Origin: Roseibium aggregatum IAM 12614 | GTDB lineage: Bacteria > Pseudomonadota > Alphaproteobacteria > Rhizobiales > Stappiaceae | Length of the DNA stretch: 64,000 nucleotides | Reading direction: 5' to 3' | Assembly: GCF_000168975.1 (NCBI RefSeq) | Contig: NZ_AAUW01000007.1 | Location: 1 to 64,000, forward strand | In this document: positions 1 to 64,000 of the stretch, in pieces | Position numbering within the stretch: the stretch's first letter is position 1 | Layout: each line of letters begins with the position of its first letter | The notes under the pieces: model-generated | What the model was told of the DNA's origin: nothing | The model's input: only the letters and a program-made list of their open reading frames with translations | Databases searched by the model: none | Translations under genes and position numbers: made by a program

Positions 1-1621
<1,621 letters not shown>

Positions 1622-1650
1622 TTTCGGCCTGGTTTGAGTTCGAGAATGAG

Positions 1651-1676
1651 AAAAGCCCGCCACCCGGCGGGCTTTT
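1651..1676 (+). terminator. Rho-independent terminator after eno
   Basis: A stem AAAGCCCGCC/GGCGGGCTTT with a 4-base loop is followed by a T-run, 30 bp after the eno stop. The A-rich left arm means it can also end transcription of the convergent DsbA-family gene on the minus strand. Confidence 0.92.
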
Positions 1677-1701
1677 TGGTTTTGACTTCAGGAGGACGCC
1701 G

Positions 1702-2376
1702 CTAATTGGAGATTGCAGCCTGCGGATCGGTTCGGGTTTCTTCCGCATGAAGAAGGGCTGCCGCGATGGTCTCCGGCTTTTCAGCTCCAGCCAGTACAAA
1801 CCGGCCGTCTATGATGAAACAGGGCACCCCGGTGATCCCTGACTTGTGAGCATTGGCAATTTGCGCCTCGACCTTATCAAGATCGGTTTCCGTTCCCAGA
1901 AGGTGCTCCACCAGATCAGACTGCATACCCGCTTCCTCGGCAATGCGAACCAGCACCTCAGAACGCGTGAGATCCTCCCCATTCAGGAAGTAGGCTTTGA
2001 ACAGCAGTTCCACGACCTCGTCCTGAAGATCATCATCGCGGGACCAGAGGATCAACCTGTGACAGTCGAGCGTGTTCGGCGACAAGGTGATGTCCTCAAA
2101 GGCAAAGTCTATGCCTTCTTCCTGCCCCGCTGCCTTGATCTGCGTGTAAAAAGCGTCGGCCTTGTCCAGGCCTCCAAATTTGTCGCTCAGATATTGCTTT
2201 CGGTCCTTACCCGACTTCGGCAAGGTCGCGTCGAGCTGAAACGGGTGCCAACGAACCAGCACGTCGAGCTGTGGAACCGACTTCAACGCCGCTTCCAGGC
2301 GCCTTTTTCCGATAAAGCACCAGGGGCACATCACATCGGAAACGACATCGACGGTAAGGGCGGACAGTATGGTCAT
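1702..2376 (-). CDS. DsbA-family FrnE-like oxidoreductase
   Basis: The 224-residue product belongs to the DSBA-like thioredoxin fold family that includes FrnE (polyketide isomerase-like) proteins. A CPWC redox motif sits near residue 18 in the context SDVMCPWCFIGKRRL, and the cis-proline loop appears as GITGVPCFIIDGRF near residue 180. No signal peptide is visible, so it is probably cytoplasmic, unlike true DsbA. It converges on eno and shares its terminator. The substrate cannot be told from sequence; protein disulfide or glutathione-dependent chemistry is likely. Confidence 0.88.
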   Translation of the reverse strand: MTILSALTVDVVSDVMCPWCFIGKRRLEAALKSVPQLDVLVRWHPFQLDATLPKSGKDRKQYLSDKFGGLDKADAFYTQIKAAGQEEGIDFAFEDITLSPNTLDCHRLILWSRDDDLQDEVVELLFKAYFLNGEDLTRSEVLVRIAEEAGMQSDLVEHLLGTETDLDKVEAQIANAHKSGITGVPCFIIDGRFVLAGAEKPETIAAALLHAEETRTDPQAAISN

Positions 2377-2495
2377 CGGACATCCAGAGCGTTGGAGACA
2401 TTTTATCAGGCTAAAGACTCTGACAAATATGCCAACCCCAAATTCACGGCAGTGTTAAGGCAATCCATAAAACGCGTCGCAGGAGTGGCATCCGT

Positions 2496-3677
2496 TCACA
2501 GAACAGTGTGCGTAAGGATGGAGTTGATCCGTTTCTGTAACCTGGTTGTGCCGGCTTCATTTTTCAAAACAGCCACCGGCCCGAAATCCTTCACGAGACA
2601 GACGAGGTCCTCGTCCCGGCTGGTGGCGTCGGCGATAGACAACAAGGTCGCATTGATATCGTCCAGTTCCTCCGAAGACGATACGGCAATGCCGAAATTT
2701 TCCGGTTGAAGCCTCATTTCCCAAAGATCGAGCCCGCGCGCGGCAAGACCGTTGCTGCAAGCTTCCAGATACCTGGTGTATTCCTCCACCCCAAGACCGC
2801 CTTGCGTGATCCGCTGGCGCAACCAAACATGACTTTCCGCTAGCACTCGGTCAGCAAGGCGCCGCCGTTTGCCAAACCGCGTTGCAGAGTTCAAGCGGTG
2901 GGCGAGGGTTTCCTTGCGGTTTTCACCGACGAGAACGTCGGAAGCTCCGTTCCGGAAGATATGCGCGATATCTTCCTCCCGCTCACAGACTGCCAGTACC
3001 GGCAATCCGGCGAAGCGGGCATCCCTTCTGATCTGCTGCATATAGTCGACGGCATCATCAAACGGAGCGTCTATCACAACCGCATCGAACGCGCGTTTCG
3101 ACATGAATTCGACCGCCATGCTCCCGTCAAAAGCACCGACAACTTCAACCTTTTCTTCGCTGGCATCTTGCCATTCCAGGAACCGGCCACTGACGCCAAC
3201 CACCAGCAGGCTGCTCGTCCCGGAATGATGGGGAGCGCTGCCGAAACCTGGAATTCTGCCGAAGATACGCCTGCGAAGCTGGGCCTCGTCGGATCGAAGC
3301 AGTGCGCGCTGATGGATGCAGATCAGCATCAGCAGCACTTCGTCGGGCACGATCCTGTCAATGATCGCCGTCGGCTGAAGGCCGGTTGGCAGAATATCGT
3401 CGCTGCCGGTGAGGATGTAAAAGGGGACTTCGCTGGCAAGGTTTCTGATTTGGGGCAAGAGCCAGGAAAAGAAACCGTCGCGGCGCTCGTTTTCTAGGCT
3501 GCTGATATCGACCACGATCGCGGCGGGCAGCGCCGTGGGAAGCTTGCTGCCCCTCTCGAACATGCTGACGAGAGAGACGTCTAAATCTTCGGGCGCATCG
3601 CCATTGCTGCTCCGCCTCGGCCGACGTCCCGCATACCAATACGGGCCGCGCCAGGAAAGCGACGTTTCAACATCCAT
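2496..3677 (-). CDS. Degenerate response-regulator/GGDEF-like protein
   Basis: The product is 393 residues. Residues about 45-125 and 155-260 resemble CheY-like receiver folds (for example FDAVVIDAPFDDAVDYMQQI, then GLPVLAVCEREED and GASDVLVG), the arrangement of PleD-type proteins. The C-terminal about 100 residues align in shape with a GGDEF domain, but the expected GG(D/E)EF is replaced by LVKDFGPV, so diguanylate cyclase activity is not expected. It lies 13 bp downstream of a ligase-like gene that has also lost catalytic residues, and the two probably share a transcript. The receiver/GGDEF assignment is my reading of fold-level patterns, not a clear family hit. Confidence 0.55.
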   Translation of the reverse strand: MDVETSLSWRGPYWYAGRRPRRSSNGDAPEDLDVSLVSMFERGSKLPTALPAAIVVDISSLENERRDGFFSWLLPQIRNLASEVPFYILTGSDDILPTGLQPTAIIDRIVPDEVLLMLICIHQRALLRSDEAQLRRRIFGRIPGFGSAPHHSGTSSLLVVGVSGRFLEWQDASEEKVEVVGAFDGSMAVEFMSKRAFDAVVIDAPFDDAVDYMQQIRRDARFAGLPVLAVCEREEDIAHIFRNGASDVLVGENRKETLAHRLNSATRFGKRRRLADRVLAESHVWLRQRITQGGLGVEEYTRYLEACSNGLAARGLDLWEMRLQPENFGIAVSSSEELDDINATLLSIADATSRDEDLVCLVKDFGPVAVLKNEAGTTRLQKRINSILTHTVL

Positions 3678-3690
3678 TCTTTATCCCCAC

Positions 3691-5322
3691 CTACGCCACG
3701 GCGGCGGGCAAACGCTGCGTCCGCATGGTCAGCCGTTCACGGCTGATGGTTCCGTCCTCATTCCGCGGCAGTGACTGTAAAATCAGCACACGATGGGGGA
3801 TCTTGGCAAGATCCACGCCTTCGGCATCCAGATAGGCAAAAAAGGCACCTGCGTCAGGCACATTCCCGGCTTCGGGAACGAGCGCTGCATACATCCTGGC
3901 ACCCAGGAGCGGATCTTCCACGATGAAGGCCGCGGCTTCCCGGATACCCGGATAACCGGCATAGACCACATCAACCGTCTCGAGATTGCCAGTACCGAGA
4001 GCGTAATGCCCCGGTATCCCGAAACCGGCGATACCCCCATCTGTCAGTTCGACCTTGATATTTGTGTTCAGGAAACCGTTGCCTTCCCAGCGAACACGCC
4101 TCTGATCACCGTTGATGGTACGCCAGCCGACATCGGGAACAATGGGCCCCTTGACCAAAAGCGTCGGAATCTGTGCTTCCACCTCGTCGGTGACTGCGAT
4201 TTCAAGAAGGGCTGGCCCGCTTTCGCACCCTATTGGCCCGCTATGCTTTCCCAGCGCGGTGGCTTTCGTCTTCGCCGATGGACCTCGCGCTTTGGCCACG
4301 AGAGCAAACTCGTCAGCGATGTGAAGGTCAATCAGCCGGCGCCGGGCAACGAAAGTTGTCGGATGGGGAGCCGCTATATTCCAGGCCGCAAGCAAGGTTG
4401 TTTTGGTGTTTTCCAGTTTCCGGTCGAGCGTCTGAGCCAACGGCCCGGGTGTCGTCACGACATCCGCCTGAACCTCGTTTGCGTGCGCAGCAAGATTTGC
4501 AAGGGAGGTCGGGTGATGCAGGTGAAGGGTGCTACCGGTCAACAGCCAGGGTGCAAGTCCTCCGCCAAGCCCGGTCAACCCGCTGAGCGAGTAAGGCAGA
4601 ACCATCACGCTGGCATCGCGCACATGGGCTTCCTGCACGATCATGTGCGCAACGGATACCCAGTGATTGTGACAGCGTGTGACCGGAACATTTTCCTCAC
4701 CGCTGCGGCTCCAGCAGATGGTTGCGGTGTGATCCGCCGGATCAGGGCGCTCGCTGGGGGTGAACTTCAACTCATCACCCATTTCGGCAAGCATCGGACC
4801 AAGTTCGATCAACCCGTCCGGGATATCCTTGCCGAGCCCGAAAACGAACCGCAACGAGAACAGATCTGCGGCAACATCGCGCGCGGCCACACCAACATCA
4901 CGCGTTTCGACGCGATCAGCGGCAACGAACCCCTTGGCGCCAATGGAATTCAGCGCTTCCAGAACGTTTTTCTGCCGCCAGTGCAGTGGCAGCGGGGATA
5001 TGATCAGATCGGTCCGCAGCGCGGCCAGGATCGCGATGACGGTATCGACCGTATTGGGAGCCTGAACACCGACAACATGATCGGATGAAAGGCCAACGGT
5101 CGTGTAAAAGGCCGCGAGCCGATCAATCTCACGGTCAGCTTCGGCATAGGTCAGTGCTCGGGGAAGGCCGCCGGTCCAGGTTGCCCTGTCCGGAGCATCG
5201 ACCAGGGCGAGCCGGTCGGGGTGTTCTGCTGCTGTCTTTCGGAACATTTCATCTAGCGGCACATCGGACCAGGCTCCGCTTTGATGATATTCCTCGGACA
5301 GGCTTTCAGGCGTGGCTTTCAT
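3691..5322 (-). CDS. AMP-dependent synthetase/ligase homologue, probably non-catalytic
   Basis: The 543-residue length and overall pattern (FRKTAAEHPDRLALVD near the start, LTYAEADREIDRLAAF, a C-terminal LPRNEDGTISRERL) are those of acyl-CoA synthetases of the ANL superfamily. The catalytic motifs are not intact. The phosphate-binding loop (normally TSGTTGxPKG) reads WSRSGEENVPV. The TGD motif is TNI in LNTNIKVELTDGG. The C-terminal lysine of GKI is Thr in GTI. No YGxTE is seen. It is therefore likely a pseudo-enzyme or has unusual chemistry. It sits between a YejA-like binding protein gene (25 bp upstream) and the receiver-like gene downstream, all in one direction. Confidence 0.75.
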   Translation of the reverse strand: MKATPESLSEEYHQSGAWSDVPLDEMFRKTAAEHPDRLALVDAPDRATWTGGLPRALTYAEADREIDRLAAFYTTVGLSSDHVVGVQAPNTVDTVIAILAALRTDLIISPLPLHWRQKNVLEALNSIGAKGFVAADRVETRDVGVAARDVAADLFSLRFVFGLGKDIPDGLIELGPMLAEMGDELKFTPSERPDPADHTATICWSRSGEENVPVTRCHNHWVSVAHMIVQEAHVRDASVMVLPYSLSGLTGLGGGLAPWLLTGSTLHLHHPTSLANLAAHANEVQADVVTTPGPLAQTLDRKLENTKTTLLAAWNIAAPHPTTFVARRRLIDLHIADEFALVAKARGPSAKTKATALGKHSGPIGCESGPALLEIAVTDEVEAQIPTLLVKGPIVPDVGWRTINGDQRRVRWEGNGFLNTNIKVELTDGGIAGFGIPGHYALGTGNLETVDVVYAGYPGIREAAAFIVEDPLLGARMYAALVPEAGNVPDAGAFFAYLDAEGVDLAKIPHRVLILQSLPRNEDGTISRERLTMRTQRLPAAVA

Positions 5323-5346
5323 ATTATTCTTCGTCCATTGGTCCGA

Positions 5347-7218
5347 TTATTGCGCCGTGGCTGACCACCAGGTGTCGTACTCGTGGCCATAAAGCGACTC
5401 GTTTTGAGGTGGTACGACCTGCTTCCAGTGAGCAACCCAATCGTCTGCGACATGGTAGAGCGGTACTGCATAGGCGCCGGAAATCAGAACGCGATCGAAT
5501 GCGCGAACGGCGGAGACGAAATCATCCCGGCTCCGTGCTCCGACGATTTCATCGATCATCGCGTCTATTGCAGGCTCGTGCGCCCCGACAAAGTTGAAGG
5601 AGCCTTCTGTTTCCGCGGCTTTTGACGACCAGCGGCCATATTGTTCGGCTCCGGGGGACAACGAGGAGGTCCAGGTGTTGAACACCATATCGAAATCACG
5701 TTTGGTCCTGCGATCTTCGAACTGGGTGGGATCGACACTGCGTACGCTTGCCTCAACACCGAGCAGCTCCAGCGTCCGGATGTAGGCAAGGGCCAGCTTC
5801 TCTTCGTCTTCGTTCTTCGCCAGGATTTCGAAAGAAAGCTGCTTGCCGCTTTCGGCATGAACGAGTTTGCCGTCCTTGAGCTTGTAACCGGCCTTGCCAA
5901 ACGCTTCGAGCGCCGCCCGCAGCACTTTCCTGTCCCGTCCCGACCCATCGGCTTCGGCCGGACGCCAGGTGCCGTCCATCACTTCAGGGTCGACCGCATC
6001 GGGGTAGGGGGCAAGCAGCTCCTTTTCGCGATCGCTCGCCGGGCGGCCGATCGACGACAGCTCCGAATTGTCCCAGTAACCGGCCGTGCGCGTGTAAAGG
6101 CCATAGTAAAGGTTGCGGTTCACCCACTCGAAATCGAACAGCATGCGCAAAGCCTTGCGCACGGCAGGATCGGAGAATTGATCCCTGCGGGTGTTGAACG
6201 CGATACCTTGCATGGCTGCGGGGATACCCAGCGGAATCGCGCGCTTGAGCACGTCGCCGTTTTTCACCGCCGGAAAATCTAGGCCCGTTGCCCAACGGGC
6301 GGGGTCGCGGAACTGAAGTGCCTGAACCAGGCCCTTTTTGAAGGATTCCTGCAAGGTGGTTTCGTCGCGGAAATACTCGATCCGGATTTCATCGAAGTTG
6401 TCGAAACCGGCTTTTACCGGCAGATCCTTGGCCCAGTAATCCGGGTTCTTCTCATAAACGACCAACCGGCCCGGCTCGATCGTCTTGAACGTGTAAGGCC
6501 CGGTCCCCACCGGAGGGTTCAAGGATGATTTGTCGAAGTTTTCCGCATCGGTGCTGGCCTTGGAGTAGATCGGCGCCAGTGCAATCAGAAGCGGCAATTC
6601 GCGATTGTCGCCGTTTTCGAACACCAGCTTCAGCCGGTTCGGCGCGGTCACCTGCTTTTCGGTAATGGCTGCATACCAGTTACGATAGGGGGGGCGGCCC
6701 TTGTCGCGGATCACATCCAGAGAAAAGATGACATCCTCTACGGTAACAGGCGTTCCGTCGGAAAACCTGGCATCCGGGTTAAGCTCGAATTCGATCCATT
6801 CCCGGCTGTCCGGCATCCGCACACGTTGAGCCAACAGCCCGTAGAGGGAAAAGGGTTCCGCATAGGAGCGGACCATCAGGCTTTCCAGAACGTTGTTGCC
6901 GAATTCACGCTCCCGCATGCCGCGGGCCGACGTCCAGCCCCCCTGGACGATGAAGGAATTCAGGCTGTCGAAGGTTCCCTGGACACCAAGTGTAATCGTG
7001 CCGCCTTTAGGCGCTTCGGGGTTGGCGTAGGGAAACGGCTCGTCAGGACCAAGGGCGGGCGTTCCGTGCATGGCAATGGCATGCGTCCAGGGCACGGTTT
7101 CTTCGTCCGCCACGGCAGGTAGGTTGAATGTCAACGCGAGCACACAAGCGGACGAAGCCGCCAAACCGATCGCCTTGCCGGCATGAAAAAGAAGACCGGA
7201 AACTATCGAACTACGCAT
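5347..7218 (-). CDS. Extracellular solute-binding protein of a peptide ABC importer (YejA-like)
   Basis: This is a family 5 solute-binding protein (SBP_bac_5), about 623 residues. The N-terminus after MRSSIV has a hydrophobic stretch ending near ALTFNLPAVA, consistent with a Sec signal peptide. Landmarks include GGTITLGVQGTFDSLNSF, FSDGTPVTVEDVIFSLDVI and NPPVGTGPYTFKTIEPGR. Size and the AIAMHGTPALG start resemble YejA, which captures oligopeptides in the periplasm. The frame is open to 7299, but the ATG at 7218 gives the signal peptide. No YejBEF permease or ATPase genes are adjacent, so its partners must be elsewhere. Confidence 0.85.
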   Translation of the reverse strand: MRSSIVSGLLFHAGKAIGLAASSACVLALTFNLPAVADEETVPWTHAIAMHGTPALGPDEPFPYANPEAPKGGTITLGVQGTFDSLNSFIVQGGWTSARGMREREFGNNVLESLMVRSYAEPFSLYGLLAQRVRMPDSREWIEFELNPDARFSDGTPVTVEDVIFSLDVIRDKGRPPYRNWYAAITEKQVTAPNRLKLVFENGDNRELPLLIALAPIYSKASTDAENFDKSSLNPPVGTGPYTFKTIEPGRLVVYEKNPDYWAKDLPVKAGFDNFDEIRIEYFRDETTLQESFKKGLVQALQFRDPARWATGLDFPAVKNGDVLKRAIPLGIPAAMQGIAFNTRRDQFSDPAVRKALRMLFDFEWVNRNLYYGLYTRTAGYWDNSELSSIGRPASDREKELLAPYPDAVDPEVMDGTWRPAEADGSGRDRKVLRAALEAFGKAGYKLKDGKLVHAESGKQLSFEILAKNEDEEKLALAYIRTLELLGVEASVRSVDPTQFEDRRTKRDFDMVFNTWTSSLSPGAEQYGRWSSKAAETEGSFNFVGAHEPAIDAMIDEIVGARSRDDFVSAVRAFDRVLISGAYAVPLYHVADDWVAHWKQVVPPQNESLYGHEYDTWWSATAQ

Positions 7219-7296
7219 CACCACCGCCGGAGATTCTGTTGATTCCCAATGTTCAGAATAACACACGGTTAACGGGGACGCGCCCGGCTCAAACAA

Positions 7297-7320
7297 CAAA
7301 CCTCAAGATATTCAGGTTTG
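7297..7320. promoter_or_regulatory. Inverted repeat in a divergent promoter region
   Basis: A perfect 7-bp inverted repeat CAAACCT / AGGTTTG with a 10-bp spacer lies in the 265-bp region between the divergent yejA-like and ialB-like genes. The size and symmetry would suit a dimeric regulator, or a short hairpin. No regulator can be named. Confidence 0.35.
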
Positions 7321-7483
7321 AATTGCCCATTTGGGGTGCGTTGCAAATCGGCCACCCTCTCGCCCAAATTAAGTGTCTTACCATGGTTTAACGGTTTGAA
7401 TGTCGTTACGGGCCTTGCGGTTGGTTCCGGAATGCCCCAGAACAACGCGAAAGTTTCGTACACGCACGATTGAGGACGTTTCG

Positions 7484-8095
7484 ATGACGAGTGTTTTGAA
7501 AAGAGGATTGTTCGGATGTGCAGTAGGTGCATTCGTAGCCCTGTCTTCTTTTGCTGGTGCACCCGCAATCGCCCAGGAAGAAAAAAGCCCATGGACGAAA
7601 GCGTGTAACACCAATCCGAACACGCAGAAGCAAATCTGCTTTATTTCGATTGAATTGCGCACAAATACCGGACAGTTCCTGAGCAACATTGCCATTCAGG
7701 AAACTGAGGGGGAAGCCCGCAAGAAGCTGCTGGTCGCCGTACCGACCGGCGTTCTGATCCAGCCCGGCGTTCGCATTCAGATCGATGACGGCAAGCCCGT
7801 TCAGGGCAAGTACAGCATCTGCGCACCCAATGCCTGCTATGCAGAACTGGCGATTGATGACTCCTTCATCAACACCATGAAGCAGGGCGGCGAAATGATC
7901 GTGGCTCCGTATAACCAGCAGGCCAAGGAAATCGTCTTCAAGATGACCCTGATCGGCTTCACAAAGGTTTACGACGGCGAGCCCATGAACCTTGCTGAAC
8001 TGCAAAAACGCCAGGAAGAGCTGCAGAGCGAATTGCAGAAGCGGGCCGACGAAGCGCGTCAGAAGCTGATCGACGCTCAAAAGCAGAGCCAGTAA
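7484..8095 (+). CDS. Invasion-associated locus B (IalB) family protein
   Basis: The product is 203 residues with a signal peptide (hydrophobic stretch to APAIAQ near residue 30) and an IalB-type domain: SPWTKACNTNPNTQKQICF, VAVPTGVLIQPGVRIQID and the paired-Cys CAPNACYAELAID. Such proteins are periplasmic or outer-membrane-associated in Bartonella, Brucella and relatives, and in free-living alphaproteobacteria their role is unclear. The C-terminal 35 residues are a charged coiled-coil-like tail rich in Gln, Glu and Lys. The frame is open from 7400, but the ATG at 7484 places the signal peptide at the N-terminus. A terminator follows directly. Confidence 0.85.
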   Translation: MTSVLKRGLFGCAVGAFVALSSFAGAPAIAQEEKSPWTKACNTNPNTQKQICFISIELRTNTGQFLSNIAIQETEGEARKKLLVAVPTGVLIQPGVRIQIDDGKPVQGKYSICAPNACYAELAIDDSFINTMKQGGEMIVAPYNQQAKEIVFKMTLIGFTKVYDGEPMNLAELQKRQEELQSELQKRADEARQKLIDAQKQSQ

Positions 8096-8116
8096 CAAAC
8101 TGCGTTTTCAGAATTG

Positions 8117-8151
8117 AAAAAGGCCGGAACTTCCAAAGTTCCGGCCTTTTT
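8117..8151 (+). terminator. Rho-independent terminator after the ialB-like gene
   Basis: A long stem AAAAAGGCCGGAACTT / AAGTTCCGGCCTTTTT with a 3-base loop lies 20 bp after the stop. The symmetry (A-run and T-run) makes it bidirectional, so it could also serve hspQ on the minus strand. Confidence 0.93.
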
Positions 8152-8200
8152 CGTATTTGAACAAAATTCCGGCAGACCAGGCTGTGTCCCTACGGCCTGT

Positions 8201-8524
8201 TCAGTGGATCTCCACGCTGCGTGGCAGATAGGACCCGTCGGTCTGTTCTTCGAAAATTTCTTCCACTTGCGGATGGCGTATCGGTTCCCCGGTCATGTCC
8301 GCTTCCAGGTTCTGTTCGCTGACGTAGGCCACATATTCGGTTTCCTCGTTCTCGGCGAGGAGATGATAAAACGGCTGATCGCGCAGAGGACGTACGTCTT
8401 CCGGGATCGCGTTCCACCATTCTTCCGTATTGCTGAAGGTCGGATCGACATCGAAAATCACGCCCCGGAAGGGGTAAATCCGGTGCCGGACGACCTGGCC
8501 AATTCTGAATTTTGCCGTTCGCAT
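8201..8524 (-). CDS. hspQ: Heat shock protein HspQ
   Basis: The 107-residue product matches HspQ (YccV-like, hemimethylated-DNA-binding family): KFRIGQVVRHRIYPFRGVIFDVDP, NTEEWWNAIPED, DQPFYHLLAENEETEYVAYVSEQNL. In enterobacteria HspQ acts as a specificity factor for Lon protease and stimulates degradation of certain substrates. The start at 8524 (MRTAKF) fits the family N-terminus; an upstream in-frame extension to 8596 has no family similarity. Confidence 0.92.
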   Translation of the reverse strand: MRTAKFRIGQVVRHRIYPFRGVIFDVDPTFSNTEEWWNAIPEDVRPLRDQPFYHLLAENEETEYVAYVSEQNLEADMTGEPIRHPQVEEIFEEQTDGSYLPRSVEIH

Positions 8525-8626
8525 GGTTACTCGTCCGCATACTGCATGCACTGCCGGGATACCGTGTCGGCAGCCTGCGTGCAAGCATTGTAGCATTAAA
8601 CCTTAGACGACGAGCCTTGCGAAAGT

Positions 8627-9667
8627 CTAAAGGCCATAGACCTCCGCGCGTTCCGCGTCCTTCGATGCAACCAGTTTTGCAAGATCCACGATCACCTTCG
8701 CCTGTTTCCAGGTCGCGTCATCCTGCATCTTGCCGTCGATCATCACCGCTCCGGTACCGTCCGGCATTGCTTCAATGATTTTGCGCGCAAAAGCAACTTC
8801 GCCCGGATCGGGAGAAAAGACCTTTTTTGCGATCTGAATCTGCGTCGGATGCAGAGACCAGGCACCCAGGCACCCCATCAGGAAGGCGTTGCGGAACTGG
8901 CTTTCACAGGCTGCCGCGTCAGAAAAATCACCAAATGGGCCATAGAAGGGTTTCAGACCATAAGACAGGCAGGCATCGACCATCTTGCCGACCGTATAGT
9001 GCCACAGATCCTGCTGATAAGCAGTACGGCCGCCTGCGCTGTCCACGTCGGACAGCACCGCATAGTCCGGGTGCCCACCGCCAACCCGTGTGGTTTTCAT
9101 GCCCCTCGACGCAGCAAGGTCTGCTGGCCCCAGGCTCATGCCATGCATCCGCGGGCTCGCCGCCGCGATCTCCTCGACATTCTTCACGCCTTCCGCCGTT
9201 TCCAGAATGGCGTGGATCATGATCGGTTTGGAAAGACCGGCCTTGGCTTCCAGTTGCGCAAGTAGCTGATCGAGGTAGTGAATGTCCCACGCGCCTTCGA
9301 CCTTGGGCAGCATCACCACATCGAGCTTTTCACCAACTGCAGGCACGATTTCCAGGAGGTCGTCCAAAAACCAGGGGCTGTTCAGACAATTGACCCTGGT
9401 CCAAAGACCGGTAGTGCCGAAGTCGTTGTCCTGTGCCATCTGGATAAAGCCTCTGCGGGCGTCCGTCTTGGCATCTGCGGGAATGGCGTCTTCCAGGTTG
9501 CCAAGCACGACATCGACGCTCTTGATCAGGTCCGGCACCTTGGACCGCATCTTTTCGATATGCGGGGGGACAAAATGAATCATGCGCTCCAGCGAGACGG
9601 GACGTTCGCGGTATGGGTCCGGCGCGCCGATGGCGAGCGGCTTGTAGAATGCGCTTGGGGTTTTCAT
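8627..9667 (-). CDS. HpcH/HpaI-family CoA-ester lyase (malyl-CoA lyase-like)
   Basis: The 346-residue product belongs to the citrate-lyase beta/malyl-CoA lyase family. Conserved stretches are [11 protein letters not shown] (acidic residues near the active site), [24 protein letters not shown] and [16 protein letters not shown], followed by [16 protein letters not shown]. This pattern is close to Mcl1/Mcl2, the L-malyl-CoA/beta-methylmalyl-CoA lyase and (3S)-malyl-CoA thioesterase of the ethylmalonyl-CoA pathway. Which reaction applies is not resolvable here. The ATG at 9667 is chosen because GGAGGA lies 9 bp upstream and would fall inside the coding region if the in-frame ATG at 9685 were used. 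Confidence 0.82.
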
Positions 9668-9748
9668 GAAACAGCTGTCCTCCACCAGTTGAAGACATAG
9701 CTATAACGTCAATGTTGCGCTGCAACCATACCCCGAAAGGAGAACAGG

Positions 9749-10714
9749 CTAATCGTCTTCCAAACGCGCCGCTGCCGCGCGGCGAGCCTGCTTCTGGGCG
9801 GAGGTTTTGCCTGGCGGCGCCCACTTCTTGTGGATCCACATCCACTGTTCGGGATGTTCCCGGATCCAGCTCTCGAAAATCGCATGTATACGCGCTGTTG
9901 CAGCCTCGATATCCGCCTGACGGTTGTCCGTGACCGGCACTTCGACAGCCTGGGCTTCTATCCGGAAATGAACGCCTTTCTTGCGGACGACCCGGCCCAC
10001 AACGATCGGCACATTGCAGGATCGGGCAAGAGATGCCGGCACGGGCGTTGCGTAGGCCATCTGATCGAAGAAAGGGACCTGAACGCCTCGCGTTTCCCGC
10101 AGATCACCCATCATGGCGACGATCCCGCCACTTTTCAGGGTCGCCAGGATCTTTCGGGCTGTCTGATGGCTCTTCGACAACAGACCACCCTTGTAGAGGT
10201 CTTTTCGGAGCGCCTGAAGGGCCTTGTCTGCTTCCGGATTGCGCAAAGCCTGATAGACGCCGGTGATCTCGATGCCGCGGCGCACGGCCGGCTGAACACA
10301 CAGCTCCCAGTTTGCACTGTGAAACGATACGAACAGACAGGCACGTTCGCCGTTCAGAACCTGTTCGGTGATCTCGTCCGCCACCGCCTCGAACCGGTAG
10401 TCCTGTTTCAGAAGACGGTCGATATGGAAGGTCTCTGCCGCCACTCGGCCAAGGTTTTCCCACATCCCGCGCACGATCCGTTCGCGCTCTGCGCGCGGCA
10501 TGTTCGGAAACGCCTTCTTCAGATGCCGCAGGGCGCGTTTGTGCCTGGCATTGAAAGGCGCCAGAAGGCGCCAGAAGGCGCCCATGACGTAGGAAGCAAT
10601 GTCGACGGGGATCAGGCGGAAAAGCCAGATGGCCACAGTCAGCGATAAGCCTTCCACCCGGTTTTGCACAGCTGTGAGCTTCGGGTGTTTACGCTGCTTT
10701 TTTTTGCGGGACAT
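9749..10714 (-). CDS. lpxL: Lipid A biosynthesis acyltransferase (LpxL/HtrB family)
   Basis: The 321-residue product is an inner-membrane late acyltransferase that adds a secondary acyl chain to KDO-lipid IVA. It has one N-terminal hydrophobic segment (TVAIWLFRLIPVDIASYVMG), the catalytic H(X)4E motif as HSANWE near residue 132, GIEITGVYQALRNPEADKAL, and the C-terminal REHPEQWMWIHKKW typical of the family. The Lys/Arg-rich ends are common. The exact acyl chain, and whether it is the LpxL, LpxM or LpxXL type, cannot be told. Confidence 0.88.
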   Translation of the reverse strand: MSRKKKQRKHPKLTAVQNRVEGLSLTVAIWLFRLIPVDIASYVMGAFWRLLAPFNARHKRALRHLKKAFPNMPRAERERIVRGMWENLGRVAAETFHIDRLLKQDYRFEAVADEITEQVLNGERACLFVSFHSANWELCVQPAVRRGIEITGVYQALRNPEADKALQALRKDLYKGGLLSKSHQTARKILATLKSGGIVAMMGDLRETRGVQVPFFDQMAYATPVPASLARSCNVPIVVGRVVRKKGVHFRIEAQAVEVPVTDNRQADIEAATARIHAIFESWIREHPEQWMWIHKKWAPPGKTSAQKQARRAAAARLEDD

Positions 10715-10938
10715 TACGACCGAATGCTTTCATGTTGTCCGCCCGTCTTGAAAAGAGGGCCTTCCGACCTTGTCCGAATGAATGGGGCCTTGCGATGCGC
10801 CCTCAGACCTGATTGGAATGCGGATCACCGGGGTGACCTCCAAGTCACGCGTCCATATCCAAGCCAGGCGCAAGATGCAAGCGCCTTGAGACCCACCAAA
10901 CCGCCATACAGCGCGTCGTCTTCATCTTTGGTAATTGA

Positions 10939-11895
10939 ATGCAGAATGTCATTTCACTGGCTCTTCCGTTTTTCGGACTGATCCTTCTCGGCTTCGGGGC
11001 CGGCAAGATCAAGAACCTGCCGGAGGCAGGTCTGAGCTGGATGAACTTCTTCGTGATCTACTTGGCACTTCCGGCGCTTTTCTTCCGGCTGTTGTCGGAA
11101 ACGCCGATCGAGGAACTGGCAAACGCCTCCTATATCACCGCGACGACCTTCACGACCTACATCGTTTTTGCGATCTCCTTCTGCATTGGCGTTGTGGCAA
11201 CGCGTGGCAACATCGGCGAATCCACCATTTTGGGCATCGCCGGAGCCTATTCCAACATCGGCTACATGGGCCCGGGCCTGACTCTGGCCGTTCTTGGCGA
11301 ACAGGCGACTGTTCCGACAGCTCTTATTCTGGCCTTCGATAACGCGCTGATGTTCATTCTGGCACCGCTGATGATGGCATTGGCCGGTACCGACGACGAA
11401 TCGATCCTCGGGACCTTGAAAAAGATCGCAATCAGGATCTTCACCCATCCCTTTATTCTGGCAACCATTGCCGGCGTCATAGCCGCAGCGTTCCAGATCA
11501 AGCCTCCGCAGGCAATTGACACGCTGCTCCGCTATCTCAGCAATGCGGCCGCGCCTTGTGCCTTGTTTGCGATGGGTGTCAGCATCGCCCTCCGACCCAT
11601 CGGACGGATACCGCTGGAACTGCCGATTGTGCTGGGGGTGAAACTTCTGCTGCACCCGATCCTGATTTTCCTGCTCTTGACCTGGCTGGGTGGCTTCGAT
11701 CCCAACTGGATTGCAACCGCTGTCCTGATGTCATGCCTTCCGCCGGCGACAAACGTGTTTGTCATCGCGCAGCAGTATGGAACATATGTTCAGCGGGCAT
11801 CCAGTTTCGTTCTGATCGGAACAGCCCTGTCGATCATCACGGTGACTGGCTTCATCTGGGCGTTGACCAGCGGGTTCCTGCCAACCGGTGGATAA
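10939..11895 (+). CDS. Auxin efflux carrier (AEC) family permease
   Basis: The 318-residue, very hydrophobic protein has about ten predicted membrane helices in two five-helix halves. Family marks are GFGAGKIKNLPEAGLSWMNFFVIYLALPALFF at the N-terminus, AGAYSNIGYMGPGLTLAVLG and MSCLPPATNVFVIAQQYG. Bacterial members include malonate (MdcF) and other organic-acid transporters, so an organic anion is the likeliest substrate but is unproven. The 224 bp upstream carry no gene. A DUF1801 gene follows 43 bp downstream. Confidence 0.88.
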   Translation: MQNVISLALPFFGLILLGFGAGKIKNLPEAGLSWMNFFVIYLALPALFFRLLSETPIEELANASYITATTFTTYIVFAISFCIGVVATRGNIGESTILGIAGAYSNIGYMGPGLTLAVLGEQATVPTALILAFDNALMFILAPLMMALAGTDDESILGTLKKIAIRIFTHPFILATIAGVIAAAFQIKPPQAIDTLLRYLSNAAAPCALFAMGVSIALRPIGRIPLELPIVLGVKLLLHPILIFLLLTWLGGFDPNWIATAVLMSCLPPATNVFVIAQQYGTYVQRASSFVLIGTALSIITVTGFIWALTSGFLPTGG

Positions 11896-11938
11896 ACCCA
11901 CACGACAGAACAGCCGCTGAAGAACAGGAGGTTTTGCC

Positions 11939-12361
11939 GTGAAGGACAATCCGGACGTTCTTGCGTTGATCGAAAGCTATCCGTCGGAGATACGGGATTG
12001 CCTGCTGACAATCAGGGCAATGATCGTGGAGATCGCAACGCAGCGGGATGATATCGGAGCGCTTGAGGAAACCCTGAAATGGGGCGAGGCCAGCTATGTG
12101 ACGACGCGGCCGAAAACCGGAACGACCATCAGGATCGACCATGACAAATCCGGGGCAGGGGATGTTGCCCTTTTCGTCAGCTGCCAATCGTCGCTGGTCG
12201 CCGATTGGCGCGGGATGTTCCCGGAACTTGTTTACGGCGGCGACAGAAGCGTTCACTTCAGTCTCGCAAAGCCTCTGCCCGAAAATGCACTCCGTCAGAT
12301 GATTTTCATGGCCCTGACGTACCACACTGCCAAACGCGCGGTTGCAAAACCACGCACTTGA
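11939..12361 (+). CDS. DUF1801 domain protein
   Basis: The product is 140 residues. It starts with GTG, set by a strong AGGAGG 8-9 bp upstream. The DUF1801 pattern is present: IRDCLLTIRAMIVEIA, ETLKWGEASYVT, TTIRIDHDKSGAGDVALFVSCQ and MIFMALTYHTAKR. The fold is YdhG-like and the biochemical role is unknown. It may be co-transcribed with the preceding permease gene, without any evident functional link. Confidence 0.88.
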   Translation: MKDNPDVLALIESYPSEIRDCLLTIRAMIVEIATQRDDIGALEETLKWGEASYVTTRPKTGTTIRIDHDKSGAGDVALFVSCQSSLVADWRGMFPELVYGGDRSVHFSLAKPLPENALRQMIFMALTYHTAKRAVAKPRT

Positions 12362-12381
12362 AAACAGTGCGCCATTACCGC

Positions 12382-13584
12382 TTACCTGTGAAGTTGAAAC
12401 GCCGTTCCCGGCGCAAGCCCTTCCCGCATGAGGATGCGCCGCAACGGCCCCAGCTTGCCGGTGAGATACATGCCGGCGCTCCGCACCGCCTGAACCGGCA
12501 GGAATTCGGTAAGCAGAGATCTGTTCAGTACGTCGACCGCGTTTGTGCGTGATCGAATGTCGCTGAACCGTTTCTTTTCGTAAGAGGAGAGGAGGGGTCT
12601 GCTGCCGATATCGGCGTGCGAATGCCTGGCGGCGGCCACGATGGTGGTCAGGTCGCGGATGTCTCTCATGGACAGGTTCAGCCCCTGGGCGCCGATGGGC
12701 GGAAAGACGTGAGCGGTCTCGCCAACAAGTGCAAGACGTGGCCCCACAAGGGAAGTGGCCGTAAGCCCGGCGAGCGGGAAGCTTTGCGGTTTTGACGCCA
12801 GCTTGAAGCTTCCCAGAATGGAATGCGCCCGCCGTTCGAGCTCCGTTTCCAGCTCCTCATCGGTCATCGCCAACAGCTTTGCGGCACCTTCCGCGGTTTC
12901 CACGCAAACCAGCGACGACTGCCGACCGGGCAGCGGCACCAATGTGAATGGGCCTGTTGAGGTATGAAATTCGGTCGATATCTGCTGATGAGGAAGACGG
13001 TGCTCCAGGTTCAGAACGACGGCAACTTGCGGGTAAGACCAGCTCTTCACCTTGATCCCTGCAGCTTCACGCAATGTGGACTTGCGGCCATCCGCGGCAA
13101 CTGCGAGACTTGTGGAAATTATCATGCCGCCGCTTGTGAAAAGTATAGCCTGTTCATCTCCAAACTCGGCAGTTTCGACAGTGTCCGCTATCATCTCAAG
13201 GCTAGGTTGGGCGGCACAGGCCTTTTCAAGAAAGACATTAAGTTCGCTGTTCAAGATATTGAAACCAAACTCTTCCAAGCCAAGTTCGCTGCAGTCGAAG
13301 ACGACTTCAGGTGCTCGAAAGAGCCGACCTGTGCTGTCGATCATCCGCATCTTTTTCAAGGCCTCGGCATTGCCTTCGATGGCCGGCCAGACACCAATGT
13401 CGCGAAGAAGATCTATGGATTTTTGCCACAGCGCGGTGGTGCGGCAATCCTGTTGGTCCAACGTCGGAGCAATCAGAACACAGGACAGCCCCTGTTGAGC
13501 CAAGGCAAGAGCGGCAATGCGCCCGGAAGGGCCTCCGCCGACGATTGCGATATCGAACTGTTCCCGCGAGTGGCTGCTGGCCAT
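12382..13584 (-). CDS. UbiH/Coq6-family FAD-dependent hydroxylase
   Basis: The 400-residue flavoprotein monooxygenase resembles the ring hydroxylases of ubiquinone biosynthesis (UbiH/UbiF/UbiL). The FAD dinucleotide motif IAIVGGGPSGRIAALALAQQG is at residues 11-31. The DG motif appears as VAADGRKSTLR near residue 165. The second FAD motif is LVGETAHVFPPIGAQGLNLS near residue 286. It is likely membrane-peripheral and acts in aerobic ubiquinone synthesis. Which ring position it hydroxylates cannot be deduced. Confidence 0.88.
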   Translation of the reverse strand: MASSHSREQFDIAIVGGGPSGRIAALALAQQGLSCVLIAPTLDQQDCRTTALWQKSIDLLRDIGVWPAIEGNAEALKKMRMIDSTGRLFRAPEVVFDCSELGLEEFGFNILNSELNVFLEKACAAQPSLEMIADTVETAEFGDEQAILFTSGGMIISTSLAVAADGRKSTLREAAGIKVKSWSYPQVAVVLNLEHRLPHQQISTEFHTSTGPFTLVPLPGRQSSLVCVETAEGAAKLLAMTDEELETELERRAHSILGSFKLASKPQSFPLAGLTATSLVGPRLALVGETAHVFPPIGAQGLNLSMRDIRDLTTIVAAARHSHADIGSRPLLSSYEKKRFSDIRSRTNAVDVLNRSLLTEFLPVQAVRSAGMYLTGKLGPLRRILMREGLAPGTAFQLHR

Positions 13585-13761
13585 GACAAAAATCCATCTG
13601 GTTTATGCGTACCGACTTAATTGCTGTTTGCCGGTTCAAAATCAACGGGACGAATACACGCAGGGCATACCTCACCCGATATGAGTAATATCAAATCCCG
13701 GATCCCGAAAATGCTCTAAGACGTCTTGAGCACATCAAAAGATATCCCGTTCACGGTCACC

Positions 13762-14694
13762 ATGGCGAGTTTGCGCACTATCCTTTCCAATGAAGCCGGC
13801 TCCGCTAACCGGGAGAAGCCCCCCCGCGGCTGGCCACTTGTTCTGGCTCTCGTTGCGCTGTTGAGCGTTTCCGGCTGGGCGTATCTGATTGCGATGGTCG
13901 CCGACATGGTCCCGGTGATGGACATGAGCGAAGCCGGACCCGGCATGGTGATTCTCAACAGTTTCAATCAGTTCGCAGGCCTGCCGGCAGAAGCAAGAGC
14001 CGCACTTGCCGTCCTGTGCCTCCCGACCAACGCCACTTTCGGCATGCCAGGCACAGACATGACGGCTGTCGATCTGGCGAAAATCTTCCTCATGTGGGCA
14101 ATGATGGCCCTCGCGATGATGCTGCCAACGGCCGTGCCGATGCTGCGCGCCTATCACTCCGCGCTCGCAGCCTGTACCGGAACGAGTGCACCCGGACGGT
14201 CTGTGGTTGCCGCTATGTTTGGGTACCTGGCAGTGTGGCTTGGATATGCCGTTGTCGCAACCGCTGCTCAGTGGGCCTTGTCTGTTGCCGGCGCGATGAC
14301 GACCATGATGGCCCCGGCCAGCATGGCCTTGACGGCGTCCGTCCTTCTCGCTGCCGGGCTCTACCAGTTCACACCGGCCAAAAAGGCCTGCCTCGGCAGA
14401 TGCTGGTATCCTCGCTGGGTATTCGTCACGGACGAGGGGGCTCCCGGCGTTGTCCCGGGCTTCCGGGAAGGCTTGATTCAGGGCTGGGTTTGCCTCGGTT
14501 GTTGCTGGGCCGTCATGACGGTCATGTTTGCGGTCGGGCTGATGAACATCGTCTGGATTGCCCTGCTCGGGGCGTTGATGGCCGTTGAAAAAACCTTCCC
14601 CAGCCGGATCCTTCCTCCCGCGATAGGCGTCGTTCTGCTGGTCTGGGCAGGCGTTCTTGTTTCGCTCATCCTTTTGGGAAACGCGACAAGCTAA
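13762..14694 (+). CDS. DUF2182 predicted metal-binding membrane protein
   Basis: The polytopic membrane protein of about 310 residues has the DUF2182 hallmarks: a Met-rich helix FLMWAMMALAMMLPTAVPML, and YQFTPAKKACLGRC with CWYP, then GCCWAVMTVMFAVGLMN. The Cys and Met pattern suggests metal (copper?) binding, but no function is established. A TTG at 13726 in the same frame would add 12 residues; neither start has a convincing ribosome site, so the start is uncertain. Confidence 0.82.
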   Translation: MASLRTILSNEAGSANREKPPRGWPLVLALVALLSVSGWAYLIAMVADMVPVMDMSEAGPGMVILNSFNQFAGLPAEARAALAVLCLPTNATFGMPGTDMTAVDLAKIFLMWAMMALAMMLPTAVPMLRAYHSALAACTGTSAPGRSVVAAMFGYLAVWLGYAVVATAAQWALSVAGAMTTMMAPASMALTASVLLAAGLYQFTPAKKACLGRCWYPRWVFVTDEGAPGVVPGFREGLIQGWVCLGCCWAVMTVMFAVGLMNIVWIALLGALMAVEKTFPSRILPPAIGVVLLVWAGVLVSLILLGNATS

Positions 14695-14705
14695 ATTCAC
14701 CGCTA

Positions 14706-14832
14706 TTGGCGTAGGGACTGTTTTTTAGGTTCACACTGTCATACGATTGCAATAAAGGATCGTATCAGCGTCGGTGTGTGCACCATAGGGTTTTAGGCCT
14801 AAGGCTGCCAGCACACATCTCAGTACGCCAAC
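14706..14832. promoter_or_regulatory. Nested inverted repeats upstream of pcs
   Basis: The 181-bp gap contains four sets of paired arms: TTGGCGTA (14706) with TACGCCAA (14825); ATACGAT (14741) with ATCGTAT (14759); TGTGTGC (14775) with GCACACA (14811); and the palindrome TTAGGCCTAA (14793) inside the last pair. The arms could fold into a branched RNA leader or serve as operators. No known RNA family was recognised. Confidence 0.35.
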
Positions 14833-14875
14833 GCTTCAGCAAGTCGCGTTCGGATCACAAAAGCGAGGAAACCCC

Positions 14876-15592
14876 GTGGCGGATATCACACCAGGCAAAG
14901 AGAGGACCGAGCCTGCTCTGTTCCTGATCCATATCCTTACGGCTTCCGGCGCTCCCATTGCTTTGATCGCCCTCCTGGCAGGTGCTCGCGAAAACTGGGC
15001 CGAAATGTTTGCCTGGCTTGGCCTTGCCTTTTTCGTTGACGGTATCGATGGTCCTCTGGCTCGCCGTTACAAGATTGCGGAACGCCTGCCTCGCTGGTCG
15101 GGGGCGTCCCTGGATTTTGTGATCGACTACGCCACCTACGTCTTTCTTCCCGCCTTCGCGCTTTCCTGGAGCCTGATGCTGTCCAGTCCCTGGAACTGGA
15201 TTTGCGGCGGTCTCGTGGTCTTTACCGGTGCGCTCTATTTTGCCGACAACGGCATGAAGACGCCGGATGGCTCATTCAAAGGTTTTCCTGCAGGCTGGAA
15301 CATGGTGGTGTTCGGCCTGATGGTGTTGTCACCATCGCAGAGCTTCACGATCATCTTCGTGCTTTTGTGCTGCGCATTGACGTTCGCCCCCGTCCGTTTT
15401 GTCCATCCTGTCCGTGTACGCCGATGGCGGATGATCACCTTGCCGGTGACGTTGCTCTGGATGGGTCTTGCCGCTTACGCCATTCTTGATGGCATGGCGC
15501 TTAACGGTCCGGTGGCATGGGTGTTTACGGCAGCCAGCTTTTATCTGCTGCTGGTCTCCGCCGTTCAGCAGTTACTCGACAGGGTCGACTGA
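14876..15592 (+). CDS. pcs: Phosphatidylcholine synthase
   Basis: Pcs condenses CDP-diacylglycerol with choline to give phosphatidylcholine and CMP, in the inner membrane. The 238-residue protein has several membrane helices. The CDP-alcohol phosphotransferase motif is visible as DGIDGPLARRYKI, then a conserved Gly, then DFVIDYATYVFLPA, with NGMKTPDGSFKGFPAGWN further on as in rhizobial Pcs. It starts with GTG after a GAGGAA ribosome site. The one-step choline-dependent route is characteristic of alphaproteobacteria such as rhizobia and Brucella. Confidence 0.93.
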   Translation: MADITPGKERTEPALFLIHILTASGAPIALIALLAGARENWAEMFAWLGLAFFVDGIDGPLARRYKIAERLPRWSGASLDFVIDYATYVFLPAFALSWSLMLSSPWNWICGGLVVFTGALYFADNGMKTPDGSFKGFPAGWNMVVFGLMVLSPSQSFTIIFVLLCCALTFAPVRFVHPVRVRRWRMITLPVTLLWMGLAAYAILDGMALNGPVAWVFTAASFYLLLVSAVQQLLDRVD

Positions 15593-15822
15593 TCTTTTCT
15601 GCCATCTAGAGGCTTTGTCAGCATCGGGGCGATGGCAAGCGCCTGTGCGAGGCTGTGCTTTGTTTCTTGGGCCCGGTCAACGTGTAGCGTCTGGAGTACC
15701 AACAGCCGATTCCGCTCCTGAATGACCTTTCCCGATGGCGTTGAAATCATTTATGGTCTTGCCAACATCAATTGCCGCAAGACCAAAAGCGGTCTCGGCC
15801 CGCCACTTCGGGGATTTAAGTC

Positions 15823-16800
15823 ATGGTTCAAGCAATCTGTGTACACGAAACCGGTGGACCGGATGTCATGCGCTGGGAACAGATCGAAGTCGGTGAACCC
15901 GGCCCGGGCGAAGCACGTATCCGGCACACTGCGGTCGGCCTCAATTTCATCGACACCTATTTCCGCTCCGGTCTCTATCCGGCCCCCAACGGCGTCCCTT
16001 TCTCCCCAGGGAATGAGGGGGCAGGGGTCGTCCTGACGGTTGGCGAGGGCGTGACGCACCTCAATCCGGGGGACCGGGTCGCTTATGTAGGTCCTCTCGG
16101 CGCCTATGCTCAGGAAAGACTCGTTCCCGCTGATCGGCTCGTCGTTCTGCCGAACGAGATCGATGACAAGACCGCTGCAGGCATGATGCTGAAGGGCATG
16201 ACCGCCCAGTACCTTCTGCGCCAGACCTTTTCCGTCGGCCCCGACACAACGCTGCTGTTTCATGCGGCAGCCGGAGGGGTCGGTCTGATTGCCGGTCAAT
16301 GGGCTTCGCATCTCGGCGCTACCGTCATCGGCACAGCCGGATCAGAAGCCAAGGTCGAACTGGCCAAGGCCCACGGCTACGATCATGTGATCAACTACCG
16401 GACAGAAAACTTCGTCGACAGGGTGAAGGACATCACCGGCGGCAAAGGCTGTGACGTCGTTTATGACAGCGTCGGCAAGGACACCTATCCAGGATCGCTC
16501 GATTGCCTCAAACCCAGGGGCCTGTGGGTCACCTTCGGTCAATCCTCCGGCCCCATCACTGATTTCAACCTGGCGCTTCTCGCCCAGAAAGGCTCCCTGT
16601 TCGCAACGCGGCCGACGCTATTCAGCTACATAGCCAGCCGCGAAGCGTTGGAGGCAACAGCAGGCGAACTGTTCGATGTCGTCCAGAAAGGTATCGTCAA
16701 GATCGGCGTCAACCAGGAATACAGGCTCGCGGATGCCGTTCAGGCCCATCAGGATCTCGAAGGCCGAAAGACCACCGGCACGACAGTTCTGATCCCGTAA
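15823..16800 (+). CDS. NADPH:quinone reductase (zinc-free MDR family)
   Basis: The 325-residue medium-chain dehydrogenase/reductase of the QOR type has these features: HETGGPDVMRWEQIEVG at the N-terminus, GLNFIDTYFRSGLYP, the Rossmann motif AAAGGVGLIAGQWASHLGA near residue 146 and GCDVVYDSVGKDTYPGSLDCL. Zinc-binding Cys/His sets of alcohol dehydrogenases are absent. It probably reduces quinones with NADPH by one electron. The LysR gene begins 13 bp downstream on the same strand and may be co-transcribed. Confidence 0.92.
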   Translation: MVQAICVHETGGPDVMRWEQIEVGEPGPGEARIRHTAVGLNFIDTYFRSGLYPAPNGVPFSPGNEGAGVVLTVGEGVTHLNPGDRVAYVGPLGAYAQERLVPADRLVVLPNEIDDKTAAGMMLKGMTAQYLLRQTFSVGPDTTLLFHAAAGGVGLIAGQWASHLGATVIGTAGSEAKVELAKAHGYDHVINYRTENFVDRVKDITGGKGCDVVYDSVGKDTYPGSLDCLKPRGLWVTFGQSSGPITDFNLALLAQKGSLFATRPTLFSYIASREALEATAGELFDVVQKGIVKIGVNQEYRLADAVQAHQDLEGRKTTGTTVLIP

Positions 16801-16813
16801 GGCCGGGAACCTC

Positions 16814-17764
16814 ATGCGGTCCGCACGAGCACTGGATCTGTCTCGAAACCTCTACAGCCCGGCGATGCGCTATTTTCTGGCCGTCGCCGAGGCTGGCTCG
16901 ATCCGTGCAGCGTCCCGGGACCTCAATGTGGCGTCCTCTGCCGTCAACCGGCAGGTTCTCTGGCTGGAACAAGCCCTCGGCCTGCAACTGTTCGACCGTG
17001 TCGGCCGACGTCTGCGTCTGTCTCAAGCCGGGGAACTGCTGCTGGCCCACATCCGGCGCACCTATTCCGATTTTGAGGGTACGGTTGCCGAACTCGACGC
17101 TCTGAAGGGGCTGCGCCGGGGCACCGTGTCGATCGCAAGCGTCGAAAGCGTTGCCGAAAAACTCCTCCCGGCGGTCATCAGCACATTCCGCAAGAGCTAT
17201 CCCGGCATTCATGTGAATGTCTCCATTTCGTCTTCGAAGGAAGCTGCACGCAAGGTGGAAGCGGCGGAAGCAGATGTTGGCTTCACCTTTGATCCTCCGG
17301 AAACTTCCGCCCTGACCATTGCCTTTCACCATGATCTCGTCATTGGGGCGCTGATGCGTCCTGACCATCCGTTGGCGGGCGCGAAGTCACTTGGTCTGCA
17401 GGACTGCCTGAAATACCCGGTGGCGCTTCCGGCCGAGGGTCTGTCGCTCCGCACACGCCTCGACATCGTCCGCAGCCGGATACCCGGAGCGTCCCGCACC
17501 TATGTGGAAGCCAATTCTCTCAGACTGATGCGGGCCCTTGCCCGGGAGGAACAGGTGATCGGCTTTCAGACGTTGATTGGCTGTGAGGACGATCTTGCCA
17601 ACGGTGTCCTGATCTTCAAACCTTTGTCAGATGCGCCGCTTCAGGCAGACAGGCTCTGTGTGGTAACGTCTTCTCTGCGTGCTCTTGCGCTTGCGCCTGG
17701 CATGTTTTTCGATCACGCGGTGCTCGCTTTGCGGGACCAACTTCCATCTCTTGATGCCAAATAG
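16814..17764 (+). CDS. LysR-family transcriptional regulator
   Basis: The 316-residue regulator has an N-terminal winged helix-turn-helix (YFLAVAEAGSIRAASRDL, ASSAVNRQVLWLEQALG, LFDRVGRRLRLSQAGELLL) and a C-terminal LysR substrate-binding domain (RGTVSIASVESVAEKLLPA, ADVGFTFDPP, VIGALMRPDHPLA). The effector is unknown. It lies just upstream of the purine xdh operon and downstream of a quinone reductase on the same strand, so control of either is plausible but not shown. Confidence 0.92.
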   Translation: MRSARALDLSRNLYSPAMRYFLAVAEAGSIRAASRDLNVASSAVNRQVLWLEQALGLQLFDRVGRRLRLSQAGELLLAHIRRTYSDFEGTVAELDALKGLRRGTVSIASVESVAEKLLPAVISTFRKSYPGIHVNVSISSSKEAARKVEAAEADVGFTFDPPETSALTIAFHHDLVIGALMRPDHPLAGAKSLGLQDCLKYPVALPAEGLSLRTRLDIVRSRIPGASRTYVEANSLRLMRALAREEQVIGFQTLIGCEDDLANGVLIFKPLSDAPLQADRLCVVTSSLRALALAPGMFFDHAVLALRDQLPSLDAK

Positions 17765-18100
17765 GCATCATTGCGGTCTCAAATGAGCGCTTTGGTTCCG
17801 TGTTTTTTTAAGGCACATTTTTTGTGACAGTTTTGCGGCAACGCGCCGCGCGAGGGAGAAAACTGATGGGGCGTTTGTCAACGCAGGTTCAGAACCCAGC
17901 CATGGAAAGACCGGCCGGAGGCCTGGTGTTCAATCAGTGGCATTGGGGCGAGGCCCTCGGCCCAATCTCCCCGCACCAGACACACCAGGAAAGCGGCACT
18001 GCCATCGCTGCACTGAAGAAATGCAAATGCACTTTCCAATCGATCCTTGCCGCCACTTTGCTTGCCCTTAGGCCTTCTGAGGAAAAAGGAGAGTTCCACC
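17765..18100 (+). other. Leader region of the xdh operon, with a possible 80-codon reading frame
   Basis: The 336-bp gap before xdhA probably holds the operon promoter. An open frame from ATG 17866 (preceded by GAGGGAG at good spacing) runs to 18108, overlapping xdhA by 8 bp. Its 80-residue product (MGRLSTQVQNPAMERPAGG...) resembles nothing I recognise and has unremarkable composition, so I do not call it a gene. A T-run lies at 17805-17824. No known riboswitch pattern was recognised. Confidence 0.3.
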
Positions 18101-19585
18101 ATGCGTGACACGATCCGTTTTCTGAAAGGTGGCGAAGTTGTCGAGCTGGCGAATGTCGGCCCGACTGAAACCCTTCTCGATTATCTGCGCCTGCGCCGAC
18201 GCGAAACGGGTACGAAGGAAGGCTGCGGCGAGGGCGATTGTGGGGCCTGCACCGTGGCGCTCGGCCGCCTGATTGACGGCAAGCTGGTCTATCAGCCCGT
18301 CAACAGTTGCATCCAGTTGCTTGGGATGATCGACGGCGCGGAACTCGTGACCGTGGAAGATCTTACCCAGGACACAAGGCTGCACCCGGTCCAGGCTGCA
18401 ATGGTCGAAATGCACGGATCCCAATGCGGCTTCTGCACGCCGGGTTTCATCATGACGCTGTTCACGCTGTATCACGATGCGGGAGCGGAAAAATCTCGAA
18501 AGACCGTGACCGAGTGGCTTGCGGGAAATCTGTGCCGTTGCACGGGCTACCGGCCGATCATCGATGCAGCGCTCGAGTCGTGTTTTGACGCCGCTGACGA
18601 CGCGTTTTCGTGGCGCGCCCACGAAACACGGGAGCAGCTGCGGCAGTTGTCCGACAGCAGCGACGTCTTCATTGGCGACAGCGACTGCTTCTTTTCGTCC
18701 CCGGCAACGCTGGACGGCCTTGCAGCGCTTTATGGTCAGCATCCGAACGCAACCCTGGTCGCCGGAGCAACCGACGTCGGTCTGTGGATCACCAAGCATC
18801 TGCGCGAACTTCCCAAGATGATCTGGCTTGGCCGGATAGAAGGTCTCGACCGTGTGGAAGACAGCCCGTCGGGCGTTCTCATCGGCGCGACAGCAACCTA
18901 TGCCGCCACAGAAGAAGCGATGACAAGCTTGTCCTCGAACCTGGGTGAACTCTGGCGCCGGATCGGCTCGAAACAGGTTCGCGCCTCAGGAACAGTCGGC
19001 GGAAACATTGCCAACGGCTCACCGATCGGCGACACACCGCCCGCCTTGATCGCGCTTGGAACGACGCTGGAACTGCATTCGGCGGAAGGCTCCAGAGCCC
19101 TGCCGCTTGAAGACTATTTCATCGACTACGGCAAACAGGACCGCCGGCAGGGTGAATTCGTCACCGGTCTCTTTGTACCCCGTCTTTCCGCCAATCAGGC
19201 TTTCCGCTGCTACAAGATCACGAAACGCTTCGATCAGGATATTTCGTCCGTCATGGGCGCTTTCCGCCTGACGCTGGACGGGGAGGGACTGATAACGGAT
19301 GCCCGGATTGCCTTTGGCGGCATGGCCGGAACGCCGAAACGGGCAAGCGGAGCGGAGGCAGCCTTGAAAGGGGCCTCACTGGACGACCCGTCCACCTGGG
19401 GGGCTGCCATGCAGGCGCTCCTGTCTGACTTCACGCCGCTGACGGATATGCGCGCAAGCGCAGAGTACCGCATGGAAACCGCTAGGGCCTTGCTCGCCAA
19501 GGCCCTGATGGAGGTCAGCGGCACCGCGCCGGAAGAAGTTCGTGTGCTTGCAAAGCGGGAGGCAGACCATGACCGCGCAGCTTGA
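18101..19585 (+). CDS. xdhA: Xanthine dehydrogenase small subunit (FeS/FAD)
   Basis: XdhA carries the two [2Fe-2S] clusters and FAD that move electrons from the molybdenum site to NAD+. The 494-residue product has the plant-type ferredoxin cysteines in GCGEGDCGACTVALG near residue 44, the second cluster in [13 protein letters not shown] and [11 protein letters not shown], then an FAD-binding domain with LVAGATDVGLWITKHLR and ASGTVGGNIANGSPIGDTPPALIAL. The start at 18101 follows GGAGAG. The gene overlaps xdhB by 17 bp. It belongs to a purine operon with a nucleobase-type ABC transporter. Confidence 0.96.
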   Translation: MRDTIRFLKGGEVVELANVGPTETLLDYLRLRRRETGTKEGCGEGDCGACTVALGRLIDGKLVYQPVNSCIQLLGMIDGAELVTVEDLTQDTRLHPVQAAMVEMHGSQCGFCTPGFIMTLFTLYHDAGAEKSRKTVTEWLAGNLCRCTGYRPIIDAALESCFDAADDAFSWRAHETREQLRQLSDSSDVFIGDSDCFFSSPATLDGLAALYGQHPNATLVAGATDVGLWITKHLRELPKMIWLGRIEGLDRVEDSPSGVLIGATATYAATEEAMTSLSSNLGELWRRIGSKQVRASGTVGGNIANGSPIGDTPPALIALGTTLELHSAEGSRALPLEDYFIDYGKQDRRQGEFVTGLFVPRLSANQAFRCYKITKRFDQDISSVMGAFRLTLDGEGLITDARIAFGGMAGTPKRASGAEAALKGASLDDPSTWGAAMQALLSDFTPLTDMRASAEYRMETARALLAKALMEVSGTAPEEVRVLAKREADHDRAA

Positions 19586-21905
19586 CCCGAACGATCTGGC
19601 GACGCCTCTCAAGCATGTCCGAAAAGCATTGCCGCATGACAGCGCGGCAAAGCATGTTTCCGGAACGGCGACCTATATCGATGACATGGTTGAACCCGTC
19701 GGCACGCTTCATCTGGCACCCGGCTGGTCTCGGCAGGCTGTCAGGGGCCGGATCCTGGCGCTGGACCTCGAAGAAGTCAGGTCGGCCCCAGGTGTGGTTG
19801 CTGTCCTGACCGCAGACGATATCCCCGGTCGGAACGACTGCTCGTCCGCCTTTGGCGACGACCCGGTGCTCGCCGAAGACGAAATCCTGTTTTACGGTCA
19901 GGTCGTTTTTGCCGTCGTTGCCGAAACGAGAGACCAGGCGCGAAAAGCAGCGCTGAAGGCAAAGATAGACGTTGCCCCGATCACGCCCATTCTGACGGCT
20001 GAAGACGCGGTCGATGCCGACACGACGGTTCTGCCCGATTATCAGTTCCGGCGCGGGTCCCCTGAAACAGGAATGAATGCGGCAGAGGAAATCCTGTCCG
20101 GCAGCATGAAGATCGGCGGACAGGAGCATTTCTATCTGGAAGGCCAGGTTGCCATGGCCCTGCCGCAGGAAGACGGCGGCATGCTGGTCTATTCCTCGAC
20201 CCAGCACCCGACCGAAATCCAGCACACCGTTGCCAAGGTGCTCGGCGTGCCCGATGCAGCGGTCACAGCTGAGGTGCGGCGCATGGGCGGCGGCTTCGGG
20301 GGCAAGGAATCGCAGGCAAACCAATGGGCCGCGCTGGCGTCCATAGCAGCCGCCCACACGGGACGGGCCTGCAAGATCCGCCTGGACCGCGACGACGACA
20401 TGATCATGACCGGAAAGCGGCACGATTTTAAGGTCAACTGGCAGGTTGGACATGACAGCGAAGGCCGCATCCGCGCCGTCGACATGGAGTTTCTGGCCCG
20501 TTGCGGTTATTCGGTCGATCTTTCACTCGGTGTGAACGACCGAACGCTGTTTCATGCCGATTCCAGCTATTTCTACCCGGACGCGCTCATCCGCTCGCGC
20601 CGGCTGCGAACAGACACCTGCTCCAACACCGCGTTCCGCGGGTTCGGTGGACCGCAGGGCATGCTTGCTGCCGAACGCATGATCGATGCGATCGCGATCA
20701 CGCTCGACAAGGACCCGCTGGAAATTCGCAAACTGAATTTCTACGACGGGGAACGCAACCTGACCCCCTTCGGCATGCCGGTGGAAGAGTTTCAGGTTAT
20801 GCATGACCTGATAGACCAGTTGGAGGAAAGCTCAGACTATTGGGCCCGCCGGGACGATGTTCGCTTCTTTAACGAAAACAACGCCGTTCTGAAGAAGGGT
20901 CTTGCCCTGACGCCGGTCAAATTCGGCATTTCCTTCACGCTGAAACATCTGAACCAGGCCGGTGCGCTTGTCCACCTTTACACAGACGGCTCCGTTCATC
21001 TGAACCATGGTGGCACCGAGATGGGGCAGGGGCTCTACCAGAAGGTGGCCCAGGTTGTTGCGGAGGAGTTCGGCGTCAGTCTGAACAAGGTGCGCATCAC
21101 CGCCACCAACACCTCCAAGGTTCCCAATACCGGCCCGACAGCGGCTTCCTCCGGCACAGACCTCAACGCCATGGCAGCAAAACTTGCGGCCAAGGAAATC
21201 AAGAACCGCCTGATTACCTTCCTGTGCGAGCAGCACCAGTGCGGACCGGAGGCCATCTTCTTCGGGGACAACAAGGTTGTCGTCGGAGACCAGAGCTTTG
21301 CTCTGGCGGATATCGCCAAACAAGCACATATGGCGCGCATCCAGTTGTCTCATGCAGGGTATTACGCGACGCCCGGCATCACCTGGGACAGGGAAAGCGC
21401 CACCGGCCGTCCGTTCTACTATTTTGCCTTTGGCGGTGCTTGCGCCGAGGTGACAATCGACACCATGACCGGCGAAATGACCGTCGACCGCGTGGATATT
21501 CTGCACGACGTCGGCCATTCGCTGAACCCGGCCATCGACCTTGGCCAGATCGAGGGTGGGTTTGTGCAGGGCATGGGGTGGCTCACCACCGAAGAACTGG
21601 TCTGGGACGAAACGGGCCGCCTGCGCACCCATGCGCCGTCCACCTACAAAATCCCGACCGCGTCCGATATTCCCGAGGAATTCAATGTCCGCCTTTATCA
21701 AGGCAGCGGAAATCCGCAGGCAACCGTTTACCGGTCCAAGGCTGTCGGCGAACCGCCCGTCATGCTGGCCAATGCGGTGTTTTGTGCCATCAATGATGCC
21801 GTCGCGAGCCTTAGTCCCGGCCTGGTGCCTAACCTGAATGCCCCAGCAACGCCTGAGGCGATCATGAAGGCTGTGCAGGATATGCGACGGAGGAAGATCG
21901 TCTGA
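19569..21905 (+). CDS. xdhB: Xanthine dehydrogenase large subunit (molybdopterin)
   Basis: XdhB binds the molybdopterin cofactor and hydroxylates hypoxanthine and xanthine to uric acid. The 778-residue product has the family landmarks GTATYIDDMVEPVGTLHLA, GGGFGGKESQA (molybdopterin contact), TAFRGFGGPQGM with the active-site Arg, GGTEMGQGLYQKVAQV and KAVGEPPVMLANAV with the catalytic Glu of GE(P)P. The ATG at 19569 lies inside the 3' end of xdhA, and its stop overlaps the start of xdhC by one base, so expression is coupled. Confidence 0.96.
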   Translation: MTAQLDPNDLATPLKHVRKALPHDSAAKHVSGTATYIDDMVEPVGTLHLAPGWSRQAVRGRILALDLEEVRSAPGVVAVLTADDIPGRNDCSSAFGDDPVLAEDEILFYGQVVFAVVAETRDQARKAALKAKIDVAPITPILTAEDAVDADTTVLPDYQFRRGSPETGMNAAEEILSGSMKIGGQEHFYLEGQVAMALPQEDGGMLVYSSTQHPTEIQHTVAKVLGVPDAAVTAEVRRMGGGFGGKESQANQWAALASIAAAHTGRACKIRLDRDDDMIMTGKRHDFKVNWQVGHDSEGRIRAVDMEFLARCGYSVDLSLGVNDRTLFHADSSYFYPDALIRSRRLRTDTCSNTAFRGFGGPQGMLAAERMIDAIAITLDKDPLEIRKLNFYDGERNLTPFGMPVEEFQVMHDLIDQLEESSDYWARRDDVRFFNENNAVLKKGLALTPVKFGISFTLKHLNQAGALVHLYTDGSVHLNHGGTEMGQGLYQKVAQVVAEEFGVSLNKVRITATNTSKVPNTGPTAASSGTDLNAMAAKLAAKEIKNRLITFLCEQHQCGPEAIFFGDNKVVVGDQSFALADIAKQAHMARIQLSHAGYYATPGITWDRESATGRPFYYFAFGGACAEVTIDTMTGEMTVDRVDILHDVGHSLNPAIDLGQIEGGFVQGMGWLTTEELVWDETGRLRTHAPSTYKIPTASDIPEEFNVRLYQGSGNPQATVYRSKAVGEPPVMLANAVFCAINDAVASLSPGLVPNLNAPATPEAIMKAVQDMRRRKIV

Positions 21906-22918
21906 TGAAGGTCTGGGGGCACATTGCGGACTGTTTGAAGCGTAGCGGCGCTTGTGCTCTCGTAACCGTTGCCCGTGCCGATGGCTCGACACCTCGCGAT
22001 GACGGGGCACGAATGGTGGTAACGCCTGACGGTGGTTTTTATGGCACGATAGGTGGCGGCACACTTGAGTTCGAAACAATCCGCCGGGCTGTGACTGCGA
22101 TCCGCGAAGGCGCAGCGTCCTTCATGCTGCAAAATGTGTCTCTCGGTCCGGATCTCGGCCAGTGCTGCGGTGGCCGCACGCAGATAGCCATCGAGATCCT
22201 GACAGCGTCATCGCTTGAAATGGCTGAGGCGCTCTCGCGAAAGGAAGCCGAACGGCATCCGTTTTCAACCGAGGCCCACGTTGTGAACGGCGTCGTCCAG
22301 CCGCGGCGTCTGCTTTCAGCTTCTCCAACGAGCAGAATATCTCTTCAGCATGATCAAGGAACAGGCAATCAGTTGCTGATCGAGCAATTCGGGAGCCGGC
22401 GGCGCGAGCTTTATCTGTTTGGGGCAGGTCACGTCGGCAAGGCGGTTGTCCTGGCGCTTGCACCCTTGCCTTTCAATGTGACGTGGATTGATAGCAGAGC
22501 GGGCCAGTTTCCAGTCGCGGTTCCCGGAAATGTTTGGAAAGTCGCCAATTCGGATCCGGCAGCTATCCTCGATCAGGCTCCCGATGGGGCGTTCGTTTTG
22601 GCGATGACCCATTCACACGCACTGGATGAAGACATCATGGCACGTGCCTTGCTTCATCAACGCTTTGACTATTGCGGTGTCATCGGCTCCAAAACCAAAC
22701 GCGCCCGCTTTCTGAAACGCCTTAAGGCCCGGGGGCTCACCGACACTTTGACGGCAAACATGGTCTGTCCCGTGGGCGTGACGACTGTCAGATCAAAAGA
22801 ACCGGCTTCGATCGCCGCGGGAATAGCAGTCGACTTGCTGGTTCGGGATGAAGCTCGAAATCATCAACAGGCTGCTGCAGGCGGGGGGCTTGCACAAAAA
22901 CTAACACTTGGTCAATAA
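21905..22918 (+). CDS. xdhC: Xanthine dehydrogenase accessory protein XdhC
   Basis: XdhC binds molybdenum cofactor, promotes its sulfuration and delivers it to XdhB; it is not part of the mature enzyme. The 337-residue protein has the two XdhC/CoxI parts: an N-terminal domain with STPRDDGARMVVTPDGGFYGTIGGGTLE and LGPDLGQCCGGRTQI, and a C-terminal Rossmann domain with LYLFGAGHVGKAVVLAL and YCGVIGSKTKRARFLKRL. Its start overlaps the xdhB stop by one base (TGATG). Confidence 0.94.
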   Translation: MKVWGHIADCLKRSGACALVTVARADGSTPRDDGARMVVTPDGGFYGTIGGGTLEFETIRRAVTAIREGAASFMLQNVSLGPDLGQCCGGRTQIAIEILTASSLEMAEALSRKEAERHPFSTEAHVVNGVVQPRRLLSASPTSRISLQHDQGTGNQLLIEQFGSRRRELYLFGAGHVGKAVVLALAPLPFNVTWIDSRAGQFPVAVPGNVWKVANSDPAAILDQAPDGAFVLAMTHSHALDEDIMARALLHQRFDYCGVIGSKTKRARFLKRLKARGLTDTLTANMVCPVGVTTVRSKEPASIAAGIAVDLLVRDEARNHQQAAAGGGLAQKLTLGQ

Positions 22919-22942
22919 GGCGGCATTCGCTTGGGGGACGGC

Positions 22943-24526
22943 GTGGCAGAAACGGTAACAACGACAGGGGACGCCGGTGCAGGGCGGCAAGGCAGGTCCG
23001 GCAAGGATACATTGCTTGACGCCCGGGGGCTGACCAAACGCTTCGGCGACATATTGGCGAACGACAGGGTCGATCTCGTCATCAACAGGGGCGAGATACA
23101 CGCGCTTCTGGGCGAAAACGGCGCGGGCAAATCAACCCTGGTCAAGATGTTCTACGGCTCGCTGGAGCCGGATGGCGGCGAAATCCTCTGGCAGGGAAAC
23201 CGGGTGGACATCGGCAATCCAGCAGCCGCCCGCGATCTCGGCATCGGCATGGTTTTCCAGCACTTTTCGCTGTTCGAAGCCTTGAGTGTCGTTGAGAACA
23301 TTGCTCTGGCTTTGCCCAATCCGGGACGGATGTCCGAACTTTCCAACCGCATCCAGACCGTGTCGCGCGACTATGGCTTGCCGCTCAACCCGGAGGACAT
23401 CGTCGCCGATTTGCCGGTTGGCATCCGCCAGCGCATCGAGATCGTGCGGTGTCTGCTTCAAGAGCCGCAGCTCATCATCATGGACGAGCCGACCTCGGTG
23501 CTGACACCTCAGGAAGCGGACCTCCTGTTCCTGACCTTGGAACGCCTGGCGAAGGAAGGTTGCGCCGTCCTATACATCAGCCACAGGCTGGAAGAGGTGA
23601 AACGCATCTGTCACCACGCGACAATCCTTCGGCATGGCCAGGTGGTGCGCGAATGCGACCCGACAAAGGAAACCCCGGCGTCTCTGGCAAGCATGATGGT
23701 GGGGGCGGATGTGGCTTCCGTCAGTGCAAGCGCTCAGAAACCTGTGATCGGTGAACCACGCCTTGCCTTGAAGAACCTCTCCGCAAAAGCCGCAACGCCC
23801 TTTGCGACGGCCCTCAACAATGTCTCGCTGGATCTGCGGGCAGGCGAGGTTGTCGCCATCGCAGGTGTGGCCGGCAACGGTCAGGGCGAATTGTTCGACG
23901 CCATTTCCGGCGAGATGCCGGTGGCAGCCGATATGGTTGTCCTGGACGGCAAGCCTTGCGGCAACCGGAACATAACTTGGCGCCGTCGGCAGAACGCGGC
24001 CTTCGTTCCTGAGGAACGGCTCGGTCACGGTGCCGTGCCGGGCATGAAACTGTCGCAGAATATCGTGCTGACACGCCACAGCACTGGCGACAAGCTGGTG
24101 AGCGCTGCATTCGTTTCAACCGCTAACGCCGGCAAGATGGAACAGCGCATCAAGAAGATCTACGACGTGCGCATGTCCCATGACGATCCGGAGGCACGGT
24201 CCCTGTCAGGGGGCAATCTGCAGAAATTCGTCGTTGGCCGGGAGCTCGACCGCAAGCCTGGTGTACTGATCGTCAATCAGCCGACCTGGGGTGTTGACGC
24301 AGGTGCCGCTGCCCTTATCCGGCAGGCCCTGATCGACCTTGCCCGTTCGGGATCGGCGGTTCTGGTGATCAGTCAGGATCTCGACGAGATCTTTGAAATC
24401 GCTGACCGCATTGCGGTGATATCAAGGGGCTATCTGTCTGCTGCAGAACCAACGGATGACATGAACCGCGAGCGGGTCGGACTGCTCATGGCAGGCGGCG
24501 CGGAAGCGCAAGGGGAGGTTGCCTGA
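22943..24526 (+). CDS. ABC transporter ATP-binding protein, BMP (nucleoside/purine) type
   Basis: This is a duplicated ATPase of the RbsA/NupO style. The first half has an intact Walker A (LLGENGAGKSTLVKMFYG), the signature LPVGIRQRIEIVRCLL and Walker B (LIIMDEPTSVLTPQE). The second half has a relaxed Walker A (VAGVAGNGQGELFDAI), LSGGNLQKFVVGRELD and a Walker-B-like LIVNQPTWGVD, as is normal for this family. GTG 22943 is chosen after GGGGGAC; an in-frame TTG lies 12 bp upstream. It is 24 bp after xdhC, so purine import is a sensible inference. Confidence 0.92.
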   Translation: MAETVTTTGDAGAGRQGRSGKDTLLDARGLTKRFGDILANDRVDLVINRGEIHALLGENGAGKSTLVKMFYGSLEPDGGEILWQGNRVDIGNPAAARDLGIGMVFQHFSLFEALSVVENIALALPNPGRMSELSNRIQTVSRDYGLPLNPEDIVADLPVGIRQRIEIVRCLLQEPQLIIMDEPTSVLTPQEADLLFLTLERLAKEGCAVLYISHRLEEVKRICHHATILRHGQVVRECDPTKETPASLASMMVGADVASVSASAQKPVIGEPRLALKNLSAKAATPFATALNNVSLDLRAGEVVAIAGVAGNGQGELFDAISGEMPVAADMVVLDGKPCGNRNITWRRRQNAAFVPEERLGHGAVPGMKLSQNIVLTRHSTGDKLVSAAFVSTANAGKMEQRIKKIYDVRMSHDDPEARSLSGGNLQKFVVGRELDRKPGVLIVNQPTWGVDAGAAALIRQALIDLARSGSAVLVISQDLDEIFEIADRIAVISRGYLSAAEPTDDMNRERVGLLMAGGAEAQGEVA

Positions 24527-25614
24527 TGCGCGTCGAACTCGTCAAACGCAAAGAACACAGCCGCAAGATGGCGTTGCTGTCGCCGTTGATCGCCGTCGGG
24601 CTGACCGCAATCGCAGCCGGAATCATTTTCTCAATATCCGGCCATAACCCATTGTCCGGACTGTACAAGTTCTTCATTGAACCTTTAACTCAGGAATGGT
24701 CGTTCAACGCGACGATCGCCAAGGCGACACCGCTCATACTGATCGCCTGTGGCTTGTCTGTCTGCTATCTGTCAAACAACTGGAACATCGGCGCGGAAGG
24801 CCAGTTCATCGTTGGGGCGTTGTTCGGGTCTGCCTTGCCCATCCTGATGCCGGATTTCGAAAATGCGGCAACACTGCCGTTGATGATGGTCTTCGGCGTG
24901 ATCGGGGGCGCCCTCTGGGCTCTGATCCCAGCAGTGTTGAAAACCAGGTTCAACACCAATGAGATCCTGACCAGCCTGATGCTGGTTTATGTCGCAAGCC
25001 TGCTTCTGGACTATCTGGTGCGCGGCCCATGGCGAGATCCGGGGGGGTATAATTTCCCGGAATCGGCAATGTTCTCGGACGCCGCCACCTTGTCCACCAT
25101 CCCCGGAACCTCGCTCAGCTTTGCGGCGCCGATCACCGTGACTGTCGCAATCGTGCTTGCTGTCATTCTCGGCAAGACCCTCAAGGGCTTCGAGATAAGG
25201 GTAATGGGGGAAAGCCCGCGCGCAGGCAGCTTTGCCGGATTTTCAGCCAAAAAGCTGACCCTGTTTTCCTTCGCGACCGCCGGGGGCCTTGCGGGCCTCG
25301 CCGGAACGATGGAAGTGTCCGGTGCGCTCAATCAGCTCCTGCCGACAATCTCGCCGGGCTATGGCTTCACGGCCATCATCGTTGCCTTTCTCGGCCGGCT
25401 GAACCCGTTCGGGATCATCGTCGCGGGCTTCGTGCTGGCCTTGTCCTATATCGGCGGGGAGGCCGTGCAGTCGGCAATGGGGGTCTCCAACAAGATAGCC
25501 AGCGTCATTCAGGGGCTGCTTCTGTTCTTCGTGCTCGCCTGTGACACGCTCATCCTCTATCGCATCCGATTTGTCGGCCGGCGCGGCTCGGCTGGGGAGG
25601 CCTCCCATGTTTGA
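24526..25614 (+). CDS. ABC transporter permease, BMP (nucleoside/purine) type, subunit 1
   Basis: The 362-residue inner-membrane permease of the BPD_transp_2 family has about nine to ten hydrophobic helices. Landmarks are NNWNIGAEGQFIVGALFG, TRFNTNEILTSLMLVYVASLLLDYLVRGPW and GFEIRVMGESPRAGSFAGFSAKK, which match the larger permease of guanosine/purine importers of the YufP or NupP kind. The start codon overlaps the ATPase stop by one base. Confidence 0.93.
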   Translation: MRVELVKRKEHSRKMALLSPLIAVGLTAIAAGIIFSISGHNPLSGLYKFFIEPLTQEWSFNATIAKATPLILIACGLSVCYLSNNWNIGAEGQFIVGALFGSALPILMPDFENAATLPLMMVFGVIGGALWALIPAVLKTRFNTNEILTSLMLVYVASLLLDYLVRGPWRDPGGYNFPESAMFSDAATLSTIPGTSLSFAAPITVTVAIVLAVILGKTLKGFEIRVMGESPRAGSFAGFSAKKLTLFSFATAGGLAGLAGTMEVSGALNQLLPTISPGYGFTAIIVAFLGRLNPFGIIVAGFVLALSYIGGEAVQSAMGVSNKIASVIQGLLLFFVLACDTLILYRIRFVGRRGSAGEASHV

Positions 25615-26521
25615 AGCCGTTCTTCTGACCGTCATCACCGCGGCAACGCCGCTGTTGATTGCCGCAATCGGCGAACTTGTCGTCGAACGCTCCGGGGTGC
25701 TGAACCTCGGTGTCGAAGGCATGATGATCATGGGGGCCGTCGTCGGCTTTGCGGTTGCCAATCAGACAGGGTCCGGCACGCTCGGTGTCATTGCCGCAAT
25801 TGCCGCCGGCATGGCCATGTCAGCCCTGTTCGGCTTCCTCGTCCTCGTTCTTGTCACCAACCAGGTTGCAACCGGCCTCGCCCTGACCATCCTCGGGGTC
25901 GGCTTTTCCGGCCTGATCGGTGAAGCCTTCATCGGCATTCCGGGTTTGAGGCTGCCGGACCTCTACATTCCGGTGCTGTCGGAGATTCCCTTCTTCGGGC
26001 CGGTCTTCTTCCAGCAGGATGCACTGGTTTACATCAGTTTCGCACTGGTCATCGCGGTCGCCTACTTCCTGTTCCGGACGCGCCTCGGCCTCGTGCTTCG
26101 TTCTGTTGGCGACAACCATGGCTCAGCCCACGCTCTCGGCTATTCGGTAATCCGGATCCGATATGCGGCCGTTCTGTTCGGCGGTGCCTGTGCGGGCCTT
26201 GCGGGCGCTTACATGTCGCTTGCCTATACGCCTCAATGGGTTGAGAACATGACGGCAGGCAGAGGCTGGATCGCGCTTGCTCTTGTCGTGTTTTCGTCCT
26301 GGCTGCCGCTGCGCGTCGTGATCGGCGCTTATCTGTTTGGCGCAGTCAGCGTTCTGAATCTGCACGCACAGGCCGTTGAACTGGACATTCCGTCCCAGCT
26401 TCTGTCCAGCTTGCCGTATCTTGCGACTATTTTGGTGCTTGTGCTCATCTCCGCAAACCGCAGACTGACGCTCGTCAATACGCCAGCCTGTCTCGGCAAG
26501 CCATTCGTTCCAGACCGGTAA
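25607..26521 (+). CDS. ABC transporter permease, BMP (nucleoside/purine) type, subunit 2
   Basis: The 304-residue second permease of the importer has the family marks TAATPLLIAAIGELVVERSG, LNLGVEGMMIMGAVVGF and GLVLRSVGDNHGSAHALGYSV. ATG 25607 is used, after GGGGAGG; it overlaps the first permease gene by 8 bp. The frame is open upstream, but that part lies within the preceding gene. The pair of permeases would form the membrane channel. Confidence 0.93.
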   Translation: MFEAVLLTVITAATPLLIAAIGELVVERSGVLNLGVEGMMIMGAVVGFAVANQTGSGTLGVIAAIAAGMAMSALFGFLVLVLVTNQVATGLALTILGVGFSGLIGEAFIGIPGLRLPDLYIPVLSEIPFFGPVFFQQDALVYISFALVIAVAYFLFRTRLGLVLRSVGDNHGSAHALGYSVIRIRYAAVLFGGACAGLAGAYMSLAYTPQWVENMTAGRGWIALALVVFSSWLPLRVVIGAYLFGAVSVLNLHAQAVELDIPSQLLSSLPYLATILVLVLISANRRLTLVNTPACLGKPFVPDR

Positions 26522-26539
26522 GCCTCCCAGCCACCGGTC

Positions 26540-26571
26540 GGCCCGGCCCCGGTGCGATCGGGGGCCTGGCC
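26540..26571 (+). promoter_or_regulatory. Intercistronic stem-loop before the BMP gene
   Basis: GGCC-C-GGCCCC and GGGGCC-T-GGCC can pair to a 10-bp, one-mismatch GC stem with a 10-base loop. No T-run follows, so it is not a simple terminator. Such hairpins between importer genes often block 3' decay and raise expression of the binding protein relative to the permease; that role is inferred. Confidence 0.55.
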
Positions 26572-26618
26572 AGAAACAAGATCGCAACCAAGAGATCGAA
26601 CAGAGGGGAAAGAACCAG

Positions 26619-27683
26619 ATGAAATCTCTTTTGAAAGCAACCGTTGCCGCCGTTGCCTTTGCCGCGGCCGGCTCTGCCGCAAACGCTGCGGACGTCAAGG
26701 CCTGCTACATCTATGTCGGACCGGTAGGCGACTTCGGCTGGTCCTATCAGCATGACCAGGGCCGCCTTGAAGCAGAAAAGCATTTTGGTGACAAGCTGGA
26801 GACCGCCTATCTTGAGAGCGTTCCGGAAGGTCCGGACGCAGAACGTGCAATTGAGCGTTTCGCCCGTGAAGGCTGCAACATCATCTTCACCACGTCCTTC
26901 GGCTACATGAACCCGACCATCAAGGTCGCCAAGAAGTTTCCGGACGTGAAGTTCGAACACGCCACCGGTTACAAGACCGCCGACAACGTCGCGACTTACA
27001 ACTCAAAATTCCACGAAGGCCGTTACATTATCGGCCAGATCGCGGCTAAACAGTCCAAGACTGGTGTCGCCGGCTACATCGCCTCTTTCCCGATCCCGGA
27101 AGTTGTTTCCGGAATCAATGCGTTCTTGCTCGGTGCTCAATCCGTCAATCCCGATTTCAATCTGAAAGTCGTGTGGGTCAACTCCTGGTTCGATCCGGGC
27201 AAGGAAGCTGACGCTGCCAAGGCTCTGATCGACCAGGGTGCAGACGTAATCTCGCAGCACACTGATTCCACCGCTCCCCTTCAGGTGGCACAGGAACGCG
27301 GCGCGCACGGTTTCGGACAGGCGTCAGACATGATCCAGTTCGCACCGGAAGCCCAGTACACGGCAATCGTCGACGATTGGGGTCCGTACTACATTGAGCG
27401 CATCCAGGAAGTCATGGACGGCACCTGGGAATCCAAAAGCACCTGGGCAGGCCTTTCTGAAGGTCACGTCGTAATGGCTCCCTATACCAACCTGCCGGAT
27501 GACGTTGTTGCCATGGCCAAGGAAACTGAGGCCAAGATCGCCGGCGGCTGGGAACCGTTTACCGGTCCGATCACCAAGCAGGACGGAACCGTCGCGGCTG
27601 AAGAAGGTGTCACCCTCGACGATGGCGCTATCCTTGGCATGAACTGGTACGTCAAGGGCATCGACGACAAGCTGCCGCAATAA
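26619..27683 (+). CDS. BMP-family substrate-binding protein (purine/nucleoside)
   Basis: The 354-residue periplasmic binding protein has a clear signal peptide (MKSLLKATVAAVAFAAAGSA, cleavage near ANAAD). BMP/PnrA-like features include IYVGPVGDFGWSYQHDQGR, GCNIIFTTSFGYMNPTIKVA, NSKFHEGRYIIGQIAA and QGADVISQHTDSTAPLQVA. Relatives bind nucleosides, and in operons with xdh they probably bind xanthine, hypoxanthine or guanine, which is the inference here. A strong terminator follows 18 bp after the stop and closes the xdh-ABC operon. Confidence 0.94.
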   Translation: MKSLLKATVAAVAFAAAGSAANAADVKACYIYVGPVGDFGWSYQHDQGRLEAEKHFGDKLETAYLESVPEGPDAERAIERFAREGCNIIFTTSFGYMNPTIKVAKKFPDVKFEHATGYKTADNVATYNSKFHEGRYIIGQIAAKQSKTGVAGYIASFPIPEVVSGINAFLLGAQSVNPDFNLKVVWVNSWFDPGKEADAAKALIDQGADVISQHTDSTAPLQVAQERGAHGFGQASDMIQFAPEAQYTAIVDDWGPYYIERIQEVMDGTWESKSTWAGLSEGHVVMAPYTNLPDDVVAMAKETEAKIAGGWEPFTGPITKQDGTVAAEEGVTLDDGAILGMNWYVKGIDDKLPQ

Positions 27684-27701
27684 AGGCAATAATCACGGCA
27701 C

Positions 27702-27738
27702 AAAAGCGGCCCGGACCTTACGGTTCCGGGCCGTTTTT
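27702..27738 (+). terminator. Rho-independent terminator of the purine operon
   Basis: The stem CGGCCCGGA / TCCGGGCCG, with flanking A-run and T-run and a 9-base loop, starts 19 bp after the BMP stop. Confidence 0.93.
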
Positions 27739-27906
27739 ATAGCCAGGACCTGTGGTCAGGACCTGCGACAATCGCACTGGTTGCCGCTGTAAGAGTATGC
27801 TTCAATTGATTGAACCGGATTTCCGGCACCTCTACAAAACAGAACAGAGATCTCGTTGCTCATCCAGGTGGACTGATGACATGAAACAGAACAGGACCCG
27901 TGAAGT

Positions 27907-28851
27907 ATGATCCACCGCCGCGAACTCATGCTGGCCGCAGCCGCGGCCGGGTCCGGCAGTATCGCCGGCCTGACGTCAGAAAGTCTGTCCGCGCAGTCTG
28001 AGGAAGCTCCAAAGCAAATCAGCAAGGAGGATGGGTTCAGACTGGCCCTTGGAGGCGGCGCCGCAAAGGCGTTTGCCCATATCCCCATTCTCGAAGCGAT
28101 GGACGATCTGGGTGTCAAACCCGTTGAAATAGCCGGTACGTCAATGGGCTCCATCCTGGGCGCGTTTTATGCAAGCGGCATGAGCGGACGCGAAATCAGA
28201 CAGTTTGCCGTCGATCTGTTCACGCAAAAGACGCAGTTGATTCAAAAACTGTTTCTGACGGATGGCCGCACGTGGTCATCATTGTTCAATGTTGTCCGCC
28301 CCGCGATCATCGATCCGCTGGTTCTGTTTGAAACGCTCTTCCCGCCGTCCCTTGCAGAACGGTTCTCGGATTTGAAATTGCCGATGAAAATCATCGCTAC
28401 GGATTTTTACACCCAGTCACAGGTCATTCTGGAGGAGGGGCCTTTGCTGCCGGCGATCGCTGCCTCTTCCGCTCTTCCAATGCTGCTGACACCGGTCAGG
28501 ATCGACGGGCAAGTGTTGATCGATGGCGGCTTCGTCAACCCGACGCCCTTTGATGTCTTCCCGGATGACGGTGTCGCGACAGTTGCGGTCGATGTGACGG
28601 GAAGTGATTTCGCGGAACGAAAAAGCGGTCTACCGAGTGGGCTGGAAACCTGGATCGGGTCGTTCTCGATTACCCTGCACTCGCTTGTCGCCGCCAAACT
28701 GGCCTGTACGCGACCAGATGTGTTGATCGAACCACCGATAGGCCGCTTCAAGACCATGGAATTCTTCAAGATTGCGGACATCGTGAAGGCGGCAGAACCG
28801 GCTGGAGAAACCTTCAAACGCGGCTTGGCCAACCTTCTGGAAAACCGGTAG
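27907..28851 (+). CDS. Patatin-like phospholipase
   Basis: The 314-residue patatin-domain protein has a glycine-rich oxyanion loop RLALGGGAAKAFAHIPIL near residue 45, the nucleophile elbow GTSMGS near residue 76 and the catalytic-dyad motif DGGFVNPTP near residue 203. The N-terminus (MIHRRELMLAAAAAGSGSIA) has a twin-arginine pair before a hydrophobic stretch, so export by Tat is possible, though the motif is not perfect. It probably hydrolyses acyl esters of phospholipids. It is a single gene on the plus strand, convergent with the next gene. Confidence 0.88.
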   Translation: MIHRRELMLAAAAAGSGSIAGLTSESLSAQSEEAPKQISKEDGFRLALGGGAAKAFAHIPILEAMDDLGVKPVEIAGTSMGSILGAFYASGMSGREIRQFAVDLFTQKTQLIQKLFLTDGRTWSSLFNVVRPAIIDPLVLFETLFPPSLAERFSDLKLPMKIIATDFYTQSQVILEEGPLLPAIAASSALPMLLTPVRIDGQVLIDGGFVNPTPFDVFPDDGVATVAVDVTGSDFAERKSGLPSGLETWIGSFSITLHSLVAAKLACTRPDVLIEPPIGRFKTMEFFKIADIVKAAEPAGETFKRGLANLLENR

Positions 28852-28873
28852 TTCGTCTGGTTGTTCAGGTGTC

Positions 28874-30523
28874 CTAGATGGCCGGGTCACGGCGCGCGAA
28901 GATCGCCTTCAGCGCCGCTGCTTTTTCAGGTGACCATCCTTCCGGATCAACGACGGCTGCCCAACCGTCGATGTAATCCGGGGCGACGTAGTAATGACCG
29001 TGCCGGGGCACATCCAGCGCAAACAACGAATCCAGCGCAATCTGAAGCATTGTCACCACAGGAAACCACGACAGCTTTTCGGACACGTCTGGTGCGCGCG
29101 GTGCAGCGAGCCAGGCCGGCGGTCTGAACGCCGTGTCAAACGTGAAATTGACAATCGGATCGCTGCCGTAGTTGAGAAACACTGTGCGGATTGGACCCCA
29201 CGGGGCAAAATTGCCCTCCAGTCCGCCATATTGATCCATCACCCGGACAAGCGAGCCGTTTCCAAAGTCTGGGCGCCAGGCGGGACTACCCGCATTTCGT
29301 CGGTCACGCACTTCCGACCAATAACGCGAGAAAAAGGGAGAGCCTGCCCAGAAGGCTCCCTGAATCGGATCTCCCAACATATCGAACAACGGCAGGGTTG
29401 CCTGCGAGTTGAACGCGCCCTGGCTTAACCCGTGCACGTAAAGATCCGGCCGGCTATCTTTCGGCAGTTTCGTCCAGTGAGCATAGACTGTGTTGAACAG
29501 GGCTCGCGCCTGATCGACGCCGTAGTCCGGATGGGCAGCCAGCGCCAGAAAACTGGTGAGATAGGAATACTGAACAGCCACCGTTGCCACATCGCCGCCA
29601 AGCATGAAATCGATCGTATCGTGGGCTCCTGGGTCCATCCAGCCTGTGCCGGGAGGCACCACCACAACAAGAACGGATCTTTCGAAACCGCCCGCGCGGA
29701 TGAGTTCCTGTAAGGCAAGTTGCGCACGCTCTTCAGCGGTGTCGCCCGATCTGCGCCCAACATAGACCCGCACCGGATCAACGGCATTGCCCGGCGAGAA
29801 TTCGGCTATCTCTTCGGCTGTAGGAGCGGACGCAACATAGTGCCGGCCCCAACGTCCCATTTCCTCCCATCTGACCAGCGACTGGCTGCTGCCGGTCTTT
29901 CCAGGGTCCTCGGGTCTCGCGACATCCGGTTCAAGCATCATGTCTGCTGCCAGGAAGGATGCGTCGGCCGCACGAAATGCATTGCGCACCAACGCGCCAT
30001 CAACAAGGGCCCAAAGCAGCCAGCCGACCAGAACAACGGACAGGACAACGCCCACACGTTTGGGCAGAACTCTCTCCAAAATGGCGGCGACGGCCCGACG
30101 GGCAGCTCCGGCCAACCGGAATACCAGCCAGAACACAAGCGCGATGACTACGCCAACGCAGACAATGAACAGTGGCGCTGCGGTTTCCAGAGGGGGCAGC
30201 CCGACGGCTTCCCGGGTGGCGTTTTGCCAACTGGCCGCCTTCGCAAGGCTGTAGATCATGATCGCGAGAGAATTTCCGACAGCAGCGAGCAGCCAGAGCT
30301 TCCAGATCCGCCCCTTCGGTTCCGGCAATTCCAGGTAACGCCAGATACTCCGAGTAAAAAGGGTTGCTTCATAGCCCACTGCGGCCGCAACCGCCGCCAA
30401 CATCGCCTGGACAATTGGTTCCCTCGGCATCATCGACGGCGTCAGTGCGGCACCGAAAAAGCTGGCGGCGACAATCAGACCAGCCGGCGAAATCCCATCT
30501 CGGATTGTCTTCAAGACCGGCAT
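28874..30523 (-). CDS. Membrane alpha/beta-hydrolase (Abhydrolase_9 family)
   Basis: The product is 549 residues. The N-terminal about 190 residues hold several membrane helices (for example AGLIVAASFFGAALTPSMMPRE and VGVVLSVVLVGWLLWALVDG), and the rest is a cytoplasmic or periplasmic hydrolase domain with DPVRVYVGRRSGDTAEERAQLA, VLVVVVPPGTGWMDPGAHDT and a nucleophile elbow YVHGLSQGAF. This two-part layout is that of the Abhydrolase_9 N- and C-domain proteins. The substrate is unknown. Confidence 0.85.
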   Translation of the reverse strand: MPVLKTIRDGISPAGLIVAASFFGAALTPSMMPREPIVQAMLAAVAAAVGYEATLFTRSIWRYLELPEPKGRIWKLWLLAAVGNSLAIMIYSLAKAASWQNATREAVGLPPLETAAPLFIVCVGVVIALVFWLVFRLAGAARRAVAAILERVLPKRVGVVLSVVLVGWLLWALVDGALVRNAFRAADASFLAADMMLEPDVARPEDPGKTGSSQSLVRWEEMGRWGRHYVASAPTAEEIAEFSPGNAVDPVRVYVGRRSGDTAEERAQLALQELIRAGGFERSVLVVVVPPGTGWMDPGAHDTIDFMLGGDVATVAVQYSYLTSFLALAAHPDYGVDQARALFNTVYAHWTKLPKDSRPDLYVHGLSQGAFNSQATLPLFDMLGDPIQGAFWAGSPFFSRYWSEVRDRRNAGSPAWRPDFGNGSLVRVMDQYGGLEGNFAPWGPIRTVFLNYGSDPIVNFTFDTAFRPPAWLAAPRAPDVSEKLSWFPVVTMLQIALDSLFALDVPRHGHYYVAPDYIDGWAAVVDPEGWSPEKAAALKAIFARRDPAI

Positions 30524-30994
30524 TCGCGCGCGCTCCCTGATGCGTTTACGTTGTCATGCTGCAGAATTTCGTGACCGGGACGAGACGTCAAGACAACCTT
30601 GGGTAAACAATGGCAACTTTGCAGCAATCTTTTGCCCATCCCCGTTATCCACCATCGAACCGATCAAAATTACGCTGCGTCTTTTAGAGTTTAGACGGTC
30701 TTAACCGTTGTCAGGTCTAATTTTCGCAATCGTGGATCGATGGGCAGAAAGATCTATCCACGTAAATGGATCGCACCGGTTTTCGTTCGCAAGTTCCGTG
30801 AAAGATTGCAGCGCTAACAATCGAATGTGATCCAATGCCGGTTCAGCATAGCAGGTTGAAGACCTCTCGCTGATAACCGGACATGGCAAGCCGGGGGGCA
30901 CCGGTTCGTCTGTGGCAGAGACATTGGGCCGGCCAGGACTATTAACATGCTCCATTCGGGAGCTAAGGACTCTGTCATCAGGGCGGTTAAGCCA
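30524..30994. other. Intergenic region between divergent genes
   Basis: No gene is supported here. A small minus-strand open frame (30701-30955) has no recognisable features. At 30691-30720 TTAGAC and GTCTAA can pair around a smaller ACGGT/ACCGT stem, followed by TTTT; it may be a weak hairpin or operator. The region presumably carries promoters for both flanking genes. Confidence 0.4.
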
Positions 30995-32953
30995 ATGAAT
31001 TTTGATAAACTATTGCGAATAGGGTTTCCGGCGCTCTGCGCAACTCTTACGCTGTTTCTTGGTGCAAACGCCTATTCTCTTTACAGTGCGCAATCCGACT
31101 ATCTGCACAAGGTTGAGTTGGAACGCTCTGTCCTCAATGATGCACTGCGCTTCAATACCACGGCTCTTGAAAAGCTGATTGCGCGGTACGGCGCATTCAA
31201 GAGCCCGGAAGACGCGACTGAGGCCAGAAAGACCTACGAAATTCTTGTAAACGCCTTCGAAACATGGCCCAGCGATGCCTACAGCGAGATTGTCGGTCCC
31301 TCGGACTATATCCAGCAAAAGTTGCTCAACATCATTCGCGCGAGCAACCGGGTTAAGCCGTTCCTGGACACACTTGATGACCAGACATCCCTCAACAATG
31401 CTCTCATCATCCTGCAGGGAATAGAAAGTTCTCTTGAGCAGATCAATCGGATGGCGACAGAGGAAGCCGGCACGCAAATGGCGGCGGCCAGAGACAGCTT
31501 TCATTTTCAGCAGATCTTGCAGGACCTTCTCATTGTTGCGTTTCTTTTGGCGAGCCTCGGGTGGATATGGTTCACCAACAAGCGCAGCCAGATGCTGCAG
31601 CGGCAAGCAGATACCAGCCGCGAACAGATGGAACTTCTGGAGCACCGGCTCAACCATGACAGTGTCACCGGCCTGATAAACTATCGCGTTTTCGCTGAAA
31701 CCGTACGCGCTACCCATGAAACGCTGGCTGCGGGCCAGACCTTGGCCATTCTCAATATCGATCTGGAATCCCGTCTTCCGGCGATCAACAAATTCAGCCT
31801 GGCGACCGAAGAAGCCATCCTGACCTCGACAGCGGACCTGCTGCGCCATGCCGTCGACCGGATGGAGGGTGAAAACTGTCTGGCCCGATCAGCCGGCAAG
31901 GGATTTTTGCTGATGACCATCAGCGACGAGGACCTTGGCCTGACCGCGTCTGTGATTGCGAACCGCATCCACGATATTTTCCTGCGTCCAATACCGACGG
32001 CGGTTGGCTCATTTTTGATTTCGCCGGCCATCGGCTACGCGGATTCGACTACCGTCGAGCGAGATGCGGCGGACATTATCCGCAATGCGGATCTGGCAGT
32101 CAGCAATGCGGTCAACTACAGCCGCCGCCGCGTCGTGACATACGAACCGGCCATGCGTGCAGAAATGGAACGGCGGACAATTGTCGAAAACGCGCTTGCC
32201 CGCGCCATTGAGGCCAACGAGTGCCTGCCTCACTTCCAGCCTCAGTTCAACCTCATGACCGGGCGTATCTTCGGCGTGGAGGCCCTGGCCCGCTGGTATC
32301 ATTCCGAACTGGGCTGGATCTCACCATCGGAATTCATCCCGATTGCCGAACGTAATGGCGATATCGTTTCGCTTGGCTGGAAGATCCTGGAGACGTCCTG
32401 CTCGGAAGTTCAGTTGCTGCCATCAGATCTCAGCCTGTCGGTCAACCTGTCCGTCGCTCAAATCCTGAGTGACGATGTCGTCGCGATGCTGGACGAGTGT
32501 CTGGGGCGCACCGGTCTTCCGGCTTCCAGACTGAAGCTTGAAGTCACCGAAACAACCCTGATGAGCGATCTGCGCCGCATTCAGACGACACTGTCCGAGT
32601 TGCGGTCCCTTGGCATCGGCATATCGCTGGACGACTTTGGCGTTGGCTACTCGGCCCTGTCTTATCTGACGGACTTCGACTGGGACGAAATCAAGATCGA
32701 CCGTTCGTTTGCCACCAAGGCGGTCAAGGACAAGAAACTGCGTGATATCCTCAAGATGGTTCTCGGCATTGCCGAAACCATGGGCTCGCAGGTCCTGATC
32801 GAAGGCATCGAGACCGTCGAGCAGCGGGATGTCCTGGTCGACATCGGCTGCACCATTGGCCAGGGCTATCTCTTCGGTGGCCCGATGGCGATTGACGACA
32901 TCACGACGCTGTTCTTCTCCGATCACTCCAGAAGCACTCTGGCGGGACTATGA
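30995..32953 (+). CDS. Membrane GGDEF-EAL protein, probable c-di-GMP phosphodiesterase
   Basis: The product is about 652 residues. Two membrane helices (FPALCATLTLFLGANAYSLY and LLIVAFLLASLGWIWF) flank a roughly 150-residue helical periplasmic sensor part. The GGDEF domain is degenerate: the signature position reads SAGKG, so no cyclase activity is expected. The EAL domain is intact: EALARW, the Asn of LSVNLS, EVTETT, DDFGVGYS, IKIDRSF and the final E and QGYLFG. It should hydrolyse c-di-GMP. An in-frame ATG at 30947 would add 16 residues; neither start has a strong ribosome site. Confidence 0.88.
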   Translation: MNFDKLLRIGFPALCATLTLFLGANAYSLYSAQSDYLHKVELERSVLNDALRFNTTALEKLIARYGAFKSPEDATEARKTYEILVNAFETWPSDAYSEIVGPSDYIQQKLLNIIRASNRVKPFLDTLDDQTSLNNALIILQGIESSLEQINRMATEEAGTQMAAARDSFHFQQILQDLLIVAFLLASLGWIWFTNKRSQMLQRQADTSREQMELLEHRLNHDSVTGLINYRVFAETVRATHETLAAGQTLAILNIDLESRLPAINKFSLATEEAILTSTADLLRHAVDRMEGENCLARSAGKGFLLMTISDEDLGLTASVIANRIHDIFLRPIPTAVGSFLISPAIGYADSTTVERDAADIIRNADLAVSNAVNYSRRRVVTYEPAMRAEMERRTIVENALARAIEANECLPHFQPQFNLMTGRIFGVEALARWYHSELGWISPSEFIPIAERNGDIVSLGWKILETSCSEVQLLPSDLSLSVNLSVAQILSDDVVAMLDECLGRTGLPASRLKLEVTETTLMSDLRRIQTTLSELRSLGIGISLDDFGVGYSALSYLTDFDWDEIKIDRSFATKAVKDKKLRDILKMVLGIAETMGSQVLIEGIETVEQRDVLVDIGCTIGQGYLFGGPMAIDDITTLFFSDHSRSTLAGL

Positions 32954-32992
32954 TGCCTCCAAGGCGAAGTCCCGCCTGAAGCTATTCGGTTC

Positions 32993-33226
32993 TCAAGACG
33001 CGCGATCGGCGGCTTGCTGTTTCTTTGCTTTTCTCGCTTGCCTGACCAGAGAAAAGATCAGAACGAGACCTCCGATGGCGGCAACGAACATAAGCTGATG
33101 GAATGGCGATCCCAGCAGGTGATCACCTGCGCTTTCCAAACCGGTCAGATGATCATGCTCTCCGGGGTGGGCAAGTGCCGGAGTGGATGCCACGGCAAGA
33201 AGTGACGTCATCACAAGCTGTTTCAT
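32993..33226 (-). CDS. Small exported HupE-like membrane protein in the guanidine operon
   Basis: The product is 77 residues: signal peptide MKQLVMTSLLAVASTPALA, predicted mature start HPGEHDH, then GLESAGDHLLGSPFHQ, one membrane helix (LMFVAAIGGLVLIFSLV) and a basic tail. The mature N-terminal His cluster and the GL..DHLL pattern recall HupE/UreJ nickel permeases, but those are about 190 residues with six or more helices, so this is a miniature relative or look-alike. It overlaps the His-rich gene by 4 bp (ATGA) and is last in the riboswitch-controlled operon. A role in nickel acquisition is inferred. Confidence 0.75.
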   Translation of the reverse strand: MKQLVMTSLLAVASTPALAHPGEHDHLTGLESAGDHLLGSPFHQLMFVAAIGGLVLIFSLVRQARKAKKQQAADRAS

Positions 33227-33759
33227 TCTGCGATATCTCCATGGGACAGGCGGGTGGTGAGGATGTCGATCAGATCGATGTCTGACCGTTGCGACAGGGA
33301 TACGAAGGTGAAGGTCATGGTTTCCCGGGCTTTGACCATCGAACCGGGAAAACTCATGTAGACGAGCTCACGGGAGGCAAAGGCGGGCGAGGCTGTGCCC
33401 ACCTGCCAATTGCTGACGATCTTCGCGTCGACAAGGTGCTGCACGAGACCATCGGTACCGGGACGGTGAAACGGAACGCCCGCAAGACGCAGGTAACTGG
33501 TCTTGTCTTCCGCCGCCCGAAAGCCGTCGATGAAGCTCACTGCCAGAGCCTGCAGTTCCTCCGCCCGGTCAGTGTGGGACGCGCCATGCACATGGGAATG
33601 CAGATGGTCCGGACCGTCGTGATTATGCCCCGCGAGGTCTGTGTGGTCGTGGCTGTGGTCGTGTCCGTGCGCATGGGAATGATGATCGTGGTGGTGGTGG
33701 TCGTGATGACCATGATGAAACTGGTGGTCGTGGTCGTGCCTGTGCTGGTGCCGCGCCAT
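33223..33759 (-). CDS. His-rich protein, candidate nickel chaperone for the guanidine hydrolase
   Basis: The product is 178 residues. Residues about 4-65 are dominated by His, Asp and Gly (stretches such as HHGHHDHHHHDHHSHAHGHD), like the metal stores of HypB, UreE or SlyD. The remaining about 115 residues form an unrecognised domain (AVSFIDGFRAAEDKTSYLRLAGVPF, KIVSNWQVGTASPAFASRELVY, TFVSLSQRSDIDLIDILTTR) with no GTPase or HypA zinc motif. It starts 5 bp after the ureohydrolase stop and overlaps the next gene by 4 bp. I infer that it supplies Ni2+ to the upstream hydrolase. Confidence 0.8.
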   Translation of the reverse strand: MARHQHRHDHDHQFHHGHHDHHHHDHHSHAHGHDHSHDHTDLAGHNHDGPDHLHSHVHGASHTDRAEELQALAVSFIDGFRAAEDKTSYLRLAGVPFHRPGTDGLVQHLVDAKIVSNWQVGTASPAFASRELVYMSFPGSMVKARETMTFTFVSLSQRSDIDLIDILTTRLSHGDIAE

Positions 33760-33763
33760 CGCC

Positions 33764-35002
33764 TTACTCCACGTCCGGACCGGCCGGAATGGACACCGGC
33801 TTGTCGACGATGGATTTGTGGGAGCCCATCTTGCCGTGGGAAACCAGGGTGCCGAGCACATCCACAATCACACGAGTTGCTAAAAGGGCGGTGATGTCGG
33901 AGCAATCGTAAGGCGGCGAGACTTCGACAACCTCAAGACCGCAGATGCCTTCCTTGGCGACAAGCGACACAAGCTCCAGTGCTTCTCTCGGCAGGAAGCC
34001 GCCCGGTTCCGGCCAGCCAGTGCCAGGCACGAACCCGCAGTCGACGCTGTCGATGTCAAACGAGATATAGACCGCGTCAGCATCCTTCCAGGCGAGTTCC
34101 AGCGCGCGCGCGGCCGTTTCCGCCAGACCCAGTTCCTCAACATCGCGCATGGTGAAGATGTTGGTGTTGCGCTCCCGGGCAACTTCCACCCCTTCGCGCG
34201 GGACCTGCCAGCCACCGATGCCGATCTGGACCAGATTGACGGCCGGGACATTGACGAGATCGGTTGCATGGAACCACGGCGTCGTGTGCATCCGCTCATC
34301 CAGGTCCTTTTCCTGAATGTCGATATGCCGGTCGAAATGCACGATGCCGATACGTTTTGAGGTGCACTGGGCAATCCCGCGCACGCAAGGAAAACCGATT
34401 GAGTGATCGCCGCCGATCATGATCGGCAAGGCGCCGGAGGATGCGACGTGGGAAACCGCCCGCGTGATCTGGTCAAAGGTCTTCTCGATATTCGCCGGAA
34501 TGGTGAAGATGTCGCCGACGTCGCAAAGCGTCATCTGCTCCCGAAGATCCACCCCCATCTCGTAATTGTAGGGCGTGTAGAGGGCAGAAATCTTGCGAAC
34601 ACCCTGCGGCCCGAAGCGTGTACCAGGCCTGTAAGTGGTGCCACCGTCAAAAGGAATGCCGATGACAGCCGCATCATAGGCGCCGACCTTGGTCACGTCC
34701 TCGATGTAGGGCGCCTTCAGGAAGGTGTTGATCCCCGCATAATGGGGCAGTTCGCCACGGGCAAAGGTCGGGATCGATTTGTCGGTGAGACTATCCGATC
34801 CAGTCAATCCCATCCGCAGGGCCCAGGCTTTTTCCTTTTCCCAGGCAGCTGAGGGCAGGGCACCTTCCTTTTCAGCAGCCTTCCAACCCCGCAATTGCAG
34901 TTTGTCGAAGTCAGGATGATGCTGTCGACAGCTTGGTTCTCTGTTCAATTGCCCCGCGCCACGGTGGTGCGTCCTGGGGCCTGAGGTTCGATGGAAACTC
35001 AT
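33764..35002 (-). CDS. gdmH: Ureohydrolase, probable Ni-dependent guanidine hydrolase
   Basis: The product is 412 residues, about 100 longer than agmatinase, with an N-terminal extension as in the cyanobacterial guanidine hydrolase GdmH (Sll1077). Metal ligands are visible: H200 in GGDHS, D224, H226 and D228 in FDRHID, D316 and D318 in SFDID. The FDRHID form with RMHTTPWFHATDLVN, QIGIGGWQVPREG, GFVPGTGWPEPGGFLPRE and VVEVSPPYD agrees with my recollection of GdmH and differs from the DAHxD of agmatinases. Predicted reaction: guanidine to urea and ammonia. ATG 35002 follows AGGA at 7 bp. It lies in a guanidine-riboswitch operon with an importer. Confidence 0.88.
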   Translation of the reverse strand: MSFHRTSGPRTHHRGAGQLNREPSCRQHHPDFDKLQLRGWKAAEKEGALPSAAWEKEKAWALRMGLTGSDSLTDKSIPTFARGELPHYAGINTFLKAPYIEDVTKVGAYDAAVIGIPFDGGTTYRPGTRFGPQGVRKISALYTPYNYEMGVDLREQMTLCDVGDIFTIPANIEKTFDQITRAVSHVASSGALPIMIGGDHSIGFPCVRGIAQCTSKRIGIVHFDRHIDIQEKDLDERMHTTPWFHATDLVNVPAVNLVQIGIGGWQVPREGVEVARERNTNIFTMRDVEELGLAETAARALELAWKDADAVYISFDIDSVDCGFVPGTGWPEPGGFLPREALELVSLVAKEGICGLEVVEVSPPYDCSDITALLATRVIVDVLGTLVSHGKMGSHKSIVDKPVSIPAGPDVE

Positions 35003-35012
35003 TGGATAATCC

Positions 35013-35870
35013 TCATTCGTGGTTGTCACTGGCCTGGGTGTCATGAGCCTTGCTGTTTTGGGAGAAAGGCGGGGGTTTGGTTGCCTGGGACGCGCCGATG
35101 GCCCCGGCGATGGCTTCCGGCGACCGCAGGGTGCCTCCGGTTGGCGATTTGAGCGGCAGGTCGTAGGTGATGGTCGCGCCGTAGGCGTGCGGTGCTTGCG
35201 GATCGTGACGGATCTTGTCGAACACCAGCAACCGCGTGCCCAGTTTGAAGGCTTCATGGATATCGTGCGTCACCATGAACACCGTCATGGACAGCTCTTT
35301 CCAGAGCCCCAGAAGCAGTTCATGCATGTCAACGCGGATACCGGGGTCAAGCGCGCCGAAAGGTTCGTCGAGCAGCAGGATACTTGGCTTCTTGACCAGG
35401 GCTTGAGCGATCGCCAGACGTTGCTGCATACCGCCGGAGAGTTGGGCCGGGTACTTGTTTGCTGCCGGCTGCAAACCGATCCTGTCAAACAGGTCGTCGA
35501 TCGACTGAAAGGCCGCCTTGCGAGCAGAGCCAAAGAGGCGTCCCGACCAGCGTGAGGCTTCAAACTCCTGGGCGAGGATGAGGTTTTCAGCCACGGTCAG
35601 ATGCGAAAACACCGAGTACTTCTGAAAGACGATCCCACGGTCCGGTGTCGGTTCCGGCGGCAAGGGCTTTCCGTCCAGCAGGATCTGGCCCCGGCTTGCA
35701 TGTTCCTGGGAAAGCAGCATACGCAGGAATGTTGATTTGCCGCAGCCGGATGCTCCAACGATGGTGCAAAAAGACCCGGTTTGGACGTCCAGGTTGACCC
35801 GTTCCAGAACGGGTATTCTGTCGTAGAATTTGGCAAGTCCCTGGACCGAGAGTTTGGGCGCAGTGCTCAT
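35013..35870 (-). CDS. ABC transporter ATP-binding protein (NitT/TauT type, guanidine operon)
   Basis: The 285-residue ATPase has Walker A IVGASGCGKSTFLRML near residue 37, Q-loop GIVFQKYSVFSHLTV, signature LSGGMQQRLAIAQAL, Walker B ILLLDEPFGALDPG and the H-loop VTHDIHEAF. This is the SsuB/TauB class. The C-terminal tail (SQATKPPPFSQNSKAHDT) is longer than usual. The start overlaps the permease stop by 4 bp, and the stop is 10 bp before the hydrolase start. Homologous ABC sets under guanidine-I riboswitches import guanidine. Confidence 0.92.
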   Translation of the reverse strand: MSTAPKLSVQGLAKFYDRIPVLERVNLDVQTGSFCTIVGASGCGKSTFLRMLLSQEHASRGQILLDGKPLPPEPTPDRGIVFQKYSVFSHLTVAENLILAQEFEASRWSGRLFGSARKAAFQSIDDLFDRIGLQPAANKYPAQLSGGMQQRLAIAQALVKKPSILLLDEPFGALDPGIRVDMHELLLGLWKELSMTVFMVTHDIHEAFKLGTRLLVFDKIRHDPQAPHAYGATITYDLPLKSPTGGTLRSPEAIAGAIGASQATKPPPFSQNSKAHDTQASDNHE

Positions 35871-36688
35871 AGCGCGTCCCCTCCCAGATGGTGCCATCGG
35901 AAGGCGCGGCGAGACAGGAGGAGCAAGGCTCTGTCGAGCAGGAACGCCAGCAGCGTGATCCAGACAACGTAAGGCAGGATTACATCCATCGCGAGATAGC
36001 GGCGCACCAGAAAAATCCGGTACCCGAGCCCGGACGTGGACGCGATGGCCTCCGCAGAAATCAGAAAGATCCAGGCAGGCACGAGAGAGAGCCGCAGGCT
36101 GGTGATCAGGTGAGGCAGAACCTGCGGCAATACTAACCGCGTCACCATTTGCCAGACGCTGGCCCCAAGCGTTTCGGCCTTGATGATCATCTCCCGCGGA
36201 ATGTCCAGAACGGCCTGGGCCGTTGAACGGATCATCACAGGTGCTGTCCCGATGACGATCAGGGCAATCTTGGCGAGTTCGCCAAGACCGAAGGTGATGA
36301 ACAGGATCGGCAGAATGGTGATCGGCGGGATCAGCGAGAAGGTTGCCAGATATGGCGCCAGTGCGCTGCGCACATGCGGAATGAAGCCGATGGCGATACC
36401 AAAAGAAAGCGCCAGCAGCGTGGAAACCGCCATGCCCGTCCCCAGTCGCCAGAGACTGTCGAAACTGTCCAGCCAAAGCAGCAGATCGCCTGACCGCCGA
36501 TCCGGCACCGTCGCCATGCGCCAGAAAGCTTCCGCCATGCTGGACAGGGACGGCAACAGCTTGTCGGCCGGGTTGTCGAGCCGGCGATAATGACTGGCAA
36601 CCGCGTAGGTGACCACTGTCAGCACGAAGGGCAGGAGCCCAAGCGCCAGGGCGGTGACCCGGGAGGGTTTCCGGTTGATGATGCGCAT
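35867..36688 (-). CDS. ABC transporter permease (NitT/TauT type, guanidine operon)
   Basis: The 273-residue inner-membrane permease of the BPD_transp_1 family has about six helices. The EAA-loop region reads RSTAQAVLDIPREMIIKAETLGASVWQMVTRLVLPQVLPHLITSLR, typical of the family although the motif here is KAETLGA. LPILFITFGLGELAKIALI is also characteristic. It overlaps the ATPase gene by 4 bp. It is separated from the binding-protein gene by 73 bp that contain a stem-loop. Confidence 0.92.
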   Translation of the reverse strand: MRIINRKPSRVTALALGLLPFVLTVVTYAVASHYRRLDNPADKLLPSLSSMAEAFWRMATVPDRRSGDLLLWLDSFDSLWRLGTGMAVSTLLALSFGIAIGFIPHVRSALAPYLATFSLIPPITILPILFITFGLGELAKIALIVIGTAPVMIRSTAQAVLDIPREMIIKAETLGASVWQMVTRLVLPQVLPHLITSLRLSLVPAWIFLISAEAIASTSGLGYRIFLVRRYLAMDVILPYVVWITLLAFLLDRALLLLSRRAFRWHHLGGDAL

Positions 36689-36712
36689 GAAACGGTCCGA
36701 TCGGTCTCTGGC

Positions 36713-36744
36713 GGCGGTTCCGGCACAACGGTACCGAAACCGCC
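36713..36744 (-). promoter_or_regulatory. Intercistronic stem-loop after the guanidine binding-protein gene
   Basis: On the transcript GGCGGTTTCGG can pair with CCGGAACCGCC over 11 bp (one G-U) around a 10-base loop. It lies 17 bp after the binding-protein stop and has no U-run. It probably stabilises the upstream mRNA and lowers downstream expression, as in many importers; this is inferred. Confidence 0.6.
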
Positions 36745-36761
36745 GGGTCAGCAGCGGATGC

Positions 36762-37832
36762 TTAGAGCGTGCCTTCTGCGGCCATTGCCATGAAACTCGG
36801 GTCGAATTTCAGTTTCACATTGCCAGTGTCGCCATAGATCGAGCCATCCGGGAACGAGACACCGACAAATTCCGGGCTCGGCGCACCTTCACCCAGAATA
36901 CCCTTGTCGAACAGAAATTCGGCGACGAACTTCATCGTCTTGGGAAGTTCTGCGGACTTGGTGAACTCGACCGCTTCTGCGGGCGTGTAGAACATCTTGG
37001 TGGTCGCGAGCTGCGCGTCGTATCCGGCAAGGTCCGTGCCGGAGGCTTCGGCCATGGCGGTGCGTGCCGCGACGCCCTCGTCGCTATCGGACGACATGAT
37101 CGCCATCAGCTCGTACCACGCTCCGACAAGGGCCTTACCGAAGGCGGGATTGTCCGCAAGCGTCTCGGTATTGACCATCATGATATCGATGATTTCGCCA
37201 GGAATGCCGGAGCTGTCGAACACCTTGGTAGCATTTGCTTCCGCTTCGATTTCAGACAGGAGCGGGTTCCAGGTGACCACCGCCGTGACATCCGGCGTCT
37301 GATAGGCGGCGATCATGTCTGCGTCGGATGTATTGACGACCGTCAGATCCTGTTCACTAAGCCCCACCGTGTCGAGCGCCCGTGCGAGCAGGTAGTGAGA
37401 GACGGAAAGCTCCACCAGGTTGACGCTTTGTCCCTTGATATCGGCAAGTTCGGTCTTGTCCTTCAGGATGATGCCGTCGTTGCCGTTGGAGTAATCGCCG
37501 ACGATAAGCGCAGTCGTGTCGACACCGCCGCCAGCCGGGATCGAAAGGGCATCCATATTGGTCATGGAGCAGCCGTCATATTCCCCCGCGGTGTATTGAT
37601 TGATCGACTCCACATAGTCGTTGATCTGAACGATCTCGACAGAGATGTCGTATTTGTCGGCCCATTTCTTCATGAGGCCGCTGTCCTGCAGATAGCCCCA
37701 GGGCATCCAGCCGACATAGATGGACCAGCAGACCTTGAAATCCGTCTTTTCCTCGGCCCTGGCCGAAGTGAGGGAAAGAGGCAGCGTCAGCGCTGCGGCG
37801 AGGAGGGAAGCTTTGGCAATCGATTTCAACAT
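36762..37832 (-). CDS. ABC transporter substrate-binding protein, probable guanidine-binding
   Basis: The 356-residue periplasmic protein of the NMT1/SsuA-like class has a signal peptide (LLAAALTLPLSLTSARA, cleavage before EEKTDF). Features include VCWSIYVGWMPWGYLQDSGLMKKWADKY, INDYVESINQYTAGEYDGCSMTNMDAL and TAVVTWNPLLSEIEAEANAT. The several Trp, Asp and Glu residues near the expected pocket would suit a cationic ligand such as guanidinium. It is the first gene after the guanidine-I riboswitch, with AGGAG 10 bp upstream of its ATG. Ligand assignment depends on the riboswitch and neighbours, not on the protein itself. Confidence 0.9.
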   Translation of the reverse strand: MLKSIAKASLLAAALTLPLSLTSARAEEKTDFKVCWSIYVGWMPWGYLQDSGLMKKWADKYDISVEIVQINDYVESINQYTAGEYDGCSMTNMDALSIPAGGGVDTTALIVGDYSNGNDGIILKDKTELADIKGQSVNLVELSVSHYLLARALDTVGLSEQDLTVVNTSDADMIAAYQTPDVTAVVTWNPLLSEIEAEANATKVFDSSGIPGEIIDIMMVNTETLADNPAFGKALVGAWYELMAIMSSDSDEGVAARTAMAEASGTDLAGYDAQLATTKMFYTPAEAVEFTKSAELPKTMKFVAEFLFDKGILGEGAPSPEFVGVSFPDGSIYGDTGNVKLKFDPSFMAMAAEGTL

Positions 37833-37901
37833 CTGTGCGCGTCTCCTGTCTTGGGCCCGGTCATCAGAACCGGGCTTACGTCATGAGGTTTTTGCGCACG
37901 G

Positions 37902-37948
37902 CCGGGAGAAGGTTCGCGCGCGCGAAACCTCGTGCAGTTGTCTCCCGG
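37902..37948 (-). promoter_or_regulatory. Probable riboswitch expression platform
   Basis: The aptamer's 3' segment CCGGGAGA (37948-37941) is perfectly complementary to UCUCCCGG at 37909-37902. An inner palindrome of AGGTT...AACCT with a CG-repeat loop lies between them. Forming this long hairpin would break the aptamer, so the two structures exclude each other, the expected switch. No U-run follows (GTGCGCAAAAACC), so it may act by Rho-dependent or translational control. A second hairpin, GCCCGGT/ACCGGGC, sits just before the ribosome site. Confidence 0.7.
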
Positions 37949-38050
37949 GTTTTTGTCCCGCCGTGTCACCGGTCTATGTCGGCATGTGCCACTCAACCGG
38001 CTTGCACCTCTCGGTCCTGCGTCGTCTTGCGACCGGATCCCTAGGCGCGC
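37941..38050 (-). promoter_or_regulatory. Guanidine-I (ykkC) riboswitch aptamer
   Basis: Read on the minus strand, conserved ykkC blocks occur in the right order and spacing: CTAGGGATCCGG (38044 downward), GGACCGAGAGGTGCAAG near 38012-37996, and ACACGGCGGGACAAAAAC followed by CCGGGAGA ending at 37941. These match the guanidine-I consensus elements CUAGGG(U)UCCG, GGUCCGAGAG and ACGG-GGGAYAAAA-CCCGGGAGA as I know them. It lies 109 bp upstream of the binding-protein start, within its leader. In this class guanidine binding turns expression on. The P1 boundary on the 5' side is approximate. Confidence 0.93.
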
Positions 38051-38261
38051 TGCACGTCGCTAACAAAGCAAGGGGAATGCCAGAAAGATGAGGAGGGAAA
38101 TTTCGTCCATTGTTTCAATGTTTTAACAAAAAGCAGTTGGATTGAGTTCGTCGAAACCAATCAACAACAAATGGTATTCTGAGCAGAATATGGGCAGCAT
38201 GGTGAAGAATGCACCATGCCCAGACCTTAAGCAGGCTTTGCAGGTCTATCGAAAAACAGTC

Positions 38262-38447
38262 TCAGCCGTCGAAAGAACAGATCTGAACCAACGGCAGGAA
38301 ATGCTGTGCGGTGATGCCCAGACAACAGGCGTGCGCCACCAGCAAAAATCCGGTCAAGGTCGAACCGGTAACGAGAGCCAGAAGAAGCGATGGATCGCGC
38401 ACCACCTCGCTTACGCCCCCCAACGTTTGAACTTCGGTATGTGCCAT
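38262..38447 (-). CDS. Possible small membrane protein at the end of the cox operon
   Basis: A 61-codon frame begins at an ATG with a strong GGAGGA 7 bp upstream, 60 bp after the coxG stop, on the same strand. The product has a short polar N-terminus (MAHTEVQTLGGVSEVV) and one long hydrophobic stretch (SLLLALVTGSTLTGFLLVAHACCLG) with two adjacent Cys. I do not recognise a family. The ribosome site and position favour a real gene, while the short length and lack of homology leave doubt. Confidence 0.5.
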   Translation of the reverse strand: MAHTEVQTLGGVSEVVRDPSLLLALVTGSTLTGFLLVAHACCLGITAQHFLPLVQICSFDG

Positions 38448-38507
38448 AACAATTCCTCCGGTTTGAATATCTGCAAGAGCCACCCTTGCGGCTCCTGCTG
38501 TTGGGAT

Positions 38508-39113
38508 TTAAGCCGCAGGTTCGTCGACCTTCCCCTCGTCTCCAGCCACGTCCTGCTTTTTCTTGCCGGCGAAAAGACCTTTGATCCATCCCTTCTTCTC
38601 TTCGCCGCCGGAAGGAGAAGCGTCTTCTGGCGCGGTAGGGGCTTCCGCTTCGTTCGTTGTTGAGGGTGCTCCCGGGGCAACCTGTTCGCCAAAGGCGGTA
38701 AAAAACTCGCCGGCAAGACGTTTGGCGGTTGAGTCAATCAGCCTGGAACCAAGCTGCGCCAGCTTGCCCCCAACCTTGGCATCAACGTCGTAGTGAAGGA
38801 TCGTCGCGTCAGGACCGTCTTCTTCCAGACGAACCTTGGCAGCCCCTCTGGCAAAGCCGGCAACGCCGCCGGAACCTTCGCCTTCGATGGTATAGCCATT
38901 CGGCGGGTCAAGATCGTTGAGGGTCACCTTGCCGCCGAACGTTGCTTTTACGGGCCCCACCTTCAGGCGAACCTTGGCCTCCAGATCGGTGTCCGAATGC
39001 TTGATCAGCTCCTCGCATCCTGGAATCGAGGCCTTCAGAACCTCCGGATCATTCAACGCCTCCCAGACCTTTTGCTTGGGGGCTCCGATCCGCTGGCTGT
39101 CGTTCATTTGCAT
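38508..39113 (-). CDS. coxG: CO dehydrogenase accessory protein CoxG
   Basis: The product is about 201 residues. The first about 145 are a SRPBCC (START-like) domain of the CoxG family: QRIGAPKQKVWEALNDPEVLKASIPGCEEL, VKATFGGKVTLNDLDPPNGY, DVDAKVGGKLAQLGSRLIDS. A disordered Pro/Glu/Ala linker and a basic KKGWIKGLFAGKKKQ end follow. CoxG of carboxydotrophs has been linked to anchoring CO dehydrogenase to the membrane and to quinone binding. Start at 39113 (or the ATG at 39107). It lies last among the recognised cox genes. Confidence 0.92.
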   Translation of the reverse strand: MQMNDSQRIGAPKQKVWEALNDPEVLKASIPGCEELIKHSDTDLEAKVRLKVGPVKATFGGKVTLNDLDPPNGYTIEGEGSGGVAGFARGAAKVRLEEDGPDATILHYDVDAKVGGKLAQLGSRLIDSTAKRLAGEFFTAFGEQVAPGAPSTTNEAEAPTAPEDASPSGGEEKKGWIKGLFAGKKKQDVAGDEGKVDEPAA

Positions 39114-39133
39114 GTGGCTGTTTCCCTGGTGGA

Positions 39134-40006
39134 TCAAACGTTATGGATGTTGCTCTGGCGATGGCCGCTGCGGCGGATCATCAAGAGTTCTGCCAGAATG
39201 GAGAGTGCAATTTCTTCCGGCGCAATGGCTCCCAGATCGAGGCCTGCGGGTCCCTTGATCCGGTCGAGGGTCTGATCCGCTACGCCTTCGTCGCGCAATT
39301 TCGCCTTCAGGGCTGCAATCTTCCGGCGGCTCCCGACAAACCCAATGTGGCGCGCATCCGTCAGAAGAGCTGCCTTCAGGGCCGCCAGATCGCTGCGTCC
39401 CTGGGTCGAAATGATGGAGTAGATCTGCCCGTTGCTGCGAATGGGACTGTCAAATCCTTCTGCTCTTTTCCCGGTGCCTGAAAAGACGGACAGGTCTTCG
39501 GCAGGCGCGCAGAAGGTCAGGTCAAACCCGATGGAAGGCGCCTGGCTCGCAAGAGCAACGGCAACCGGACTGGCGCCGTAGATGACAAGCGTGGGCCGCG
39601 GCAGAACCGGTTCTATGAAGATATCCATGGTCCCCTGGCTCGGGCACATGTTCTTGGCAAATTGAATGCCTTCGCGCTCCTCACCGGCTTCTACGCCGAT
39701 CTCCGCCAGCAGGTCCGCCGGTTGAAGGGAGATCAATCGTGTCTGTCCATCTTCAAAAGCGGACTTTGCCGCCTTGATGACAGCCGATCTTGCGCAGCCA
39801 CCGCCGATCCAGCCGCCGACAATGTCACCATTCCTGTCGATCACCGCCTTGGCGCCGGCCTTGGCTGCGGTCACCGATATGGTGCGTACAACGGTTGCCA
39901 GAACGAAAGGTTCGTTGTCACCCTGCAATCGGTTCATCAGACGCGGCAGGTCCTGCACGACCTCTGGCGAGGCCTCTTTGCCGGACACGGGAACGGAATG
40001 CTTCAT
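39134..40006 (-). CDS. coxF: CO dehydrogenase maturation protein CoxF (XdhC-like)
   Basis: The product is about 290 residues of the XdhC/CoxI family. It has an N-terminal domain with NEPFVLATVVRTISVTAAKAGAKAVID, GDIVGGWIGGGCARSAV and QFAKNMCPSQGTMDIFIEP, then a Rossmann part with LVIYGASPVAVALA, ARHIGFVGSRRKIAALKAKL and PAGLDLGAIAPEEIALSILAEL. It presumably prepares or inserts the Mo-Cu molybdopterin cytosine dinucleotide cofactor of CoxL. The ATG at 40006 follows GGGAG; an upstream in-frame ATG at 40021 lacks a ribosome site. It is one of two XdhC homologues in the window. Confidence 0.9.
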   Translation of the reverse strand: MKHSVPVSGKEASPEVVQDLPRLMNRLQGDNEPFVLATVVRTISVTAAKAGAKAVIDRNGDIVGGWIGGGCARSAVIKAAKSAFEDGQTRLISLQPADLLAEIGVEAGEEREGIQFAKNMCPSQGTMDIFIEPVLPRPTLVIYGASPVAVALASQAPSIGFDLTFCAPAEDLSVFSGTGKRAEGFDSPIRSNGQIYSIISTQGRSDLAALKAALLTDARHIGFVGSRRKIAALKAKLRDEGVADQTLDRIKGPAGLDLGAIAPEEIALSILAELLMIRRSGHRQSNIHNV

Positions 40007-40024
40007 CTCAACATCTCCCATCGT

Positions 40025-41224
40025 TCAAAGTCTCGCCAGATAAGGCTCTAGGGCTTCAAGGCTGGCCAGGTTATGAGCTGGCGCGAAGAAATCGACATGG
40101 GGCAGGGCGGCGGCCATGCCTCCGGCTGTCGGTTCATACCCCTGCCAGCCGAGCAGCGGATTGAGCCAGACAATGCGCCTGCAGCGCCTTCGCAACCGTG
40201 CCATCTCGTCCCCAAGTGCTTCCGGCGTGCCCGTGTCATAGCCATCCGACAGGATCAGGACGCAGGTGCGAGAGTGGACGACCCGGGCAGCGTGCCATTT
40301 GTTGAAGTCGGCCAGCGCCGCACCGATCTTCGTGCCGCCGCCGATCCCTTGCGCCATCAGCCCCATGCGATCGAGCGCACGGCCAGCGTCCCGCTCCGAG
40401 AGCGCTGAGGAGACATGGACAAGACGGGTATGAAAAAGAAACGCTTCAGCTTCGCGGAAGCTATCGAGCAAACCGTGCACGAACCGAGTGAAGACACCCG
40501 TGTAGTTGTTCATCGACCCGGACGCATCGAGCAGGATCACCAGCCGCAACTGTTTCTCGCGGGGGCCTTTGCGCACAAGTTCGATAGGTGTCCCGCCTTG
40601 GGCAATGGACCGCCGGATGGTTCTGCGCAGATCCAGCTTCCGGCCTTTTCGTTTCTGACGATCTCTGCGGGTCAGTCTTATGCGCATTGCCCGTGCGAGC
40701 CGTTCGGCAAGCTCATGTGCCTGTTTCACCGCCTCCGGATCGCTGAGATGTCGAAAATCCAGCTGGCCGAGGTTTTCGGCAATGCTCGCACCTTCCCGGC
40801 GTCCGGAAGGAGTGTCCTCGCTCGCCTCATCCTCTTCACCCGGGAGACGCTCAACATCACCGGCAATTGTTTCCTGACGGTTTCCGCTGGCGTCGATCAT
40901 CTCGCGAATTGTCTTCATGCCCTTGCGCGTACTCGTCCCGGTGACCTTCACGCCCGACTTGACACCCTTGCCAGTCCAATAGGCGTCGAAGATATCGTCG
41001 AAACGCTGCCAGTCGGACAAACGTCCGCAAAACAGACTGCGAAAGGCAGCCCTCAAGCTGCCGGGGCGTTGTATCATCCGAGAACTCAGCAACCGGCTTG
41101 CGTCCCGGGTCTCGGCCAATCCGACCTTGAAGCCACTGTCGCGCAGGGAGCGGACGAACCCGGCAAGCCGCAGCCTCAGAACCGGACCGATGTCAGCACT
41201 GGTTTCAAGGCTAAGGCCGGACAT
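40025..41224 (-). CDS. coxE: VWA-domain maturation protein CoxE
   Basis: The 399-residue CoxE-type von Willebrand A protein has a metal-ion-dependent adhesion motif in ILLDASGSMNNYTGVF, the threonine region GIGGGTKIGAALADFN and ILSDGYDTGTPEALGDEM. With the MoxR ATPase CoxD it assembles the copper-sulfur-molybdenum site in Oligotropha. The gene begins 3 bp after the coxD stop with an ATG preceded by an in-frame GTG. Confidence 0.92.
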   Translation of the reverse strand: MSGLSLETSADIGPVLRLRLAGFVRSLRDSGFKVGLAETRDASRLLSSRMIQRPGSLRAAFRSLFCGRLSDWQRFDDIFDAYWTGKGVKSGVKVTGTSTRKGMKTIREMIDASGNRQETIAGDVERLPGEEDEASEDTPSGRREGASIAENLGQLDFRHLSDPEAVKQAHELAERLARAMRIRLTRRDRQKRKGRKLDLRRTIRRSIAQGGTPIELVRKGPREKQLRLVILLDASGSMNNYTGVFTRFVHGLLDSFREAEAFLFHTRLVHVSSALSERDAGRALDRMGLMAQGIGGGTKIGAALADFNKWHAARVVHSRTCVLILSDGYDTGTPEALGDEMARLRRRCRRIVWLNPLLGWQGYEPTAGGMAAALPHVDFFAPAHNLASLEALEPYLARL

Positions 41225-41227
41225 CAC

Positions 41228-42109
41228 TCAGGCCACCTTTCCCAGAAGCCTGTCGGTGACTTCGCGGCTGACGCGGGCAGTGTCCTCGCGGGTTTTCAGA
41301 ACACAGGAAAGCGTCTCGAAGACAAGTTCCCGGCTGTCTTGCAGGTTTTTGGCTCCAAGGCCCAAAAGAGCCGCCGCCCAATCAATGGTTTCGGCCACGC
41401 CGGGAACCTTCACGAGGTCTTCCTTGCGCAGTTTGCCCATAAGGTCGGCGATCTGTTGGGCGAGAGCAGCATCCAGGCCGGGGACACGTGACTGCAATAT
41501 GCGTGTTTCACGGTCGGGCGAAGGATAATCGACAAAATGATAGAGACAGCGGCGACGCAGCGCGTCGGAGAGTTCACGCGTTCCGTTCGAGGTCAGAACC
41601 ACGCGCGGGATCGATGTTGCCTGAACCGTGCCGAGTTCCGGGATCGAAACCTGGAAGTCAGACAGGATTTCAAGCAGGAATGCCTCGAATTCCTCATCCG
41701 CCCGGTCGATTTCATCGATCAGCAAGACAGGCGGTTCCTCCCGGCGGATGGCTGCCAATAGCGGGCGCTCCAGCAGATACTTTTCAGAGAAGACGGCTTC
41801 TTCCACCGCATCGGCGCTGTCGCCCGATCCCTCCCGCGCCTTGATGGCCAGAAGCTGTCGCTGGTAGTTCCACTCGTAGATGGCATCGGACCGGTCGAGG
41901 CCTTCATAGCATTGCAGGCGAATGAGATCCGTGTTCTCCAGCCGCGCCAGAGCCTTTGCCACTTCCGTCTTGCCGACACCGGCTTCGCCTTCCAGAAGCA
42001 GCGGCCGCCCGAGCATTCCGGTCAAGAGAAGTGCCGTCGCAAGACCTTCGTCCGCGATATAACCGGCGTCCGCGAGCTGAAGCGCTATCTGATCCTTGGT
42101 CTGGGTCAT
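41228..42109 (-). CDS. coxD: MoxR-type AAA+ ATPase CoxD
   Basis: The 293-residue AAA+ chaperone has Walker A LLEGEAGVGKTEVAKALA near residue 41, Walker B PVLLIDEIDRADEEFEAFLLE, sensor VLTSNGTRELSDALRRRCLYHFVD and GVAETIDWAAALLGLG. CoxD drives maturation of the CuSMo centre of CO dehydrogenase with CoxE and CoxF. The frame is open to 42196, but the first 29 codons are unlike the family, so MTQTKDQ at 42109 is taken as the start; its ribosome site is weak. Confidence 0.92.
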   Translation of the reverse strand: MTQTKDQIALQLADAGYIADEGLATALLLTGMLGRPLLLEGEAGVGKTEVAKALARLENTDLIRLQCYEGLDRSDAIYEWNYQRQLLAIKAREGSGDSADAVEEAVFSEKYLLERPLLAAIRREEPPVLLIDEIDRADEEFEAFLLEILSDFQVSIPELGTVQATSIPRVVLTSNGTRELSDALRRRCLYHFVDYPSPDRETRILQSRVPGLDAALAQQIADLMGKLRKEDLVKVPGVAETIDWAAALLGLGAKNLQDSRELVFETLSCVLKTREDTARVSREVTDRLLGKVA

Positions 42110-42240
42110 GCTGGTCCGTTCGGTGAGAAGGTCGCGTCCATCGTCTTTCAGGCGCTGATCCTGGATCAGGTCACGAGAGGACGACCGGAACGTCACCGCA
42201 GTCCGTTTCCCGGAAGAACCGGCCTGCGGTGACGAGCGCT

Positions 42241-44661
42241 TTACCCGTGCGCGCCCAGTTCCTTGGCTGCCTGCCAGATCCGCCAGGCGTCATGCGGCAT
42301 CTGGATATGGGTAGACCCTAGGAACTTGAAGGCATCGTTTACCGCGTTGGAGAAGGCCGGCACACCACCGACATTCGGGCTTTCGCCAACGCCCTTTGCT
42401 CCGATCGGATGATGCGGGCTGGGGGTGACGGTGAAATCCGTTTCCCAATGGGGTGTTTCGACCGCCGTCGGCAGGAAGAAGTCCATGAAGGACGCACCGA
42501 GCACGTTGCCCATTTCGTCGTAGCGGATCTCCTGACCCATTGCGATGGCAAAGGCCTCTGTCAGGCCGCCGTGGACCTGACCCTCGATGATCATCGGATT
42601 GATCCGGGTTCCACAGTCATCCAGCGCATAGAAGCGACGTGTCTTGGCAACACCGGTATCGACATCGATATCCATCACACAGAGGTAGGCGCCGAATGGA
42701 TAGGTCATGTTGGGCGGGTCGTAATAACTGACCGCTTCAAGACCCGGCTCCATGCCCGGAGGCGGGGCGTGATAGGCAGCCCAGGCGATCTCCTTCATGG
42801 ATTTGCGTGCCTGCGGATTGCCTTTCACCTGGAAGCCGTCCACGTCCCATTCCAGATCGTATTCGGAAACTTCCAGCATGTGGGCCGCGATCATCTGCGC
42901 CTTGTTGCGGATCTTGCGAGACGCAAGGGCAATCGCGGCCCCCGCCACAGGCGTAGAGCGCGAGCCATAGGTCCCGAGACCGTAAGGCGCGGTATCCGTG
43001 TTGCCTTCCTCCACCATGATGTCGGCGGCGGGAATGCCGATTTCCGTCGCGATGATCTGCGCCCAGGTGGTCTCATGCCCCTGGCCTTGCGACTTGGTCC
43101 CCATGCGGGAAATCACCGAGCCGGTCGGGTGCACGCGGATTTCCGCGCTATCGAACATTGCGACACCGAGGATATCGCAATTCTTGGACGGACCGGCGCC
43201 GACGATCTCAGTAAAGAACGACACGCCAATGCCCATGATCTCGCGGGTTTCGCCGCGTTTGAAGGCTTCCTGTTTGGCCTTTTGTTCCGCGCGCAGCTCG
43301 CGATAGCCGATCGTGTCCATCGCCTTCTGCATGGCGGTATGATAGTCGCCGCTGTCATATTCCCAGCCTAGGGCCGAATGATAGGGAAACTGCTCCGCCT
43401 TGACGAAGTTCTTCATCCGCAAGTCCGCCGGATCCATGTCGAGCTTCTGGGCCAGAATATCCATGGCCCGCTCGATGCAATAGGCCGCCTCCGTCACTCG
43501 AAACGAGCAACGGTACGCCACCCCACCGGGTGCCTTGTTGGTATAGACCCCGTCGACTTCCAGATGCGCGGCCGGGAAATCATATGACCCGGTCACGATA
43601 TTGAAGAAACCGGCCGGCCATTTAGATGGGTCGGCACAGGCATCGAAGCCGCCATGGTCAGCCAGAACATGCACCTTGAGACCGGTGACGGTACCGTCAT
43701 TCTTGGCGGCGATTTCCGCCGTCATGTGATAGTCGCGAGCGAAGGACGTGGTCGAAAGGTTCTCCATCCTGTCCTCGACCCATTTCACCGGCACGCCGGT
43801 GACGATGGACGCAACGATGGCGCAGATGTACCCCGGATAAGCACCGACCTTGTTGCCGAAGCCACCGCCGATATCCGGCGCGATCACATGGATCTTCTGC
43901 TCCGGAATAGTCGAGAGCAGTGAGGCCACCGTCCGGATGACATGGGGTGCCTGGAACGTTCCCCAGACGGTCAGCTCCCCCTTGATCTTGTCCATCGATG
44001 CAACGCACTGGCACGTCTCGAGGGGCGAGGGGTGCGTCCGGTGATAGGAGATCAGCTCCTTGATGGTGACATCGGCCTCCGAAAAGGCTTTGTCGGTTTC
44101 CTCCCGGTCGCCCACCTCCCACGTGAAGATGTGGTTGTGGTGTTTGCGCGGACCGTGTGCGCCTTCCATCTTGCCGTCTAGATCAGGCCGCAGAACCGGA
44201 GCATCCGCATCCATCGACTTGAAGGGATCGGTCAGGACGGGAAGTTCCTCATATTCGACTTCCACAAGCTGGATGGCATCGTCGGCAATGTAGCGGTTTT
44301 CGGCCACCACAAAGGCAACTTCCTGGTTCTGGTAAAGCACCTTGCCGTCCGCCAGCACCATCTGCACGTCACCGGCCAGGGTTGGCATCCATGCGAGGTT
44401 GACGCCTTTCAGGTCTTCGGCCGTCAGAACGGCAATCACGCCCGGCAGTTTCAGGGCCTCGGAGGCGTCGATCCTGGTGATCTTCGCGTGGGCATAGGGA
44501 GAGCGGACGAAATCGCCGAACACCATGCCGGGCAGTTTCAGATCGTCGACATACTGGCCCTTGCCCTGTGTGAAGCGAATGTCTTCCACGCGCTTGCGCT
44601 TGCAGCCCATGCCTTCCAGGGCGGCTTCACGCTGTTCCCGTGTCGGGGTCATGTCGTTCAT
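42241..44661 (-). CDS. coxL: Form I aerobic CO dehydrogenase, large subunit
   Basis: CoxL holds the Mo-Cu cofactor that oxidises CO to CO2. The 806-residue product carries the active-site loop AYRCSFR (form I motif AYxCSFR, with the Cys that binds copper), not the AYRGAGR of form II relatives. Other marks are [50 protein letters not shown] and [16 protein letters not shown] with the catalytic Glu. Its start overlaps the coxS stop by 4 bp. It is the key marker gene for aerobic CO oxidation. Confidence 0.97.
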
Positions 44662-45167
44662 TCTGCAGCCTCCTGAAATTCAGTACCATTCAGCTTTGCA
44701 GCGGCGTACTGGATCGCCTTGACGATGTTCTGGTATCCGGTGCACCGGCAGAGATTTCCCGAGATCCCCATCCGGATTTCCTCTTCCGTCGGGTTCGGGT
44801 TTTCCTTCAGCAGCGTGTGCGCGCGCAGGATCATGCCCGGGGTGCAGAAGCCGCATTGCAGCCCGTGCATCTGCCGGAAGCCTTCCTGCAGCGCAGACAG
44901 AGTACCATCCGCATTGGCCATGCCTTCGATGGTGGTCAGTTCCGCGCCGTCTGCCTGGACTGCAAACATGGTGCAGGACTTCACGGACATGCCGTTCAGT
45001 TCCACTGTGCAGGCACCGCAATGGGACGTCTCGCAGCCGATATGCGGCCCTGTGAGGTTGAGGTCCTCGCGCAGGAAATGGATCAGAAGCGTGCGCGCTT
45101 CCACAAAACGCTGCACCTTCTTGCCGTTGACGGTCATGGTGACCGGGATCTGTTCGATATCGCTCAT
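44658..45167 (-). CDS. coxS: CO dehydrogenase small subunit (2x[2Fe-2S])
   Basis: The 169-residue iron-sulfur subunit has a plant-type ferredoxin domain with cysteines in [16 protein letters not shown] and the second cluster in [14 protein letters not shown] and [12 protein letters not shown]. It passes electrons from CoxL to the FAD of CoxM. The C-terminus ([12 protein letters not shown]) overlaps the coxL start by 4 bp. It begins 23 bp after the coxM stop. Confidence 0.96.
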
Positions 45168-45189
45168 GTGTGTCTCCCTCGGTCCCGGT

Positions 45190-46056
45190 TCAGCTTGCGG
45201 CGCGCGTTGCAGCTCGTGCGAGAGCTCTCTGCAACATCACGCCAGCCATCTTGGTGCGGTATTCCGCCGGTCCACGCCCGTCCGAGGCAGGCTCGGTGAT
45301 TTCCTCAGCAGCTGCAACTGCACGGGCAACAGTCTCCGCATCCAGCGTCGAGCCGGTCAGGATCTCACCGGCCTCCTGCGCATAAAGCGGCGTATCGGCG
45401 ACATTGGTGAGCGCGATGGAACAGAAAGAGACGGTGCCACCGTCCAGGGTCAGCACCACGGCGGCGGCGGCCGTCGCATAATCGCCGACCTTGCGCTTCA
45501 GCTTTTCGTAGGCATAGCCATGGCCTGCAGGCGGAACAGGAATTCTGACGGCTGTCAGGATCTCGTCCGGTGCAAGGGTGGTGAAATAGGCAGCTTCATA
45601 GAAGTCCCGCGCGGGGACCTCGCGGTCACCTTCAGGACCGGTCAGCACGTAGGCCGCATCCAGACACTGCATCAGCGCCGGCATGTCGTTGCCCGGATCG
45701 CCATTGGCGACATTGCCGCCAAGCGTACCGACATATCTGATTTGAGGATCGGCAATGAGAAGCGACGTTTCACGAATGATCGGCAGCTTCTGCGCAAGCA
45801 GGTCCGAGGCGATCAGTTCGTGCTGCGTGGTCATGGCGCGAATGGTGATCGTATCGCCGTCATCCGTGATGCCCTTGAGATCGGCAATGCCGCCAAGATC
45901 GACCAGGTGTTCCGGCGCTGCCATTCGCAGCTTCATCATGGGGATCAGGCTGTGTCCGCCTGACAGGGGCCGCGCTTCGTCGCCATGGCTGACCAGGATC
46001 GCAACCGCTTCTGCAACGGACGATGGCCGGTGATAGGTGAATGCACCAGGTATCAC
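45190..46056 (-). CDS. coxM: CO dehydrogenase medium subunit (FAD)
   Basis: The 288-residue flavoprotein subunit has the FAD motifs [17 protein letters not shown] near residue 33 and [21 protein letters not shown] near residue 108. The GTG at 46056 is chosen because GGAGGAG stands 6 bp upstream and the product then begins at the family's [12 protein letters not shown]; the frame is open to 46116. It is the first structural gene of the coxMSL set, preceded by a 423-bp regulatory gap after coxC. Confidence 0.95.
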
Positions 46057-46479
46057 GTCTTTCTCCTCCCTCTGCCGGCCGCCCAGGGGCCGGATGCCGG
46101 TCCTCTTGAAAAGCAAATGGTTTCGCCTTCCACCGGCAACGTCGTGTCCGGACGCAAGAAGCGGCAGGACAGTTCACGTAGGCAAAGGGTGCGGAAGAGT
46201 GCGGCGCACACTCAAGGCTGCTTGCACAAACGGCCCGCTCGACCACACGGACGGCGGTCTGCCTTGCACGAATTGCGACAGTTTTATTGACGCATTCCGG
46301 GACGGAAACGGGCATAACCCTGGAAAGAAACTCTTAATTACAGAGACTTATGGCGGCTTTTTCGGATTTGAGCGGAAGTCGACCAAACGGCACTTCAATC
46401 ATGCAGGTTTGCACGAACGGCGTGTTTTCAGGCCCAGGATGCACTGCAACACGCAGAAGTTGCCGGACCCGGCCCCTTC
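46057..46479 (-). promoter_or_regulatory. coxM promoter region with three 13-bp direct repeats
   Basis: No gene is seen in this 423-bp gap. Three same-orientation copies of TTGCACRAAYKGC stand on the plus strand: TTGCACAAACGGC at 46222, TTGCACGAATTGC at 46264 and TTGCACGAACGGC at 46409. The first two starts are 42 bp apart, about four helical turns. The adjacent gene encodes a LytTR DNA-binding regulator, a class that typically binds direct repeats, so these are candidate CoxC sites. Core promoter elements were not resolved. Confidence 0.6.
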
Positions 46480-47742
46480 TTATTGGGCGGCCGCCGGTTG
46501 TTCATGCCCTGCATGGCTTTGAGGCCGGCTCTGGCCAATCGCCTTCAGACGCGCTTTCACCCGCCCCCAGCGAGATCGGCTGACAGGAACGCTTTGCGCA
46601 GACTGGCCTGCCAGAATAAGAACGCCGCCGTCGCCCGAGCGCTTGTAGCTGACAACGCGGCTGAGATTGACGATGTGACTGCGGTGAACCCGATTGAAGG
46701 TTCTCGGATCAAGTTGCTGTTCCGCCTCGCTGATGGACAGCGGGCAAAAGAACTCCCTGCTGCCGTCACATATCCGCGTGTAATGCGCATCCGCGTGGAT
46801 GGCGTAAATGTCCAGAACGCCAATCTTGGTCTTCTGACCGTCCCGCTCGATCGGCAGCATTCCCTTTGGAACAGGTTGACCTGGACGAACGGCTTGCGCC
46901 GCAGCCTGCAAGCCGGACGCGGATTTAACTGTTGCCGTTGTTGCAGGCGGCTCTGACGGAACGTTCTTTTTCTCACTGGTGTCGTGCAGTGTGTTCTCAA
47001 ACTCAGCTTCGATCTCCCGTGCGGAAACGCTCTGATCTTCGTGTGCGGGAACGAGAGCCAGAAGGAACAGACCCGACACCAGAAACGCAACACAGGAAAC
47101 AAGAATGGCGAGCATTCCAGGGCTCAAGGCCGGCGCAAGCCCCGCGGACAGCGGCTGCCGCGTTTCGTAGGTCAACCCGGCCATGGCCGTGTAGTGCATG
47201 GCGGAAATCGCGAGAGCCAGGACCGCTGCCGAAATGACAAGAGGAGGGCGGCGGCCAAGGCCAAAAAGCAGCCACATGGCGAGACCGGCAGCGTTGAAGG
47301 CAATCAGAAAACTGGCAAAGACGTAGGCCGGATCATGGTCCATGCGCAAAGACCCATGCAGAGCATACATACCGAGATAATGCATGGTGCAGATACCGCT
47401 TCCCATCACAAATGCGGAAAGGCCGAGCCGAACCGGCGTCAGACGCGCATTGCTGGCGGCAAAAACCGCAATGCCGACAACAAGAACACAAACGAGAAAC
47501 GACAACAGCGTCGGCAAGACAAGAAAATCGACAGCGACCGGCATTTGCGCTGCCAGCATGCCGACGAAATGCATGGACCAGATGGCGAGCGCTAGCGTCA
47601 GCGCGGCACCTGCGAGCAAAAGCCGCCGGCGCGGATCCACTGCGCTTCTCACCTGCACAGCAAGGTTCAAGCCTACAAAACTGCCCTGAAAGGCCATCAC
47701 CAGGGACAGCGCAACAAGCCAGGGCTCGTGCATCACCGACAT
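46480..47742 (-). CDS. coxC: MHYT-LytTR membrane regulator CoxC
   Basis: The product is 420 residues. The N-terminal about 230 form a seven-helix MHYT domain with three signature repeats, SMHFVGM, TMHYLGM and AMHYTAM, thought to bind copper and sense a diatomic gas. A Pro/Ala-rich linker leads to a C-terminal LytTR DNA-binding domain (IGVLDIYAIHADAHYTRICDG, CPLSISEAEQQLDPRTFNRVHRSHIVNLSRV). This is the architecture of CoxC/CoxH of Oligotropha, encoded upstream of coxM there as here. It likely controls the cox operon in response to CO or metal. Confidence 0.9.
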   Translation of the reverse strand: MSVMHEPWLVALSLVMAFQGSFVGLNLAVQVRSAVDPRRRLLLAGAALTLALAIWSMHFVGMLAAQMPVAVDFLVLPTLLSFLVCVLVVGIAVFAASNARLTPVRLGLSAFVMGSGICTMHYLGMYALHGSLRMDHDPAYVFASFLIAFNAAGLAMWLLFGLGRRPPLVISAAVLALAISAMHYTAMAGLTYETRQPLSAGLAPALSPGMLAILVSCVAFLVSGLFLLALVPAHEDQSVSAREIEAEFENTLHDTSEKKNVPSEPPATTATVKSASGLQAAAQAVRPGQPVPKGMLPIERDGQKTKIGVLDIYAIHADAHYTRICDGSREFFCPLSISEAEQQLDPRTFNRVHRSHIVNLSRVVSYKRSGDGGVLILAGQSAQSVPVSRSRWGRVKARLKAIGQSRPQSHAGHEQPAAAQ

Positions 47743-47972
47743 GCCGGCTATCTCCTCCCAGTAGCCGCCGCCGCATCGAGCGACGGTTCCTCCAGGTTCC
47801 GATGATAGGGGAAAGACAAATCCGCATCAAATTGCGAGTTAAGCCAAAGTCAGCATCGCTTTCGATTTCTAAATTCTCAATTTTTTGGAAAATTGCGGTG
47901 GAGTGCGGACAAAATCCACACCCGGAACCAAGCGCTCAAGTGGCTGGAAACATTTAAGGACAAAGAGGGAAA

Positions 47973-48062
47973 TGGCGGTGAGGGTGGGATTCGAACCCAC
48001 GGTACGCTCTCACGCACGGCGGTTTTCAAGACCGCTGCCTTAAACCACTCGGCCACCTCACC
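47973..48062 (-). tRNA. tRNA-Ser (UGA)
   Basis: A class II tRNA is read on the minus strand. Acceptor arms GGTGAGG and CCTCACC, discriminator G and an encoded CCA are present. The anticodon stem-loop is GCGGT-CTTGAAA-ACCGC with anticodon TGA. A long variable arm precedes the T arm GTGGG-TTCGAAT-CCCAC. The mature 3' CCA is in the DNA at 47973-47975. Confidence 0.97.
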
Positions 48063-48791
48063 AAACCGGTGCCTTGGCGGCCCGGCTGTTCAAACCGTTT
48101 CCTTTTTCTCAATCGGAAAGTCAAGCCGGAATCATCTGCATGAGGTTCAGGCTCGAGAAATCGTGTGGATGCGCGTGGCGGGAGGAGGCTCCTTTGGGAT
48201 GTTCCGGCGCCGCTTGCTTAGAAGGGGCAGGACGGGCAGCGCGAGCGCAGGAACATCGCCAAAGGGCAGGGGCCGCCGGTCCGGTGTCGTGGGCAGGGTT
48301 TTGAACCGGCGGCCTAAGCTGGAGGTGGGGTCCAGCGTTGCTGTGACAGGGCGGTCATCAGCAATGAGGACACCCTAGGCGGAATTGACAGGGCAGAATG
48401 TGACCTGGATCACATGTGGAGCGAATGACGATTTCTTCTCACCTGTGTTTTCAGCGCAACAGTAGAGGATCGGCAAATTGACGCAGCTTTTCTCCATATA
48501 TTTCAGACTGTTACACTCGTCACTCTTTAGGGGATGAGCGAAAAAACGCTCGAAAGCGGTGGAGCGTTGAAATTGGGCAACGGCGCGGCCTCGACGGACA
48601 GTTTACTTTGAAGTAATAAAACTACGCTTTAACAAGGGCATATGCGGGATGTATAGCGGGGGCTAGTGCATCTCGCGGGGACTGATCTGAAGATCGGAAC
48701 AATGCCTTGAAAACCGGCGCGGACCGAACCACGCGCCGGAATGATCGCGTCAGCTGCGGGGCCGCCAGCGCGTAATGAGTAGGACGGCAGT
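48063..48791. other. Long intergenic region between tRNA-Ser and rlpA
   Basis: No coding region is supported in these 729 bp. The GC-rich half nearest the tRNA has no evident structure. A near-consensus CRP-type palindrome lies at 48398-48415, and an AT-richer stretch follows near 48420-48660 that probably contains the rlpA promoter. Confidence 0.5.
48398..48415. promoter_or_regulatory. CRP/FNR-family operator-like palindrome
   Basis: ATGTGA-CCTGGA-TCACAT is a perfect 6+6 inverted repeat with the TGTGA-N6-TCACA core of CRP sites, extended by one base on each side. It is 377 bp upstream of rlpA, far for direct activation, so the target promoter is uncertain. Confidence 0.6.
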
Positions 48792-49967
48792 ATGCAAGGG
48801 ACAGGCGGGAAATCTTGCCGGGTGAATAACCAGGTGGCAGGAACGTCTTCAGGGGAACCGGCTGCGACGCTCGAGGGTAACTCGCGTCCGGGCCGCAAAC
48901 TCAGCGCCCAGTTGCGCACGGGGTTGATCGTTGCGGCCGCTGTTTCGGCCGTCGCAGCCTGTAGCAGCGCTCCACAACAGAAATCGAAATTCAGCCCGGA
49001 AAAATATGGCGTCAAAGGCAGCCCGCGCATGGTTGCGGAAGGTCAGCCCGTACCGAAAGGTGGCGGACGCTATATCGTCGGCAAGAAATACAAGATCGCT
49101 GGCAAGTGGTATTATCCGAAAGAAGATCCGGATTATAAGAGAACCGGTCTCGCTTCCTGGTACGGACCGACATTCCACGGCCGCAAGACCGCCAATGGCG
49201 AAATCTTCGACCGGAACTCCCTCACAGCCGCGCACACCACGATGCCGCTGCCGTCTTATGCCCGCGTAACGAACGTGGAAAACGGCCGCTCGATGATCGT
49301 ACGTGTGAATGACCGCGGTCCGTTCCATGGCAACCGCGTCATCGACCTGTCAGAACGCGCAGCAACCATGCTTGGCACCAAGAGCGCCGGTATCGGTAAG
49401 GTGAAGGTTGAATATGTCGGCCGCGCACCGCTGCACGGCCAGGATGATGCATTCCTGATGGCCTCCTACCGTGGCCCGGGTGCTGTCGAGCCAGGCGCGA
49501 CCATGCCTGGCACAATGCTGGCTCAAGCTGAACCAACGCAGGTTGCGCCTCAGCAGGCCGCACCGCAGGTCACTTTTGGTGCAGTGCCCGCTCCAAGTAG
49601 CCGTCCTTACATGACGACCGCGTCGTCCACGACAGCTTTCCGGGCTCAGCGGACCACAGTAACAGTTGCCTTCGACCCGGCACTGGCATTCGAAGCCGGC
49701 CGGCCGACCATCGAAGTTGCGTCGAACAATCGTTTCGAGCCGGTCGAATCGGCTTATTCGCCGTCCGGCCTGGCACCTGCGGAAGGAACGCTCGGTGTGC
49801 TGCGCGTCCCGGCTTCGGATACCTCCGCCGCTCTGGTCAACGGCAGTGCGATTTCCTCCTTCGCAGCGAACCGCCGAATTTCCGACGCACATTCGCTTCT
49901 CGCAAATGCTTCCGCGACGGGCCTTTCCATGCGGGAGCTGGTGGTCAAACTGGAAAACGGCGGCTAA
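48792..49967 (+). CDS. rlpA: Septal ring lytic transglycosylase-like lipoprotein RlpA
   Basis: The product is 391 residues. A basic N-terminal region leads to a hydrophobic segment ending in a lipobox-like AVAAC, so it is likely an outer-membrane lipoprotein. The double-psi beta-barrel core is clear: GLASWYGPTFHGRKTANGE, SLTAAHTTMPLPSYARVTNV, IVRVNDRGPFHGNRVIDLSE and GIGKVKVEYVG, with the His and Asp residues of active RlpA. The C-terminal about 170 residues are Pro/Ala/Gln-rich with no SPOR domain. The 56-residue leader before the lipid Cys is unusually long, and in-frame GTG codons suggest a later start is possible. Confidence 0.9.
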   Translation: MQGTGGKSCRVNNQVAGTSSGEPAATLEGNSRPGRKLSAQLRTGLIVAAAVSAVAACSSAPQQKSKFSPEKYGVKGSPRMVAEGQPVPKGGGRYIVGKKYKIAGKWYYPKEDPDYKRTGLASWYGPTFHGRKTANGEIFDRNSLTAAHTTMPLPSYARVTNVENGRSMIVRVNDRGPFHGNRVIDLSERAATMLGTKSAGIGKVKVEYVGRAPLHGQDDAFLMASYRGPGAVEPGATMPGTMLAQAEPTQVAPQQAAPQVTFGAVPAPSSRPYMTTASSTTAFRAQRTTVTVAFDPALAFEAGRPTIEVASNNRFEPVESAYSPSGLAPAEGTLGVLRVPASDTSAALVNGSAISSFAANRRISDAHSLLANASATGLSMRELVVKLENGG

Positions 49968-50013
49968 TAGGCCCGAAGCCGCGCCTGTATCGAAAAATAG
50001 GGCAAGCGGGTTT

Positions 50014-51219
50014 ATGGCCTCCGCACATTCTGTATCCGGCTTTCTAAAAGCGTCCCATCGTCTGTTGAGGCGAGGGGCGCTTTTTTCGTTCCTGGTCGTC
50101 GCATCCATTGCAGGACCCGCGCAGGCGGCCGAAACCATCGTGACCAAAGCTCCGATGGCTTTTCTCTATGAACCCGCGTCTGGCACCATCCTGTTTGCAA
50201 AGGAACCGGACCGTCCGTTCTCTCCTGGAGCTCTCGTCAAGGTCATGACAGCAGCGACCGTCTTCAAATCGCTCAAGGACGGTGACCTGAAGCTCGATCA
50301 GACCTGCAAGGTCAGCGAGCACGCCTGGCGGACAGGCGGCGCACCGTCAGGACGTGGCGCAACGATGTTCGCCGCCATCAAGTCTGACATTCCGGTTGAA
50401 GATTTGCTGAAGGGTCTGCTGGTGCACAACGGCAACGATGCCGCAATCGTGCTGGCCGAATGCCTTGACGGATCAGAAGAAGCCTTTGCGGTGCGCATGA
50501 CCGAGTTTGCACACGCCATCGGCATGAAGAACAGCCGTTTCGGGAACTCGACCGGATATCCGGAAGTGCCGAGCCAGACGACGGTCCGGGATCAGGCAAG
50601 GCTTGCGGAATATATTCTGGAGAGCCACGCCGATCTTTATCCGATGTTCGCAATCCCGGAATTCACCTGGAACAAGATATTCCAGCGCAACAAGAACCCC
50701 TTGCTTGGTGAAATCCGGAACCTCGACGGTCTGGGCGGCGGCAACGATGCTGAAGCCGGGTACTCCGGCCTTGGGTCTGTCGACAGGAACGGCCGCAGGG
50801 TAATAGCCGCAGTTGCCGGTCTGTCGTCGGACAAGCACCGGCTACAGACGCTCAAGGAAGTCATCGAAGGCGCCTGGGAATATTTCACCGTCCAGACGTT
50901 GTTTTCAGCAGGCGATGTTGTTGCCGACGGCCGTGTTTTTGGCGGCATTTCCGCAAGTGTGCCACTGGTTTCCGAAGAGGGTGTCAACGTGCTGCTACCG
51001 CTTGGCGGCACACTGGACTACCGGATTCGGGTCATCTACAACGGCCCGCTTGCCGCGCCCGTTCAGGCCGGAGAGAAAGTTGGCGAAATCCGCGTGATAG
51101 GCAAGGACGGCATCGTCTATCGTTCTCCCCTTGTAACCGGGGGCACGGTCGCGGAAGGCACCATGATCGGCCGCGCTCTTGACGGCCTGCAGGAACTTCT
51201 GTTCGGCTGGATCGGCTAA
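50014..51219 (+). CDS. D-Ala-D-Ala carboxypeptidase-family protein lacking its catalytic motifs
   Basis: The 401-residue homologue of DacA/DacF-type low-molecular-mass PBPs has a signal peptide ending near AGPAQA, a peptidase S11 domain and a C-terminal PBP5-like domain (VFGGISASVPLVSEEGVNVLLP). The fold is plain (SEHAWRTGGAPSGRGATMF, EFTWNKIFQRNKNPLLGEI), but all three active-site motifs are changed: SxxK is ALVK in SPGALVKVMT, SxN is NGN in LVHNGNDAA, and KTG is GGG in DGLGGGNDAEAGYS. It should neither acylate nor bind penicillin normally. It may be a structural partner, possibly of RlpA encoded 46 bp upstream. Confidence 0.9.
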   Translation: MASAHSVSGFLKASHRLLRRGALFSFLVVASIAGPAQAAETIVTKAPMAFLYEPASGTILFAKEPDRPFSPGALVKVMTAATVFKSLKDGDLKLDQTCKVSEHAWRTGGAPSGRGATMFAAIKSDIPVEDLLKGLLVHNGNDAAIVLAECLDGSEEAFAVRMTEFAHAIGMKNSRFGNSTGYPEVPSQTTVRDQARLAEYILESHADLYPMFAIPEFTWNKIFQRNKNPLLGEIRNLDGLGGGNDAEAGYSGLGSVDRNGRRVIAAVAGLSSDKHRLQTLKEVIEGAWEYFTVQTLFSAGDVVADGRVFGGISASVPLVSEEGVNVLLPLGGTLDYRIRVIYNGPLAAPVQAGEKVGEIRVIGKDGIVYRSPLVTGGTVAEGTMIGRALDGLQELLFGWIG

Positions 51220-51293
51220 ACGGTCCACAACGATTGCATTTGCTGTTAAAGCCGGTGACAAAGACCAACAAGAACAAGCGGAGCCGGGAACGG

Positions 51294-51980
51294 GTGTCAG
51301 GACATTTCATCACCTTTGAAGGCGGCGAGGGCGCCGGCAAATCGACACAGATCGCCCGCCTGAAAACCTATCTGGAAGGTATGGGCCAGTCTGTCGTTGT
51401 CACGCGGGAACCGGGTGGCTCGCCGGGCGCTGAAAAGATCCGGACAATGCTGCTGTCGGGCGGCGCAAAGGATCTCGGGCCGCGTGGGGAGGCAATGCTG
51501 TTTGCCGCTGCACGGGCTGACCATGTCGATACAACGATCAAACCGGCGCTGGAGCGCGGTGACTGGGTTCTTTGTGACCGATACGCTGATTCGACCTGGG
51601 TCTATCAAGGCGAAGCGGGTGTCGACCGCGAGTATCTGAAGCTGCTGGAAACGGCTGCGGTTGCCGGCGTTTATCCTGACCTGACAATCCTGATCGACGT
51701 ACCGGTAGAAATCGGACTTGGCCGGGTGGCCGAACGGTCCCGCACGGACAACAGCGGCGGACCGGACCGGTTCGAGGACGAAGACCTGAAGGTTCATCAG
51801 CGCAGACGCGAGCTGTTTCTGGAACTCGCAAAAATCGAATCCTTCCGATTTGCGGTCATCGACGGATCGAAGGGTCTTGATGAAGTCGCCGCCGCCATCC
51901 GGGAGGCCGTGCAGAAAACCTTCTCCAACGATCTGCCCCAGGCAAAGTCCACAACCAGCATTCCTGCAGAGGCGCATTGA
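51294..51980 (+). CDS. tmk: Thymidylate kinase
   Basis: Tmk phosphorylates dTMP to dTDP. The 228-residue product has P-loop FEGGEGAGKSTQ near residue 7, the TREPGGSPGAEKIR dTMP-binding stretch, the DR motif in LCDRYADSTWVYQGEA and a lid with RSRTDNSGGPDRFEDEDL. The GTG at 51294 gives the family's SGHFITFEGG start; a TTG at 51234 would add 20 basic residues. The stop overlaps the holB start by one base. Confidence 0.94.
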   Translation: MSGHFITFEGGEGAGKSTQIARLKTYLEGMGQSVVVTREPGGSPGAEKIRTMLLSGGAKDLGPRGEAMLFAAARADHVDTTIKPALERGDWVLCDRYADSTWVYQGEAGVDREYLKLLETAAVAGVYPDLTILIDVPVEIGLGRVAERSRTDNSGGPDRFEDEDLKVHQRRRELFLELAKIESFRFAVIDGSKGLDEVAAAIREAVQKTFSNDLPQAKSTTSIPAEAH

Positions 51981-53041
51981 TGGCCCGTGCCAATGAACCG
52001 ATCGACATTCCCGAGGTCGACGCCCTTCCGGGATATCCATTGCCGCACGAACGCGATCGACTGATCGGGCACGCCAAGACCGAACAGGCTCTGCTGGAGG
52101 CTTACAGGTCCGAACGGCTTCACCATGCCTGGATCCTCGGCGGGCCGAAGGGCATCGGCAAGGCGACGCTCGCCTTTCGCTTTGCACGTTTCGTAATCGC
52201 CAATCCCGACAGGTTCGGGCCGGAAGTCGCCTCAGCGCGGGATCTTGCCGTCATGCAGGACCATCCCGTTGCCCGGCAGCTCAAGGCAGGCGGACATCCG
52301 AATGTCCTGCATCTTCGGCGCCCCTGGGACGACAAGTCGAAACGGTTCAAGGCCGACCTGCCAGTGGACGAGGTTCGCAGAACCGTTTCCTTCTTCGGAA
52401 CCACAGCATCCGCAAAGGCGTGGCGGATATGCATCGTTGACGCCGCGGACGACATGAACATCAGTTCCGCCAACGCTCTTTTGAAGATCCTGGAAGAACC
52501 GCCGCAAAGGTGTCTGTTTCTGGTTTTGAGCCATGCGCCCGGGCGTCTTTTGCCGACCATCCGGTCCAGATGCCGGAGGCTCGATCTCGATCCGTTGACC
52601 GAAGAGGAAGTCGCCCAGGGCCTGCAGGACCTGTCAGGCGGTTCGGTTGCCTCGTCGGATGACCTTCGCGAACTGGCATTGACGGCAGACGGCAGCCTTC
52701 GCTCTGCAATCACTTTGCTCTCCGGCGATGGTCTGGCCATTGCCAAAGGCGTTCGTCAGCTTGCCGACCGGCCGCACCAGCTTGATCTGGCTGCAGTTCA
52801 TGCACTGGCGGATCTGGTTGCCGCGCGTGGCCAATCCGACAACTGGGAAAGCTTCCAGCACATCATGCAGATCTGGCTGCATGACCGCATGCGCCGGAAC
52901 CTTGCAAATGGCGTTCGAGATGCACACGGCATCGTCGAACTCTGGGAAAAGATGAACAAGGCGATCCGGGACGCGGACGCACTCAATCTCGACAAGAAAC
53001 AGGTCGTGCTGGATTTCTTCTTCGCACTGCGCGCCGCCTGA
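51980..53041 (+). CDS. holB: DNA polymerase III subunit delta'
   Basis: The 353-residue clamp-loader subunit has HHAWILGGPKGIGKATLAFRFARF (P-loop region), RTVSFFGTTASAKAWRICIVDAADDMNISSANALLKILEEPP and FLVLSHAPGRLLPTIRSRCRRLDLDPL, which are the delta' hallmarks with the SRC motif. It works with delta and tau/gamma to load the beta sliding clamp. The ATG overlaps the tmk stop. In many relatives metG follows holB; here a 149-bp gap leads straight to tatD. Confidence 0.94.
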   Translation: MARANEPIDIPEVDALPGYPLPHERDRLIGHAKTEQALLEAYRSERLHHAWILGGPKGIGKATLAFRFARFVIANPDRFGPEVASARDLAVMQDHPVARQLKAGGHPNVLHLRRPWDDKSKRFKADLPVDEVRRTVSFFGTTASAKAWRICIVDAADDMNISSANALLKILEEPPQRCLFLVLSHAPGRLLPTIRSRCRRLDLDPLTEEEVAQGLQDLSGGSVASSDDLRELALTADGSLRSAITLLSGDGLAIAKGVRQLADRPHQLDLAAVHALADLVAARGQSDNWESFQHIMQIWLHDRMRRNLANGVRDAHGIVELWEKMNKAIRDADALNLDKKQVVLDFFFALRAA

Positions 53042-53190
53042 CGGCCGCAACGCGTCTCAGGATTGCGCCAGAACAAGACGAAAATCACCGCAACCAGCCG
53101 TTCGTGACTTGGGTCAGATCCGATTCTCTTGTTAAAAGGCGGCTGAAGCACCTATATGCGCCTTACCAATCAAAGACATCCGGATCCCAA

Positions 53191-53997
53191 ATGCTCGTCG
53201 ACAGCCACTGCCATCTCGATTTCCCTGATTTTGACGGCGAACGCGCCGACCTGATCGCCCGGGCCAAAGCAGCCGGTGTGGAGCTGATGGTGACCATCTG
53301 CACCCATATCCGCAAATTCGACCAGGTGCGTGCAATCGCAGAAGAGTTCGAGGAAGTCTATTGCTCGGTCGGAACCCATCCCCACAACGCCGGGACGGAA
53401 CGTGGCATAACAGCCGACGAGATCGTGCAATTGACGAACCACCCCAAAGTGGTGGCGATTGGCGAAGCGGGCCTGGACTATTTCTACGACAAGGCACCGC
53501 GAGATGCACAGGCAGAGGGTCTGCGCATCCATATCGAGGCGGCACGGCGCACAGGCTTGCCGCTTGTCATTCATTCACGCGACGCAGATGACGACATGGC
53601 CGCCATCTTAAGAGAAGAAACGGGGAAGGGGGCTTTCCCTGCCCTTTTGCACTGCTTCTCGTCCGGCCGCGATCTGGCACTCACGGGTATCGAACTTGGC
53701 CTTTATGTTTCCTTTTCCGGAATCCTGACATTCAAGCGCTCTGAAGAGATCCGCGACATCGCTCGCGACCTTCCGGCCGACCGTTTGCTTGTGGAAACAG
53801 ACGCGCCTTATCTCGCCCCGCAACCGAAACGGGGCAAGCGGAACGAACCGGCCTATACAGCCATGACCGCAGCGGTTCTGGCGGAAACACGCGGTGTCTC
53901 AGAAGAAGAGATCGCCCGGCAAACCACAGACAATTTCTTCCGCCTTTTCAACAAGGTGCCCCGTCAGAACCAGCAGACAAAAGCGATTGCTTCATGA
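53191..53997 (+). CDS. TatD-family metal-dependent hydrolase
   Basis: The 268-residue TIM-barrel amidohydrolase has the TatD signatures MLVDSHCHLDFPDF (metal-binding HxH) near residue 1, AIGEAGLDYFYDKAPRD, VIHSRDADDDM, LHCFSSGRDLAL and LLVETDAPYLAPQPKRGKRNEP. Relatives are Mg-dependent 3'-5' exonucleases or deacylases. The frame is open to 53104, but the family start is the ATG at 53191. The last 4 bp overlap the MBL gene. Confidence 0.92.
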   Translation: MLVDSHCHLDFPDFDGERADLIARAKAAGVELMVTICTHIRKFDQVRAIAEEFEEVYCSVGTHPHNAGTERGITADEIVQLTNHPKVVAIGEAGLDYFYDKAPRDAQAEGLRIHIEAARRTGLPLVIHSRDADDDMAAILREETGKGAFPALLHCFSSGRDLALTGIELGLYVSFSGILTFKRSEEIRDIARDLPADRLLVETDAPYLAPQPKRGKRNEPAYTAMTAAVLAETRGVSEEEIARQTTDNFFRLFNKVPRQNQQTKAIAS

Positions 53998-54836
53998 CAT
54001 TGACGCTGACCATTCTCGGATGCGGTTCGTCCGGAGGCGTGCCGCGCGTCGGCAACGATTGGGGCGACTGTGATCCTACCGAGCCAAAGAACCGGCGTGG
54101 CCGGTGTGCGCTTCTTGTGGAAAAGCGTGTGGATAACAAGTGCACAACGGTGTTGATTGACAGCGGGCCCGACATCAGGTCGCAGTTGCTGGTCGCCAAC
54201 GTCGAGCACCTGGATGCGGTTCTATACACCCATTCCCATGCCGATCATTTGCACGGCATTGACGACTTGCGGGCCTTCTGGGTCCAGTCCGGCAAAAGAG
54301 TTCCGGTCTACATGGATGACGCAACCGCTGCGCGGGCCCTCACGGCATTCAGCTATTGTTTCGAAACGCCGCCAGGGTCCAACTATCCACCCATTCTTGA
54401 GCGGCATGATCTTCAGCCGGGCACACCCGTGACGATCAATGGAGACGGTGGCGCAATCACGTTCGAACCCTTCGAGGTCGTCCATGGAGAAATCAATGCC
54501 CTCGGGTTTCGAATTGGTGACACTGCCTATATTCCAGATGTTTCAGACATTCCGGAAAACAGCCTCAACCAATTGAAAGACCTTGATATTTTGATCCTGG
54601 ACTGCCTGCGCCGCAGGCCGCATCCGAGCCATTTTTGCCTGGCGGAAGCGCTCACCTGGACACGTAAAATTGCACCAGCGCGTGCCGTTTTCACCAATCT
54701 TCACAACGACTTGGACTACCATGTTCTGTCCGCCGAACTGCCTGAAACCATAGAGCCGGCCTATGATGGAATGATTTTGACTGCAGAAATTGCCGGCACT
54801 GGCAAAGAAACCGTTCTGTCGACAGATGGCTGGTAA
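53994..54836 (+). CDS. MBL-fold metallohydrolase (PhnP-like)
   Basis: The 280-residue metallo-beta-lactamase-fold protein starts LTILGCGSSGGVPRVGNDWGDCDP, with a Cys-bearing insertion as in PhnP phosphodiesterases. The metal motif is YTHSHADHLHGIDDLR, with later ligands in DILILDCLRRRPHPSH and FTNLHNDLDYH. It is probably a cyclic phosphodiesterase or related hydrolase of unknown substrate. It is translationally coupled to tatD (4-bp overlap) and overlaps recX by 11 bp. Confidence 0.9.
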   Translation: MTLTLTILGCGSSGGVPRVGNDWGDCDPTEPKNRRGRCALLVEKRVDNKCTTVLIDSGPDIRSQLLVANVEHLDAVLYTHSHADHLHGIDDLRAFWVQSGKRVPVYMDDATAARALTAFSYCFETPPGSNYPPILERHDLQPGTPVTINGDGGAITFEPFEVVHGEINALGFRIGDTAYIPDVSDIPENSLNQLKDLDILILDCLRRRPHPSHFCLAEALTWTRKIAPARAVFTNLHNDLDYHVLSAELPETIEPAYDGMILTAEIAGTGKETVLSTDGW

Positions 54837-55347
54837 GCCGCGATACAAACCACCGACCGAAGACCGGCTGATCAAGTCTGCGCTTCATTATCTGGAACGC
54901 TATGCAACATCAGCGGCCAATCTCCGCAAGGTTCTCGAACGCAAGGTTATGAAAGCCTGTATGAGCCTTGATCTCGAACCGGCAGACTATTCGGATCAGA
55001 TCGACGCCGTCGTTGAAAAATGCGTTCAGACAGGTCTCGTCAACGACAAAACCTATGCGGAAACCAAAACCGCCGGTCTGCGGCGGCGGGGTGGATCAAC
55101 CCGTAAAATCGAAGCGCAGCTCGCTGCCAAGGGTGTCGACAAAACCACAATCCAGACCGTCTTGGAGCAGGACGAAAACAGTGACCAAGACGCTGCACGG
55201 ATCTTTGCAAGACGCAGACGTCTTGGACCATTCAGAACAACACCAGCACGCGACGACCGCCGCGAAAAAGATCTGGCAGCCTTGTGCCGCGCCGGATTTT
55301 CCTACGAGATCGCGCGTAAGGTGATCGACGGATCCGAAGATGACTGA
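54826..55347 (+). CDS. recX: RecX-family regulatory protein
   Basis: The 173-residue helical protein has RecX tandem three-helix repeats: LIKSALHYLERYATSAANLRKVLERKV, LVNDKTYAETKTAGLRRRGGSTRKIEAQLAAKGV and DLAALCRAGFSYEIARKVID. RecX-type proteins cap and inhibit RecA filaments. It is not adjacent to recA here, which is common in alphaproteobacteria. It is the last gene of the rlpA-to-recX run before the insertion sequences. Confidence 0.88.
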   Translation: MAGKPRYKPPTEDRLIKSALHYLERYATSAANLRKVLERKVMKACMSLDLEPADYSDQIDAVVEKCVQTGLVNDKTYAETKTAGLRRRGGSTRKIEAQLAAKGVDKTTIQTVLEQDENSDQDAARIFARRRRLGPFRTTPARDDRREKDLAALCRAGFSYEIARKVIDGSEDD

Positions 55348-55515
55348 GCTGTGCCACAGAACAGAAGATCGCGCAAAAAAACGATGCGCTTTCTAAAGCT
55401 GTCCTCAAGCGTCAACCGAATGCTGCGGCTAACACACTGACAAACCGCGACAAACCTACTCTAGTAAATTTGTTCCATAATATTGATTATGCGAATTACA
55501 TGTGTAAGCGCCGGA

Positions 55516-56983
55516 CTAAAATGTCTCACATATGCAATTCAAAAATGTCACGCTTCCCGCGTCCTTCAGGTTATCGGGAGCATGGACATGGGATGGGTTT
55601 TGATGAGTGAGCGTGATTTGAATCGGGTCGAGATCCTGGCGCAGGTCGAAGATGGCCACGTTGGCGTCACGACGGCGGCCAACCTGATGAACATGTCGAG
55701 ACGGCACGTCTATCGTCTGCTGGACCGGTTCCGGTCCGAAGGTCCTGGCGGGATCCGTCACCGGGCTCGTGGCCGCCGCCCGAACAACGCCATCCATCCC
55801 GCCAAGCGTGAGTATGCGATGACAATGGTGCGAGAGCGCTATGAGGACTTCGGACCGACGCTGGCGGCTGAGATGCTTCTGGAACATCACGGTTTCAAGG
55901 TCGGCCGGGAGACGCTGCGCCAGTGGATGATCGAGGACGGCCTGTGGCTGTCCCGCAAGCAACGCCGGCGGTTTCATCAACCACGATTGCGCCGGGAATG
56001 TTTCGGCGAGCTGGTACAGATCGATGGTAGTGAGCACCGCTGGTTTGAGGACAGAGGCGATCCCTGCACGCTGCTGGTTTTTATTGATGATGCGACCAGT
56101 ACCTTGATGGAATTACGCTTTGTGCGATCAGAAAGCGCCTTCAGCTATTTCGAGGCACTGGACTCCTATCTGACCCATCACGGCCGACCTGTTGCGTTCT
56201 ACTCCGACAAGCATTCGGTGTTCAGGGTCAACAAGTCGGAGGTCAAAGGAGGCCAAGGCATGACCCAGTTCGGCCGGGCCTTGTCGGAGCTCAACATCGA
56301 GATTCTGTGCGCCAATTCCAGCCAGGCCAAGGGCCGCGTCGAGCGGGCCAACCGCACCCTTCAGGACCGTTTGGTCAAGGCCCTGAGGCTGGCTGACATC
56401 GGCACGATCGAAGATGCAAACGCGTTCCTGCCAACATTCATCGAGCGCTACAACGCGCAGTTTTCCAAGGTTCCGGCACGGTCTGACAATCTTCATCGGG
56501 CGCTGAACGTGGAGCCGGACCGGCTTCAGGATATACTGTGCTGGAAGGAAAAACGCTATGTGACCGCACAACTTGCGGTTTCCTACGAGCGCAAGCGGCT
56601 GATCCTGGAAGAGAACGAGGTGACCAGCGCCCTGCCCGGCAAATATGTCGAGACGCGCCAATTTGCTGACGGTTGTCTTGAGGTGCTCTGGAACGGAGTT
56701 TCGTTGCCGTTCAAGGTGTTCGACAAAGACCAGCGGGTTTCGCATGCGGCAATTACCGAGAACAAGCGTCTCGGCGATGTCCTGTCCTGGGTGAAGGAAC
56801 AGCAGGATGCCAACCTGCCTCCGCCGAAGGTCAAGTCGTCGAGCGAGAAAGGCGGCTACAAACGTCGGGGAAAGAGGCGTGGACGGCCGAGCCTGTTTGA
56901 CGATCCGAAGTACATTGCCAAGCGGCAGAAAAAGGGATCGAAGATTGAGCGGCGGAATGAGGAGACGGACCTCGTTTGAGGCA
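55516..56983 (+). mobile_element. ISNCY-type insertion sequence, left end intact, right end not found
   Basis: The left end has two subterminal repeats, AAAATGTCTCACA (55518) and AAAAATGTCACGCTT (55541), whose ATGTC cores are exactly 24 bp apart, the same spacing as the repeats of the second element at 57913/57937. The transposase gene follows. No inverted copy (TGTGAGACATTTT) was found downstream before the second element, so the right end seems lost or replaced, and the right boundary given is only the transposase end. Confidence 0.65.
55588..56979 (+). CDS. ISNCY-family transposase, copy 1
   Basis: The product is about 463 residues. An N-terminal helix-turn-helix (VTTAANLMNMSRRHVYRLLDRFR, with GPGGIRHRARGRRPNN) leads to an rve-type DDE integrase core: first Asp in ELVQIDGSEHRWFED, second in PVAFYSDKHSVF, Glu in KGRVERANRTLQDRLVKAL. 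The C-terminal region ends in a basic stretch (YKRRGKRRGRPS). Start chosen at 55588, 7 bp after GGGAG. It resembles the second transposase throughout but is clearly diverged, so it is a different IS, not a duplicate. The frame is intact. Confidence 0.9.
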   Translation: MGWVLMSERDLNRVEILAQVEDGHVGVTTAANLMNMSRRHVYRLLDRFRSEGPGGIRHRARGRRPNNAIHPAKREYAMTMVRERYEDFGPTLAAEMLLEHHGFKVGRETLRQWMIEDGLWLSRKQRRRFHQPRLRRECFGELVQIDGSEHRWFEDRGDPCTLLVFIDDATSTLMELRFVRSESAFSYFEALDSYLTHHGRPVAFYSDKHSVFRVNKSEVKGGQGMTQFGRALSELNIEILCANSSQAKGRVERANRTLQDRLVKALRLADIGTIEDANAFLPTFIERYNAQFSKVPARSDNLHRALNVEPDRLQDILCWKEKRYVTAQLAVSYERKRLILEENEVTSALPGKYVETRQFADGCLEVLWNGVSLPFKVFDKDQRVSHAAITENKRLGDVLSWVKEQQDANLPPPKVKSSSEKGGYKRRGKRRGRPSLFDDPKYIAKRQKKGSKIERRNEETDLV

Positions 56984-57712
56984 TCAACTCAGGCGGCGAC
57001 TGCCAACCTCGGGGTCGCTTTCAAGGCGCAGCGATGCCTGCCAGAGAGGTGTTTTGTAGTAGGTACCCTCTTCGAAAAGACCAAGGCCGTTGCGGTCATG
57101 GCGTAGAAGACCCAGCCAGCACAAGGGTCTGAGAACGTTAAGGCGGATCATATATTTCCTGTCATTGAAGTCGGGGTCGTATTTGTCCGTTTCTTCCCAC
57201 CCGTACAGCACGTTCAAAAGATTACTCAAGGAGCAGCCGGCTTCGGCCTCGAGATTGAGTACATTGAGAAAAACGTGCCAAAAGTGATGTAGAGTATCCG
57301 TTCGCTCTAAATAAGGTGTGTGGTTGAAGCGGTACAGGTAGACAGGTGCGACGAGGTCGAACAGGTCACGTGGACGCTCTGCGAGACTAACGCCGGCTTT
57401 GGTGGCCTTGAGAAGCCCCTTTGACCGTCGCAGCAGTTTGAAGTGCTTGAGCAAGGCGTGTATTGGCCACAAGGGTGGCATATCCTGTTCATTCAGGACC
57501 TTGTTGACGACATAGAGTTCCTTGACGGTGTACTCTGGCCAGTTGAAGGCGTCTGCAGCCCAGGTGACGAACTTTCGGTTTAAAGCTCCCGACTGCGTCA
57601 GGCCGATGCCCTGGTTGTCATGCGCATAGCACAAGCTTAACGCCATACCTCGAATGAGCGGCGAATACTCGGCGAGATCAATATCTGAGCGCAGGGAGAT
57701 CATTGGGTCCAT
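56984..57712 (-). CDS. Unrecognised protein between two insertion sequences
   Basis: The 242-residue product is of unknown family. It starts MDPMISLRSDIDLAEYSPLIRGMALSLCYAHDN and contains LTQSGALNRKFVTWAADAFNWPEY, ELYVVNKVLNEQDMPPLWPIHALLKHFKLLR and, near the end, LNVLRPLCWLGLLRHDRNG. It appears soluble and alpha-helical, with no signal peptide or catalytic motif I can name. The winged-helix-like look of parts is only an impression. Its stop is 4 bp from the stop of transposase 1 (convergent), so it may be cargo or a chromosomal gene truncating the IS. Confidence 0.7.
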   Translation of the reverse strand: MDPMISLRSDIDLAEYSPLIRGMALSLCYAHDNQGIGLTQSGALNRKFVTWAADAFNWPEYTVKELYVVNKVLNEQDMPPLWPIHALLKHFKLLRRSKGLLKATKAGVSLAERPRDLFDLVAPVYLYRFNHTPYLERTDTLHHFWHVFLNVLNLEAEAGCSLSNLLNVLYGWEETDKYDPDFNDRKYMIRLNVLRPLCWLGLLRHDRNGLGLFEEGTYYKTPLWQASLRLESDPEVGSRRLS

Positions 57713-57839
57713 GGCATCACGCTAGGGTGCCCAGAAGCTCCAATCAATCCCCTGCCCGCAAGGCTTCCCCGACCTGCGATATGTGGGGTCTCCGGGCGGT
57801 CAGCCTTGCTCCTGCCCTGCCCGGTTCACCGCCCTGTTT

Positions 57840-57875
57840 GTGACCGTTCTGCCCGGCACAAATCGTGACCATTCT
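57840..57875. repeat. Paired repeats resembling the end of a third related IS
   Basis: GTGACCGTTCT (57840) and GTGACCATTCT (57865) lie 25 bp apart, similar to the 24-bp subterminal pairs of the two complete left ends. Read on the minus strand they give AGAATGGTCAC and AGAACGGTCAC. This may be the surviving end of another element pointing left. Confidence 0.4.
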
Positions 57876-57907
57876 CGCTAGTGACAACAACATGTATAGC
57901 AGCCATT

Positions 57908-59562
57908 TAGTAATGCGACACTTGGGCCAGTTAGAGATGCGACACTTCCCGTCCGTCTAACGCTGGTCAATGTCAACGTTGGGAGGAAGACTGGCCCCGA
58001 CACGCCTGAGTGCTGACGGAGCCGCCATGTCTTTGATCACCATGTCGCAACATGAATTGAACCGGCTGGAAGCCATCCAGAAGATCCGCAATCGAAGATT
58101 GAGTGTCGTTGACGCTGCCAGGCTGCTGAGCCTCAGTCGAAGCCAGGTTCATCGTCTCTTGCAGGCTTACGAGCGTGACGGTGCCGCTGGTCTTGTTTCC
58201 GGCAAGCGTGGTCGACCCAGCAACCGGCGTCACAGTGAAGAGTTTCGCAATGCCGTCCTTGATCTGGTGCGAGAGCGGTATCACGACTTCGGTCCGACTC
58301 TGGCCCGTGAGAAGCTGCTCGAGCTTCATCAGATTGCCGTCGGCAAAGAGACCTTGCGCCAATGGATGACCGAAGCCGGTATTTGGACATCGCGGCGCGA
58401 ACGCAAGCAGCGGCTCTTTCAGCCACGCGGCCGGCGTGATTGCTTCGGCGAGCTGATCCAGATCGATGGTTCGCATCACTGGTGGTTCGAGAACCGCGGT
58501 CCCAAATGTGCCTTGCTCGTCTACATCGACGACGCGACCGGCAAGCTGCTACATCTGCGGTTTGCGTTATCCGAGAACACCTTCGACTACCTCCAGGCAA
58601 CCAAGGCCTATCTGGAACAATGGGGAAAGCCGCTTGCATTCTACAGCGACAAGCATGGGGTTTTCCGGACTACACATGCATCCGAGACGGACCGGACGAG
58701 CGGGCTGACGCAATTCGGCCGTGCGCTTTACGAACTCAACATCGACATCATCTGCGCCAATACCCCGCAGGCCAAAGGCCGGGTCGAGCGCGCCAACCGG
58801 ACCCTTCAGGACCGGCTGGTGAAGGAACTGCGATTGCGCGGTATCAACATGCTTGAAGAGGCCAACGCTTTCGCACCGGAGTTCATTGCGGATTTCAATG
58901 GCCGTTTTGGCAAGGAACCGCGCAATCCCAAGGACATGCACCGGCCCTTGGCTGCTCATGAGAACCTGGATGGTGCAATGTGTCGGAAGGAGGTCCGCAC
59001 GGTGTCGCAGGCCCTGACGCTGCGCTATGAGAAGGTGATTTTCATTCTGGATCCTACGGATTACGCCAAGACGCTGCCCCGCCAGAAGGTGATCGTCTGT
59101 GACTATCCCGATGGCCGCCTGGAGATCGTGCACGAAGGCACCCTTCTGCCATACAGAACCTTCGATACCTTGCGCTCCGTTCACAGAACCAGAGTGGTTG
59201 AGAACAAGCGATTGGGCGACATCCTGTCGGTCGTGGCGGCGATGCAGGAAGGCCGGGAGCAGAACCGGCGTCGGCACGGCCCTTCTCGTGCCGGTCAGAA
59301 GGATCACATGTTCGGCATCCCGGACGGCAGCGTGAGCAACGGATATCAGAAGCGCGGCCGCAAGCCCGGACGCCGAACGGATTTCACCAACGACCCTGAA
59401 GTGAACGCAAGACGGCAGAAAGCGCTCGCTAGGATGCAGGCTGCTGAATAATCCGGATGTGGCATAAACCCGCCCCCTCACCTCCCTTGCAACCCGGCCC
59501 AGCCGGTCGGATCGGGTGCTGACCGCTTCAGCGAGCGGCAAAGTCTGAGTGTCGCATTTCTA
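57908..59562 (+). mobile_element. Complete ISNCY-type insertion sequence
   Basis: The element has 15-bp terminal inverted repeats with 14 matches: TAGTAATGCGACACT at 57908-57922 and, inverted, TAGAAATGCGACACT at 59548-59562. A second internal copy of ATGCGACACTT is at 57937, 24 bp inside the left one. It is about 1.65 kb with one transposase gene. No target duplication is evident in the flanks. Confidence 0.82.
58027..59451 (+). CDS. ISNCY-family transposase, copy 2
   Basis: The 474-residue transposase has a helix-turn-helix (LSVVDAARLLSLSRSQVHRLLQAYERDG, AAGLVSGKRGRPSNRR) and a DDE core with Asp in ELIQIDGSHHWWFEN, Asp in PLAFYSDKHGVFR and Glu in KGRVERANRTLQDRLVKEL. The C-terminus is basic. 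ATG 58027 follows GGAG; an in-frame ATG at 57970 would add 19 residues. The frame is complete and the ends are present, so the element could be active. Confidence 0.92.
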   Translation: MSLITMSQHELNRLEAIQKIRNRRLSVVDAARLLSLSRSQVHRLLQAYERDGAAGLVSGKRGRPSNRRHSEEFRNAVLDLVRERYHDFGPTLAREKLLELHQIAVGKETLRQWMTEAGIWTSRRERKQRLFQPRGRRDCFGELIQIDGSHHWWFENRGPKCALLVYIDDATGKLLHLRFALSENTFDYLQATKAYLEQWGKPLAFYSDKHGVFRTTHASETDRTSGLTQFGRALYELNIDIICANTPQAKGRVERANRTLQDRLVKELRLRGINMLEEANAFAPEFIADFNGRFGKEPRNPKDMHRPLAAHENLDGAMCRKEVRTVSQALTLRYEKVIFILDPTDYAKTLPRQKVIVCDYPDGRLEIVHEGTLLPYRTFDTLRSVHRTRVVENKRLGDILSVVAAMQEGREQNRRRHGPSRAGQKDHMFGIPDGSVSNGYQKRGRKPGRRTDFTNDPEVNARRQKALARMQAAE

Positions 59563-59735
59563 TCGGGCCGACGATGTCGCGTCCCTAATCAGCTTTGACA
59601 ACATGTGAGCAACCGACCGGATCCGTAAGTTCCCTCAGGCTTAGCGTTGGGAACACGACATCTCCGCCGGTTTTCTCAAATCCGGTGACAGGCTATGCCG
59701 ACAAAAGACCGAACGCCGAATTTGAACCTCTGCAG

Positions 59736-60278
59736 TCAGCACAAACGTTTCAGAACGAAGTCCGCACGGCTTTTGACGTCAATCTTTGGCAAAATGATTG
59801 TGTGATAACCTAACTGCTCGAAAGCCTCGAGCAAGCGCTGATATTCTGCAAGAGCCTCGTCAAAATGATGCTGACGTTCGCTGTCCGTCTCGTAGATCTC
59901 CGGCCAAGGCGGAGTAAGAAAAACCTGGCGATGAAACCGGCCCGTTTTGCTCAGACTATCTGATGCGGCTGTCCCGGTTGCGTGCTCCAGCGCGACGGCT
60001 GCATCGATAAGGCCACGGTCGAAAAAGACCCAGCGATCCGCACTGGAAAAACGCTCCCTGTCTCGGGATGACATGTCGATAGCTCGCCGCGCGAAAGCCT
60101 CAAGATCGATCCACGGAAGCGCCTTGCCTTCGCCGCGCTGTTCTTCCGCGACAATCCTGCGGCCCGGCTCTGGGACAGTCTGAAAGCCGCGGCTGGCAAG
60201 TTCCGCCAAAAGCGTCGATTTTCCTCCACCAGAACATCCGGAAAGAACGACGTGCCGGCTGAAAGTGTAACTTTGCAT
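59736..60278 (-). CDS. AAA_28-type P-loop ATPase/kinase
   Basis: The 180-residue protein has a P-loop VVLSGCSGGGKSTLLAELASRG near residue 10, then VPEPGRRIVAEEQ, WVFFDRGLIDAAVALEHATG (Walker-B-like) and a C-terminal HTIILPKIDVKSRADFVL. It matches small predicted ATPases of the AAA_28 family, often NadR-like kinases of unknown substrate. ATG 60278 has AGGA 7 bp upstream. It is a single gene between the IS and the APH-like gene. Confidence 0.85.
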   Translation of the reverse strand: MQSYTFSRHVVLSGCSGGGKSTLLAELASRGFQTVPEPGRRIVAEEQRGEGKALPWIDLEAFARRAIDMSSRDRERFSSADRWVFFDRGLIDAAVALEHATGTAASDSLSKTGRFHRQVFLTPPWPEIYETDSERQHHFDEALAEYQRLLEAFEQLGYHTIILPKIDVKSRADFVLKRLC

Positions 60279-60376
60279 CAAAATTTCCTGTTGGATAAGA
60301 TCTGCCCCCACGACATCGAATTGCCGCTCAAAACACGCCTACAAGCCCTTGTTGAACAACGATCATTTATGGGGAG

Positions 60377-61261
60377 CTATGTGTCATTGCAGATTGCCTG
60401 CAAGGCTCTGGCTTGCGTCCCATCGGTGTCGGGACTTGAAAGACCAGACAGGCAAACCAGAGCTTTCCAGAGCGCCCACGCTCTCGCCCTCTGCCAGGTC
60501 TGCTTGTCTGTTGCGCAAGCATCTCGGAAGGCTTTTCGGCCCTCGTCCCCGAAATAGGTCCAGGCCATAACGAAGTCACAGGCCGGGTCGCCAATGCCGC
60601 AGCATCCGAAATCTATGAGCGCTTTAACGGAGTTATCGGCGACGATGACATTGCCAACCGCAACGTCTCCATGAAACCAGACCGGCCTGTCTGTCCAGGC
60701 CGATGTCATACCCTGTTGCCAGATGTCGAGGCATCTCGCCTTGTCGACTTTTCCTTCAAGGATGTCCAGGCTCTGTTGCACTTCGTCTCCATAGACGCTT
60801 GGGTGGCACCCTCGATAAAACGAGTGCCTCCCCGCAAGCGGGCCATTCCCTGCCTCGATGGCTCTCAATTCACAAAGAACGCGGCCGAGAGACGTCGCAA
60901 ACGCCTCCTGATCTACGTCTTCGGCGGATTCCAGGGTTTCTCCGACGATCCAACGCCGGATCGACCAAGGCAGGGGAAAAGCGTCGGACGGCGCACCGAC
61001 AGCAACCACACTCGGCACTTCTGCAGACAGATGATCGCCGAGAACCGCCAAGGCTTCTGCTTCCTTCCTCACGGCAACGGCATAGGACGCATTGCTCGGC
61101 AAGCGCACAGAAAGCGCTTCGCCAAGCCTGAAGGTGACATTGTCCCAGCCCTGCTTCCTGACGGGCTCAATCGGTAAATGGCTCAGATGAGGAAACTGCT
61201 GATGAAGGAGCTTCGCCACCGTGTTTTCGTCAATTTCCATTTGCGTTTCCAGCACCGGCAT
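60377..61261 (-). CDS. Aminoglycoside phosphotransferase (APH) family kinase
   Basis: The 294-residue protein-kinase-fold enzyme has an N-lobe with NVTFRLGEALSVRLPSNASYAVAVRKEAEAL, Brenner motif WFHGDVAVGNVIVA near residue 197 (catalytic Asp and Asn) and the metal-binding ALIDFGCCGIGDPACDFVMAW. Relatives phosphorylate aminoglycosides, macrolides, choline or sugars, so resistance is possible but not established. A later in-frame ATG lies 7 codons in. Confidence 0.88.
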   Translation of the reverse strand: MPVLETQMEIDENTVAKLLHQQFPHLSHLPIEPVRKQGWDNVTFRLGEALSVRLPSNASYAVAVRKEAEALAVLGDHLSAEVPSVVAVGAPSDAFPLPWSIRRWIVGETLESAEDVDQEAFATSLGRVLCELRAIEAGNGPLAGRHSFYRGCHPSVYGDEVQQSLDILEGKVDKARCLDIWQQGMTSAWTDRPVWFHGDVAVGNVIVADNSVKALIDFGCCGIGDPACDFVMAWTYFGDEGRKAFRDACATDKQTWQRARAWALWKALVCLSGLSSPDTDGTQARALQAICNDT

Positions 61262-61446
61262 TCAAGACGTCACCTCACGGAAAACCTGGCGGTGCTCCAA
61301 TGCCCTATGACACGTGCCTCGCGAACATCCTCAAGTTATTGTTCTTGAATTGCAGTTGCATCACACAGCTTGGACTTCGGGAAAGTTGCGCGATGTGACG
61401 GGCACAAAGCCGTCCTGCATCGGTAATCATATGATATGTAACGTCC

Positions 61447-61947
61447 ATGTCTGAGACTGATCGCTACGCTTTCCGAAAGGTGACTCCAGCCGATTTTGGT
61501 CTGCTGACCGGGTGGCAGTCCCAGCCGCATGTGCGGAAATGGTGGGACACGGTTGAGCCCTACACCGAGCAAAAACTCAAAGACCCGCGGGTAAGACGAT
61601 GGATTGTCTCTATCGCTGAGCGCCCCTTTGCCTACATTCAGGACTACATGGTCCATGGTTGGGAAGATCATCATTTTTACGAGCTTCCAAAAGGCGCTCG
61701 TGGCATCGACCAGTATATTGGAGAGCCTGACCTGACCGGCAATGGTCATGGCCCGGCTTTCATTTCGCAGCACTTGAGGACACTGTTTGAAGAAGGCGCC
61801 CCGGTCGTTGCAACCGATCCTCACCCGGATAACTCTCGTGCCATCTCGGCGTACAGGAAGGCAGGATTTCGGGAGTTCGGGCAGCCTCAGGAAACACCTT
61901 GGGGCCTGATACGCCCCATGATGATAGGTGCGAAACACTCAGCATAG
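61447..61947 (+). CDS. GNAT acetyltransferase, AAC(6')-like
   Basis: The 166-residue GNAT-fold protein has the pattern FRKVTPADFGLLTGWQSQPHVRKWWD, RGIDQYIGEPDLTGNGHGPAFISQHLR (acetyl-CoA loop) and VVATDPHPDNSRAISAYRKAGFREFG. This is the layout of aminoglycoside 6'-N-acetyltransferases of the AAC(6')-Ib/II group and of related acetyltransferases. Its place close to an APH-family kinase suggests a drug-modification role, but a different amine substrate is equally possible. No strong ribosome site is seen at this start. Confidence 0.82.
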   Translation: MSETDRYAFRKVTPADFGLLTGWQSQPHVRKWWDTVEPYTEQKLKDPRVRRWIVSIAERPFAYIQDYMVHGWEDHHFYELPKGARGIDQYIGEPDLTGNGHGPAFISQHLRTLFEEGAPVVATDPHPDNSRAISAYRKAGFREFGQPQETPWGLIRPMMIGAKHSA

Positions 61948-62035
61948 TGTTTTCCAGAGCCCCCCCTCTCCTCCCGGTCCGTTCCAGGTTGAACTGGCGT
62001 TACAAAACGCGTCTGTTGTGTCTGCCGGTACACAA

Positions 62036-62857
62036 TCAGTCGGTTCGTGGCATCTGTCCCTTTGCAGCAACCAGACTGTATGTCATGGGCACCTGAGCCT
62101 CGCGGTTTTCATAAAGGTCGTATTCCGGCTCACGAATTGAATGCCCGCATTCTTTCAATTCAATGATTTGCAGCCCGGACACTGCGGCGGCACTGACAAT
62201 TTCACCGAGTGAATGAATGAACCAATAACCGGTTTCCCCCTTGCCGTGGTTCTTGCCATCGTAACTGATGGCGTCGGATACCGGTTGAGGCCGACGGTCG
62301 AAATAACTGAATGCAGGTTCGTATGGCGTCTTGCTGTCCGGATCGAACATTTCGAGAAACGGATGCGTCTCGTAGATCACCAGTGCCCCACCAGGTGTCA
62401 GGAGATCGGCCAAAATGCGGAAAAAGCCAATTAGATCAGGCATCCAGTTCAATACACCGATGGTGATAAGGGCCAAATCGTAACTGCCAACATCTTCCGG
62501 TAAATCGTAGATATCGGCTTCCAGGAAGCGAGGTGCCAAATCGGCTGCGGCAGCGAGCTGGCGGGCTTGCGCCAGAAACTCACCGGATTGATCAATCCCC
62601 AGTACCGGCCGAATGCCAAGGGACGCAAGTGACAACAACTCGCGGGCGTTGTTGCAACCAATTTGAACGGCTGTTTTTCCTCTCGGATCCAAACGTTTCA
62701 AAGTCGCTGTCAGGTGCTCGTCCAGCAGGTTGAACCCGGGTTTCGAAGCCTTCTCCAGCAAAAGGTTCCAATGCTCTCCACTGCCGTGAAGCGATGCTGA
62801 AGCATTCCAGGCCGCCTTGTTTGCTGAGGTATATGTTTTACGAAGATCGGTTTTCAT
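62036..62857 (-). CDS. Class I SAM-dependent methyltransferase
   Basis: The 273-residue protein has a Rossmann methyltransferase core: motif I TAVQIGCNNARELLSLASLG, the acidic end of strand 2 in VLGIDQSGEFLAQAR, motif II-like DIYDLPEDVGSYDLALITIGVLNWMPD and LLTPGGALVIYETHPFLEMF. Motif I reads QIGCNNAR rather than the usual glycine-rich ExGxGxG. The substrate is unknown; it is likely a small molecule. Confidence 0.85.
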   Translation of the reverse strand: MKTDLRKTYTSANKAAWNASASLHGSGEHWNLLLEKASKPGFNLLDEHLTATLKRLDPRGKTAVQIGCNNARELLSLASLGIRPVLGIDQSGEFLAQARQLAAAADLAPRFLEADIYDLPEDVGSYDLALITIGVLNWMPDLIGFFRILADLLTPGGALVIYETHPFLEMFDPDSKTPYEPAFSYFDRRPQPVSDAISYDGKNHGKGETGYWFIHSLGEIVSAAAVSGLQIIELKECGHSIREPEYDLYENREAQVPMTYSLVAAKGQMPRTD

Positions 62858-63121
62858 TTCACGAATTTCTTGAGAAGATTTTTGGTGTCAGAAGGTCTGA
62901 TTCAAAGACCGTGACAGCATGACTATTGAATCGATTCAAAAGCAACGGATGCGAAACAACCAATACCATACGGTCAACATCCGACATTCATTTCCACCGC
63001 GAGCAGCATCCAGCCTGGTAAAATCCTTGCATCAGCGGACGTCAGACTTTGCGGCACCATATTATCGCGCTATCGCTGATGAGAAGTTCAATTTTCTTAT
63101 GCGATTCTACTGGAGACGTTT

Positions 63122-64000
63122 TTGGCCCCTCAATCTCAGAAGCTCCGTGTTGCCATCCTCTTCGGTGGCCGCTCTGCCGAACACGAAGTCTCGGTTCTTT
63201 CCGCCACCAACGTCATGCATGCGCTTGATCCTTCCAAGTACGATGCCGTGCCCATCTATGTCACCCTGGAGGGGCAATGGCTGGTGAGCCGGTTTGAAAA
63301 TGGAAAGCTGACCCGGCCCTCTACTGGCACTGAAATCTGCCTTGTTCCGGGCGGCATGGGTCGGGTGGTTGCACTGGACGAAGGTGGCCGCTCCCATGAT
63401 CTTGCAAACCTCGATGCACTGTTTCCGGTTCTCCACGGTCTCCACGGTGAAGATGGCGCGGTTCAAGGGCTTGCTGAGGTGGCACGGGTGCCTCTTGTTG
63501 GATGCGGTATTGCCGGGTCGGCGAACGCGCTCGACAAGGATCTGGCCAAACGGCTCCTGATCGAGGCCGGCCTCCCGGCTGCCCGGTCGATAACCATCCA
63601 CCCGCATGAAGTTCCCGCTTTCGAGACTCTGAAGAAGGACCTTGGCCTGCCGATTTTCATCAAGCCTGCACGGCAGGGCTCCTCGGTGGGTGTCAGCAAG
63701 GTTATGACCGCGGCCGACTTTAAGGCCGCCGTACAGGAAGGGTTCAAGCACGACAACAAGCTTCTGGCCGAGGAATTTGTCCTTGGGAGAGAGATCGAGT
63801 TTGCGGTTCTGGAAGAATGCGATGGTACGCTGTTTGTCTCCCGGCCTGGAGAAATCGTACCTGCCGAAAGCCACGGCTTTTATACCTACGACGCAAAATA
63901 TGTCGACGAGGACGGCGCAGCCTTGAAAGTGCCGGCGGAACTGCCCGGCGAGGTAGAGAACCGGATGAAAGATCTCGCGGCAAAAGCCTTTCGGGCGCTC
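63122..64000 (+). CDS. ddl: D-alanine--D-alanine ligase, N-terminal part
   Basis: The gene is cut by the right edge. Ddl joins two D-alanines for peptidoglycan. The first 293 codons show VAILFGGRSAEHEVSVLSATNVMHAL near residue 9, FPVLHGLHGEDGAVQGLAEVARVPLVG, GSANALDKDLAKRLL and the ATP-grasp stretch PIFIKPARQGSSVGVSKV. The start is TTG at 63122, with GGAGA 5-6 bp upstream; no in-frame ATG fits. The 264 bp before it hold no gene. Confidence 0.93.
   Translation, partial: MAPQSQKLRVAILFGGRSAEHEVSVLSATNVMHALDPSKYDAVPIYVTLEGQWLVSRFENGKLTRPSTGTEICLVPGGMGRVVALDEGGRSHDLANLDALFPVLHGLHGEDGAVQGLAEVARVPLVGCGIAGSANALDKDLAKRLLIEAGLPAARSITIHPHEVPAFETLKKDLGLPIFIKPARQGSSVGVSKVMTAADFKAAVQEGFKHDNKLLAEEFVLGREIEFAVLEECDGTLFVSRPGEIVPAESHGFYTYDAKYVDEDGAALKVPAELPGEVENRMKDLAAKAFRAL

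Follow-up and report, generated by a model that had tools for sequence, protein, structure and literature searches.

Organization of the gdmH Operon in Roseibium aggregatum

The window analysed here is a stretch of 64,000 nucleotides from Roseibium aggregatum IAM 12614 (positions 1 to 64,000 of contig NZ_AAUW01000007.1), in which the minus strand carries a whole set composed of an aptamer, importer genes, a hydrolase gene, a gene for a His-rich protein and a small gene. The features, each with the basis of its assignment, are:

37940..38055, minus strand: guanidine-I (ykkC) aptamer (RF00442, full length)
37902..37950, minus strand: candidate expression platform (predicted minimum-energy fold)
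36762..37832, minus strand: periplasmic substrate-binding protein, predicted to bind guanidine (TIGR03427)
35867..36688, minus strand: ABC importer permease (PF00528)
35013..35870, minus strand: ABC importer ATPase (PF00005)
33764..35002, minus strand: hydrolase of the GdmH clade, 412 aa (PF00491, alignment with Sll1077, tree)
33223..33759, minus strand: His-rich protein, 178 aa (homologues at gdmH loci, AlphaFold2 models)
32993..33226, minus strand: small protein of 77 residues, predicted to be membrane-anchored (sequence reading and hydropathy)

From the binding protein to the small gene the intergenic spacings are 73, -4, 10, 4 and -4 bases, the ATPase and permease genes sharing 4 bases and the His-rich and 77-residue genes another 4 (ATGA). 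An earlier sequence-only reading had placed these genes in this order on a single strand, with 4-bp overlaps or short gaps, and both the order and the coordinates were borne out. The aptamer reaches 38055, slightly past the boundary first stated (38050). The locus was compared with 80 close alphaproteobacterial-type loci, the best 80 of 581; the spacing varies among them, the His-rich gene lying 144-221 bases past gdmH in four of the 80 (L030, L051, L054 and L074), and in L052 and L072 the chosen start or stop of this gene is doubtful.

Riboswitch and Importer

The covariance model RF00442 matches the aptamer with 65.5 bits against a gathering threshold of 63, a narrow pass that upholds the ykkC/guanidine-I aptamer claimed from the sequence; it is the one match in the genome and is sited on the gdmH operon. 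In the predicted minimum-energy fold, TTCTCCCGG (37902-37910) is able to pair with the 3' strand of the aptamer, CCCGGGAGA, and the stretch 37902..37950 may act as the expression platform; no U run follows the pairing of TTCTCCCGG. Rfam finds a guanidine-I aptamer in all eight related loci submitted (8 of the 80), and a nine-sequence model, consisting of the window's aptamer and eight related loci, finds it complete in 78 of the 80 loci and cut by the contig end in one more (L047). With this model no aptamer was found in L025, whose contig starts inside the permease, in the extra loci L118 (contig starting at the binding protein) and L122, or in three actinobacterial loci (L146-L148).

The binding protein belongs to TIGR03427 (561.9 bits, cut-off 333.9), the permease matches PF00528 (75.9 bits) and the ATPase PF00005 (112.7 bits), a combination that identifies an ABC importer of the NitT/TauT type. 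The importer genes of the earlier reading thus stand, with guanidine as a predicted cargo. The name of the TIGR03427 model reads ‘putative urea’.

A Hydrolase of the Guanidinase Clade

The hydrolase is identical to Sll1077 in 229 of 352 aligned residues (65%) and 62% identical to the Nitrospira inopinata guanidinase (PDB 9fek), against 31-38% for three ureohydrolases with other known functions. In the tree the three proteins fall in one clade of 28 rows with support 99/99, while PAH, GbuA, GpuA and five paralogues from the same genome lie outside it; the tool warned of long branches among these outsiders, and L098, a fragment, was left out. The phylogeny called for by the earlier reading therefore places the enzyme among guanidinases and not with guanidinobutyrase, guanidinopropionase or proclavaminate amidinohydrolase. 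Both motifs that had been noticed in the 412-residue ureohydrolase, FDRHID and TGWPEPGG, are present; the Arg of FDRH(V/I)D and the Trp of TGWPEPGG are shared with both known guanidinases, and the GGDHS and FDxD motifs are kept. We read this Trp as the active-site Trp305/Trp313 described in the accessible text of PMC11410670. FDRH and TGWPEPGG are both missing from the five other ureohydrolases of the genome. These features suggest that the hydrolase is likely to split guanidine to urea and ammonia. In L099, TGT replaces TGW, so enzymes of that sort may not be guanidinases.

In the N-terminus of GdmH, 74 of the 80 loci have HHPD and the remaining 6 have HHPN. HHP(D/N)F was considered as a docking motif or marker of the partner gene and rejected; it is no clean marker, since HHP also occurs in 24 of the 120 proteins P0121-P0240, whose context is unknown. 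Some of these 24 represent long His-rich N-termini.

The His-Rich Protein, a Strict Partner of gdmH

Of the first 60 residues of the window's His-rich protein 27 are His, and Cys is absent from its sequence; the His-rich N-terminus is joined to a conserved C-terminal domain about 115 residues long. In the C-terminal domain D85, P125, Y134 and P138 are invariant, and across the 80 loci a GHN motif is kept in 70 and an HSH motif in 75. The His tract varies freely in length, is found at the C-terminus in L052, and in four loci the whole protein has just 6-8 His. Histidine-rich stretches also bind zinc, cobalt and copper; against the zinc-uptake model ZrgA the tract gives E 0.038, below the cut-off and at chance level.

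None of 51 family members matched a Pfam model at E <= 0.01, including the HypA model PF01155, and 45 C-terminal domains matched nothing in NCBIfam at the same threshold; neither search matched a GTPase (cobW/HypB) domain. The C-terminal domain is predicted by AlphaFold2 with pLDDT 94-98, and comparison of its model with PDB folds gave no significant match. Neither fold nor sequence relatives with an assigned role were found for this protein, which a profile places in an unnamed family of 2887 proteins among 7178 candidates scored. The literature searched, with most subscription papers outside it, yielded no account of this His-rich protein next to gdmH.

The His-rich gene and gdmH are strictly linked. 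In every one of the 80 loci (best 80 of 581) gdmH is followed by a homologue; this set is biased to near relatives because it consists of the best matches, so that searches of genome samples give a less biased test of linkage. Two separate searches of 398 Pseudomonadota genomes returned the same seven with both gdmH and the His-rich gene, adjacent in every case (hypergeometric 3e-15, kinship ignored). Among 289 Alphaproteobacteria, all seven genomes with a gdmH of at least 76% identity carry the His-rich gene, and in 150 genomes of the same order 17 of 18 His-rich matches adjoin gdmH. One of these 17 (G681) lies beside a truncated gdmH; having no HypA, HypB or urease over the cut-off, this genome was considered as a minimal set and dropped, because its GdmH match lacks residues 1-111, and it was kept in the set of 27 genomes described below. 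G125 has a fragment of the His-rich gene only, without gdmH, and a match in G776 (E 4e-5, no gdmH in view) was taken as a chance match to the His tract.

The partner is absent from relatives of lower identity in the class (G007, G064 and G079 at 54-57%, G114 at 37-38%), and hypA and hypB were not seen when the stretches of G007, G064 and G079 were read by eye. A search for the His-rich gene in four actinobacterial plasmid records gave no homologue on the plasmid where a Rubrobacter gdmH follows a guanidine-I aptamer, and in the two records with annotation neither hypA nor hypB is among the annotated neighbours. Locus L025, labelled Anaerolineae, is a near match to the alphaproteobacterial version in G148 and is probably mis-binned.

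HypA/HypB and Urease in the Same Genomes

A search run with a positive control found neither hypA nor hypB beside gdmH in the 80 loci (best 80 of 581), with flanks of up to 8 kb; the genes may lie farther out, as the flanks are incomplete in 13 of the 80 loci. Mutual exclusion of hypAB and the His-rich gene was examined in these 80 loci and, by reading, in a few others. At the genome level, among 27 genomes with the gdmH/His-rich pair, HypB scores over the cut-off in 7 and does not in 20, and HypA scores over it in 9 and does not in 18. The Roseibium aggregatum genome itself encodes two hypAB pairs and a urease. Urease alpha is over the cut-off in 26 of the 27 genomes, so UreE/UreG could supply nickel, and in G096 urease lies close to the gdmH operon.

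The proposal of the sequence-only reading that the two terminal genes replace the Hyp-type helpers is therefore retained in part. The constant presence of the His-rich gene, the lack of hypA and hypB hits beside gdmH in the 80 loci and the 20 of 27 genomes without HypB over the cut-off speak for it, but the genome owns two HypA/HypB pairs and the 77-residue gene does not share equally in the role, given its distribution.

The Small Protein and HupE

A small gene similar to that of the window is found in 45 of the 80 loci (best 80 of 581), 43 of them by a simple pattern within 150 bases that may miss cases, and L019 and L076 by eye. Its product had been described as exported. The signal-like start, ending ALA/HPGEHDH, is indeed there, but hydropathy reveals another hydrophobic segment that begins near residue 43, so that a membrane-anchored protein with one predicted anchor fits better. 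In six of the 80 loci a HupE-type permease gene takes the place of the small gene after the His-rich gene, and the two products tested both pass PF04955 (HupE/UreJ). The 77-residue protein passes no HupE/UreJ cut-off, nor does any of eight similar small proteins scanned with PF04955, two of which match below it.

Proposed Mechanism and Alternatives

The explanation that we favour, with moderate confidence, is that the operon imports guanidine and probably splits it to urea and ammonia, and that the His-rich protein likely hands nickel to the enzyme; we infer here that the substrate is guanidine, that the metal is nickel and that the His-rich protein serves to deliver it. A rise in guanidine would turn the operon on, the His-rich N-terminus would take up Ni2+ in the cytoplasm, and the folded C-terminal domain would dock on apo-GdmH and carry the metal to the di-metal site with no GTPase. 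At the membrane, Ni2+ supply could be boosted by the 77-residue protein or, in other species, by a full HupE, and the urea formed would likely pass on to urease. The His-rich protein is thus likely, judging from sequence, to be a nickel carrier that is dedicated to guanidinase and works without a GTPase. That it represents a new class of GTPase-free nickel metallochaperones, outside any named family, serving alphaproteobacterial guanidinases, with the His tract as donor and a docking C-terminal domain of possibly new fold, we put at even chances. Counting against a nickel carrier are the Rubrobacter plasmid and, in the accessible text of PMC11410670, the activity of the N. inopinata guanidinase without a known chaperone. 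The loci with 6-8 His, the other metals bound by His-rich stretches, the urease of 26 of the 27 genomes, the two hypAB pairs of R. aggregatum and the failure to find a fold or sequence relative of assigned role weigh against it as well.

Two main alternatives compete with a nickel carrier: the protein may store metal, or urease helpers may provide the nickel. A role in storing or buffering nickel, which would shield the cell and keep metal for GdmH with no docking or insertion, would agree with the abundant His, the lack of Cys and a tract free to vary in length and position; we consider it unlikely, as a store would need neither the conserved C-terminal domain with its invariant residues nor a strict linkage to gdmH. 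About as unlikely, in our view, is a supply of nickel by UreE/UreG or by hydrogenase HypA/HypB, with the His-rich protein as an assembly or regulatory partner. Urease in nearly all pair-bearing genomes, its position near the operon in G096 and the two hypAB pairs of R. aggregatum favour such a supply, but the 20 of 27 genomes with no HypB over the cut-off mean that Hyp proteins cannot be the general nickel source, urease helpers are generally regarded as specific, and a metal-free partner would leave the kept GHN and HSH motifs unexplained.

It is also possible to think of another metal (Mn, Co or Zn) in this branch of GdmH, handled by the His-rich protein. Manganese is used by many ureohydrolases, and the chance-level ZrgA match would point the same way; according to the accessible text of PMC11410670, one Ni and one Mn were present in the enzyme of N. 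inopinata. Against these points stand the HupE-type gene after the His-rich gene in six of the 80 loci and the nickel dependence of the closest studied enzymes, which make another metal very unlikely. Most improbable of all is another guanidino compound as substrate, as for guanidinobutyrase or metformin hydrolase: the ‘putative urea’ transport name of the binding-protein model and the high Km of the N. inopinata guanidinase (accessible text of PMC11410670) would accommodate it, but the guanidine-I aptamer upstream, the far higher identity to two proven guanidine splitters than to three other enzymes and the position in the tree all argue for guanidine.

Comparison With Known Systems and Significance

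The nickel carrier proposed here can be set beside better known systems. The Synechocystis gdmH (sll1077) operon is alike in its guanidine-I control, ABC importer and GdmH, and has two HypA/HypB-type helpers, GhaA/GhaB (PMC8390497, PMC11271267 and PMC12930504, in their accessible parts), these nickel chaperones being required by GdmH (PMC11271267, in part); in Roseibium, by contrast, no HypA/HypB-type helper was found in the operon, which has instead the His-rich protein, a member of an unnamed family. N. inopinata shares the guanidinase clade and the guanidine-I aptamer and differs in having an APC permease rather than an ABC importer; the accessible text of PMC11410670 names no nickel helper and calls the nickel-loading route unclear. 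The metformin hydrolase (MefH/DmgH) operons likewise bring together a nickel ureohydrolase, nickel-handling genes and hupE, but with hypA-hypB (PMC11399263, in part), and their enzymes are heteromeric and more distant (129-141 bits versus 543 for Sll1077). HupE/UreJ (PF04955) proteins resemble the 77-residue protein in their place in six loci and in a similar A-H following the signal-like start, whereas the latter has one predicted anchor and does not pass the HupE cut-off. Finally, some more distant guanidinase-type proteins bear a His tract in cis: P0186, which falls inside the guanidinase clade, P0193, P0215 and P0230 have 20-21 His ahead of the enzyme core, fused to the enzyme, whereas in Roseibium the tract is on a separate protein.

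A large unnamed family is thus tied to gdmH in Alphaproteobacteria, and this bears on how nickel is supplied to guanidinases that lack an encoded Hyp-type helper. If the proposed role is true, it would add a nickel carrier independent of GTPase, would offer a marker by which true guanidinases could be told apart in genomes from other proteins labelled ‘agmatinase’ and could aid enzyme production for guanidine removal.

The guanidine operon and its hydrolase

The operon is of a type already known. Six genes follow the aptamer on the minus strand (binding protein, permease, ATPase, hydrolase, His-rich protein and 77-residue protein), separated by successive gaps of 73, –4, 10, 4 and –4 bases:

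30947-32953, plus strand: gene running towards the end of the operon, by reading presumably for a signalling protein of GGDEF/EAL type
32993-33226, minus strand: 77-residue small protein
33223-33759, minus strand: His-rich protein, 178 residues
33764-35002, minus strand: hydrolase (GdmH), 412 residues
37940-38055, minus strand: guanidine-I aptamer
38508-46116, minus strand: aerobic CO dehydrogenase cluster, immediately upstream of the operon

The aptamer proposed in the sequence-only reading was confirmed by a covariance-model search as a full-length match to Rfam Guanidine-I, with 65.5 bits, narrowly above the gathering score of 63, and it is the single copy detected across the strain's genome. 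When it was aligned with those of eight related loci (nine aptamers in total), 14 of the 24 predicted pairs showed changes on both sides that keep pairing. The binding protein passed TIGR03427, a model whose name refers to urea (561.9 bits against a cut-off of 333.9). In the neighbouring cluster, CoxL matched TIGR02416 with 1473 bits and carries the motif AYRCSFR, a mark of form I; the CoxS-, CoxM-, CoxD-, CoxE-, XdhC- and CoxG-like genes were assigned from position and weaker matches.

The hydrolase is 65.1% identical to Synechocystis GdmH (Sll1077) over 352 columns and 62.1% to the Nitrospira inopinata guanidinase over 356 columns; identity is 31–38% with proclavaminate amidinohydrolase, guanidinobutyrase and guanidinopropionase, and 24–36% with five paralogous ureohydrolases encoded elsewhere in the same genome. 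In the alignment, the Arg of FDRHID and the Trp of TGWPEPGG are common to the hydrolase and both known guanidinases. The paralogues, all five, and the three solved enzymes of other function have Ala there and lack the Trp. The proposed kinship with GdmH also held in a tree of 39 rows (fragment L098 omitted; long branches flagged among the outside rows), where the hydrolase and both known guanidinases fell in one 28-row clade with support of 99/99, the other enzymes of known function lying outside.

A ureohydrolase branch at 53–57% identity occurs at loci L098, L099, L100 and L102 (genomes G064, G079 and G007); L099 keeps FDRH, but has TGT where guanidinases have TGW.

Linkage of the His-rich gene to gdmH

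In the 80 best-matching of 581 gdmH loci, a His-rich homologue comes after gdmH in all 80 (79 detected by tblastn, L055 by reading), at a distance of 144–221 bases in four of them. Three genome samples, some genomes being common to several and our own included, were searched independently of gdmH. Among 289 Alphaproteobacteria there were eight His-rich matches, seven adjoining gdmH and one fragment; four further genomes of this class sample, with lower-identity relatives (37–57%), yielded no His-rich gene. In 150 genomes of the same order, 17 of 18 matches adjoined gdmH (one truncated) and one was taken as chance. All seven matches in 398 Pseudomonadota adjoined gdmH, and a separate gdmH search (E ≤ 1e-100) returned the identical seven genomes (hypergeometric 3e-15, kinship ignored). 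Plasmid gdmH records carried the His-rich gene in 7/7 alphaproteobacterial versus 0/4 actinobacterial cases.

Some loci depart from this pattern. L116 (G125) holds at 7103-7357 a His-rich gene fragment, a decayed remnant, with gdmH absent and an adjoining LolD/FtsX-like pair (by reading). In G681 (L141/L151) the His-rich gene is intact and the gdmH match lacks the first 111 residues; urease, HypA and HypB had no match over cut-off in this genome. L025, a near-alphaproteobacterial version of the operon, lies on a contig filed under an Anaerolineae genome and probably mis-binned.

The His-rich protein and the predicted small membrane protein

Residues 1–60 of the His-rich protein contain 27 His and 9 Asp, and a conserved domain follows. 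Across the 80 loci the homologues have 6 to 33 His (median 19), with GHN kept in 70 and HSH in 75; in L052 the His tract is at the C-terminus. Pfam and NCBIfam models gave the family no match above chance. Our family profile matched 2887 of 7178 candidate proteins scored, and the named proteins among 120 listed matches are annotated as hypothetical or uncharacterised.

A small gene of 49–115 codons comes after the His-rich gene in 45 of the 80 loci (43 found by pattern, two by eye), with an exact 4-base overlap in 38; its products have a signal-like start ending A-H and, by reading, a second hydrophobic stretch. In six loci (Mesorhizobium, Sinorhizobium) a HupE-type gene takes its place, and S. 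fredii NGR234 and G780 likewise have such a gene after the His-rich one. Both HupE-type products tested passed PF04955 (165.9 and 156.7 bits), and none of the small proteins scanned passed the HupE cut-off. That a nickel-permease-type gene can fill this place is the best hint from sequence of a nickel module.

Possible sources of nickel for GdmH

Published studies describe the nickel chaperones GhaAB as required to activate GdmH (PMC11271267, PMC12930504), report hypA, hypB and hupE in metformin hydrolase operons (PMC11399263), though chaperone co-expression had no significant effect in extracts in another study (PMC11271267), and call the nickel-loading route of the N. inopinata guanidinase unclear (PMC11410670). 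A review (PMC12186494) and PMC8390497 mention operons of this kind with hypA/hypB or with accessory nickel proteins, and their relevant passages name no His-rich partner.

Queries with our genome's HypA and HypB found neither gene beside gdmH in the 80 loci at E ≤ 1e-4 (flanks up to 8 kb per side, shorter in 13), and recovered that genome's second hyp cluster as a positive control. HypA and HypB are each encoded twice in this genome: contig C25 carries a pair adjoining apparent NiFe-hydrogenase genes, and a second pair stands with hypC and hypD at the end of contig C11 (names by reading). Among all 27 genomes found with gdmH and the adjoining His-rich gene (including G681, with its 5'-truncated gdmH), HypB exceeded the cut-off in seven and HypA in nine, three of these partial, so HypA/HypB could not serve GdmH in most of them. 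Urease alpha exceeded it in 26 of the 27, and urease helpers are a possible nickel source for GdmH there.

Among the 120 proteins that best match a Rubrobacter GdmH, the core start was recognised by pattern in 84 (the other 36 were unscored), and 12 of these have at least five His before the core, four of them 20–21. These four more distant guanidinase-type proteins (P0186, P0193, P0215 and P0230; only P0186 was in the tree) carry a His-rich N-terminal extension of 144–161 residues. Rubrobacter gdmH itself lies alongside a guanidine-I aptamer and urease, its product begins MGAGHHHPERS, and no His-rich gene homologue was found on its plasmid. On this Rubrobacter indicoceani plasmid (L145, 5834-13215) the aptamer is directly 5' of gdmH, which is followed by a solute symporter, a formamidase (opposite strand) and urease genes. 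These cases suggest, as a lead and not a result, a single need met either in trans or in cis.

We propose that guanidine would switch on the operon and be taken up via the ABC system, and that GdmH would convert it to urea and ammonia, the urea finally being consumed by urease. Ni2+, entering via the small membrane protein or HupE, would be gathered by the His-rich protein and handed to apo-GdmH. As far as the literature and family searches reach, this His-rich partner family is undescribed, and it probably acts as a nickel carrier.
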